Below, piece by piece: positions 1-46,817 of a stretch of 46,817 nucleotides of DNA. A program made the position numbers and the translations under genes. The notes beneath the pieces were generated by a model, which did no database searches, had not been told where the DNA came from, and was given only the letters and a program-made list of their open reading frames with translations. The stretch comes from Vicinamibacteria bacterium (GTDB lineage: Bacteria > Acidobacteriota > Vicinamibacteria > Vicinamibacterales > UBA8438). The stretch spans positions 1 to 46,817 of the forward strand of contig JAJEEA010000516.1 in the NCBI GenBank assembly GCA_022821235.1. The letters are read 5' to 3'. How positions within the stretch are numbered: position 1 is the first letter of the stretch; every line of letters starts with the position of its first letter.

Positions 1-913
1 GATCCGCGCCCGCGGCGATGAGCAGGGCCACCGGGGCGGTGCCGTTCCGCCCGGCCACGTCGGCGAGCAGGCGGTCCTCCTCCGGATTGCCGGTGCGCGC
101 GCAACCGGGGTGCGCTTCCAGCAGGCGCCGCGCCTCGTCGAGCCTCCCGCCGACGACGGCCACGGCCAGCCGGTCGGCGGGGGCGAGGGTGGTGTCGCCT
201 CCGCGCTCGGTCAGCAGGCTCGCCAGCTCGGAGAACCCGCGGCGCTCGGCGTGGGCGTAGGCGGTCTTCCCGCCCGCGGTGCGCGCATCGATGTCGGCGC
301 CGTGGTCCAGCAGACGACGCACCGCCTCGGGACGCCGGCGCCGCGTCGCCACGTGGAGCGGCGTCTCGGCCGTAGCGCCGGCGGTCGCCGCGAGGTCCGC
401 CCCCGCCTCCAGTCGGCGCGCGAGCTCGGCGTCGCCGTCTGGACCGTAGGCGTCGTCGAGTAACTCATGCAGGCTCGGCTCTGCCCGAGACCCGCCGGGG
501 GCGAGGCCCATCTGCGCGAACGCCGCGAGGTTGTCCCACTCGGCCCACGCCTCGATGAGACGTCCCGCCTCGAGGCGGTAGACGGCGAGATAGCGGACCC
601 GCACCGGTCGGCCGGTCGGGGCATGGTCGCCGAACGGGCCGGTCTGGGTGCCCGCGAGCAGATGGCGCGCGGCGACGCGGTCTCCCTCGGCGACGAGGTC
701 CTCGACCGTCTCCCGCGCGTCTGGGAACGTCAGGTACTCGTTGCGGAGAAACCACTTGAGATCGTCCCGGCTGCGCACCCCCGGCTCGCCGGCCGCGTCG
801 CTGTGCCGGACGAACTCCGGAGCCACCAGACGGTCCAGCGCGCCCCAGTCCTGTGCGTTGACGGCGTCGACGAACGCCAGGACGACCCGCTTGTTGCGCT
901 CGACGTCGCTCAT
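1..913 (-). CDS. SnoaL-like (ester/polyketide cyclase-type) domain fused to ankyrin repeats; C-terminus runs off the window
   Basis: Manual reverse-strand translation from ATG at 913-911: MSDVERNKRVVLAFVDAVNAQDWGALDRLVAPEFVRHSD...AVYRLEAGRLIEAWAEWDNLAAFAQMG, then ...ETPLHVATRRRRPEAVRRLLDHGADIDARTAGGKTAYAHAERRGFSELASLLTERGGD. Open to the window edge, so absent from the ORF track. Confidence 0.85.
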   Translation of the reverse strand, partial: MSDVERNKRVVLAFVDAVNAQDWGALDRLVAPEFVRHSDAAGEPGVRSRDDLKWFLRNEYLTFPDARETVEDLVAEGDRVAARHLLAGTQTGPFGDHAPTGRPVRVRYLAVYRLEAGRLIEAWAEWDNLAAFAQMGLAPGGSRAEPSLHELLDDAYGPDGDAELARRLEAGADLAATAGATAETPLHVATRRRRPEAVRRLLDHGADIDARTAGGKTAYAHAERRGFSELASLLTERGGDTTLAPADRLAVAVVGGRLDEARRLLEAHPGCARTGNPEEDRLLADVAGRNGTAPVALLIAAGAD

Positions 914-1150
914 CTCAACACCCGGCGGACATTGAAGACACCGGCGCCGGATCCCGGAACGCGCGGGTACGAGCCCCTGGACTGTGAGGGAAACGGCTGC
1001 GTTCGACCCGCGATGCATCCCGCGTGGCTGTGTTTGCGCCTCGGTGGCACATGCCCGACATGCGCCCTCGTCGCGCCTCGCCACGCGGGCGCGTGGGCGC
1101 CTCGCCAGCGCCCTCCGGGCACGGTGCGACGCGGGGTGTAGCCACGGGCC

Positions 1151-2233
1151 CTATACCAGATAACGGGCCACCGCCGCCTCGTCCCAGTCCATGCCGAGGC
1201 CGGGCCCGCGCGCGGTGACCGCGCCGTCCACCACCCGCGGCGGGTCGGCGAGGACGGCGCCGGCGAGGTCCAGGTACTCCAGGTAGTGCGCCAGCGGCGT
1301 CACCGGCAGCACGTGGGCGCTGGCCTCGATGAAGAGGTGGCTCGACACGGGCACGGCGGCCGCCTCGGCCTGCCCCATGGCGCGCAGCCAGCCCGTCACG
1401 CCGCCCATCTTCATCAGGTCCGGCATGCAGAGGTCGCAGGCCCCGGCCGCGAGGGCGTGGGCCATGTCGTGTCCGAACCACCAGTTCTCGCCGGTCTGGA
1501 TGGGGACCGGAGACGCCTCACGGATGCGCGCGTGGCCGGCGAGGTCCTCGGCCGGCACCGGCTCCTCGACCCATTCCAGGTCGAACCGGGCCAGCGCGCG
1601 GATGCGACGCAGGGCCTCGGGCGCGGTCAGCGACTGGTTGTAGTCGACCATCAGCCGCACGTCCGGCCCGATGATGTCTCGCACCCCCGCGGCCCGCGCG
1701 ACGTCCCATGCCAGATCGCCGGCCCCGATCTTGATCTTGATGGCCCGGAAGCCCTGCTCGACGCTGCGCTCCAGCGCGGCCCGGTCCGCCGCCGGGTCGA
1801 CGATGCCGAAGCTGTCGTAGGCCGGCACCGGCTTCGCCCGCCCGCCGAGCAGCTCGACCACCGACCGCCGCTGCGCGCGCCCCTGCAGGTCCCACAGGGC
1901 CATGTCCAGGCCGGAGAGGGCCATGCCCACGAGCCCTTGGCGCCCCATCAGGCGGAAGCGCGCGGCCAGGTCGTCGTACACCGCGGCCGGAGAAGCCGCG
2001 CGTCCCCGCACGACCTCCTCCACGTCTTCCAGAAACGCCTTCAGCGCCCGCAGCGTGAGGGTGGTGTACCCGAAGACGTAGGCCCGGCCGACCGGCCCTT
2101 CCTCGGTGGCGACGTCCACCAGCAGGAGCGGCGAGACCGGGATGTCGCCCGAGGCAGTGCGCAGCGGCCGCGCCAGCGGCGCGGCGACGGCGCGCGCCGT
2201 CAGCGCGCGGATGGTGAGAGCGGGCTCGAGCAT
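1151..2233 (-). CDS. Mandelate racemase/muconate lactonizing enzyme-type enolase superfamily protein
   Basis: C-terminal third of ORF 1151..4792; start at MLEPALTIRALTARAVAAPL. Motifs AIKIKIG, LMVDYNQSLT, WVEEPVPAEDLAGH, QTGENWW typical of the superfamily. Confidence 0.85.
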   Translation of the reverse strand: MLEPALTIRALTARAVAAPLARPLRTASGDIPVSPLLLVDVATEEGPVGRAYVFGYTTLTLRALKAFLEDVEEVVRGRAASPAAVYDDLAARFRLMGRQGLVGMALSGLDMALWDLQGRAQRRSVVELLGGRAKPVPAYDSFGIVDPAADRAALERSVEQGFRAIKIKIGAGDLAWDVARAAGVRDIIGPDVRLMVDYNQSLTAPEALRRIRALARFDLEWVEEPVPAEDLAGHARIREASPVPIQTGENWWFGHDMAHALAAGACDLCMPDLMKMGGVTGWLRAMGQAEAAAVPVSSHLFIEASAHVLPVTPLAHYLEYLDLAGAVLADPPRVVDGAVTARGPGLGMDWDEAAVARYLV

Positions 2234-2384
2234 GACAGGCTCCGTAACGGTCGTCCCTCCTTCCACGCCAGCGTAAGGCACGGACCGCCCGCGCAGACGA
2301 TACGCCGGGGGACGAACGGAGGTCAACGCAGGTCCGGGGGCGGCCCTGCGGCCTGCGGCGGCACTCGCTGCCATCCTGCCGCAG

Positions 2385-2625
2385 CCGCGTTGCTCCGCAG
2401 ATCCGCGTTGCTCGGCAGTCGCCTGCGCCCCGTCTGCTGCCCTGCCCGGCCAGCGCCCCCGGCGCTCTCCTTGGCGCGGGGGTCTGGCCAAGGGCCGCAG
2501 GCCTGAAGCCGGTCTGCTCGACGGTCGCCTGCGCCCAGTCTGCTGCCCTGCCCGGCCAGCGCCCCCGGCGCTCTCGTGGGCGCGGGGTTCCGGCCAAGGG
2601 CCGCGGGCCCGAAGCCGCAGCCAGC
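2385..2625. repeat. Two direct tandem copies of a ~106-bp GC-rich repeat, preceded by an 18-bp direct repeat
   Basis: gtcgcctgcgccc(c/a)gtctgctgccctgcccggccagcgcccccggcgctct... starts at 2418 and 2524. ccgcgttgctc(c/g)gcag occurs at 2385 and 2403. Confidence 0.85.
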
Positions 2626-2713
2626 CCCCCCGAGGGACCGATTCCGCCCGGTTGGCGGTAGACTCGCATCGAGCGGCGCCACGACAATCCCGGGCGCCGC
2701 GGGAGGCAAGGTG

Positions 2714-4783
2714 ATGACGATTCCCGCTTCGATCCACGGAGGACCCCATCGGCGGCTCGGCGTCTGCATGCTGCTCGCGCTCTTCCTCGCAGCCGCAAGC
2801 GCGTCCGGCCAGGACGACGGCCGGCGCCACCTGGCCCTCGACGACTACCTCTCGTGGGAGACGGTCGCCAATCCCCGCATCTCGCCCGACGGCGAGACCG
2901 TCGTCTACGAGCGGCGCTTCGTCGACCCGGTGGCCGACGGCGTCCGCGGCGAGCTGTGGGTCATCGGCACCGACGGCTCGCGGAACCGGTTCCTCACCGA
3001 AGGCGCCGGCCCGCGCTGGTCGCCGGATGGTACCCGCATCGCCTTCACGCGGTCCGGCGAGCCGCGGGGGTCGCAGATCTTCGTGCGCTGGATGGACGCC
3101 GAGGGCGCCGAGAGCCAGATCACGCGGCTCGAGAACCCGCCGTCGCAGATCCGGTGGGCCCCCGACAGCGGCTCGCTCGCGTTCCGGGCGGTCGTCTCCC
3201 CCCCGCCCGACCCGGCCTGGGACATCGACATGCCGACGGCGCCGGAGGGGGCCGACTGGACCGCCCCGCCCCGCATCGTGACCCGGCTCAGCTATCGCCG
3301 CGACGGGTCCGGTTACACCCCGGCGGGCTACCGCCACATCTTCGTGGTCGACGCCGCCGGGGGCACGCCGCGGAAGCTGACGAGCGGCGACTTCCACCAC
3401 GACGACCCGCGGTTCACCCCGGACGGCGGCGCCATCGTCTTCTCCGGCCTCCGCGAGCCGGATGCCGAGTACGCCTGGCGGCAGTCCGAGGTGTACCGGG
3501 TCGACCTGGCGACGCGCGAGGTCACGGCCCTGACCAGCCGCGACGGCCCCGACGCCGGCGCCGTCCCCTCCCCGGACGGCCGCGCCATCGCCTACACCGG
3601 CATGGACCACACGACCGACACCTACCGCGAGGAGGGCCTCTACGTGATGGCCGCCGACGGCTCGGGCCCCCGGGTCGTCGCCACCGAGATGGGGCGGCGC
3701 CCGGGCATCGTGGGCTGGGCCGCCGACGGCAGCGGCGTCTACCTGAACGCGCAGCTCCGGGGAACGAGCAATCTCCACTTCGCGTCGGTCGACGGCGAGG
3801 TCCGGCAGGTGACGAGCGGCAACCACATGCTCTCGGTGTCGTCGGTCAGCGAGAACGGCGTCGCGGTCGGCGTCGTGTCCAGCTACTACGTGCCCGGCGA
3901 CCTCGTGGCCTTCGACGTGGACGATCCGGCGTCGATGCGCACCCTGCACCGCACCAACGCCGGGCTCCTCGCCGACGTGCGCCTGGGCGAGGTCGAGGAG
4001 ATCTGGTACGAGTCGCCCGACGGGCTCGACATCCAGGGCTGGATCGTCAAGCCGCCCGACTTCGACCCGGCGAGAGAGTACCCGCTCATCCTCCGCATCC
4101 ACGGCGGCCCCCACGCGATGTACAACGCGGGGTTCGACTTCAAGAACCAGGACCACGCGGCGAACGGCTACGTCGTCCTGTACACGAACCCGCGCGGCAG
4201 CAGCGGCTACGGGAGCGCGTTCGGCAACGCCATCAAGAACGCCTACCCGGGAGAGGACTACGACGACCTGATGGCCGGGGTGGACGAGGTCATCTCCCGC
4301 GGCTACGTCGACGAGCGGAACCTGTTCGTGTACGGCGGCAGCGGCGGGGGCGTCCTGACGTCGTGGATCGTCGGCCGCACCGGGCGCTTCACCGCCGCGG
4401 TGGTCAAGGCCCCGGTCACCAACTGGCTGAGCTTCGTCGGCACCACCGACGGGTCGGGCTGGTACCGCAACTTCGAGAAGCTGCCCTGGGAGGACCCCGA
4501 GGAGCACCTGCGGCGGTCGACCCTGATGTACGTCGGCAACGTCACCACCCCGACCCTGCTGATGACCGGCGAGCGCGACCTGCGGACGCCGATGGAGCAG
4601 ACCGAGCAGTACTACCGGGCCCTGAAGCTGCGCAAGGTGCCCACGGCGATGATCCGCCTGACCGACAGTTGGCACAGCCGCAGCTCGCCCCCGACCAACT
4701 TCCTGCGGGTGCAGCTCTACCTGCGGCTGTGGTTCGAGCGGTTCATGGTGGGCGGCGCGGTGGCCACCGACCAGGAGGGGTAG
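2714..4783 (+). CDS. S9 family (prolyl oligopeptidase/dipeptidyl aminopeptidase-like) secreted peptidase with WD40-like/TolB-type propeller
   Basis: Start at MTIPASIHGGPHRRLGVCMLLALFLAAASASGQ (signal peptide). SPDGE/SPDGT propeller motifs; HGGPHAMYNAGFDF, NPRGSSGYG, YGGSGGGVLTSWIVGRT nucleophile region; terminal DSWHSR. Confidence 0.9.
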   Translation: MTIPASIHGGPHRRLGVCMLLALFLAAASASGQDDGRRHLALDDYLSWETVANPRISPDGETVVYERRFVDPVADGVRGELWVIGTDGSRNRFLTEGAGPRWSPDGTRIAFTRSGEPRGSQIFVRWMDAEGAESQITRLENPPSQIRWAPDSGSLAFRAVVSPPPDPAWDIDMPTAPEGADWTAPPRIVTRLSYRRDGSGYTPAGYRHIFVVDAAGGTPRKLTSGDFHHDDPRFTPDGGAIVFSGLREPDAEYAWRQSEVYRVDLATREVTALTSRDGPDAGAVPSPDGRAIAYTGMDHTTDTYREEGLYVMAADGSGPRVVATEMGRRPGIVGWAADGSGVYLNAQLRGTSNLHFASVDGEVRQVTSGNHMLSVSSVSENGVAVGVVSSYYVPGDLVAFDVDDPASMRTLHRTNAGLLADVRLGEVEEIWYESPDGLDIQGWIVKPPDFDPAREYPLILRIHGGPHAMYNAGFDFKNQDHAANGYVVLYTNPRGSSGYGSAFGNAIKNAYPGEDYDDLMAGVDEVISRGYVDERNLFVYGGSGGGVLTSWIVGRTGRFTAAVVKAPVTNWLSFVGTTDGSGWYRNFEKLPWEDPEEHLRRSTLMYVGNVTTPTLLMTGERDLRTPMEQTEQYYRALKLRKVPTAMIRLTDSWHSRSSPPTNFLRVQLYLRLWFERFMVGGAVATDQEG

Positions 4784-4946
4784 GGACGACAACCCGGCGG
4801 GCGACGCCCAGAGAGGACCGGAGCCGAGACTGCCGTCGATGCGTGAGGCATCATGCGGTCGCTCGTGTGTACCGACCTGCGGCGCGCTGCCGCCTCCGAT
4901 GGGCGGGCAGCCTCCGTAGATACGCCACCGAAAGGTAGTTCAGAGA

Positions 4947-6452
4947 GTGCTCACACGCCTCCAGGTAGACGGCTTCAAGAATCTCGATCGGATAGACGTA
5001 CGACTGGGTCCCTTCACGTGCGTCGCCGGCCCCAACGGAGTCGGAAAGTCGAATCTGTTCGACGCCATCTCGTTCCTCGCCACACTCGCAGACAAGCCTC
5101 TGGTCGAAGCCGCCTCGACGGTGCGCGGAGGGGACTCCCGACGAGGCGACGTCTGGAGCCTCTTCCGCCGTGCCGGCGACCGCGTGGCCGAAACGATGAA
5201 GTTCGCCGCCGAGTTCCTGATTTCCGGCGAGGGCGAGGACGAGCTCGGCCAGGCAGCCAAGGCTTCGATGACGTTCCTCCGGTACGAGTTGGAACTGCGC
5301 CATCGACAGGACTCCACCATTCGGACGATGGGCGCGCTGGAGATCGCCCGAGAGCGCATGGTGCACATAAACAAGTCCGAAGCGAAGAGCCGGCTCGGCT
5401 TTCCCCACAAGGAGCCCTGGCGAGACTCCGTCGTCACCGGTCGCCGTACGAGCGCCTATATCTCGACGGAAACCGAACGAGGCGACGCAGTCGTCTCGCT
5501 GCACGCGGACAGCAAGGCCGGCCTGGGCGGCGGACGTCCACGCCGCGTGCCTGCCGCCAGCCTGCCGCGCACGATGTTGTCGTCAGTCAACAACGCGGCA
5601 GAGCATCGAACATTGGTGCTCGCCCGTCAGGAGATGGTGGCGTGGACCCAGCTCCAACTGGAGCCCTCGGCTCTCCGGGCGCCCGACGAGTTCACGGCGC
5701 CACGCAGCATGGGGCCGAACGGAGCCCATCTGCCGGCGACGCTGTACGACCTTGCCCAGGCCGCGCAACGAAGTCAGCCCGGCGGAGAACGAGACATCTA
5801 TGCGCGAGTCGCCAACAGGCTCTCGGAGCTCGTCGAGAACGTCCGGAGCATCGGCGTCGACGTTGACGACAAGCGACAGCTGCTGAGTATCGTGATGACG
5901 GATCTCCAGGACACGGAGCACGTCGCCAGCGCCCTTTCCGATGGCACGCTGCGATTCCTGGCCCTGACCGTCATGGAATCCGATCCCAGGAGCAGGCGGC
6001 TGCTCTGCCTGGAGGAACCCGAGAACGGGATGCACCCGCTTCGGATCTCGGCCGTCATCGAGTTGCTGCGCGAGCTCGCGGTCGACGTCGACGAGCCGGT
6101 CGACGCGGACAACCCGCTTCGACAGGTCATCATCAACACGCACTCGCCGTCGGTGGTGGCGTGCGTTCCCGACGACGCACTGCTCATGGCTCACATCGCG
6201 CGCAGCGGCGAGGCGGAGGCATCGCGACTGACCATACGTCATTTGCCCGATACGTGGCGCGTCCATGACGGCTCCGACGAGTCGACGGTGACGCGCGGTG
6301 ATCTGTTGGCCTACTTGAGTCCCCTGGAGGTCCTCGATGAGGAAGACGACACTCCACAGCCCGCGCGCACCGCAACCAAGGTCATGCACAGAAGCGACCT
6401 CCGGCAGGTCGAACTCCCGCTTGCGCCTGCCGGGAACGGGTCTGAACCATGA
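4947..6452 (+). CDS. OLD-like AAA ATPase (AAA_21/RecF-type P-loop)
   Basis: LQVDGFKNLDRIDVRLGPFTCVAGPNGVGKSNLFDAISFLATL (Walker A); ALSDGTLRFLALTVME (signature); RRLLCLEEPENGMHPLRI (Walker B); IINTHSPSVVACVPDD. Confidence 0.88.
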   Translation: MLTRLQVDGFKNLDRIDVRLGPFTCVAGPNGVGKSNLFDAISFLATLADKPLVEAASTVRGGDSRRGDVWSLFRRAGDRVAETMKFAAEFLISGEGEDELGQAAKASMTFLRYELELRHRQDSTIRTMGALEIARERMVHINKSEAKSRLGFPHKEPWRDSVVTGRRTSAYISTETERGDAVVSLHADSKAGLGGGRPRRVPAASLPRTMLSSVNNAAEHRTLVLARQEMVAWTQLQLEPSALRAPDEFTAPRSMGPNGAHLPATLYDLAQAAQRSQPGGERDIYARVANRLSELVENVRSIGVDVDDKRQLLSIVMTDLQDTEHVASALSDGTLRFLALTVMESDPRSRRLLCLEEPENGMHPLRISAVIELLRELAVDVDEPVDADNPLRQVIINTHSPSVVACVPDDALLMAHIARSGEAEASRLTIRHLPDTWRVHDGSDESTVTRGDLLAYLSPLEVLDEEDDTPQPARTATKVMHRSDLRQVELPLAPAGNGSEP

Positions 6453-7085
6453 TGCCGCGGGCGACCCTGGTTACGGATGGGGCCTCTGACGTGGTACTCG
6501 TGCCGATCCTGCGGTGGCTGATGAGGCAGTTGACTGCCGAGCCGGTCGAGATCCGGTGGGCCGATCTGAGGGGATTCCGCGTGAAGCCCCGAAGCCTGGC
6601 CCAGAAGCTCGCCGTCGCCGTCCGGGAGTACCCCTGTCAGCTTCTCTTCGTGCACCGAGATGCGGAGGGACAGGATCCGCAGCGCCGTTACGAGGAGATA
6701 CGCGGAGCCGTCACCGGCACGGCCTGCCGTCACGTCTGCGTCGTGCCGGTGAGAATGCAGGAAGCTTGGCTCCTGCACGATGAGACCGCGCTTCGCGAGG
6801 CGGCGGATCGCCCGTCCGGCACCCATGACCTCGGCCTGCCGCCGCCGCATCGCTGGGAACACCTGCCGGACCCGAAGAGGGTCCTTCATGACGCGCTGCG
6901 CGCCGCCAACGGGGCGACGGGCAGGCGTGCGAAGAACTTCAGGCCGAAACGCGGCGGCGCACCGCCTGGCCGACCTGATCACGGACTGGAGGCCACTGCG
7001 GAACCTGGGGGCATTCAACCAACTGGAAGCGGACACCAGGAGCGCTGTCGAGCTTCTCGGCCTGCAGACGGTCGAAGCCGACTGA
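6449..7085 (+). CDS. DUF4276/TOPRIM-like partner protein; reading frame apparently shifts +1 near 6945-6962
   Basis: ATGA overlap with the ATPase stop. MMPRATLVTDGASDVVLVPILRWLM...LLFVHRDAEGQDPQRRYEEI...VPVRMQEAWLLHDETALREAA in one frame. The plausible C-terminus AAHRLADLITDWRPLRNLGAFNQLEADTRSAVELLGLQTVEAD* lies in the next frame (ORF 6780..7085). Confidence 0.7.
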
Positions 7086-7229
7086 GGACCGGAGCGCTTC
7101 GCCCCGCGGCGAGCATTCGATGCAGCCGACGCCCATCCGGGCCACGAATCGGCGGCGTCTCGCGGTCGAGGACGGCCGCCGTTGAGTAGCAGGTCGGTGC
7201 GCCCGGGGTTGTCGAGAGGAGATTCAGTG

Positions 7230-9593
7230 ATGTTGTCGACGAGGATACGCGTGGGGGCGGGCGCCGTAGCGGTCGCGGCGATGGCCGCCGGCGCCGCGTG
7301 GGCGCAGTCGGCGGCCGAGATCGGCCCGCAGGCGGCGCTGAACGCGATGGGCATCGTCGGCTACGCCGACCGGATGAGCGTGGCGCCGGGCGAGACCATC
7401 CGGTTCATGGTGAGCAGCGGGCTGCCCACCTACCGGACCGAGATCGTCCGGCTGATCCACGGCGACGCGAACCCGAACGGGCCGGGCATCAAGGAGGAGC
7501 TGGTCGAGACGCCGGCCAACGGCGACTACCCCGGCCGGCGCCAGGAGCTGCCGCTCGGCTCCTACGTGACGGTGCCGGACGCGGCGCCGCTGCGGCTCGG
7601 CGGGAGCTTCACGATCACGGCCTGGATCGCGCCGACGCGCCCCGGGGTCGTCGGCTGGGTCGCCGAGCCGGGCGCGCAGGGCGTGGTGACGAAGTGGTCA
7701 GCGGACCGCGGCTACGGCCTGATGATCGACGAGCAGGGGCGGCTGGCCCTGTGGCTCGGCGGGGCCGATGGCGAGGTGGCGCGGGTGGCGGCGGAGCCGG
7801 CGCTCCGGCGCTGGGCGCCGGCGATTCCGGGGGCGGGCCGGCCGCGGCCCCACGGCGTGCCGACGCAGTGGACCTTCGTGGCGGCGACGTTCAACGCCGA
7901 CACCGGCCGGGTGGCACTGTACCAGGAGCCGCTGGACCTCTACGCGAACGACCCGACGCGGGTCGTGGTGGAGGAGACGACGCCGGTGCGGGCGCTGGCC
8001 ACGCCCGAGGTACCTCTGCACATGGCGGCCTACGCGACCGCCGACGGGGGCGTGGCGGGGCACTACAACGGGAAGATCGACAACCCGCGCATCTACGCGC
8101 GCGCGCTCGGCCGAGCCGAGGTCGAGGCGATCGCGGACGGCGCGGGGCCGGACGACGCCGCGGCGGCGTGGGATTTCGCGGCAGACATCGAGACCGACCG
8201 GGTGCGCGACACCGCGGGGAACGGGCTCGACGGCCGCACCGTGAACCTGCCGACGCGCGCGGTGACCGGGCACCTGTGGGACGCGACCGAGATGGACTTC
8301 CGGCGCGCGCCCGAGCAGTACGGGGCCATCCACTTCCACGACGACGACCTCCTGGACGCGGGCTGGGAGGTCGGCTTCGCCTTCGAGGCGCCGGCCGACC
8401 TGCCGAGCGGCGTGTACGCGGCGCGGCTGCGGACCATAACGAGCGAGGACTACGTGCCGTTCTTCGTCCGGCCGCCGCGCGGCACCTCCACCGCGAACAT
8501 CGCGTTCCTGGCCCCGACCGTCAGCTATCTCGCCTACGCGGGGACCGGCGGCACCGGCTTCCAGCCGATGAGCCTCTACTCCACGCACACCGACGGGAGC
8601 GGCGTGACCTACTCGTCGCGGCTCCGCCCCATCACCAACATGCGCCCGAAGATCGACACCCGCAACCCGTGGCAGTTCATGGCCGACACCCACCTCGTCG
8701 ACTGGCTCGAGGTGAAGGGTTTCACCGTCGACGTCGTCACCGACCACGACCTCCACGCCGAGGGGGCGGCGCTGCTCGAGCCCTACAACGTTGTGCTGAC
8801 CGGCACTCACCCCGAGTACTACTCGTGGGAGATGCTGCAGGGCATGCGGTCGTACCTCGAGCAGGGCGGCCGCCTGATGTACATGGGCGGCAACGGCTTC
8901 TACTGGGTGACGCCCGTCGACCCCACCGGGACCTTCATCGAGGTGCGGCGGCGCGACGGCACCGAGCACTGGCAGGGGGCGCCGGGCGAGAGCCACCACA
9001 GCCTGACCGGCGAGCCGGGCGGGCTGTGGCGCTTCCGCGGCCGCGCCCCGCAGTGGCTGGTGGGGGTGGGGTTCACCGCGCAGGGGTTCGACCGGAACTC
9101 CCCGTACCAGCGGATGCCGGACAGCTTCGACCCGCGCGTCGCCTTCGTCTTCGAGGGCATCGGCGACAACGAGCTCATCGGCAACCACCCGTCGCTGGTG
9201 CTCGACTTCGGGGCGGCGGGGTCCGAGCTCGACCGCGTGGACCTCGCCCAGGGCTCGCCGCCCCACACGCTGGTGCTGGCGCGGTCGTTCGGCCACTCCG
9301 ACGCCTACCAGCACGTGATCGAGGAGGTGAACACCAGCAACTCCGAGCAGGGGGGCACGGTCAACCCGCTCGTCTATGCCGACATGGCCTACGTGGAGTA
9401 CCCCAACGGGGGCGCGGTGTTCTCGACGAGCTCCATCGCGTGGAGCGGCAGCCTGTCGTTCAACGCCTACGACAACAACGTCTCGCGGCTGACCGAGAAC
9501 GTGCTGCGGCGGTTCGCCTCGGACGAGCCGCTGCCGGGACCGACGGCGGCGTCCGCGGGGGGGGAAACCGGCGCCGCCGGCGGCGGGCGATGA
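7230..9593 (+). CDS. Secreted N,N-dimethylformamidase large-subunit-like protein with LamG/concanavalin-like domain
   Basis: Signal peptide MLSTRIRVGAGAVAVAAMAAGAAWAQ. LGGSFTITAWIAPT (LamG-like); GAIHFHDDDLLDAGWEVGFAFEAPADLPSGVYAARLRT..DYVPFFVRPPRG; LTGTHPEYYSWEMLQGMRSYLEQGGRLMYMGGNGFYW. Confidence 0.82.
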   Translation: MLSTRIRVGAGAVAVAAMAAGAAWAQSAAEIGPQAALNAMGIVGYADRMSVAPGETIRFMVSSGLPTYRTEIVRLIHGDANPNGPGIKEELVETPANGDYPGRRQELPLGSYVTVPDAAPLRLGGSFTITAWIAPTRPGVVGWVAEPGAQGVVTKWSADRGYGLMIDEQGRLALWLGGADGEVARVAAEPALRRWAPAIPGAGRPRPHGVPTQWTFVAATFNADTGRVALYQEPLDLYANDPTRVVVEETTPVRALATPEVPLHMAAYATADGGVAGHYNGKIDNPRIYARALGRAEVEAIADGAGPDDAAAAWDFAADIETDRVRDTAGNGLDGRTVNLPTRAVTGHLWDATEMDFRRAPEQYGAIHFHDDDLLDAGWEVGFAFEAPADLPSGVYAARLRTITSEDYVPFFVRPPRGTSTANIAFLAPTVSYLAYAGTGGTGFQPMSLYSTHTDGSGVTYSSRLRPITNMRPKIDTRNPWQFMADTHLVDWLEVKGFTVDVVTDHDLHAEGAALLEPYNVVLTGTHPEYYSWEMLQGMRSYLEQGGRLMYMGGNGFYWVTPVDPTGTFIEVRRRDGTEHWQGAPGESHHSLTGEPGGLWRFRGRAPQWLVGVGFTAQGFDRNSPYQRMPDSFDPRVAFVFEGIGDNELIGNHPSLVLDFGAAGSELDRVDLAQGSPPHTLVLARSFGHSDAYQHVIEEVNTSNSEQGGTVNPLVYADMAYVEYPNGGAVFSTSSIAWSGSLSFNAYDNNVSRLTENVLRRFASDEPLPGPTAASAGGETGAAGGGR

Positions 9594-9759
9594 CGCCCCG
9601 CGCGCACCAGGAGCCTGCACCGTAGGAACGGAGCCGATTCGGGAAGGGTTGGCAGGGCGCCCATCCCTGCGGCCGGAGTTTCGCTCCGCCGAACCCCGAC
9701 GCGCCGCGGGGTCGCGCGGCGACGACTCGCGGGGCAGGGCTGAACGGGCGCGAGCGAGC

Positions 9760-9905
9760 CGATGTACCCGGCCGAGGCGCGGTCGGCGCTGCGACCTCCT
9801 CGCCGCGCGGGTGCGCCCGGAGGGCGGAGGCGCGATGTACCAGGTCGAGGCGTGGTCGGCGCTGCGCAGGGCCCGGCGCGGCGCGGGCGGGGGCCTGGGC
9901 TGGCG
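9760..9905 (+). repeat. Imperfect 73-bp tandem duplication of the MFS gene start region
   Basis: cgatgtaccCGGcCgaggcgCggtcggcgctgcg (start 9762) versus cgatgtaccAGGtCgaggcgTggtcggcgctgcg (start 9835). Confidence 0.8.
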
Positions 9906-11250
9906 GCACGTCAGCGGCACTGTCTGGGCCCTGGGCTTCACGAGCCTCTTCACGGACGTCTCGTCCGAGATGGTGGCGACGGTGCTGCCCGTCTACCTGG
10001 TGCTCTACCTCGGGCTGACGCCCCTCCAGTTCGGCATCGTCGACGGGCTCTACCACGGGGTGACGGCGCTGCTGCGGCTGGCCAGCGGCGTCGCCGTCGA
10101 CCGGACCGGCCGCTCGAAGGAGATCGCCCTCGCGGGCTACGGCGCCTCGGCGGCGTCCCGGCTCGCCATGCTGGCGGCCGGCGCCTCGTGGCCGCTCATC
10201 GCCGGCGTCGTGGCGTTCGACCGGGCCGCCAAGGGCGCCCGCGCCGTGCCGCGCGACGTGCTGATCTCGCTGAGCAGCCGTCGCGACGGCCTCGCCACCG
10301 CCTTCGGCGTGCACCGGGCCCTCGACAGCGCCGGCGCCATGCTGGGGCCGCTGGTCGCCCTCGCCATACTCGGCGCCCTCCCGAACGCCTTCGACGTCGT
10401 CTTCGTGGCCAGCTTCAGCGTGGCCGTCGTCGGGCTCGGCGTGCTGGTCCTCTTCGTCAACAACGCCGAACGGCCCGCCGCCCCGGCGCCGACCGGCAAC
10501 GGCAGCGCACCGCCCACCACCCCCGCACACGCGGCGTCGGCGGGGGGGTCCGAGGCGCCTGGAGCCGCCGCCGTCGAACCGACCGCCACGGAGCCCCGGC
10601 TCGCGTTGTCAGGCGGGCTCCCCACCGGTCCGCCGCCGCCCTCGGGTCACGGCGCAACGCGGAGTCTCATCGCGGGCATCCTGCGCACCCCCGGCCTGCT
10701 GCGCCTCACCGTCGCCGCGACGATGCTCGCCGCCGCCACGGTGAGCGACGGCTTCCTCTACCTGTTGTTGCAGCGTGAGGCCGGCTTCAGCCCCGGCCTG
10801 TTCCCGCTGCTCTACGTCGGCACGTCGGGCTGCTACCTGGCGCTCGCGGTGCCGGCCGGGGGGCTGGCGGATCGCATCGGCCGGCAGCGCGCGTTCCTCG
10901 CGGGCTACGGGTTGCTCGCCGCCGCCTACCTGACTACGATGCAGTCGGGGATCGGCTTCCCCGGAATTGCGGGCTGCCTCATCCTGTTGGGCGCCCACTA
11001 TGCGCTGACCGACGGCGTGCTGATGGCGTTCGCCAGCGGCCGGCTGGCCCGGGAGCGGCGGGGCAGCGGACTGGCGCTCCTCACGACCGCGGCCGGCCTC
11101 GCCCGGCTGTCGGGCTCGGTCGTGTTCGGCGCGCTCTGGACGCGGTACGGCGCCGGGACGGCGGTGCCGGTGTTCCTGATCGCGCTCGTAGCGGCCATCG
11201 CGGGGGCTGCGGTTCTCCTGCGGGACACGGGTGGCAAGAGCGAGCGTTGA
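9835..11250 (+). CDS. MFS transporter
   Basis: GTVWALGFTSLFTDVSSEMVATVLPVYLVLYLGLTPLQFGIVDGLYHGVTALLRLASGVAVDRTGRSKEIALAGY; multiple hydrophobic helices with a central Pro/Ala-rich linker. Confidence 0.88.
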   Translation: MYQVEAWSALRRARRGAGGGLGWRHVSGTVWALGFTSLFTDVSSEMVATVLPVYLVLYLGLTPLQFGIVDGLYHGVTALLRLASGVAVDRTGRSKEIALAGYGASAASRLAMLAAGASWPLIAGVVAFDRAAKGARAVPRDVLISLSSRRDGLATAFGVHRALDSAGAMLGPLVALAILGALPNAFDVVFVASFSVAVVGLGVLVLFVNNAERPAAPAPTGNGSAPPTTPAHAASAGGSEAPGAAAVEPTATEPRLALSGGLPTGPPPPSGHGATRSLIAGILRTPGLLRLTVAATMLAAATVSDGFLYLLLQREAGFSPGLFPLLYVGTSGCYLALAVPAGGLADRIGRQRAFLAGYGLLAAAYLTTMQSGIGFPGIAGCLILLGAHYALTDGVLMAFASGRLARERRGSGLALLTTAAGLARLSGSVVFGALWTRYGAGTAVPVFLIALVAAIAGAAVLLRDTGGKSER

Positions 11251-11400
11251 TGACTCCGGCCGGGCATGGGCGGAACCGGCACGCCCCGACGGCCGGGAGG
11301 CGGTCGCGACGGTCCTTCTGAGAGACACGGGCGATAGAGGCGGAACATGGCGGCTCCGGCCGGGGATCGGCGGAACGGGCACGCGGCCCGCAGGGCGCGC
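11211..11400 (+). repeat. Imperfect 100-bp tandem duplication spanning MFS gene 3' end / next gene 5' end
   Basis: ggttctcctgcgggacacgg...gactccggccgggcatgggcggaaccggcacg (11211) versus ggtccttctgagagacacgg...gcggctccggccggggatcggcggaacgggcacg (11311). Confidence 0.7.
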
Positions 11401-12777
11401 GATGCCCCGTCAAACCGGCGCACGCCGACCCGCGTCGCCGCGTTCGCGCTCCTGTGCGCGGCCTCCCTCGGGCTGGCCGCCGGCTACGCCTGGTGGTCGG
11501 CGGCGCGCCGGGCGAGCTTTGTCCAGGACGTCTCCCTACCGCCGATCGGCAGTCTGGCCGAGATCGATCCGCCAACCGCGACGGCGCCATCGGACTCCGA
11601 AGGCGCGCGGACTGCGGACACCACGCAGCCACCGGCGACTCCCGAGGGCGGGGCGGCGTCTCCTCCCCGCGACGCGCGGTTGCCGGAAGATCGGTCGGGA
11701 GGCGCCGTGAGCTCCTCGCGGGAGTCGGATCCCGATCCCGGGACGGAGGTGGCGGCCGCTCGGCGGGGAAGGGGCAGCCCGGCCCCCGCAGCGGCGAACC
11801 CGGCAGCCGAGGCGGACGCCGATGACGCCCAGCCGAAGCCGGCAGCCACCGAGAACACGACCGGAGCGGCCGGCTCGACGGCGGGAGTGGACAGCGACGA
11901 TCCGCACGCGGAGCGCGTCCTGCTCCTTCGCCACACGGCGCTCGACGAGAGCTTCGGCGTGGCCAGCGTCGAGCGGCTGGACGAGGCAAGCGGCGGGCGC
12001 CGCGCGACGCCGTTGCGCTGCGACCGGGTCGACTTCGCGGGCGAGCGGGGCGTCTGCCTGACCACCGACCGCTTCTACACGACGCACGCGATCATGGTGT
12101 TCGACCGTGGGTTCGAGCCGCTGCACCGGCTGCCGCTGCACGGCGTCCCCAGCCGCGTGCGCCTCTCGCCCGACGGCCGGCTGGCCGCGGTGACGGTGTT
12201 CGTGTCGGGCCACTCGTATCTCGACGAGGGCTTCTCGACCGAGACGAGCATCGTCGACACCTACTCCGGCGAGCGGCGGGTCGCGAACCTCGAGGAGCTC
12301 CAGGTGTACCGGGACGGCGCGCCGTTCCGCGCGATCGACTTCAACTTCTGGGGCGTCACCTTCGCGGCCGACGGCGACCGGTTCTACGCGACCCTGGGCA
12401 CCGGGGGGACCACTTACCTCGTCGAGGGACGCGTCTCGACGCGCCGGGCCGATGTCGTGGCCGAAGGCGTCGAGTGCCCGTCGCTGTCGCCTGACCAGAG
12501 CCGCCTCGTCTTCAAGAAGCGCCTGCCCCTCGCGGCCGGGCTCGGGTGGCGGCTCCACGTCATGGACCTGCGGTCGCGCGCGGTCACACCGCTCGCCGAG
12601 CTCCGGTCCGTGGACGATCAGGCCGAGTGGCTGGACGACTCGACGGTCCTGTACGCCATCCCCGACACCTCCGCACCCACCCCGATGGTGACCGACGTCT
12701 GGCAGGTCCCGGCCGACGGCGGCGGCGCGCCGGAGCTGCTCCTCGAGGGCGCTTCGTCGCCGGCCGTGCTCCGCTAG
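11347..12777 (+). CDS. Membrane-anchored TolB/PD40-type beta-propeller protein
   Basis: Single N-terminal TM segment (VAAFALLCAASLGLAAGYAWW), low-complexity linker, then LSPDGRLAAVTVF, FAADGDRFYATLG, LSPDQSRLVFKKR, LDDSTVLYAIPD repeats. Confidence 0.75.
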   Translation: MAAPAGDRRNGHAARRARDAPSNRRTPTRVAAFALLCAASLGLAAGYAWWSAARRASFVQDVSLPPIGSLAEIDPPTATAPSDSEGARTADTTQPPATPEGGAASPPRDARLPEDRSGGAVSSSRESDPDPGTEVAAARRGRGSPAPAAANPAAEADADDAQPKPAATENTTGAAGSTAGVDSDDPHAERVLLLRHTALDESFGVASVERLDEASGGRRATPLRCDRVDFAGERGVCLTTDRFYTTHAIMVFDRGFEPLHRLPLHGVPSRVRLSPDGRLAAVTVFVSGHSYLDEGFSTETSIVDTYSGERRVANLEELQVYRDGAPFRAIDFNFWGVTFAADGDRFYATLGTGGTTYLVEGRVSTRRADVVAEGVECPSLSPDQSRLVFKKRLPLAAGLGWRLHVMDLRSRAVTPLAELRSVDDQAEWLDDSTVLYAIPDTSAPTPMVTDVWQVPADGGGAPELLLEGASSPAVLR

Positions 12778-13048
12778 CGGTGTGTCTGCGGAGGGGGGTC
12801 GGCACGATCGCCCGTAGCTGACGCGACCACCCACGCCCGCGGTCTCGAGCACCGATTGAGATCCGCCGTGTCGAACTCGCGGAAGTTGAACCGCAAGTCC
12901 ATTCCGGTGACGCACCACCTGGAGTCGGCGCCGTAGAACGGCGCGGACTTCCCGGTGAGGTGGTTGGGGCGCCAGCGGAGCCGCAGGCGACGATTGGCGG
13001 GCGAGGTCCCGCCGACAGGGCCGCGCGGAGGTCAGGCCATAATGACCC

Positions 13049-13459
13049 ATGGCTGAGAGACCGACCGACATCCCGCGCGGCACGCGCGCCCCGGGCTATC
13101 CCCGCGCCCCCGGACATCGCGTCGCGTTCGTGCCCCGCCACCTCCGCGTGCGCGTGGCCGCGGGCGGGACCGAGATTGCCGCGACCACCGACGTCGTGGC
13201 GCTCGAGGAGAAGGGATACCCGACGCGCCACTACCTGGCCCGTGACGGCGTCGACATGTCCCGCCTGGAGAAGACGGGCAAGACGACATTCTGCCCCTTC
13301 AAGGGGCTGGCCACCTACTACGTGATTCACGGCCCCGACGGCGAGATCCGAGACGCGGCGTGGAGCTACGAGCGGCCCTATCGCGAGGCCGAGCTCGTGC
13401 GCGACCGCCTCGCGTTCGATGCGGACGCGGTGGAGGAGACGGTCGGCTCGACGCCGTGA
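13049..13459 (+). CDS. DUF427 domain-containing protein
   Basis: VRVAAGGTEIAATTDVVALEEKGYPTRHYLARDGVDMSRLEKTGKTTFCPFKGLATYYVI...AAWSYERPYREAELVRDRLAFD. Confidence 0.85.
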   Translation: MAERPTDIPRGTRAPGYPRAPGHRVAFVPRHLRVRVAAGGTEIAATTDVVALEEKGYPTRHYLARDGVDMSRLEKTGKTTFCPFKGLATYYVIHGPDGEIRDAAWSYERPYREAELVRDRLAFDADAVEETVGSTP

Positions 13460-13586
13460 CGGGTCACCGCCGCGGCCAGGGTCGCCCCCGGCCGCCATTC
13501 TCGGCCGAGCGCGCCGGCTCGACGCTGTGACCGGTCACCACCGTTACGGTCGAGGCGCCGGTCGCGAACGGGCCGAGCGTCGGCGG
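13444..13586 (+). repeat. Imperfect ~71-bp tandem duplication of the DUF427 gene 3' end
   Basis: cggctcgacgccgtgacgggtcacc at 13444 and cggctcgacgctgtgaccggtcacc at 13515; both units end near ggccgagcg. Confidence 0.6.
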
Positions 13587-13644
13587 CACCACCGACGGGT
13601 CGGACCGGGCGACGGCCTTGAGCCCGGCGTGAGAAAATCCGTCG

Positions 13645-14358
13645 GTGCGTTTCGCGACGACGCGCTGGAGCATGGTGCTCGCGGCCGGCGCCGGTCCGTC
13701 CGAACGGGCCGACCAGGCCCTCTCGGAATTGTGCGCCGGCTACTGGCATCCGCTCTACGCGTACGTGCGGCGCCGCGGCTACGACCCGGACGACGCGCGC
13801 GACCTCACTCAGTCCTTCTTCGTGCGACTTATCGAGCAGCGCAGGCTCGCGGCCGCGGACCCCGTGCGGGGGCGGTTCCGCAGCTTCCTGCTCACCTCGA
13901 TGAAGAACTTCCTCGCCAGCGAGTGGCGGCGGGAGGCGGCGGCGAAGCGCGGCGGCGTCGCGGACATCGTGTCCATCGACGCGGCCGTCGCCGAGGACCG
14001 CTACCGGGTCGAGCCGGCCGACAATCTCACGCCCGAGGCAGAGTACGAACGGCGGTGGGCGCTCGCCCTTGTCAGGCGGGCGTTGGACGACGTGCGGCAT
14101 GGCTACGCCGACCGGGGAGAGGGTGAGCTGTTCGACGCCCTCAAGGCGTACCTCGGCGCCAACCCCCGCCGAGCGCCGTACGGCGAGCTGTCACGGCGGC
14201 TCGGCCGAAGCGAGGGCGCCCTGCGGACGGCATCGTCGCGGCTGCGCGCCCGCTGGCGGACCCGGCTGCGAGAGATCGTCGCGGAGACGGTCCAGGGACA
14301 CCGCCTGATCGACGACGAGCTCGACGACCTCGTCCGGGCCCTTGCGCCCCCGTCGTGA
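13645..14358 (+). CDS. ECF-type RNA polymerase sigma factor
   Basis: WHPLYAYVRRRGYDPDDARDLTQSFFVRLIEQ (region 2), SFLLTSMKNFLASEWRREAA, SRRLGRSEGALRTASSRLRARWRTRLREIVAETV (region 4). Confidence 0.88.
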   Translation: MRFATTRWSMVLAAGAGPSERADQALSELCAGYWHPLYAYVRRRGYDPDDARDLTQSFFVRLIEQRRLAAADPVRGRFRSFLLTSMKNFLASEWRREAAAKRGGVADIVSIDAAVAEDRYRVEPADNLTPEAEYERRWALALVRRALDDVRHGYADRGEGELFDALKAYLGANPRRAPYGELSRRLGRSEGALRTASSRLRARWRTRLREIVAETVQGHRLIDDELDDLVRALAPPS

Positions 14359-14365
14359 GGGCGCC

Positions 14366-14592
14366 GGCCTGCAAGCCGCGTCCCGTCGGCCCGCTCGTCT
14401 TGCGCCGTGTTGTGGGCGTCGTGACGGCCAGCCGTCGGCTTGCAGGCCGCGCGCTCGCGGTCCCGGGCGTCTTGCGCGTGTCGTCGGCGTCGTGACGGCC
14501 CAGCCGTCGGCCTGCAAGCCGCGCGCCGTCGGCCCGGTCGTCTCGTGGGTGTCATCGGCGTCGTGACGACGAGCCGCGCCGGCCTGTAACGA
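14366..14592 (+). repeat. Three ~72-bp tandem repeat units plus a fourth partial anchor
   Basis: Anchor ggc(c/t)tgca(a/g)gccgcg at 14366, 14437, 14509; ggcctgtaac at 14581. Intervening ggcgtcgtgacggcc-agccgtcgg shared. Confidence 0.88.
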
Positions 14593-14619
14593 ACGGCGGG
14601 AGATCGCGTAGCAACCGGC

Positions 14620-16088
<1,469 letters not shown>

Positions 16089-16092
<4 letters not shown>

Positions 16093-16271
16093 AGAAACGA
16101 CCGGACGAGGCTGAGCACCTGGAGGCGCAGGCGAACCGCCTGGAAGCGTTCGTCGACTTCAGTAGACCGGCACCGGCGGCGTTTCCGGACCTCGAGCCGT
16201 CGGCCTCTTGCGTGCCACCGCGCACGCCGAGCAGACCCGCATCCGCCGTCAACCCCGATCGCGCCAACTGA
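16089..16271 (+). CDS. Hypothetical 60-aa ORF overlapping kinase stop (ATGA)
   Basis: MKKRPDEAEHLEAQANRLEAFVDFSRPAPAAFPDLEPSASC...; translation-coupling-type overlap only. Confidence 0.35.
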
Positions 16272-16275
16272 CGAC

Positions 16276-16674
16276 ATGACATCCGTACGACTCTACGAAG
16301 CCGCGTTCCCGTTCGCCGACGACGTCCTGGCCCTGCCGGTCGATGACATCGACCGGGCCGCGACCTGGTACGGCGAGAGGTTCCGCCTCGTCGAGGTCGA
16401 TCGCCGCGACCACCCTGTGCCGACCGTGATTCTGGAGCGCGACGGCGTGCGCATCGGCTTCGCCGTCAACGGCGGCGACCCCGCCAACGAGGGGGCCGCG
16501 ATCCGCGTGACCGACATCGGCCGCGCCCGCGACGAATTGGAGGCCAACGGCGTCAAGACCGCCAACTGGCGGGTGGACGAGCGCGACGGCGAGCGGTACC
16601 AGGTCTTCTTCGTTGTCGCGCCGGACGGCCTCTGCTACTACTTTCACCAACCGATCGGTCGTGCCGACGAGTAG
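16276..16674 (+). CDS. VOC (glyoxalase/bleomycin resistance) family protein
   Basis: VLALPVDDIDRAATWYGERFRLVEVDRRDHPVPTVILERDGVRIGFAVNGGDP...GERYQVFFVVAPDGLCYYFHQP. Confidence 0.85.
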   Translation: MTSVRLYEAAFPFADDVLALPVDDIDRAATWYGERFRLVEVDRRDHPVPTVILERDGVRIGFAVNGGDPANEGAAIRVTDIGRARDELEANGVKTANWRVDERDGERYQVFFVVAPDGLCYYFHQPIGRADE

Positions 16675-16808
16675 GCCCGAACCGGCCCTTGCGCCCGCGG
16701 AACGCATGGCCGAGTGGACGCGGCAAGTGTCGACCGAGCACGTTGTCGACGTCCTCCATCCCGGGAGCCGGCGCCGAGCCAAGCCGTGAGCCCCGCCGTG
16801 AGCCCCGC

Positions 16809-17055
16809 ATGCCGCCGCCGCGCATCCTGCTGATCTTCGCCCATCCGGACGACGAGAGCTTCATCGCCGCCGGCTTGGTGCGCAGCCACGCCGACCACGG
16901 CGCTCGAACGGCGCTCGTCACCGCGACCCGCGGCGACGCCGGACGCGTGGGCGATCCTCCTTTGTGCGACCGGGCAGAGCTGCCGGCCGTCCGTGAGTCG
17001 GAGCTCCGCCGGGCGGCCGCGGTCCTCGGCATCTCCGACGTGCAATTGCAGCGCG
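16809..17055 (+). pseudogene. Truncated PIG-L/LmbE-type deacetylase N-terminal fragment
   Basis: MPPPRILLIFAHPDDESFIAAGLVRSHADHGARTALVTATRGDAGRVGDPPLCDRAELPAVRESELRRAAAVLGISDVQLQ, then loss of family resemblance (GGCSRRRTTPAPPDRR). Confidence 0.75.
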
Positions 17056-17076
17056 GCGGCTGTTCCCGGCGGCGGA

Positions 17077-17185
17077 CTACTCCGGCGCCGCCAGATAGGC
17101 GAGCCGGTCGCCGCCGCTACGATCCCAGCCACAGTCCGTCGCCGATGCGGATCGCGGTGGTGGACGAGACCAGTCCGTTTGGTGG
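17077..17185 (-). pseudogene. Degenerate copy of the 3' end of the paraoxonase/SMP-30-like gene at 20981
   Basis: Reverse-strand NGLVSSTTAIRIGDGLWLGS*(frameshift)GDRLAYLAAPE* versus NGFISSTTALRIGDELWLGSYRGDRLAYLPAPE* at 20981; about 90% nt identity over ~90 bp by eye. Confidence 0.8.
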
Positions 17186-17215
17186 CAGACTCTCACCAAG
17201 CGATCGGGGGATGAC

Positions 17216-17869
17216 TCAATCGTCGGGCTCTATGGCCTCGAGGAGTAGGTACATGCCCGACGATGGGTTGTCTTTCGGGAATTCCCTTCCGTCACCTGCG
17301 TGCTTGGCAGTCAAGGCACGCGCACGTCGAGCCGCATCGGCTCGCCGCGGCATGTACTGCGAGCCGTCCAGTCCCTTGCCCGAGCTCTTGTCATGCTTGC
17401 GGCGCAGCTTCCCGGCGGCGTCGTTGTCGAGCCAGGCCGTGTGGTCCTCGAAATGGAGCGCCAGCCACAGCTCGAAGCACGGATTCGAAATGGCAAGACG
17501 GACGTCGCTCGCTTCGGCCCTGGCTCTGGCCTCGGAAAGCCCAGGATGATTCCGAGGCCATTCGACGTCGAAAAGACACCACACCTCGTCAATCTCGCCT
17601 TGCTCCTGAGAGCTGCGCGCTCGGGCTTCGGCCGCCGCGTTCACCAGGGTCAACGGCACCGCGCCGCTCGCTTCGAGGTCTATGCGGATGTCGACCGACG
17701 CCGACTCGCGGACGGCCGGCTCCAGTTTCAGGGCCTCGATGTAGTCGGGCTCGGTCCTCGCGCCTTCACAGAACACCAGGAAAGTCCGCCTGGGAGTGCG
17801 AAACGCGACCCGGCGACGGAGCGATGGGTCCCTGCCCCGCCTGTGCCCCGTCCGCCTAGCCCTGGCCAT
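17216..17869 (-). CDS. rloB: RloB-like protein
   Basis: RTFLVFCEGARTEPDYIEALKLE, EVWCLFDVEWPRNHPGLSEA, LAISNPCFELWLALHFEDH. Start ATG at 17869 overlaps the ATPase 3' end by 14 nt; an alternative start at 17920 exists. Confidence 0.8.
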   Translation of the reverse strand: MARARRTGHRRGRDPSLRRRVAFRTPRRTFLVFCEGARTEPDYIEALKLEPAVRESASVDIRIDLEASGAVPLTLVNAAAEARARSSQEQGEIDEVWCLFDVEWPRNHPGLSEARARAEASDVRLAISNPCFELWLALHFEDHTAWLDNDAAGKLRRKHDKSSGKGLDGSQYMPRRADAARRARALTAKHAGDGREFPKDNPSSGMYLLLEAIEPDD

Positions 17870-19145
17870 CGCGAGGCTGAGGAACGAGCCCGAGGGCTCT
17901 GCGCACGGCGACCTGGTCAACCTCGGGAACGGCCCCGAAGCGGCCTTGCAGGTAGGCTCTCTCGAGGTTCTGGGACTTCCTCACCCGTTCACCCCCGAAC
18001 TCGGCCAGACCCACGAGGTGCGTGGTAGCGTCAGGCGCTTTCTCGGTGAGCCAGACCTCGTCGCGGTTCAAGCTGTTCAGCAGGGACGTGTCGTGGGAAG
18101 TAAAGACCAGTTGAGCCCCGCGGGTATTGGTCAGGGGATCCTGGAAGATCTCGATCAGACGCGCCGAGAGCCGGGGATGGAGACTCGCGTCGATCTCGTC
18201 GAGCAGGAGGACCCGGCCGAATCTGAGCGCCGCGAACGCAGGACCGATCAGACGGAACCAGGTCCGGGTTCCGGCGGATTCTTCTTCCAGATCGAAAGTG
18301 ACCGGTTCACCTTCTCCGCGATGCACGAGACCAAGGCGACGACGAGGTCCACCGGGGCGCCCGGAGTCCTCTTCGCTGATCATCAAATCGTCGATTCCTG
18401 GATCCGCAAAGCGAAGCAGGTCCAGGACACGCCTTGGATCCTTGACGGCTGGTCGCTCCTCCGGAGTACCAAAGAGACCCAGCGCATCGGCCTCATCTGT
18501 CTCGACGAGCAAGCGTAGCGTGGGGTCGGAAGGATGCACGCCACCGGCCCCGGAAAACCGTCTCCTTCGGAGCCCCAGAACACGCGTTCTGGCCAGCGAT
18601 TTCCCGACGCGTGCGAAGTCGGTACCACGTACTCGCCGGCCAGCGGAGAGCACCAGCGTCGTTGGCGTCAGCAGGTCCCGTATTCCCCGGGTGCCGTCGA
18701 GGCCCCGGCGAAAGTCGATTTCACTCCTGCGTCGCGTGAAGAGGTTTCGACGTCGTCCTTCCGGATAGCTGTCCAAGCTCTCGAAAAGGACGGCCGAATC
18801 GTCCACTTCGAGCCGGTACCCGTATCGGACGCCCTTGGCGACCAGATCCAGATCGAACTCCGATGGAGAGACCGGCCCGTTGCCGAGCCGGTGAGCATCG
18901 CGCGGAACGTAGTCCTCCCAGCTTCGAAGCGACGTGGCGACGGCCATCGAGAGCCACGCCAAGGCGTCCAGCACGTTGGACTTGCCCGACGCGTTGGGCC
19001 CGTAGATTCCGGCGACGGTCAGGACGCGCTCCGAGAGGCCGTCGAACCCGCGCGTCGCCGCGCGATCCTCGTCGACGGCGATCATCGACAGCTCCACCGG
19101 CTCGAGAATCGAGCGGTGGTTGGCGACCCGGAATCGCAGCAACAC
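17856..19145 (-). CDS. AAA_15/AAA_21-type ATPase (RloA-like)
   Basis: MLLRFRVANHRSILEPVELSMIA...VAGIYGPNASGKSNVLDALAWLSMAV (Walker A); FGRVLLLDEIDASLHPRLSARLIEIFQDP (Walker B); QLVFTSHDTSLLNSLNRDEVWLTEK. Confidence 0.88.
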   Translation of the reverse strand: MLLRFRVANHRSILEPVELSMIAVDEDRAATRGFDGLSERVLTVAGIYGPNASGKSNVLDALAWLSMAVATSLRSWEDYVPRDAHRLGNGPVSPSEFDLDLVAKGVRYGYRLEVDDSAVLFESLDSYPEGRRRNLFTRRRSEIDFRRGLDGTRGIRDLLTPTTLVLSAGRRVRGTDFARVGKSLARTRVLGLRRRRFSGAGGVHPSDPTLRLLVETDEADALGLFGTPEERPAVKDPRRVLDLLRFADPGIDDLMISEEDSGRPGGPRRRLGLVHRGEGEPVTFDLEEESAGTRTWFRLIGPAFAALRFGRVLLLDEIDASLHPRLSARLIEIFQDPLTNTRGAQLVFTSHDTSLLNSLNRDEVWLTEKAPDATTHLVGLAEFGGERVRKSQNLERAYLQGRFGAVPEVDQVAVRRALGLVPQPRDGQG

Positions 19146-19297
19146 GGGCCCAGTTTAGCGCAGGAACGACATTTTATCGCCGGTTCCCGTCGACATCGTG
19201 CAGAATTCAGCATGAAGACGCAAGACAGGAGACTTCACGCCCTGCACCGACAGCTCGCGCGGAGCACCTGACCACCACGGTGAGATCGCTTCATCCC

Positions 19298-20791
19298 ATG
19301 CAGACAAGAACCAGCGAGAACAGCCCCCTCCGCATCGCCGCGGTGACCCCGGGGGACGGCCAGGGCCGGATCGGCATCACCCTGTGTCCCGGCAAGATCG
19401 ATCCGGACGGGATCTCGGGGCCGTGGGCGCGCAACCTGGACACCGACCTCGACGCGATTCGAGACTGGGGAGCGACCGCAGTGGTCAGCCTGGTCACCGC
19501 CCGGGAGATCGACTACCTGAAGGTGCCCGATCTCGGCAAGGCGGTGCGCGGGCGGTACATGGAGTGGTGGCACACGCCGATACCGGACGGGGAGCCGCCG
19601 GACCCCGCCTTCGAACGGCGGTGGGCGGTGGCGGGCGAGGCTGTCCGGGACCGGCTGCGGCTGGGGTTCGACGTGCTCGTCCACTGCAAGGGGGGGCTGG
19701 GCCGGGCCGGGACCGTCGCCGCCCGCCTGCTCGTGGAGCTGGGCGAACGCCCGGACGAGGCGATTCGCCGCGTGCGCGAGGTTCGGCCGGGAGCCATCGA
19801 GAACGAGGCCCAGGAAGCCCACGTGGCGAGGTGCCTGCAGCGACCGCCCGCGGCTCTGCCTCGGAGCGCGGATGCCATCAACGACCGCGCGCTCGGGGCG
19901 TTCCTCGGCCTCGCGGTGGGCGACGCGGTGGGGACGACGCTCGAGTTCCGGCCCCGCGACACCGAGCCGCGCCTGGAGGACATGGTCGGCGGCGGCCCGT
20001 TCAGCCAACCGGCCGGCGGCTGGACCGACGACACCTCCATGGCGTTGGCCCTCGCCGACAGCTTGGCGGCGTCGGGGGCGCTCGACTGCCGCGACCTGAT
20101 GGATCGCTTCGTCCGGTGGTGGCAGCACGGCGAGTACTCGCACACCGGCGGGTGCTTCGACATCGGAAACACCACGCTCGATGCGCTCGACCGCTACCTC
20201 CGGACCGGCAATCCGCTCGCCGGGTCGACCGATCCGCGCAGTGCGGGCAACGGCTCGCTGATGCGGCTCGCCCCCGTCGCCCTCCGGTTCTGGAACGACC
20301 GCCCGCGCCTCGTCGCCGCCGCCGTCGACCAGTCCCGCACGACCCACGGCGCCGAGGAGGCGGTGGACGCCTGCCGGGCGTTCGCGGAGCTGCTCGCCGA
20401 CGCGATCGCGGGGTCGCCGCGCGCGGCCGTCCTGGCTCCGCGGTCATTCGAAGGCGCCGGGGCGATCGCCCGAGTCCTGGCCGGCAGTTGGCGGGGACGG
20501 TCGCGGGACACGATCAGCTCCAGCGGATACGTGGTGCACACATTGGAAGCGGCCATCTGGTCGGTCGCCCGCACCGGGAACTTCCGCAACGCCGTACTGC
20601 TCGCGGCCAACCTGGCCGACGACGCGGACACGGTGGCGGCGGTTGCGGGCCAGCTCGCCGGCGCCCTCTACGGCCTGAACGGCATCCCCGAACCCTGGCT
20701 GGAATGCCTCGTCTGGAAGGATCGACTCCTGGCGGCAGGGCAGCAGCTGGTCGAGGAATCGGTCGCCGAGCGGGAGGAGGGGGCCGGGTAG
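19298..20791 (+). CDS. Dual-specificity phosphatase-like domain fused to ADP-ribosylglycohydrolase (DraG-like)
   Basis: VLVHCKGGLGRAGTVAARLLVELG (CX5R); ALGAFLGLAVGDAVGTTLEFRPRD...GGWTDDTSMALALADSL...DIGNTTLDALDRYL...GNGSLMRLAPVAL...ANLADDADTVAAVAGQLAGALYG. Confidence 0.9.
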   Translation: MQTRTSENSPLRIAAVTPGDGQGRIGITLCPGKIDPDGISGPWARNLDTDLDAIRDWGATAVVSLVTAREIDYLKVPDLGKAVRGRYMEWWHTPIPDGEPPDPAFERRWAVAGEAVRDRLRLGFDVLVHCKGGLGRAGTVAARLLVELGERPDEAIRRVREVRPGAIENEAQEAHVARCLQRPPAALPRSADAINDRALGAFLGLAVGDAVGTTLEFRPRDTEPRLEDMVGGGPFSQPAGGWTDDTSMALALADSLAASGALDCRDLMDRFVRWWQHGEYSHTGGCFDIGNTTLDALDRYLRTGNPLAGSTDPRSAGNGSLMRLAPVALRFWNDRPRLVAAAVDQSRTTHGAEEAVDACRAFAELLADAIAGSPRAAVLAPRSFEGAGAIARVLAGSWRGRSRDTISSSGYVVHTLEAAIWSVARTGNFRNAVLLAANLADDADTVAAVAGQLAGALYGLNGIPEPWLECLVWKDRLLAAGQQLVEESVAEREEGAG

Positions 20792-20980
20792 CAGCGGCGC
20801 CACGACCCGGCATCCGGACCGTCGCATGCACAAGCCGTTACCTCGGGAAGCGACTCGCCCGCGGTGGTCATACCGACCGCGTCGTTCGGCGGCACTCGGT
20901 ACTTTCTCGAGGAGGACCCACTGGCGAACCGAGCGCTGACCGGCTCCCGCAACCGGAGCCGGACGCGCACCCGAGAAGCG

Positions 20981-22054
20981 CTACTCCGGCGCCGGCAGGT
21001 AGGCGAGCCGGTCGCCGCGGTACGACCCCAGCCACAGCTCGTCGCCGATGCGGAGCGCGGTGGTGGACGAGATGAACCCGTTCATGGCGGGGTGCACGAA
21101 GATGCGCTCGACCTCGAGGGTCTCGGGGTCGATGGCGGCGACGTTGCTCGTCTCCAGGGTCGGCTCGCGGGGGTCGGTGATGGAGTTGCCGTCCCTGTCG
21201 GTGTGGCCGGCCGCGTAGATGACGGAGCCGTCGAGGGCCTTGCGCAGGTTGTCGGGCCGGAAGCCGAGGTCGACGACGTCCTTCCGCACCGGCTCGGCGC
21301 CGCGCGACAGGCGCGTCAGCTTCTCCTCGGCCCAGCCGGCGATGTAGAGGGTCTCGCCGTCCTAGGACACCTCGATGCCGTTCGGGGCGGTGTCCTCGCT
21401 CTCGGGCAGCACCGCCCATCCGCTGCCGGCCTGCCACTCCCACACGCCGATGCCGGCGTTGGTGGTGGCGAAGCCGCCGCCGGGCAGGGCGACCACCGAG
21501 TTCAGGCGGGCGCCCTCGGGGGCCACCGCGCAGCCGGTCCAGGCGAGGGTCGGCGGACCGTCCCCCGCGTCGACCTCGAAGAACTCGATCGACTCGCGGG
21601 AACCGTGATGGACGACGAGCAGGGTGTGGGCGTCGTCGGACCCCGGCGCAAGGTAGAGCCCGTGATAGACGGACCCGGCGGGGTCGGCGAGGTCCAGCGG
21701 ACCCGGACAGTCGGGATAGGCCTCGGCGTCGAGCTGCATCTCGCTGTCCGGAGTCGGGAACAGCACCGTCGCGGTCTTGTCGCTCACGTTCACGAGGTTG
21801 ATCCGGCCGCCCTCGCGGGCGCCGGAGACGATGGCCCATTCGGCGCCGGGGACGACCACGATGTCCTCGGGGCTGACCATGTCGCAGATGAACTGCACGT
21901 CGCCCACCGGATCGCAGGGGTGCTCGCCGGTGACCGCGAACTGCGGCGGCGCCGGCGCGGCGTCGGCGGCCGGCTCCGGTTCGGGCTCGGGAGCGCCGCA
22001 GCCCACCGCGATCATCGTGACCAACCCGAATGCCGCCAGCTTCGCCGCGCTCAT
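20981..22054 (-). pseudogene. Paraoxonase/SMP-30-like (beta-propeller) lipoprotein gene interrupted by an in-frame TAG
   Basis: MSAAKLAAFGLVTMIAVGCGAPEPEP...DTAPNGIEVS*DGETLYIAGWAEEKLTRLSRGAEPVRKDVVDLGF...DRLAYLPAPE*. Both halves are in the same frame; TAG at 21362-21364 (minus strand). Confidence 0.75.
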
Positions 22055-22179
22055 GAAGGCCTCCTCCCAGATCCGTTTGGCGACAGGATACCATCGCAGG
22101 GCTGCGATTCTGGACCAGGGCTCGGAGCCCGTCCGGAAGCGGCGCCGGCGGACATTCAATCGGGAAAGAGGGGGGAATC

Positions 22180-22614
22180 ATGGACATGAAGCGCATCTGC
22201 GGCGTGGTCCTCGTCGTGATGGCGGTCGCGGTCGCCGGTCACACCATCGTCGAGCCCCTCTACTACACGTCCACCGAGGAGAGCCCCTACAGCCCCGTGT
22301 GGGGCATCCTGGGCTGGCTGATGATGCCGCCCCTGGCGCTCGGCGTGTGGTTCGGTCATGCCCGCAAGAAGGCCGTCGAGACCGGCGGGGGCGGGCAGGC
22401 GGTCACGCGCGAGCTCCTCGCCGCCAACGTGCATTTCTACGGCGGCCTGTTCCTCGGCATCATGTTCCTCTTCAACTGGTTCGCTCAGCTCACCCCCACG
22501 TTCACGGCGCTGGGAGCGGACACCGTCTCGCTCGTGTGGATCGTCCTCGACGCCGGGCTGCCGCTGCTGTGGGGATCGATGGGGATGTTCCTGCTGCGCG
22601 GCGCCGGGGAGTAG
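22180..22614 (+). CDS. Small integral membrane protein, unknown function
   Basis: 144 aa with about four hydrophobic segments (ICGVVLVVMAVAVAGHTIVEPL, GILGWLMMPPLALGVWFG, FYGGLFLGIMFLFNWFAQL, WIVLDAGLPLLWGSMGMFLL). Confidence 0.7.
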   Translation: MDMKRICGVVLVVMAVAVAGHTIVEPLYYTSTEESPYSPVWGILGWLMMPPLALGVWFGHARKKAVETGGGGQAVTRELLAANVHFYGGLFLGIMFLFNWFAQLTPTFTALGADTVSLVWIVLDAGLPLLWGSMGMFLLRGAGE

Positions 22615-22706
22615 CCCACGGGCCGCGTCCGACGGACAGGCGGCATGGGTCGACGAGGCGCGACGGGGCCGACTCGACGCCGCCCCCGGGATGACATAAT
22701 TCGGCG

Positions 22707-23975
22707 ATGCGCTATCCTCCTCTCACGCGACGCCAACTCCTGCAGAGCGCGGCCGCAGGCATTGCCGTGACCGCGGCAAGACCAAACGCGGGCGCGATCG
22801 TACAGGGCGCGCCAGGGCCGTATGCGGACGGCGTGCTCCCACCGGGCGTCCGCTCCCGCTTCGTCGCCGGCGTCAACGGCATCCGCATGCACGTGCTCGA
22901 GGCGGGATCGAAGGCCGGCGCGCGCGCCTGCGTCCTCCTGCTGCACGGCTTCCCCGAGCTCGCCTACAGTTGGCGGCGGCTCATGCCGGCCCTCGCCGCC
23001 GAGGGCTACCACGTCATCGCCCCCGACCTGCGCGGCTACGGCCGCACCGACGGCACCGGCGTCGGCTACGACGACGGCCTGAGCCCGTTCCGGATGCTGA
23101 ACGAGGTGCGGGACATGCTCTCTCTGGTGGCGGCGTTCGGCTACCGCGAGGTGCACCTCGCCGGCCACGACTTCGGCTCGCTGGTGGCGTCTTGGTGCGC
23201 GGTGGCCCGGCCCGACGTGTTCCGCTCCGTCGTCCTGATGAGCGCGCCGTTCGGCGGCACGGCGACGCTGCCGTTCGACACCGCCGATGCGCCCGGCACC
23301 CCGGAGGGCGCGCCCGCGGCGGACATCGACGCCGACCTCGCGGGCCTCGACCCGCCCCGCTGGCACTACCGGCGCTTCTACGCCACGCGCGGGGCCAACG
23401 ACGACCTGTGGCGGGCGCCGCAGGGCGTGCACGACTTCCTGCGCGCCTATTACCACATGAAGAGCGGCGACTGGAGCGGCAACCGCCCCGAGCCGCTCCG
23501 CGAATGGTCGGCGGCCGAGCTGGCCCGGCTCCCCCGCTACTACGTCCTCGACCTCGGCAAGGGGATGGCCGAAACCGTGGCCGAGCACATGCCGACGCCA
23601 GCCGAGATCGCGGCGTGCGAGTGGCTGCCCGACGACGAGCTGCGAGTCTACAGCGCCGAGTACGAGCGGACGGGGTTCCAGGGCGGGCTGCAGTGGTACC
23701 GCAGCGTGGCGTCGGTGTCGTCCATCTTCGGCGGCGGCATCAACGCCGACCTGCAGGTCTTCGCCGGGCGCATCATCGACCAGCCGTCGATGTTCATCGC
23801 GGGGGCGCGCGACTGGGGCATCCACCAGCGCCCGGGCGCCCTCGAGCGAATGGGCGGAACCGCCTGCACCGACCTGCGGGGCCTGCACCTGCTCGACGAA
23901 GCCGGCCACTGGGTGCAGCAGGAGAGTTCCGCGGAGGTCAACCGGCTGGTGCTCGACTTCCTGCGCTCGCTCTGA
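22707..23975 (+). CDS. Alpha/beta hydrolase (epoxide hydrolase-like) with Tat-like signal
   Basis: TRRQLLQSAAAGIAVTAA; VLLLHGFPELAYSWRRLMPALAAEGYHVIAPDLRGYGRTDG; HLAGHDFGSLVASWCAVARPD; LLDEAGHWVQQE. Confidence 0.88.
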   Translation: MRYPPLTRRQLLQSAAAGIAVTAARPNAGAIVQGAPGPYADGVLPPGVRSRFVAGVNGIRMHVLEAGSKAGARACVLLLHGFPELAYSWRRLMPALAAEGYHVIAPDLRGYGRTDGTGVGYDDGLSPFRMLNEVRDMLSLVAAFGYREVHLAGHDFGSLVASWCAVARPDVFRSVVLMSAPFGGTATLPFDTADAPGTPEGAPAADIDADLAGLDPPRWHYRRFYATRGANDDLWRAPQGVHDFLRAYYHMKSGDWSGNRPEPLREWSAAELARLPRYYVLDLGKGMAETVAEHMPTPAEIAACEWLPDDELRVYSAEYERTGFQGGLQWYRSVASVSSIFGGGINADLQVFAGRIIDQPSMFIAGARDWGIHQRPGALERMGGTACTDLRGLHLLDEAGHWVQQESSAEVNRLVLDFLRSL

Positions 23976-23987
23976 GGACGCAGGCCC

Positions 23988-24275
23988 ATGACGAAGGAGC
24001 CCTCGGTTTCGCTCAACGGCAAGCAACGCGCGTTCGCCAGGACCCTGGCGGAGAACGGGGGCCATACCAATGCCGGCGCGTTGCTGGAGGAGATCTGCGA
24101 CCTGCTGCGGGGGCTGCTGGAGAGAGCGCAATCGAAACGTGCGGCGCCAAGCGAGCCTCCCTCCCGGGGGCCGGAGGGCGAGCTCGTTCCCGCGAAGCGG
24201 AGGAACCGCCGCGTGTCCCGCCCCACCACCGCGAAGCGCCGTTCGCAGGGACCTCCGTCCCGAGTTCCCCGCTGA
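23988..24275 (+). CDS. Hypothetical small protein
   Basis: 95-aa ORF closely downstream of the hydrolase; no family recognised. Confidence 0.35.
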   Translation: MTKEPSVSLNGKQRAFARTLAENGGHTNAGALLEEICDLLRGLLERAQSKRAAPSEPPSRGPEGELVPAKRRNRRVSRPTTAKRRSQGPPSRVPR

Positions 24276-24378
24276 GGCTGACCGGCCTCTCCTCCGCCCG
24301 ATCATTTGCCCGCATGACATCCGCCCGTCACCGTAATGTCATACGGTTCTCCGTAAGATCGCGGCAGGAGGTTCGAAG

Positions 24379-27300
24379 ATGATTCGTCGTATGTCGTGGA
24401 GGACTACCGCTGCGCTCCTTGTCGTCACGGTGCTGGGCGCGGCCGGCGCGGCTCCGGCGCAGAACACCACCACCGGAACGCTCGGCGGCGTCGTGCGCGA
24501 CGCGCAGCTCGGAGTGCTGCCGGGCGCGAGCGTCGTCGCCGTCCACGCCCCGACGGGGACGCGGTACGAAGCCTTCACCCGCGCCGACGGGCGGTTCGAC
24601 CTGCTGAACGCGCAGGTCGGCCCCTACGACCTCGAGATCGCCCTGGGCGGCTTCGGCACGCGGGCCCTGTCGGGCGTCGTCGTCAGCCTCGGCGAGGCGA
24701 CCGAGGTGCCCGTCATGCTGCAGCTCGCCACCGTCACCGAGACGGTGGAGGTCACCGCCGAGGCGAGCGCCGTCTTCTCGCCGGCGCGGTCGGGCACGAC
24801 GGCGAGCGTCGAGTCGGGGATCATCGAGACCCTGCCGACCCTCGAGCGCAGCCTCCAGGACTTCGCGCGCACCAACCCGTTCTTCGTCAAGACGAGCCGC
24901 AACGCCGACTCCGAGAGCTTCCTGAGCGTCGCGGGCCGGAGCGGCCGCTACAACAACATCCAGATCGACGGCGCCGTCAACAACGACCTGTTCGGGCTGG
25001 CCCGGCAGGGGACCCCGGGGGGCCAGGCCAACACCGAGCCCATCAGCCTCGACGCGGTGAGCGAGCTGCAGCTCGTGGTGGCGCCCTACGACGTGCGCCA
25101 GAGCGGCTTCTCGGGAGGCGGCATCAACGTCATCACCCGCGGCGGCTCGAACCGCTTCGGCGGCACCGCGTACCTCTACAACCGCAACCAGGGGCTGGTG
25201 GGGCGCGGCATCGACGACGTGCCCATCGCGACCTTCTTCGACCGGCAGCAGGGGGCGAGCGTAGGCGGCCCGCTGGTCCGGAACCGCGCCTTCTTCTTCA
25301 CCAACGTCGACGTCCAGCGGCGGGAGACCCCGGTCGGCTACTCGCTCGACGGATCGTCCGGCGTCGACTTCGGGCGGCTCGCCGAGGGCCAGCGGATCGT
25401 CGACATCGCGCGCACCCGATACGGCTACGATGTCCCGGGCGGCTTCGGCGAGATCATCCGCGGGAACCCGAATGACAAGATCTTCGTGCGGTCCGACCTG
25501 AACCTGTCGGCCGCCCACCGGCTGTCGGTGCGGCACAACCTCGTGAACGCCACCGCCGACGTCGGCTCGCAGTCGAACTTCCGCTACCGCTTCACCGACA
25601 ACTTCTATCTCTTCCGCAGCCGGACCGACTCGACGGTGGCCCAGCTCAACAGCACGCTGGGCGGCGCGTTCAACCTGGCGCGGGTCAGCTTCCAGCGCAT
25701 TCGCGACCGCCGGGGGCCGCGGACCGCGCCCTTCCCGCAGGTCACCATCGATCTCGAGGGCGGCGAGGAGATACGGTTCGGCAGCGAGCAGTTCTCGACC
25801 GCCAACGAGCTCGATCAGGACATCGTCGAGATACACAACGACCTGACGTGGGTGCGGGGGCGGCACCAGTTCACCATCGGCACCCACAACGAGCTCTTCC
25901 GGTTCCGCAACCTGTTCATCCGCGACAACTTCGGCGTCTACGAGTTCACGAGCCCCGCGCTCTTCGAGCAGGGGCTCGCCCAGTCCTACAGCTTCAGCTT
26001 CTCGCGCACCGCCGACCCCCGTCAGGCGGCCGGGTTCCGGGTCTACCAGCTCGGGTTCTACGCCGGCGACCAGTGGCGGGTGCGCGACGACCTCACGCTG
26101 ACCTACGGCATCCGCCTCGACGCGCCCGTCTTCCCCGACGCGCCGTCGGCGAACCCGCTCGTCGAGACGCTGTTCGGACGGGCCACCGACGTCGTGCCGG
26201 CGACGCGGAACTGGTCGCCGCGCATCGGCTTCAACTACGACCCGGCCCCGCGGTCGCGGCTCCGCCAGCAGGTGCGCGGCGGCCTCGGCCTGTTCCACGG
26301 CCGCACGCCGTACGTCTGGCTGTCGAACCAGTACTCGAACACCGGGAACGAGTTCCAGCGCATCAGGGTGTTCTTCGACCCCGACAACCGGATTCCGTTC
26401 TCGGCCGACCCCCACGCCCAGCCGACCGACGTCGGCTCGGCGTCGACCAACGAGATCAACCTCGTCGACCCCGCCTACCGCTTCCCGCAGCTCCTGCGCG
26501 GCAACCTCGCCTACGACCGGGACCTCGGGTTCTTCGGCCTCGTGGCGAGCGTCGAGCTGCTCTTCTCGAAGACCGTCCGCGACATCGACTACCGCAACCT
26601 CAACCTCGTCGCCGCCGGCGCCGCGCCCGACGGGCGGCCGACGCACGCCCGCCTGCACCGCGACTTCAGCGACGTCGTCCTCCTCACCAACACCCACCAG
26701 GGCGGAAGCTGGACGGTGGCCACGAAGCTCGACAAGCGGTTCGGCGACAACTGGTTCATGACCGGCTCGTACCTCTACGGCGAGTCGCGGTCGATGAACG
26801 ACGGCGGGTCGAGCCAGGCGACGTCGAACTGGCGCTACAACTACCACGACGGCGACCCCAACGCGGTGCCCCTGGCCGTCTCCGACTTCTCGCCCGGCCA
26901 CCGGTTCAGCCTGTCGGGCTCGTACCGCATCCCCGCCGGGCCCGCCGGCGTCACCCTCTCGGCCTACTACGACGCCCAGCAGGGCCGGCCCTACAGCTAC
27001 CTCGACGGGAGCGACAGCAACCGCGACGGCACGCGGGGGAACGACCTGCTCTACGTCCCGCGCGACGCCGCCGACGTCATTGTCACCGACGGCACCTTCG
27101 ACGACCTGATGCGGTTTCTCTCGGCCGGCTGCGACGTCACGCCGGGGACGATCGTGCCTCGGAACGCCTGCCGCGGCCCGTGGATCTACTCGCTCGACTT
27201 CCGCGTCGCGGTCGACATTCCGCGGGGACCGAACGAGGTCGAGCTCTTCCTCGACGTGCGGAACCTCGTCAACGCGTTCGACGCTAGGAACGGGCTGGTG

Positions 27301-27483
27301 GAGTTCGCCTTCTTCCAGAACCTCCAGCCCGTGCGGTCGAGCGTCGACCCCGACAGCGGCCGCTACGTCTACAGCCTGAACACCCCGGCCCGGCCCGGGT
27401 TCACCGGCGACCGCTATGCGCGCGACGACCTGCGGAGCCGCTGGCAGGCGCAGTTGGGGGTGCGCTACTCGTTCGGGCGGTAA
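24379..27483 (+). CDS. TonB-dependent receptor with carboxypeptidase-regulatory-like N-terminal domain (Oar-like)
   Basis: TTTGTLGGVVRDAQLGVLPGASVVAVHAPTGTRYEAFTRADGRFDLLNAQVGPYDLEIALGGF; VTETVEVTAEA; FSGGGINVITRGGSNRFGGTAYLYNRN; C-terminal LGVRYSFGR. Confidence 0.92.
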   Translation: MIRRMSWRTTAALLVVTVLGAAGAAPAQNTTTGTLGGVVRDAQLGVLPGASVVAVHAPTGTRYEAFTRADGRFDLLNAQVGPYDLEIALGGFGTRALSGVVVSLGEATEVPVMLQLATVTETVEVTAEASAVFSPARSGTTASVESGIIETLPTLERSLQDFARTNPFFVKTSRNADSESFLSVAGRSGRYNNIQIDGAVNNDLFGLARQGTPGGQANTEPISLDAVSELQLVVAPYDVRQSGFSGGGINVITRGGSNRFGGTAYLYNRNQGLVGRGIDDVPIATFFDRQQGASVGGPLVRNRAFFFTNVDVQRRETPVGYSLDGSSGVDFGRLAEGQRIVDIARTRYGYDVPGGFGEIIRGNPNDKIFVRSDLNLSAAHRLSVRHNLVNATADVGSQSNFRYRFTDNFYLFRSRTDSTVAQLNSTLGGAFNLARVSFQRIRDRRGPRTAPFPQVTIDLEGGEEIRFGSEQFSTANELDQDIVEIHNDLTWVRGRHQFTIGTHNELFRFRNLFIRDNFGVYEFTSPALFEQGLAQSYSFSFSRTADPRQAAGFRVYQLGFYAGDQWRVRDDLTLTYGIRLDAPVFPDAPSANPLVETLFGRATDVVPATRNWSPRIGFNYDPAPRSRLRQQVRGGLGLFHGRTPYVWLSNQYSNTGNEFQRIRVFFDPDNRIPFSADPHAQPTDVGSASTNEINLVDPAYRFPQLLRGNLAYDRDLGFFGLVASVELLFSKTVRDIDYRNLNLVAAGAAPDGRPTHARLHRDFSDVVLLTNTHQGGSWTVATKLDKRFGDNWFMTGSYLYGESRSMNDGGSSQATSNWRYNYHDGDPNAVPLAVSDFSPGHRFSLSGSYRIPAGPAGVTLSAYYDAQQGRPYSYLDGSDSNRDGTRGNDLLYVPRDAADVIVTDGTFDDLMRFLSAGCDVTPGTIVPRNACRGPWIYSLDFRVAVDIPRGPNEVELFLDVRNLVNAFDARNGLVEFAFFQNLQPVRSSVDPDSGRYVYSLNTPARPGFTGDRYARDDLRSRWQAQLGVRYSFGR

Positions 27484-27658
27484 TCCAGCCGAATAACTCG
27501 CTGGCACGCTTCAGGAGCGCCTGCAGATTCCAGTCAGCACCCTCCTCTCGCCAGATGCGGCGACTCCGTAGATCCGCCACATGGACGGATCGCTTCCGCC
27601 CGTCCTTGCTCCAATCGGCGGAGATGAAGAAGACCGGTGTAGTCACGACGTGAGTCAC
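27401..27658 (-). pseudogene. Possible truncated third gene of the VapBC operon, overlapping the TonB receptor 3' end
   Basis: GTG start overlaps the VapC stop (GTGA): VTHVVTTPVFFISADWSKDGRKRSVHVADLRSRRIWREEGADWNLQALLKRASELFGW, then reads antisense of the TonB gene. Confidence 0.4.
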
Positions 27659-28056
27659 CCCATGCGAACGTGCTGCACGACGACACCCAGCCCCGGTGCC
27701 CTGGAGAGCCTGCCGTCGGCCGTCAGCAGGATGGCGTCGTTGGCGCGCGCGGCGGCTACGTAGAGGGCATCGTACGCACTGACGTTGTGGAGATGCCGCC
27801 AAGCCAAGCGGGCCAGCGTTCGATTGGGAAGACGGTCCACTGGCCAGGCAGCCAGGTCGTTCAGAGCGGTGAGCGCAAGCCCCTCATCGAGGCGACCGCC
27901 CAGCACCGCCTCGCGTAGCGCCGACAGCACTTCCGCGTCCAGCAGCTCCGGTGCCATCAGGGCCGCGCGCTCGACGAGATCGGCCAACGCCAGCCCGATC
28001 GGCGTCTTCAGGAGGTACTCGACCGCCACCGACGCGTCGATGACGTATCGGGTCAC
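27655..28056 (-). CDS. PIN-domain toxin (VapC family)
   Basis: MTRYVIDASVAVEYLLKTPIG...MAPELLDAEVLSALREAV...HNVSAYDALYVAAARANDAILLTADGRLSRA. Confidence 0.9.
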   Translation of the reverse strand: MTRYVIDASVAVEYLLKTPIGLALADLVERAALMAPELLDAEVLSALREAVLGGRLDEGLALTALNDLAAWPVDRLPNRTLARLAWRHLHNVSAYDALYVAAARANDAILLTADGRLSRAPGLGVVVQHVRMG

Positions 28057-28292
28057 CGCGATCCCAACTCGCGGTCCCGGAGGGCGCGCGCCTCGGCGAT
28101 CAGCGTCGCGGCATCGACGCCGAGGTCGGTCTCAGGCCGCTGAGCCCACCGCTTGCGCCACTCCCACGCGTCCAACTCGCGCTCCACGGCGGCGACCACA
28201 GCCGCGCTCAGGGTGCGGTTCGTCTCACGGGCGAAGCAGCGCAGACGATCGTGGAGCGAGTCGGGTATGTTCTTCACCTGCAGATGGGCCAT
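28053..28292 (-). CDS. FitA/VapB-like ribbon-helix-helix antitoxin
   Basis: MAHLQVKNIPDSLHDRLRCFARETNRTLSAAVVAAVERELDAWEWRKRW; 4-nt overlap with the PIN toxin. Confidence 0.88.
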   Translation of the reverse strand: MAHLQVKNIPDSLHDRLRCFARETNRTLSAAVVAAVERELDAWEWRKRWAQRPETDLGVDAATLIAEARALRDRELGSR

Positions 28293-28323
28293 GTCATGAT
28301 GGTAGCATGACGTTGGCATGACG
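28293..28323. promoter_or_regulatory. Candidate VapB operator
   Basis: GTCATG-N7-CATGAC (28293-28311) abutting the antitoxin start codon, plus direct repeat GCATGACG-TTG-GCATGACG (28305-28323), 11-bp spacing. Confidence 0.55.
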
Positions 28324-28455
28324 GGCGTCGGCAACTGCCTCTCGGACGCCATGACGACGGCCCGCTGCCGCCGCGCAAGCCAAGCTCGCGCGTGCTGCGT
28401 ACGCATGCCCTGACGCGCGCCCCGGAACACGGAAGCGGGTGGTAGGATACCGGCC

Positions 28456-29508
28456 ATGTTGACTCATCTCTCGGCCCGCATCACGCTCGTGGTGGCCGTC
28501 CTGGTGGGCGTGACCGTCGGGGTCACCACGCAGCCGCTGCCCAACCCGTACCGCCTCGTCGACGAGTGGCCGAACCTGCCGTCGCACATGAACGGCGGGA
28601 GATGGGGCGAGACCATCGGCGTCGACCGCGACGCGGACGGGAACATCTGGGTCTTCCACCGCTGCTTCAACAACCAACCGCCGGGGGCCGCCACTTGCGT
28701 GGGGCGGGACGACGACCCGCCGGTGGTGAAGTTCAGCCCCGACGGCGAACTCCTCGACAGTTGGGGCGAAGGGGTGTTCGCGGCCCCGCACGGCTTCCAC
28801 GTCGACCCCGAGGGCAACTTCTGGGCGACCGACTACAACGGGAGCGAGACGGTGCTCGGCATGGACGCCGGCGGGCGCGGGCACCAGGTCTTCAAGTTCA
28901 GCCCGGACGGGGAGATCCTCATGACCCTCGGCCGGGCCGGGGTCGCGGGCAACGGGCCGGACACCTTCGACCGGCCGACCGACGTCGCGGTCAACGCCGA
29001 CGGCGACATCTTCGTCACCGACGGCCACGGGCCGAACAACCGAGTGGTGAAGTTCGACCGGGACGGCCGCTTCCTGATGACGTGGGGAGGGCCGGGCGAC
29101 GGGCCGGGCGAGTTCGACCAGCCCCACACCCTCACCCTGGACAGCCGCGGGCGGGTGTTCGTCGGGGACCGTTCGAACGGCCGCGTGCAGATCTTCGAGC
29201 CGGACGGGACGTTCGTCGCCGAGTGGCGGCAGTTCGGGCGGCCGAGCGGCATGTTCATCGACGAGGACGACGTGCTCTACGTCACCGACTCGACCTCGAA
29301 CGCGACGAACAACCCCGGCTTCGACCGCGGCATCTACATCGGCAGCGCGGTGGACGGGACGGTCCACGCCTACATCCCGGATCCGGATCTCGACCGGCAG
29401 GACGAGCTGCGCATCTCGGGGGCCTCGGGCATCACCGCCGATCGCGAGGGCAACGTGTACGCCGCCGACGTCGGCCCGCAACGGATCCGCAAGTACGTCA
29501 AGCAGTAG
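28456..29508 (+). CDS. NHL-repeat six-bladed beta-propeller secreted protein
   Basis: IGVDRDADGNIWVFHRC, VVKFSPDGELLDSWGEG, DVAVNADGDIFVTDG, VVKFDRDGRFLMTWGGPGDGPGEFDQPHTLTLDSRGRVFVGDRSNGRVQIFEPDGTFVAEW. Confidence 0.88.
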   Translation: MLTHLSARITLVVAVLVGVTVGVTTQPLPNPYRLVDEWPNLPSHMNGGRWGETIGVDRDADGNIWVFHRCFNNQPPGAATCVGRDDDPPVVKFSPDGELLDSWGEGVFAAPHGFHVDPEGNFWATDYNGSETVLGMDAGGRGHQVFKFSPDGEILMTLGRAGVAGNGPDTFDRPTDVAVNADGDIFVTDGHGPNNRVVKFDRDGRFLMTWGGPGDGPGEFDQPHTLTLDSRGRVFVGDRSNGRVQIFEPDGTFVAEWRQFGRPSGMFIDEDDVLYVTDSTSNATNNPGFDRGIYIGSAVDGTVHAYIPDPDLDRQDELRISGASGITADREGNVYAADVGPQRIRKYVKQ

Positions 29509-29787
29509 CGGCGGGACCCGGCGGGACGACAGGCGGTGCGGTACAGACCGGGCCGCGGATGAGAGCCGGTGGCCTCGGGCGAGATCGGCGCCGAGGCGCT
29601 CTGTCATCGGGGATGTCCTCGTCGGGTCGATGAGGTCCGGGAAGTTGTCGCGCGGCCACGGCGACCTCCTGGCTGATGAGGCCCGCCTGGCGCAGCCGCG
29701 CCCGGAACGGGACGACCTGCGGGGCGCCGCCGTTCGGGGCGGCAGGCCGCCGGGCACAGCCGGGGAGAACCGACTGCGGCCGCCCGG

Positions 29788-31392
29788 TCACATGCCCCAG
29801 ACGGTGACCGGCGCAGCGCCGCCGGCCGACTCCGGGCGGCGGAAGATCTTCTCCTCCCACGTCCTGGACGGCGAGCGGTCGAAGACGACCAGGTGCCCCG
29901 ACTCCGCCCCGCAACGGTCCATGTAGCCCCGCGTCTGGTCGACGCCCTCGCGTATCGTGCGCTCCAGCCCGTCTCGGCGCACCTTGCACTCGACGACGAA
30001 CCGCCGGTCGCGATCTCCGAGCGGCCAGACTATCAGCAGATCGACGCGGCCCCGGCCCAGGGCGTACTCCCGTTCGATGCGGCCGCCCCCGTTCGCGACC
30101 TTCTGGAGGTACGCCTGCAGCAGCAGTTGGGGCCCGGCTTCCCGGTACCGGTCGAAACGTTGCGTCCAGTGTTCCGAGTGCTCGCGGAAGAAACGCTGGA
30201 ACGCCTCCAGCAGCCGGTCCACGTTCAGGCCGCCGGCGGCGTCCACGTACGACGACGTCTCCGCCTCGACGTCGTCCTGCGCCGCCCACGTCAGCTCGCG
30301 CGGAATCACCTCCGCGTATATCGGGTTGGCGATGCGCTTGGCGTCGTCCCGCGCCAGCAGGCCGAGGTCGCGTGCGTACTCGACGTCCCGGTCCCGTTCC
30401 GCGTAGCTCCCCCGGCCGGCGGCGCCGATCAGCATGGGCGCCACCACCCGCCGCACGCGCTCCTCGCGCAGCTTGTCGGCCAGATTGTCCAGGTGCGTCA
30501 CGCGGGCCTGGATCAGCCGTTCCTGGGCGTCCAGGATGTCGCCCTCCGCGATCGGACGGGAACGGTCCCGGCCCGCCGCCGTCTCGAAGCACGCCTCCCG
30601 GCACAGGGCGTTCACCAGCCACGGCTGCCCCGCGGTGCGCGTGCAGACCGCCTCCAGCGCCGCCGACGTGAATGCCTGCCCGGTCTCGGCGGTGTGCTGT
30701 TCCAACAGCGCCCGCGTCTCCGCCCCGCTGAAGTCGCCCAGCCGCAACGACTTCGACTTGACGTTGAACGCGCTGCCGCCGAGCACCAGCGCGTTCCGCG
30801 CCCCGGACCGAATGCGGTAGTCCCGCACGTCCCGCACGCCGCACAGGACGACGCTGTGCGGGAAGCTCCGCGGCCGCTGGTCGTAGCCGGCCCGCAACTG
30901 CCGCAGCACCGACAGCAGCGTGTCGCCGACCAGCGTGTCGATCTCGTCGATAAGCAGCACCAGCGGACGCGGATCGGCCTCCGCCCACCGGGAGAGCACG
31001 TCGATCAGCGCGCCATCCGCGCCCTCGCTCTCCAGCGCCGCCGCCCGCAGGCGGTCCGGCGTCTCGTCACCCAACGTCAGCCGGGCCCGACGGGCGAGCT
31101 CGCCCAGCATCGCCCGCATCGCCCGCGCGGTGTCCTCGCGCGCCGCCTGCCCGACCTCGAAGTTCGCGTAGACGCAGCGATAGTCCCCCGCCGCTCCTGC
31201 GTTCAGCAGATCGCGGAGGGCCAGCAGCGCCGACGTCTTGCCCGTCTGTCGCGGGGCGTGCAACACGAAGTACTTCTGGCTCCGCACCAGAGCCAGCACG
31301 TCGTCGAGATCGATCCTCGTCAGCGGCGGGATGCAGTAGTGGTCCCCCGCACGGACCGGACCCTCGGTGTTGAAGAAGCGCATGACCTGCAT
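29788..31392 (-). CDS. AAA ATPase with C-terminal PD-(D/E)XK nuclease-like domain (paralogue 1)
   Basis: FVLHAPRQTGKTSALLALRD (Walker A); PLVLLIDEIDTLVGD (Walker B); LGRGRVDLLIVWPLGDRDRRFVVECKVRRD (D...ExK). Confidence 0.85.
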   Translation of the reverse strand: MQVMRFFNTEGPVRAGDHYCIPPLTRIDLDDVLALVRSQKYFVLHAPRQTGKTSALLALRDLLNAGAAGDYRCVYANFEVGQAAREDTARAMRAMLGELARRARLTLGDETPDRLRAAALESEGADGALIDVLSRWAEADPRPLVLLIDEIDTLVGDTLLSVLRQLRAGYDQRPRSFPHSVVLCGVRDVRDYRIRSGARNALVLGGSAFNVKSKSLRLGDFSGAETRALLEQHTAETGQAFTSAALEAVCTRTAGQPWLVNALCREACFETAAGRDRSRPIAEGDILDAQERLIQARVTHLDNLADKLREERVRRVVAPMLIGAAGRGSYAERDRDVEYARDLGLLARDDAKRIANPIYAEVIPRELTWAAQDDVEAETSSYVDAAGGLNVDRLLEAFQRFFREHSEHWTQRFDRYREAGPQLLLQAYLQKVANGGGRIEREYALGRGRVDLLIVWPLGDRDRRFVVECKVRRDGLERTIREGVDQTRGYMDRCGAESGHLVVFDRSPSRTWEEKIFRRPESAGGAAPVTVWGM

Positions 31393-31561
31393 TGTGGCAA
31401 CCCCGTCGCGCCTCCGCGCGACGGACGCTACCTCAGTGAACTTCGTTGTCCAACTCCATCATTCCTGAACCCGATCCTGTCGCGGACTCAGGCAAGACGG
31501 GCAAACGATTTCGTTTGCAGGTGTCGTCGAGGATCGAGCCGACAGCCCCGCACGGTCGACG

Positions 31562-33169
31562 TCACATGCCCCAGACGGTGACCGGCGCGGCGCCTTCGTC
31601 GGCCGGCGCGTCGCGGCGGAAGATCTTCTCCCCCCACGTCCTGTCCGCCGAGCGGTCGAAGACGATGAGGTGGCCCGACTCCGCCCCGCAACGGTCCATG
31701 TAGCCCCGCGTCTGCTCGACCCCCTCGCGCACCGTGCGCTCCAGGCCGTCGCGCCGCACCTTGCACTCGACGACGAAGCGGCGGGTGCGGCCCCCGTGCG
31801 GCCACACGATCAGCAGGTCCACGCGTCCGCGGCCCAGGGCGTACTCGCGCTCGAGACGGCCTCCCCCGTTCACCACCTTCTGCAGATACGCCTGCAGCAG
31901 CAGTTGCGGGCCGGCCTCCCGGTACCGGTCGAAGCGCTGCGTCCAGTGCTCCGAGTGCTCGCGAAAGAACCCCTGGAAGTCCGCGAGCAGCCGGTTCACG
32001 TCGAGCGCGCCGTCGGCAAGCACGTACGACCCGGTCTCCGCCTCGACGTCGTCCTGCGTCACCCACGTCAGCTCGCGCGGAATCACCTCCGCGTAGATGG
32101 GGTTGGCGATGCGCTTCGCGTCGTGCTGCGACAGCAGGCCGAGGTCGCGCGCGTACTCCACGTCGCGGTCGCGGTCGGCGTAGCTCCTCCGATCGGCGGC
32201 GCCGGTCAGCATCGGCGCCACGACCCGCCGCACGCGATCCTCGCGCAGCTTGTCGGCCAGGTCGTCCAGGTGCGTCACGCGGGCCAGGATCAGCCGCTCC
32301 TGGGCCTCCAGGATGTCGTCCGCGGTGATGGCGCGGGCGCGGTTCCGGCCCGCCTCGCTCTCGAAGCACGCCTCGCGGCACAACGCGTTCACCAGCCACG
32401 GCTGCCCCACCGTCCGCGTCCAGATCAGCGCCAGCGCGTCTTCGGTGAACGCCTGTCCGGTCTCGGCCGTGTGTTGCGCCGGCAGCGCCCGCATCTCTGC
32501 CTCCGTGAAGTCGCCCAGTCGTAACGACTTCGACTTGATGTTGAACGCGCTGCCGCCGAGGACGAGCGCGTTCTGCGCGGTGGAGCGGATGCGGTAGTCG
32601 CGAACGTCCCGCACGCCGCAGAGAATCACGCTGTGGGGGAAGCGGCCGGGCCGGTCGGGGTAACCGGCGCGGAGCTGCCGCAGCACCGACAGCAGCGTGT
32701 CTCCCACCAGCGCGTCGATCTCGTCGATCAGCAGCACCAGCGGCCGCGGGGCGGCCCGCGCCCACCGGGACAGCACGTCGATGAGGGCGCCGTCGGCGCC
32801 CTCGGTCTCCAGTGCCGAGCCCCGCAATCCGTCCGGCGTGTCGTCGCCCAACGTCATGTGAGCCTGGCGGGCCAGCTCGCCGAGCAGGGCCCGCATCGCC
32901 CGCGCCGTGTCCTCCCGCGCCGGCTGGCCGATCTCGAAGTCCGCGTATACGCAACGGAAGTCGCCCGCGGCGCCGCTGTTCAGCAGATCGCGCAACGCCC
33001 GCAACGCCGAGGTCTTGCCCGTCTGCCGCGGCGCGTGCAGAACGAAGTAGGTCTTGTCCCGCACCAGGTCGAGCAGCTCTTCCAGATTCACCCGCTCCAG
33101 CGGGGGGATGCAGTAGTGGTCCGCCGCCACGACGGGACCCGCGATGTTGAACTTGCGCATCCCCTCCAT
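31562..33169 (-). CDS. AAA ATPase with C-terminal PD-(D/E)XK nuclease-like domain (paralogue 2)
   Basis: Start MEGMRKFNIAGP; near-identical layout to paralogue 1 (FVLHAPRQTGKTSALRALRD; LVLLIDEIDALVGD; GRVDLLIVWPHGGRTRRFVVECKVRRD) with identical C-terminus APVTVWGM*. Confidence 0.85.
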   Translation of the reverse strand: MEGMRKFNIAGPVVAADHYCIPPLERVNLEELLDLVRDKTYFVLHAPRQTGKTSALRALRDLLNSGAAGDFRCVYADFEIGQPAREDTARAMRALLGELARQAHMTLGDDTPDGLRGSALETEGADGALIDVLSRWARAAPRPLVLLIDEIDALVGDTLLSVLRQLRAGYPDRPGRFPHSVILCGVRDVRDYRIRSTAQNALVLGGSAFNIKSKSLRLGDFTEAEMRALPAQHTAETGQAFTEDALALIWTRTVGQPWLVNALCREACFESEAGRNRARAITADDILEAQERLILARVTHLDDLADKLREDRVRRVVAPMLTGAADRRSYADRDRDVEYARDLGLLSQHDAKRIANPIYAEVIPRELTWVTQDDVEAETGSYVLADGALDVNRLLADFQGFFREHSEHWTQRFDRYREAGPQLLLQAYLQKVVNGGGRLEREYALGRGRVDLLIVWPHGGRTRRFVVECKVRRDGLERTVREGVEQTRGYMDRCGAESGHLIVFDRSADRTWGEKIFRRDAPADEGAAPVTVWGM

Positions 33170-33194
33170 TGTCGCACCGCGGCGCGGGTCGTCA

Positions 33195-33245
33195 CCGCAC
33201 GCGCCCCGGCACGACGCGTTCACCAGCCACGGCTGGGTCGCCGGC
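33195..33245 (-). repeat. ~50-bp fragment homologous to an internal part of the AAA/PD-(D/E)XK genes
   Basis: cacgcgccccggcacgacgcgttcaccagccacggctgggtcgccggccg versus 32368ff cacgcctcgcggcacaacgcgttcaccagccacggctgccccaccgtccg; encodes QPWLVNASCRGAC versus QPWLVNALCREAC. Confidence 0.65.
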
Positions 33246-33408
33246 CGGCGCTTCGCGACCGGAGGAGTAATTCCCGTTCCGCACGTCCGCCTCCGTTCAC
33301 CGAACCGGAGATGCGATAGACTCACGCCCGCCCGAAGGCGGCCCGATGACAAGCGGCACGACGTTTCTCCGCGCTCCTACCGACGCCTCCGCGTCGACGC
33401 GCTGACCC

Positions 33409-34848
33409 ATGGACGAGAACACGCCGCAGCGACCCGTCCGCGCCCCCCGCGTGGACGCCGCCCGGCTCGGGGTGGTGGCCGCGGTCGGCGCCGCGGTGTG
33501 GCTCGTCCCGACGCCGGACGGGGTCGAGCCGCGCGCGTGGCAGCTCCTCGCGGTGTTCGTCGCGACCATCGTGGGCATCATCCTGCGCCCCCTGCCGATG
33601 GGGGCGATGGCGTTCGTCGGGGTGGCGTTCGCGGTGATGTCGGGCACCCTGACCATCGCGGAGGCGACGGCCGGGTTCGGGAACACCGTGGTGTGGCTGG
33701 TGGTGGCGGCGTTCTTCATCGCCACCGCGTTCGTCAGGACGGGGCTCGGGGCGCGCATCGCCTACCACTTCCTGCGGGCCCTCGGGAAGCGGAGCCTCGG
33801 GCTCGGCTACGGCATCGTGGCCACCGACCTCTTCCTCTCGCCCTTCATCCCCAGCAACACGGCGCGCGGCGGGGGCGTCATCTACCCGATCCTCAAGTCG
33901 CTGTGCGTCTCGCTCGGCAGCGACGCCGCCGACGGCACCCAGGGCCGGGTCGCCGGGTTCCTGACGTTCACCGCCTACCAGGGGGTGGTGGTCACCAGCG
34001 CGATGTTCCTCACCGCGATGGCCGCCAACCCGCTGGCGGCCGAGCTCGCCGCGCAGCAGGGCGTGACCATCACCTGGGCGGGCTGGGCCGTCGCGGCGTT
34101 CGTCCCCGGCATGCTGAGCCTGCTCCTCGTGCCCCTGCTGATCTACCGCCTGTATCCCCCGGAGGTCACCCACACCCCCGAGGCGCCCGAGTTCGCGCGA
34201 CAGCGGCTACGCGAGATGGGCCCCATGTCGCGGGACGAGCGGGTCCTGGTGGCGGTCTTCCTCTTCCTCCTGGGCTTCTGGATCGTGGGCGGCGAGCTGG
34301 GCATCAACGCCACCGCCACCGCGATGGCGGGCGTGGCCGCGATGCTCGCCACCGGCGCCCTCGCCTGGCAGGACATCCTCGACGAGCGCAAGGGGTGGGA
34401 CACCCTCATCTGGTTCGCGGTGCTCGTGATGATGGCGAGCCAGCTCGGCACCCTGGGCCTGGTGGGCTGGTTCAGCGACCGCGTGTCCGGGGTGCTCGGC
34501 GAGGGGCACTGGCTGCCCGCCTTCCTCGCCCTGTGCCTGATCTACTTCTACGTGCACTACTTCTTCGCGTCGAACACCGCGCACGTCAGCGCGATGTACG
34601 CCCCGTTCCTCGCCGTCGCCCTCGCGGTGGGGACCCCGCCGGTGCTCGCCGCCCTCGTGCTGGCCTTCTTCAGCAACCTGTTCGCGTCGCTGACCCACTA
34701 CGGCACCGCCGCCGCCCCGATCCTGTTCGGATCGGGAAACGTCGACATCGGCACGTGGTGGCGGCTCGGGGCGCTGATCAGCGTGGTGAACATCACCATC
34801 TGGGTCGGCGCCGGCAGCCTGTGGTGGCGCCTGCTGGGGCTGTGGTAG
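33409..34848 (+). CDS. DASS-family (SLC13-like) anion/dicarboxylate symporter
   Basis: AFFIATAFVRTGLGARIAYHFLRALGKRSLGLGYGIVATDLFLSPFIPSNTARGGGVIYPI; SNTAHVSAMYAPFLAVALAVGTPP; FASLTHYGTAAAPILFGSGNVD. Confidence 0.9.
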   Translation: MDENTPQRPVRAPRVDAARLGVVAAVGAAVWLVPTPDGVEPRAWQLLAVFVATIVGIILRPLPMGAMAFVGVAFAVMSGTLTIAEATAGFGNTVVWLVVAAFFIATAFVRTGLGARIAYHFLRALGKRSLGLGYGIVATDLFLSPFIPSNTARGGGVIYPILKSLCVSLGSDAADGTQGRVAGFLTFTAYQGVVVTSAMFLTAMAANPLAAELAAQQGVTITWAGWAVAAFVPGMLSLLLVPLLIYRLYPPEVTHTPEAPEFARQRLREMGPMSRDERVLVAVFLFLLGFWIVGGELGINATATAMAGVAAMLATGALAWQDILDERKGWDTLIWFAVLVMMASQLGTLGLVGWFSDRVSGVLGEGHWLPAFLALCLIYFYVHYFFASNTAHVSAMYAPFLAVALAVGTPPVLAALVLAFFSNLFASLTHYGTAAAPILFGSGNVDIGTWWRLGALISVVNITIWVGAGSLWWRLLGLW

Positions 34849-35211
34849 CCGCGCCGGCTTCGTGCCTGCGCGGTCGAGCCGACTCGGCAGGATGCGAAGC
34901 CGGGCGATGGAACAGCAGCTCACCTTGGACTCGAAGATTGAACGGCCACCGCTCAGAATTCAATGTGATGCGGACTCGTCGCGGCGCCGGCCAGCCCTCT
35001 GAGCCGGCAACGCGGCGGGCGGCGCCGGCCGCCGGCCGGCAGGAATCCTCCTCGCGCTCGTGAAGCCCCGGCGTTCTGCACCCCGCTGGCAATGAGGGCG
35101 CATCAGAGCTCCCAGGCCGTCGATCCTGCCGTGCGTCACCTGATTCTCCGCACTCTCCGCACCGACTCGAGCGTCCTTTCGGCCCGGCGCGGCCCGTGAG
35201 ATACTGCCGGA

Positions 35212-35712
35212 ATGAGCTTGGCCTACCACGACTTCGACACCCCGATCGGGACCCTGCGGGTCGTCGGCGACGACGGCGGCATCGAGCGGATCGACCTGCC
35301 CAACGCGGCGGCTAGCAATCCGGATCCGCAGTGGCGGGAACAGCGCCGATCACTGCCCGGATCCCTGCGGGAGGCGAAGCGGCAGCTCTTGCAGTACTTC
35401 GAGGGCGAGCGCCGCGACTTCGACCTGCCCCTCGCCCCCGCGGGCACCGCGTTCCAGCGCCGGGTCTGGGACGAGCTGTGCCGCATTCCCTACGGCGAGA
35501 CCGTCTCCTACGGCGAGCTCGCGCGGCGCATCGGGCAGCCGACCGCCTCGCGCGCCGTCGGCGCCGCCAACGGCCGCAACCCGCTGGCCATCGTCGTCCC
35601 CTGCCACCGCGTGATCGGGGCGGACGGAACGCTGGTCGGGTACGGCGGGGGGCTGCCGGTGAAGGAGGCGCTGCTCGCGCACGAGCGGGCAGCCTCCGGC
35701 GGCGCACACTGA
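35212..35712 (+). CDS. ogt: Methylated-DNA-[protein]-cysteine S-methyltransferase
   Basis: FQRRVWDELCRIPYGETVSYGELARRIGQPTASRAVGAANGRNPLAIVVPCHRVIGADGTLVGYGGGLPVKEALLAHE. Confidence 0.93.
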   Translation: MSLAYHDFDTPIGTLRVVGDDGGIERIDLPNAAASNPDPQWREQRRSLPGSLREAKRQLLQYFEGERRDFDLPLAPAGTAFQRRVWDELCRIPYGETVSYGELARRIGQPTASRAVGAANGRNPLAIVVPCHRVIGADGTLVGYGGGLPVKEALLAHERAASGGAH

Positions 35713-35870
35713 AGGCGGCGCCGCCCCGCACGCCGCGGGCGGCGGCCCGCTGGTCGGTTGTGGTCGGGGCCGGGGGGTGAACACGACGCTGCCGGCGCCC
35801 GAGCGGCGCACCGCGGGCCGGGCAAGCTGAACGCTGCGGCGCCGGAGCCCGGCCCGCGACCGCCACCGGG

Positions 35871-35895
35871 GAGACACCCGTGTCTCGCACGGGTG
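35871..35895. other. Two mutually exclusive short hairpins
   Basis: GAGACA-CCCG-TGTCTC (35871-35886) and CACCCGTG-TCTCG-CACGGGTG (35875-35895) share bases. Confidence 0.6.
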
Positions 35896-36076
35896 CGGCG
35901 GGCGAACACGGCCGGACGGCTGCGGTTGGCGCCGCCCGACCGTGGGACGCGACGGGAACCACCGTGCCACGTGCCCAACGCGGGAACCGCCGAGGACCGA
36001 CCGCATCCGGGGTGCGGTCGGCGACCTGGCGTCGATCGCTGTTCTACCCGCCGGGAGTATCCGCGGACGCAGGCAC

Positions 36077-37075
36077 CTACCGGCCCGCCTCCTCCATGCG
36101 CGCGCCGCCGAGGGCGTTCGGCACCGAGTAGTTCCCCTCGTGGCAGGCGTACTCGAACTGCAGGTAACCGTCGTCGCGGTTGAACGGGAACGCCGCGGTC
36201 CAGGGCGCCGTGTAGGTCTCCGCGTCGTCCATGGTGACGGAGTAGCGCAGCTCGTCGGGGCCGGTGATGGTGAACCGCTCGACAATGCGCTGCGCTTCGG
36301 ACTGGCGCGACCGGATGCCCGCCGACGGCCCGCGGATGTTCTTCACGGCGCGGAAGTTCGTCGACTCGACGATCAGCGTGTTGCCCTCCCAGCGGCCGCG
36401 GGGGTCACCCTCCCACTGCCGCACCTTGTGGTCGGCGTGCGGCTTGTCGATGGGGATGATGCGGGCGTTGTGGATCATCTCGCTGTGGATCACGACGTAG
36501 CCCGGCGACTGCAGGATGAGGGTGCCGTTGTTGTACTCGGTCGGCATCATCATGCCGAGCACGCCGCGCGAGATGCACCGGTCTCCCGACTCCATGTTCC
36601 CGGCCGCGGCGTGCAGCTCGGCCATGTTCATCGCGATCGACTCGCGCGCGTTGGCGGTGTAGTCCGGCACGCGCCCGTTGGGCGGGTCCACGATGATCGA
36701 GGCCTGGCCGATGTCGACCGGCGTCTCCCAGTACCAGTCGAACCAGTAGGTGCCGTAACCGCCGACGCCCCGCGAGCTCTCGTGGCCGCGCCACTCGGAG
36801 CGCTCCTTGCGGCCGCTGGCCCGCGCCTCCGCCCGGGCCTGCAGCTCGTCTGCCGACAGCTCCCGGCCGACCAGCTCTTCCGGCAGCTCGAGCGGCGTGA
36901 ACGTCGCGTTCGAGTTGTTCCACATGCCGGTGATGTCGGGCTGCCCGTCGGCCAGGATCTCCGGCGTCCAGCCGTCCGCCGCGTCCTGCGCGAGCGCCGG
37001 CGTCCCCGACATGGCGACCAGGACGTGCACCATTCCGGCGACGATTCCGATGTACGATCCTCTCGAGCGGTTCAT
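36077..37075 (-). CDS. Secreted hypothetical protein
   Basis: MNRSRGSYIGIVAGMVHVLVAMSGTPALAQ signal; PDITGMWNNSNATFTPLELP; VVIHSEMIHNARIIPID; WEGNTLIVESTNF; long coherent ORF. Confidence 0.8.
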   Translation of the reverse strand: MNRSRGSYIGIVAGMVHVLVAMSGTPALAQDAADGWTPEILADGQPDITGMWNNSNATFTPLELPEELVGRELSADELQARAEARASGRKERSEWRGHESSRGVGGYGTYWFDWYWETPVDIGQASIIVDPPNGRVPDYTANARESIAMNMAELHAAAGNMESGDRCISRGVLGMMMPTEYNNGTLILQSPGYVVIHSEMIHNARIIPIDKPHADHKVRQWEGDPRGRWEGNTLIVESTNFRAVKNIRGPSAGIRSRQSEAQRIVERFTITGPDELRYSVTMDDAETYTAPWTAAFPFNRDDGYLQFEYACHEGNYSVPNALGGARMEEAGR

Positions 37076-37339
37076 GGGCTCTTCCTCCCGGCCATCCTCG
37101 GTTTCCCTGTTCCCGGTGCGCTCCCGCCCGGCTCGCCGCGCCGGCCGGGGTACGCCGTTCGCAGAATAGCACGCATGACGGCAGGCATCACCCGCACCCG
37201 CACGACCCGATGCGCATCATCATGATCCGATGGCGCGAACCCGCGAGCCGTTCGAAGCGGCCGGCTGACGACGGTGGCGACGGGGACACGGAGACCGCGG
37301 CGACGACGACGCAGATCCTGGCGCAAGGGTCGAGGCTGG

Positions 37340-37367
37340 GGTAGAATAGCCCCCGCCATTTTCTACC
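37340..37367. promoter_or_regulatory. Inverted repeat upstream of VapB-like gene, overlapping a possible -10 (TAGAAT)
   Basis: GGTAGAA-N14-TTCTACC, ending 9 bp before the ATG at 37376. Confidence 0.45.
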
Positions 37368-37375
37368 AGGAACGC

Positions 37376-37633
37376 ATGAGCCTGAACATCAAGAACGCGG
37401 AGACGTGCCGGCTGGCCGCGGAGCTGGCCGGCTTGACCGGCGAGACGATGACCGGCGCGATAACCGTGGCGTTGCGCGACCGGCTGGAGCGGGAAAAGCG
37501 GGTGCGCAACGCGGACGCGCTGGCGGCGAAGCTTCACGAAATCGGCCAGCGTTGCGCCGCGCGCATGGGGCCGGGACCCTCGGCGGTCGAGCATGGCGAC
37601 TACCTCTATGACGAGCGAGGGCTGCCGAAGTGA
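37376..37633 (+). CDS. VapB-like antitoxin (Rv0623/PSK-type transcription factor)
   Basis: MSLNIKNAETCRLAAELAGLTGETMTGAITVALRDRLEREKRVRNADALAAKLHEIGQRCAARMGPGPSAVEHGDYLYDERGLPK. Confidence 0.9.
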   Translation: MSLNIKNAETCRLAAELAGLTGETMTGAITVALRDRLEREKRVRNADALAAKLHEIGQRCAARMGPGPSAVEHGDYLYDERGLPK

Positions 37634-38016
37634 TCATCGACACGTCGGCGGTCGTGGCCATCCTGCTCGCCGAACCGGATGCGCCGCGTTACGAACGGGC
37701 AATCTCGACCGCCTGGCCCCGGCGAATGTCGATGATCGCGCTGCTCGAGACGACGATGGTCATCGAGGGCAGAAGCGGACCGGAGGCAGGAAACGACCTC
37801 GACCAGTTTCTGCAGGAGGCCGACATCGAGCTGACGCCGGTCACGCCGGAACAGGTCGAGGCCGCGCGCCTCGCCTGGCGGCGGTTCGGCAAGGGCCATC
37901 ACCCGGCCGCGTTGAACTTCGGCGACTGCTTCGCCTACGCACTCGCGAGCACGACCCGAGAGCCGTTGCTGTTCAAAGGCGAGGATTTCGCCCGCACCGA
38001 CGTCGAGGCGGCGTGA
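37630..38016 (+). CDS. PIN-domain toxin VapC
   Basis: GTG start with GTGA overlap: (V)IIDTSAVVAILLAEPDAPRYERAIS...SMIALLETTMVIEGRSG...LNFGDCFAYALASTTREPLLFKGEDFARTDV. Confidence 0.92.
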   Translation: MIIDTSAVVAILLAEPDAPRYERAISTAWPRRMSMIALLETTMVIEGRSGPEAGNDLDQFLQEADIELTPVTPEQVEAARLAWRRFGKGHHPAALNFGDCFAYALASTTREPLLFKGEDFARTDVEAA

Positions 38017-38065
38017 CCCCGGCGGTCGGAGCGCACCCCCGACCCGCCCGAAGACGAGAGCGAAG

Positions 38066-40405
38066 ATGCGACAGAACGCCCGACTCATACTCGTGCTCGC
38101 CGTCTGCATGATGCTTGCCGGCTCGGCACCGGCCCGCGGCCAGTCGCAGGGCCCGCCGGTGAGCGGCGAGGCCCCGGCATCGGTCCAGATCACCGCCCCC
38201 GGCGCCGGCATGAGCGCGCCCATCGCCGGCAAGTGGGCGGTGGCGCAGTGGCGCGAGCAGGCGCCGAACCTCGACGGCAACGTGCTCGACGACCCCGCCT
38301 GGGCCGAGGTGCAGCCGGTCAGCGGCTTCCGCCAGAGCGCGCCCGACGAGGGGGAGCCGGCGACGGAGCGGACCGAGGTGCGGGTCGTGTTCACCGACGA
38401 CACCGTCTACTTCGGGGTCGTCTGCTACGATCGCGACCCCTCCGCCATCATCATGAGCGACAGCCGGCGCGACTCGTCGATGAACGACGCCGACAGCTTC
38501 CAGATGGTGCTCGACACCTTCCGCGACCGGCAGAACGGCTTCGTCTTCGGCACCACCCCGGCCGGGCAGGAGTACGACGGCCAGGTGACCGACGAGGGCG
38601 GCGCCCGCCGCGGCAGCCGCTCGGGGGGCGGAGGCGGCTTCTCGCGGGGCAGCGGCGCCGGATTCAACCTCAACTGGGACGGCGCCTGGCAGGTGCAGAC
38701 CGAGATCTCCGACATCGGGTGGAGCGCCGAGTTCGCCATCCCCTTCCGGACCATCCGCTACCCCGACCGCGAGGACCAGGTGTGGGGGATGAACTTCCAG
38801 CGGAACATCCGCCGGCGGAACGAGACCGCGTTCTGGGCGCCCCTGCCCCGGCAGTACAACCTCTACCGGGTCTCGCTGGCGGGGCAGCTCACGGGGGTGC
38901 GCGCCCCCGCCGGCTTCACCGGGAACCTGCAGGTCACCCCCTACGTGGTCGGCGAGATGGCCACGCGCGACCTCGAGCCGAGCAGCGGCGTGCAGGGGTT
39001 CGGCGACTACGGCGCCGACCTCAAGTACAGCGTGACGCCGGGGCTGACCCTCGACGGCACGTGGAGAACGGACTTCGCGCAGGTCGAGGTGGACCAGCAG
39101 CAGATCAACCTCGACCGGTTCAACCTCTTCTTCCCCGAGAAGCGGCCGTTCTTCCTCGAGAACGCCGGCGCCTTCTCGGTGGCGAACCAGTCCAGCGGCC
39201 GGAACCTCGGGCAGACCGAGCTGTTCTTCAGCCGGCGCATCGGCATCCAGGACGGGGCCCAGATCCCAATCATGGGCGGCGCCCGGATGTCGGGCAAGGT
39301 GACCGACTCGACGACGGTGGGTTTCCTGAACATGCAGACCGAGCAGGTCGGCACCGGGGTCAACACCGCCAACAACTTCTCGGTGGCCCGGCTGCGCCGC
39401 GACCTGCCCAACCGCTCGAGCATCGGCGGGCTCTTCGTCAACCGCCAGGGCACCGGCAGCCTCGCCCTGAACGACGACTACAACCGCACCTACGCCGTCG
39501 ACGGCCGGTGGGGCATCGGCGAGAACGGCATGGTGCAGGGCTACCTGGCCCGCACCGAGACGCCCGGCCGCGACGGGCGCGACCACGCCATGAGCGTGAC
39601 GAGCCAGTACAGCTCCCAGGCTTGGCGCGTCGGGGCCGGCTACCAGGAGAACGGGGAGGACTTCAACCCCGAGGTCGGCTACCTCAGCCGCTGGGGCGGG
39701 TTCCGGAAGGTCGACTTCTCGGTCTACAACACCACCCGGCCCGACGACAACCCCCTGAAGTACCAGGAGCTGACGCCGCACATGACCTACACGCGGTTCT
39801 GGAACCTCGACGGCATCATGGAGACGACCTTCGTCCATCTCCACTACGACGGCCAGTTCGAGGACAGCTCGCGGGCGGGGGTCTCCTACGACATCCGACA
39901 GGAGTACGTGTTCGAGGACTTCACGGTGTCGGGCCTCACGGTGCCGGCCGGCCGCTGGGACTTCGAGGAGCTCACCTACTCGTACAGCTCGAACCGGTCG
40001 GCCCCCATCAGCGCCGGCATCCGGGCCACCACCGCGGGGTTCTTCAACGGCAACATCGTCACCATCCGGCCGTCGATAAACGCCCGCTACGGCGAAACCT
40101 TCAACCTGTCGCTGAGCTACAGCCGGAACGACATCGACCTGCCCAGCGGCAGCACCGTCACCAACCTGAGCAGCATCGACATCGGCTACAACTTCTCGCC
40201 GCGGCTCTACGCCCAGACCCTCCTGCAGCACAACGACAGCGCCGACCTCTGGGCGGTGAACTTCCGCGTGGGCTGGCTGCAGGACGCCAACACCGGGTTC
40301 TTCTTCGTCTACAACGAGACCGACGGGCTCGGCGACTTCATCCCCTCCTACGCCGGCCGCAGCGTCATCCTGAAGTACAGCTACCTGTTCGACGTGCTCG
40401 ACTGA
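38066..40405 (+). CDS. DUF5916 / CBM9-like outer-membrane-associated protein
   Basis: APNLDGNVLDDPAWAEVQPVSGFRQSAPDEGEPATERTEVRVVFTDDTVYFGVVCYDRDPSAIIMSDSRRD; DGTWRTDFAQVEVDQQQINLDRFNLFFPEKRPFFLENAGAF. Confidence 0.9.
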   Translation: MRQNARLILVLAVCMMLAGSAPARGQSQGPPVSGEAPASVQITAPGAGMSAPIAGKWAVAQWREQAPNLDGNVLDDPAWAEVQPVSGFRQSAPDEGEPATERTEVRVVFTDDTVYFGVVCYDRDPSAIIMSDSRRDSSMNDADSFQMVLDTFRDRQNGFVFGTTPAGQEYDGQVTDEGGARRGSRSGGGGGFSRGSGAGFNLNWDGAWQVQTEISDIGWSAEFAIPFRTIRYPDREDQVWGMNFQRNIRRRNETAFWAPLPRQYNLYRVSLAGQLTGVRAPAGFTGNLQVTPYVVGEMATRDLEPSSGVQGFGDYGADLKYSVTPGLTLDGTWRTDFAQVEVDQQQINLDRFNLFFPEKRPFFLENAGAFSVANQSSGRNLGQTELFFSRRIGIQDGAQIPIMGGARMSGKVTDSTTVGFLNMQTEQVGTGVNTANNFSVARLRRDLPNRSSIGGLFVNRQGTGSLALNDDYNRTYAVDGRWGIGENGMVQGYLARTETPGRDGRDHAMSVTSQYSSQAWRVGAGYQENGEDFNPEVGYLSRWGGFRKVDFSVYNTTRPDDNPLKYQELTPHMTYTRFWNLDGIMETTFVHLHYDGQFEDSSRAGVSYDIRQEYVFEDFTVSGLTVPAGRWDFEELTYSYSSNRSAPISAGIRATTAGFFNGNIVTIRPSINARYGETFNLSLSYSRNDIDLPSGSTVTNLSSIDIGYNFSPRLYAQTLLQHNDSADLWAVNFRVGWLQDANTGFFFVYNETDGLGDFIPSYAGRSVILKYSYLFDVLD

Positions 40406-40433
40406 CGGCGCTCCCGCGTCCAGGGGTTCGACC

Positions 40434-40640
40434 GCGACCGAGGTTCACGCATGGCGAAGGCGCCACCTGAACGGAAGCCGAATCGGAAGGCAGAGGCTTC
40501 GTCGACCGCACGCTGAACCGCATCGACACGGCCGGCAGCGACTGAGGTTCAACCCATGGCGAAGGCACCACCCGAACGGAAAGCACGCGCCGAGGCCGGA
40601 GGGTTCGTCGACCGCGCCCTGAACGCCATCGAGACCATCG
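40434..40640 (+). repeat. Imperfect 105-bp tandem duplication of the AbgT gene start
   Basis: gaccgaggttcacgcATGGCGAAGGCGCCACCTGAACGGAA (ATG 40451) versus gactgaggttcaacccATGGCGAAGGCACCACCCGAACGGAA (ATG 40556); ttcgtcgaccgc..ctgaac also duplicated. Confidence 0.88.
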
Positions 40641-42115
40641 GCAACCGGCTGCCCGACCCGGCCATCCTGTTCCTGCTGCTGCTGGTGCTGACGTGGATCG
40701 CGTCGGCGATCCTGGCCCCGATCGAGTTCGCCGAGGTCGACCCGCGCAGCGGCGAGCCGTTGCGAATCGCCAACCAGTTGACGGGCACCGCCCTCGCCAC
40801 GTTCCTGGTGCAGCTCGTGCCCACCTTCACCGGGTTCGCGCCCCTCGGCGTGGTGCTGGTGGCGCTGCTCGGGGTCGGGGTGGCCGAGAAGACCGGCTTC
40901 ATCAACGCCGGCCTCAAGCTGATCCTGGGCCGGACGTCCGCGAGCCTGCTGACCCCGATGCTCATCCTGGCCGCCATCGTCAGCCACACCGCGGCCGACG
41001 CCGGCTACGTGCTCGTCATCCCCCTGGGCGGGGTCATCTTCTACGCGGCGGGCCGGCACCCCCTGGCCGGCATCTCGGCCGCCTTCGCGGGAGTCTCGGG
41101 CGGGTTCTCGGCCAACTTCATCCCGTCGGGCATCGACCCCCTGCTGCAGGGCTTCACCCAGCAGGCGGCCCAGATCCTCGACGCCGAGCGGATGGTCAAC
41201 CCCCTGAGCAACCTCGGGTTCACCGCCCTCTCGTCGCTCCTCGTCATCGGCGTCGGCTGGTACCTGACCGACCGCGTCATCGAGCCGCGCCTGCAGGACA
41301 CGCCGGTCGACGGCGACCCCGCCGAGATGCCGAAGATGGACGAGTTGAACGACGCGGACCGGCGCGGCTTCCTCGCCGGCGTCGGTGCCATGGTCGCGGG
41401 GCTCCTGGTGCTCACCCTGTGGGCGCTGCCCGAGGGGTCGTCCCTGCGCGATCCGGACGGCTCGCTGAGCAGCTTCGCCGCCCCCCTGATGGGCATGATG
41501 GTGCCCCTCATCTTCCTGCTGTTCCTGATTCCGGGGGTGGTGCACGGCTACGTCGCGGGCACCGTGAAGACGCACCGCGACATCGTCAAGGGCATGACCG
41601 CGGCGATGGGCACGATGGCCTACTACCTGGTGATGGCGTTCTTCGCGGCCCAGTTCATCGCCGCCTTCAACAACTCGAACGTCGGCCTGCTCATCGCCCT
41701 CAAGGGCGCCAACTTCCTGCGCGACCTCGCCCTGCCCCCGCAGGTCACCATCGTCGGCATCATCCTGCTGACGTCGGTCGTCAACATCTTCGTCGGCTCG
41801 GCCTCCGCCAAGTGGGCGCTCCTCTCGAGCATCTTCGTGCCGATGCTCATGGGGCTCGGCATCGCGCCGGAGCTGACCCAGGCCGCCTACCGCGTCGGCG
41901 ACAGCGTGACCAACATCATCACGCCCCTCATGCCGTACTTCCCGCTGGTCGTCGTCTTCTGCCAGCGCTACGTCAAGTCGACGGGCATCGGCACCGTGGC
42001 GTCCCTCATGCTGCCCTACTCGGTCGTGCTGCTGGTGACCTGGACCCTGTTCCTGATCGTCTACTGGATCGTCGGCCTGCCCCTGGGCATCCAGGGCGCC
42101 TACACGTACCCGTGA
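40556..42115 (+). CDS. AbgT family transporter
   Basis: ALNAIETIGNRLPDPAILFLLLLVLTWIASAILAPIEF; GVGVAEKTGFINAGLKLIL; SHTAADAGYVLVIPLGGVIFYAAGRHPLAGISAAFAGVSGGFSANFIPSGIDPLLQGFTQQAAQ. Confidence 0.93.
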   Translation: MAKAPPERKARAEAGGFVDRALNAIETIGNRLPDPAILFLLLLVLTWIASAILAPIEFAEVDPRSGEPLRIANQLTGTALATFLVQLVPTFTGFAPLGVVLVALLGVGVAEKTGFINAGLKLILGRTSASLLTPMLILAAIVSHTAADAGYVLVIPLGGVIFYAAGRHPLAGISAAFAGVSGGFSANFIPSGIDPLLQGFTQQAAQILDAERMVNPLSNLGFTALSSLLVIGVGWYLTDRVIEPRLQDTPVDGDPAEMPKMDELNDADRRGFLAGVGAMVAGLLVLTLWALPEGSSLRDPDGSLSSFAAPLMGMMVPLIFLLFLIPGVVHGYVAGTVKTHRDIVKGMTAAMGTMAYYLVMAFFAAQFIAAFNNSNVGLLIALKGANFLRDLALPPQVTIVGIILLTSVVNIFVGSASAKWALLSSIFVPMLMGLGIAPELTQAAYRVGDSVTNIITPLMPYFPLVVVFCQRYVKSTGIGTVASLMLPYSVVLLVTWTLFLIVYWIVGLPLGIQGAYTYP

Positions 42116-42182
42116 GCTCCCGCCCCGGGCGGGAACGATGCCGATGATTCAGCAAGAGCAGACCGCGCTGTGACAAAATGGC

Positions 42183-43034
42183 TTGGTGATGCTGCACGGT
42201 GCCCGCGCCCCCGCGGACGGCGAAGAGTTGCGCAGGGCGATCGAGGGCGTTGTCGCCGGACTTGCGCCCGACCAGGTCATCCTCTTCGGCTCCGCGGCGC
42301 GAGGAGACTTGTCGGAGCGGAGCGATCTCGATCTTCTGGTCATCAAGGAGGCCGACGGCGCGGACGAAGAGCGACGCGGCCCCCTCAGCTTGACGGACGT
42401 GACCCGTGACGTGGACATCCTGGTCAGCACCAGGACGGCGGCGGAAGCCGCGCGGGACTACGCGGGCGACGTGCGGGGCGTCGCCGTGGAGACAGGCATC
42501 ACCGTCTATACGAGAGAGGGCTTCGACGCGATCAGGACCGGACCCACGTATCTGGATGACGGCAAGGTGGTGAGAAGAACGCTGTTCAGACCCGATCACG
42601 CCCCCGAGTTCCTCGACCGGGCGGAACGGAAGTGGCGTATCGCGAATTCACCTCAGCTTCATCCCGCCGACCGGTGCGAGAACCTGCAGGCCGCGATGGA
42701 GCAGGCCATGAAGGGTCTGTCCGTCGCGCAGGGGCGCCGGATCGTCCATAGGCATGACCTCAACGCCATTTGGGACGACGCCGAGCGGGACGGTGAACGG
42801 ATCGCGGCGAACCGCAACAAGACGGACCTGGACAACCTGACCCGGTACGCCGGGATCTATCAGTACTGGAACCCGAGACCCGGAATGCCCGAGAAGACGT
42901 GGAACGCCACAAAGGACACCGGGAAGGATGTGCTCGAGCACGCCAGGAAGAGAATTCCCATCCTCGTCAGGGAAACGCACGATCGGCTGAAGGGAGAACC
43001 GGGCACACCCGAAACACCGAGCCCACAGAGCTGA
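42183..43034 (+). CDS. Fused MNT-type nucleotidyltransferase + HEPN-domain protein
   Basis: VILFGSAARGDLSERSDLDLLVIKE (GSxxRG...SDxDL); C-terminal LDRAERKWRIANSPQLHPADRCENLQAAMEQAMKGLSVAQGRRIVHRHDLNAIWDDAE (Rx4H-type HEPN motif). Confidence 0.82.
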   Translation: MVMLHGARAPADGEELRRAIEGVVAGLAPDQVILFGSAARGDLSERSDLDLLVIKEADGADEERRGPLSLTDVTRDVDILVSTRTAAEAARDYAGDVRGVAVETGITVYTREGFDAIRTGPTYLDDGKVVRRTLFRPDHAPEFLDRAERKWRIANSPQLHPADRCENLQAAMEQAMKGLSVAQGRRIVHRHDLNAIWDDAERDGERIAANRNKTDLDNLTRYAGIYQYWNPRPGMPEKTWNATKDTGKDVLEHARKRIPILVRETHDRLKGEPGTPETPSPQS

Positions 43035-43144
43035 CCTCGCGGGCCTCGAAGAAGACGACGGAGATTCGCCGACGCGGAGGGGGAACGCCGATGACGGGTG
43101 GCGGCCCGTCATCGGCGCAGGCGTTTGCGCTGCCCGCGGGCGCG

Positions 43145-44506
43145 CTACACGCCGGCGAGCGGCTCGATGGGCTCGAGCGGGAGCGACCCGGTGGCGTCGC
43201 CGAACTTCTCGGCCGGGACCCCGGCGCGCTGGAGCATCGCGACGAGGAGGTTGTTCATCGGGGTGTCCTTCGAGTGGCGCAGGACGCGGCCGCCCTTCAC
43301 CCCGCCGGCCCCGCCGATCATGACCAGGGGCAGGTCGATGTGCGAGTGCTCGTTGGCGTCGCTGATGCCGCCGCCGTGCAGGACGAGCGAGTGGTCGAGC
43401 AGGTTGCCGTCGCCGTCCGGCGTCGACCTCAGCTTGTCGAGGAAGTGCGCGGTCAGCCCGATGTGGTACTGGTTGACCTTGGCCCCCTGCTCGAACTTGA
43501 GGGGGTCGTGCTGGTGGTGCGACACCGCGTGGTGCGCGGCGTTCACGCCCAGCTCGGGATAGGCGCGGTTGGTCTGCTCCTTGCCGAGGGTGAACACGAA
43601 GACGCGGGTGATGTCGGCCTTGAAGGCGACGGCCAGCAGGTCGAACATCAGCTTCGCGTGCGCGTCGTAGTCCTCGGGCACGCCGATGGGCCGGTCGGGC
43701 AGCTCGAGGACCGACTCGCCGTGCTGGCGCTCGGCGACCTGGATGCGGCGCTCGATCTCGCGGACCGAGTCGAGGTACTCACCGACGCTGTTGCGGTCGG
43801 CGGCGCCCAGCTTCTGCTGGAGGTGGGAGATGTCCTGCGTCACCCAGTCGAGGATGCTGCGGTCCTCCTGGAGCTGCGCGAGCCGCTGCTCGGGGGTGCC
43901 GCCGTCGCCGAACATGCGCTGGAAGACGATGCGCGGGTTCGTCTCGTGGGGGTTCGGGGTGGTGGCGGTGCGCCACGAGATGCTGTTGGTGTAGACGCAA
44001 CTGTAGCCGTTGTCGCAGTTGCCGATGAGATAGGTCTGCTCCATCGCCAGCTCGAGCGACGTGAGCGGCGTGTCGCCGCCGATGTGCTGCGCGGCGATCT
44101 GGTCCGCGGTGATGCCGTTGCGGACGTCTGCGCCTTCGGTCTCCTTCGGGTGCACGCCGCTGAGACAGACGGTGCCGGCCCGCGAGTGCTCGCCGTTGCC
44201 GTCGCCGAGGGCCTCGGCCTGCTTCTGGCTGAGGCCGATGGGGACGACGACCTGGTCCTGGAACGGGGCGAGGGGGCTGAGCGTCCGCGACAGCTCGGTG
44301 AGCTTCCCGTCGCCGACCGGCTGCCACGACTTCATCACCGCCCCGTTGGGGATGTAGACGAAGCCGAGCCGGCGCACCGGCTTCGCCGCGGTGCTGGCGA
44401 GGGCGGTGGCGGCGGGCACCATCGCGTCGAGCAGCGGCAACGCGAGGCTGACCCCCATGCCGCGGAGGAACGTCCGACGGGGCAACGCCATCTTGCTGAT
44501 GAACAT
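43145..44506 (-). CDS. DUF1552 domain-containing protein
   Basis: LPRRTFLRGMGVSLALPLLDAMVPAATA; RLGFVYIPNGAVMKSWQPVGDGKLTELSRTLSPLAPFQDQVVV; LHGGGISDANEHSHIDLPLVMIGGAGG. Confidence 0.92.
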   Translation of the reverse strand: MFISKMALPRRTFLRGMGVSLALPLLDAMVPAATALASTAAKPVRRLGFVYIPNGAVMKSWQPVGDGKLTELSRTLSPLAPFQDQVVVPIGLSQKQAEALGDGNGEHSRAGTVCLSGVHPKETEGADVRNGITADQIAAQHIGGDTPLTSLELAMEQTYLIGNCDNGYSCVYTNSISWRTATTPNPHETNPRIVFQRMFGDGGTPEQRLAQLQEDRSILDWVTQDISHLQQKLGAADRNSVGEYLDSVREIERRIQVAERQHGESVLELPDRPIGVPEDYDAHAKLMFDLLAVAFKADITRVFVFTLGKEQTNRAYPELGVNAAHHAVSHHQHDPLKFEQGAKVNQYHIGLTAHFLDKLRSTPDGDGNLLDHSLVLHGGGISDANEHSHIDLPLVMIGGAGGVKGGRVLRHSKDTPMNNLLVAMLQRAGVPAEKFGDATGSLPLEPIEPLAGV

Positions 44507-44642
44507 GACAGTCAGTCTCCTTCAACCGAACTGTATCAGACTCCTTGAACGGGCCGTGGTCTTTACAGTTGAGTCCAATCCTGCATCGCATTCCGTTCGC
44601 CACCGTCCGGCCGCGCCGGTTGCCCGCTTGCTCAGAGGCCGG

Positions 44643-44966
44643 CTACAGGCAGTCGCCGAGAAGAGAATCCACCAAACTGCCGCAGTCTAGCTCACTCCGG
44701 CGGCTGCGGATGCAGTTTACTTCCCTGCGAACAGCAAACTCCGTGGGACTGTGGTTGCCGAGCAGGGCCAGCCGCTCGCAGGCTTCTTCAAGGTCGCGCC
44801 GCAGGGCCGTTAGCCCACGCGCACCCCGCGGGGCCGCGTCCCGGAGGCTGCCATCGACACAGATGGACTGCTCCCGCTCCCCGAGGGAAAAACCTCCCCA
44901 CGCAGCCCCAAAGCCAACGATGGCGCCAACGGCCGCGGTCACAACGGTTCGCTTCTGCAACTGCAT
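44643..44966 (-). CDS. Small Cys-containing membrane-anchored hypothetical protein
   Basis: MQLQKRTVVTAAVGAIVGFGAAWGGFSLGEREQSICVDGSLRDAAPRGARGLTALRRDLEEACERLALLGNHSPTEFAVRREVNCIRSRRSELDCGSLVDSLLGDCL; starts 5 bp after the DUF1592 gene stop. Confidence 0.6.
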   Translation of the reverse strand: MQLQKRTVVTAAVGAIVGFGAAWGGFSLGEREQSICVDGSLRDAAPRGARGLTALRRDLEEACERLALLGNHSPTEFAVRREVNCIRSRRSELDCGSLVDSLLGDCL

Positions 44967-44971
44967 GGTAC

Positions 44972-46817
44972 TCACTCGGCATCCGCGACGACACCGGCCA
45001 GGCGCATCTGGAACGGCGTGCTCTGCACCACGCCGACCACCAAGGAGGCGAGGCCGTAGTCGTCCGCCGCCGAGCCGCGCACGATCCGCCGGACGGCCGG
45101 CGCGTCGTAGTACTCGATGCCGCGGCCGAGCGCATAGATCAGCAGCTTCTCGGTCACCACCGTCGCGAACTGCTCCCGGTCGCGCACGAGCAGCCCGCGC
45201 AGCTCGGCTGGCCCGTCGAACGCGGTGCCGTCGGGCATGGTGCCCGAGGCGTCGATGGCGATGCCCCCGGGCATGTGCCCGCGCCACCGCCCGATCGCGT
45301 CGAAGTTCTCGAGGACCAGCCCCAGCGGGTCCATCACGCGGTGGCAGCTCGCGCACACCGGGTTCTCGCGGTGCTGCTCCATCCGCTCGCGCATCGCCAG
45401 CACCCTGCCCGTGTCCTCGGCCGGCTCGAGCTCGGGCACGTTGGGCGGCGGGGGCGGCGGCGGCGTCCCCAGCACGTTCTCGAGCACCCACTTGCCGCGT
45501 CCCACCGGCGAGGTGCGGTCCGGATACGAGGTGACGGTGAGGATGCTGCCCTGGCCGAGCAGCCCCCGGCGGTTGCCGTCGGCCAGCGACACGCGCCGGA
45601 AGTCGCTGCCGTAGACGCCGGGGACGCCGTAGTGCCGGGCGAGCCGCTCGTTCAGGAACGTGTGGTCGGCGGTGAGCAGGTCGGTCACGCCGCGGCCCTC
45701 GCGGAGGATGCTGTCGAAGAACAGCTCCGTCTCGCGCACGAAGTCCTGCCGCAGGCTCTCGCCGAAGTCGGGGAAGAGCACGTCGGAGGGCAGCGCCCCC
45801 GAGATGTTGCGCAGGCGCAGCCACTGCCCCGCGAAGTTGCGGGCGAGGGCCTCGGAGCGGGGGTCGGCGAGCATCCGCCGCACCTGCGCCTCGACGGTCG
45901 CGGGATCCTCGAGGCCGCCCTCCTCGGCGACCGCCAGCAGCTCGTCGTCGGGCAGGCTGCTCCACAGGAAGAACGAGATGCGCGACGCCAGCTCGAGGCC
46001 GCTGAGCCGATAGGGTGTGCCCGGCTCGGCCCCGGGCGGGTCCGAGACCACCCGGAACAGGAAGTCGGGGCTCACGAGCAGGGCCCGGAGCGCGCGCTCG
46101 ATACCCGCCTCGAAGCCGCCGGCCAGCCGTCCTTGCTCGTAGAAGGCCACGAGCGGGGCGAGGTCGCGCCCGGTGACGGGGCGGCGGTAGGCGCGGCGGG
46201 CGAGGGACGACAGGATCTGCCGCGCGCAGGGCGCCTCCTCGGCCGCGTTCCCGGGCTGGCAGACGAAGATGCGGCGCCGCGCCGGGGTGTCCTCGATGCC
46301 GGTCTCGTCGAACGGCCCGGTGATGGTGAGGGTGCCCAGGTGCGGCGCGTACAGCAGGTAGTCGCCCTCGCCGTGGGGGCGGTCGAACGGCTGCCGGAGG
46401 CTCTCGGCCAGGGCCCCGGTCTTCCTGATGAAGGTGGCGGTGACCGTGCGCGGGCCGGCCGCGACGGGGACGCGCACCCGCAGGTCCTCGGGCCCGGTGT
46501 TGTAGGCGGCGCCCTGGTCCCGGTCGGGGTCGATCGGCGCCAGCGGGAACAGGGCGACCCGCTCGCCGTCCACGCTGACCTCGAGCTGGTGCGGCTCGCG
46601 GATCGGGGCGCCCGCGAACAGGTCGAGCATGGCGAGCTCGATGTCGTACTCGCCGTCCCGCGGGAAGTTGTACGACACCGAGAGCCCGCCCCGGGTGCCG
46701 AAGGGCAGGCCGTCCTGGTGCCCGTACTGGGAGAGGTCGGAGACGATGCGGAAGGTCTCGCCGGTCGGGGCCATCGGCGACGCCCCCACCGCGAGCCGGC
46801 TGATTAAGCGCGCCGCG
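44972..46817 (-). CDS. DUF1592/DUF1588/DUF1585-containing protein; N-terminus off window
   Basis: AARLISRLAVGASPMAPTGETFRIVSDLSQYGHQDGLPFGTRGGLSVSYNFPRDGEYDIE; RISFFLWSSLPDDELL; DRTSPVGRGKWVLENVLGTPPPPPPPNVPELE; CASCHRVMDPLGLVLENFDAIGRWR. Open to the window edge. Confidence 0.93.
   Translation of the reverse strand, partial: AARLISRLAVGASPMAPTGETFRIVSDLSQYGHQDGLPFGTRGGLSVSYNFPRDGEYDIELAMLDLFAGAPIREPHQLEVSVDGERVALFPLAPIDPDRDQGAAYNTGPEDLRVRVPVAAGPRTVTATFIRKTGALAESLRQPFDRPHGEGDYLLYAPHLGTLTITGPFDETGIEDTPARRRIFVCQPGNAAEEAPCARQILSSLARRAYRRPVTGRDLAPLVAFYEQGRLAGGFEAGIERALRALLVSPDFLFRVVSDPPGAEPGTPYRLSGLELASRISFFLWSSLPDDELLAVAEEGGLEDPATVEAQVRRMLADPRSEALARNFAGQWLRLRNISGALPSDVLFPDFGESLRQDFVRETELFFDSILREGRGVTDLLTADHTFLNERLARHYGVPGVYGSDFRRVSLADGNRRGLLGQGSILTVTSYPDRTSPVGRGKWVLENVLGTPPPPPPPNVPELEPAEDTGRVLAMRERMEQHRENPVCASCHRVMDPLGLVLENFDAIGRWRGHMPGGIAIDASGTMPDGTAFDGPAELRGLLVRDREQFATVVTEKLLIYALGRGIEYYDAPAVRRIVRGSAADDYGLASLVVGVVQSTPFQMRLAGVVADAE

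Follow-up and report, generated by a model that had tools for sequence, protein, structure and literature searches.

The window analysed here is the whole stretch of 46,817 nucleotides of contig JAJEEA010000516.1 from a Vicinamibacteria bacterium, whose genome is available as a draft assembly of 552 contigs. It contains a two-gene module on the forward strand, in which an ATPase ORF (4947-6452) is followed by a smaller partner gene starting at 6449. The features of this module, together with a second pair further downstream, are as follows.

4775-7216, strand not applicable: module stretch of 2442 bp, missing in a genome of the same genus (G001), with colinear flanks on its contig C154
4947-6452, forward: HEC-01A-type ABC ATPase, 501 aa, GTG start (PDLC04184, E=3.1e-103; PF13304, E=2.3e-26)
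6449-6452, forward: ATGA overlap of the ATPase stop and the partner start; the 4-base overlap recurs in many relatives
6449-7189, forward: partner ORF as read, 246 aa; codons 1 to ~168 HEC-01B/DUF4276-like, the remainder out of frame
6476-6490, forward: partner motif I, D-G-A-S-D (family [DE]-G-x-x-D), at the position of TOPRIM motif I
6653-6667, forward: partner motif II, H-R-D-A-E (family H-R-D-x-[ED]), at the position of the TOPRIM DxD
6755-6772, forward: partner motif III, M-Q-E-A-W-L (E-A-W common to DUF4276)
6940-6960, forward: approximate frameshift site relative to intact relatives, from comparison with relatives and profile matches
6953-7085, forward: family C-terminus (AAHRLADLITDW...VEAD), in a frame different from that of the ORF start; profile positions 159-207 at 6909-7064
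17216-19145, reverse: second pair, PADLOC AbiL type, with an RloB-type protein (17216-17920) and an AAA_21 ATPase (17856-19145)

An earlier note had described the module as a pair at 4947-7085 with overlapping genes. The overlap is exact, as the ATPase ends at 6452 and the partner begins at 6449, and the split into an ATPase and a small partner is real, but no single frame of the partner spans 6449-7085. A scan for promoters and terminators revealed nothing beyond chance.

Presence and absence of the module at a fixed site

In the window the pair is neighboured by genes for an S9 peptidase, a DMFA2_C protein and an MFS transporter. Contig C154 of the same-genus genome G001 is colinear with this region, matching it at 95.6% over window positions 1-4774 and at 95.0% over 7217-13068, while exactly the 2442 bp between them (4775-7216) are missing and 7 bp are found there instead. 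The empty site is flanked on one side by the S9 peptidase gene and on the other by the ribosome-binding site that precedes the following gene. Thus, the pair has been gained or lost as one unit between two ordinary genes. The G+C content of the ATPase gene is 65%, compared to 72-73% in the two flanking genes, and its third-position G+C is 0.80, compared to 0.96-0.97. A genome from another genus of the same family (G023) possesses an ATPase that is 84% identical and likewise sits behind the S9 gene, itself about 90% identical; the intergenic stretches there exhibit no similarity to those of the window, and the downstream gene is a different one.

At this locus of G023 (L111, G023:C61, reverse strand, 7186-8031 and 8028-9668), an unrelated protein of 281 aa, with no match in Pfam or NCBIfam, takes the place of HEC-01B behind the 84%-identical ATPase, at the 4-base ATGA overlap. 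If this were a true replacement, the sensor could be equipped with another effector while keeping its place in the chromosome. A true swap is nevertheless doubtful, because the 281-aa family also stands as a separate module: in four or five related genomes its members occur with no HEC-01 ATPase within 1.5 kb, and these genes adjoin the same conserved convergent gene.

The pair at 17216-19145 had been read as RloAB, and rightly so, since the RloB protein matches PF13707 (E=1.5e-34) and the pair matches the PADLOC models AbiLi/AbiLii. Two further statements of the earlier note about this pair could not be upheld. The two pairs are not non-homologous, as both ATPases are members of PF13304 and both partners are probably TOPRIM-like, and their clustering is not conspicuous, as two such ATPases 11 kb apart correspond to about the chance level in this genome. 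With 38 PF13304 matches in 6.6 Mb, of which ~20 were assumed (as an estimate) to be true conflict-type ATPases, random placement would yield ~0.7 pairs at a spacing of up to 12 kb, and presumably nothing special is needed to explain how close the two pairs lie. The colinearity with C154 stops at window position 17049, just before RloAB and close to the end of C154, and the RloAB pair may itself have been inserted as another unit. Elsewhere in the window, a single ORF (42183-43034) combines nucleotidyltransferase and HEPN domains (a fused MNT-HEPN) with weak matches to PADLOC PDC-S09, and small ORFs at 37274-38016 and 27655-28056 resemble, by eye, antitoxins and PIN-type toxins (VapBC-like).

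The ATPase and its putative TOPRIM-type partner

The ATPase starts with MLTRL, identical to the start of its relatives. The HEC-01A model PDLC04184 was identified as its best PADLOC match, with residues 1-410 aligned to positions 1-397 of the 464 in the profile. The HMM search returned the ABC-ATPase profile AAA_21 (the PF13304 match listed above), and the Walker A, signature, Walker B and H-loop motifs are conserved across 24 relatives. Comparison of the sequence profile with PDB chains identified OLD (E=2e-13) and AriA (8ux9/8v45, E=4e-5); among the PADLOC models, the similarity to AriA-type ATPases has E=1e-26. A structure model of one relative (mean pLDDT 85, with a disordered tail from ~residue 461) resembles the heads of SMC/Rad50 proteins, OLD, PtuA and the ATPases of retrons. 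There is no fused TOPRIM domain in the ATPase: the chain stops ~100 residues past the H-loop, its tail being of low confidence.

The best PADLOC match of the partner is the HEC-01B model PDLC04210 (E=1.7e-19, a modest 68 bits), and the HEC-01B models are matched by the partners of all 19 intact relatives. The suggested similarity to DUF4276 falls short of the Pfam threshold, as PF14103 scores 13.3 bits on the partner ORF against a gathering cut-off of 30.2 (14.9 bits on the intact relative L011); it matches 13 of the 19 relatives' partners at E<=1, with a best E of 7e-7. The profile-profile comparison by hhalign, on the other hand, confidently identified the relationship (probability 98.8, E=1.3e-16, 193 columns), with a score of 107.7 versus a maximum of 15.1 for column-shuffled profiles. 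On the basis of these profiles, the partner is assigned as a divergent relative of DUF4276. Neither PF14491 (DUF4435) nor PF13707 (RloB) matches it, in agreement with the earlier view that it belongs to neither family, and the hhalign scores against DUF4435 and RloB are within the range of shuffled profiles or noise.

Positions common to HEC-01B and, largely, to DUF4276 are (L011 numbering) [DE]10-G11-x-x-[DE]14, D70-x-[DE]72, E103-A-W105 and P139-K140. The elements [DE]10-G-x-x-D14 and D70-x-[ED]72 are retained in 19/19 relatives, motif I starting with D instead of E in 17 of them, and H68-R69-D70 is invariant among the HEC-01B proteins of the intact relatives. The model of the L011 partner (pLDDT 94, pTM 0.89) exhibits the order E3-8, H12-28, E32-36, H49-59, E64-68, H76-86, E92-96 (E, strand; H, helix), in which motif I falls at the passage from strand 1 to helix 1, with motif II placed after strand 3. 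This is the arrangement established for TOPRIM domains (Aravind 1998, as cited in PMC12409363). In the model, the positions of the acidic residues, their spacing and the strand order agree with TOPRIM, and the motif alignment places HRDAE, which is present in the window, where the usual DxD is expected, as had been anticipated. The TOPRIM-like character of the partner could thus be substantiated at the level of the acids, but not at that of fold significance: Foldseek searches with the partner model found no TOPRIM match at E<=0.001 in either PDB or BFVD. Below this threshold, a PARIS chain (8ux9_A) appears at rank 49 in PDB, and the matches in the viral library BFVD include several topoisomerases and one RloB-like protein. 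The hhalign comparison with the TOPRIM profiles of OLD gives a weak signal (23.8 versus a shuffled maximum of 15.2), and a PDB sequence search with the partner profile returned nothing relevant. Taken together, the sequence profiles and the model suggest that a TOPRIM fold is probable, though not proven.

Relatives, genomic contexts and known systems

A search with the ATPase in 84,980 species genomes identified 32 loci, of which 25 (L011-L035, sharing 37% identity or more with the first row of the alignment) were sampled as relatives. The partner is found directly downstream of the ATPase in all 25, albeit frame-broken in L021 and L024, so the order of the pair is preserved beyond chance. The distances among ATPases and among partners are strongly correlated (mirror-tree with 18 loci, r=0.91, while 2000 permutations reach at most 0.68); the two genes co-diverge and are inherited together. 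Members of at least eight phyla (Acidobacteriota, Myxococcota, Planctomycetota, Cyanobacteriota, Verrucomicrobiota, Fibrobacterota, Actinomycetota and Pseudomonadota) are mixed in the tree. Among 100 genomes related to the source, 10 contain a match, several of them with 2-3 copies, and collections of plasmids and phages contain almost no close relatives of the pair.

The analysis of 140 ORFs flanking the relatives revealed mostly metabolic genes among those assigned by Pfam, and single cases of PADLOC matches at E<=1e-10. The sole stand-outs are two more distant relatives: L033, a BREX/Pgl-type locus (78-11653) with, in this order, PglW, an ORF, PglX, the HEC-01 pair and BrxC, and L030, in which BrxB and BrxC are followed by the HEC-01 pair. 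Pairs of OLD-ABC and TOPRIM proteins have been described as backup effectors of BREX (PMC12839542). An enrichment of defence genes near the homologs, which the earlier note had proposed as a check, is therefore weak, with mostly housekeeping surroundings and two clear BREX cases, and a defence-island setting was rejected on the same grounds.

Several related arrangements were encountered during this survey. In locus L117 (G012:C11, 7172-9462, reverse strand), the ORF of a related ATPase continues in frame into a nucleotidyltransferase domain, and a HEPN ORF occupies the place expected for HEC-01B (MNT-HEPN type). L123 (G012:C195, 1726-3767, reverse strand) carries a less closely related ATPase, after which come a gene resembling Uma2 endonucleases and another ATPase. 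The source genome itself (G000) contains an ATPase with a DUF4435 protein, i.e. a PARIS-like pair, on contig C411 (L083), ATPases with DUF4276 neighbours on C536 (L093), C56 (L106) and C103 (L108), and a second copy of HEC-01B on C486 (L165), which is also frame-broken.

The notion of an unrecognised architecture did not survive the comparison with known systems. According to the model matches, the pair is a member of a candidate kind already catalogued in PADLOC as HEC-01A/HEC-01B, and MAD3-MAD4 of the methylation-associated defence system (MADS) is a relative. Both genes of the window match the HEC-01 models (PADLOC-DB 2.0), and their order and ATGA overlap are the same in relatives; the window pair differs in the frameshifted partner and in lying outside any Hma or other defence locus, although embedding in a host defence locus is the way in which HEC-01 was found and not a criterion of its models. 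HEC is short for Hma-embedded candidate, and antiviral activity in assays is reported for several HECs (PMC12988326). Literature searches returned neither a functional paper on DUF4276 or HEC-01 in defence nor a phage assay of HEC-01.

The ATPase is related to MAD3 (E=4.2e-40), but membership in MADS was rejected, as its score of 138 bits is far short of the NCBIfam cut-off of 420 bits for MAD3 and a MAD4 partner is missing: the intact partner of L011 has neither a match to NF047734 (MAD4) nor a direct alignment with MAD4. No other MADS genes were seen among the neighbours scanned. The locus L026 contains an ATPase followed by a MAD4 protein (1795-3719; NF047734, E=8e-61, above the cut-off) and, within the same 10 kb, a HEC-01 pair. 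This MAD4 protein matches the DUF4276 profile (E=2.6e-8), which on sequence grounds places MAD4 of MADS with the DUF4276 group.

PARIS, like the window pair, has a separate ABC ATPase, with AriA-type similarity in the window, and an effector of TOPRIM type, which the window partner probably is as well, but AriB is a DUF4435 protein (PF14491) and the window partner is DUF4276-like; an identity with PARIS was rejected given the lack of a PF14491 match and the hhalign result for DUF4435. RloA-RloB/AbiL likewise combines a split ATPase with a small TOPRIM-like partner, and this identity was rejected as 6449-7189 has no PF13707 match. OLD proteins of classes 1-3 (including GajA) are similar in the fold and motifs of the ATPase, but the TOPRIM candidate of the window is not in the ATPase polypeptide. 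The parallel to the two-gene logic of PARIS and OLD drawn in the earlier note thus applies to the split design, while the pair itself is neither PARIS nor a fused OLD.

Possible function of the pair

We consider it probable that the family represents a horizontally mobile two-gene HEC-01 conflict module, in which an ABC ATPase of OLD/AriA type would act as the sensor and a divergent DUF4276 protein as the effector nuclease, gated in a PARIS-like manner. The ATPase would serve as sensor and scaffold, and the separately encoded DUF4276 protein, with its putative TOPRIM-style metal site, as the effector, kept silent by the ATPase until an infection cue by analogy to AriA and AriB. The cue would lead to the ATP-gated release or activation of the effector, which could then cleave tRNA or DNA and halt phage multiplication, probably via growth arrest or death of the cell (abortive infection). 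The release of the effector and the cutting of tRNA are proposed by analogy with PARIS, in which the TOPRIM protein cleaves tRNA once it has been set free (PMC12409363). This proposal starts from the observed pair, its order and co-inheritance, the ATPase motifs, the acids and fold topology of the effector, purifying selection and the gain or loss as a unit. Complex formation, the trigger, nuclease activity, its substrate and defence itself are what we infer from there. The patchy spread, the precise empty site, the broken copies, the BREX-associated relatives and the link between MAD4 and DUF4276 were counted in favor of a mobile defence module, and the metabolic neighbours, the absence of a significant TOPRIM fold match, the nil similarity to DUF4435 and the frameshift in the window were counted against it.

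The confidence placed in the alternatives is not mutually exclusive, as one of them concerns the window copy and the others the family. The pair could form a stable DNA nuclease complex similar to Gabija or OLD, in which the ATPase would serve as a DNA clamp and phage DNA would be nicked by the DUF4276 partner itself, with no release of a toxin. The presence of SMC/Rad50 heads and OLD among the best matches of the ATPase model and the fit of the TOPRIM acids to a two-metal DNA nuclease (OLD review, PMC10568477) speak for such a complex; we nevertheless regard it as unlikely, since the partner is a separate protein of 208 aa, as in PARIS. That the DUF4276 protein is another Rossmann-like enzyme or binding protein rather than a TOPRIM nuclease seems rather unlikely: the lack of a significant TOPRIM match in Foldseek, the D in motif I and the unusual invariant H-R before D point in this direction, but the acid positions, spacing and strand order argue otherwise, as do the sub-threshold matches to topoisomerases and an RloB-like protein in the viral library. 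Very unlikely, in our opinion, is a role outside defence, e.g. as a chromosomal maintenance or regulatory ATPase pair that resembles defence ATPases. The housekeeping neighbours of most relatives would agree with such a role, and Cran1, an OLD-type ATPase of archaea, has a role in the cell cycle (PMC12796447); against it stand the patchy phyletic spread with matches in just 10 of 100 related genomes and several with multiple copies, the precise presence or absence in the sister genome, the broken copies and the BREX-associated members.

As for the window copy, there is a slight preponderance in favor of a decaying pseudogene with no present function, in which the ATPase alone is open; this is compatible with a mobile conflict module as the explanation of the family. 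The family profile matches the window in one frame at 6455-6952 and in another at 6909-7064, and the DNA alignment with two close intact relatives reveals a one-base offset near 6950, i.e. after codon ~168. Read from its start codon, the ORF continues to 7189; the C-terminus typical of the family is encoded in the other frame, up to 7085. A programmed frameshift was rejected, as the partner is a single-frame gene in 19 relatives (about 200-217 aa). The break lies beyond all putative catalytic acids and removes the C-terminal helices alone, which argues against a pseudogene, as does the signature of selection upstream of it: differences per codon position are 0.12/0.10/0.43 for the ATPase (relative to L013) and 0.15/0.15/0.51 for the partner before the break, and their concentration at third positions indicates that both genes were under purifying selection until recently. 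The frameshift may also be a base error of the draft assembly. Two other DUF4276-type partner genes of the same genome (on C486 and C103) are frame-broken as well, which favors either real decay or a general indel problem. If the assembly is right, the window copy is probably inactive, given an effector gene frameshifted past its catalytic motifs.

It is quite unlikely that HEC-01B forms a branch of its own among the TOPRIM-type nucleases, marked by an invariant H-R-D-x-[ED] active site, gated by the ATPase sensor and exchangeable as an effector. DUF4276, or its relatives MAD4 and HEC-01B, recurs next to ABC ATPases, the source genome alone having several of these pairs, and a full-text literature search returned no match for DUF4276. 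If the TOPRIM reading is true, DUF4276 would join AriB, RloB and OLD as a further branch of TOPRIM effectors, and a common candidate defence pair would acquire a testable active site. The clean empty site also shows that such pairs are gained or lost as whole units amid housekeeping genes and away from defence islands, in places where they would escape screens based on co-localisation.
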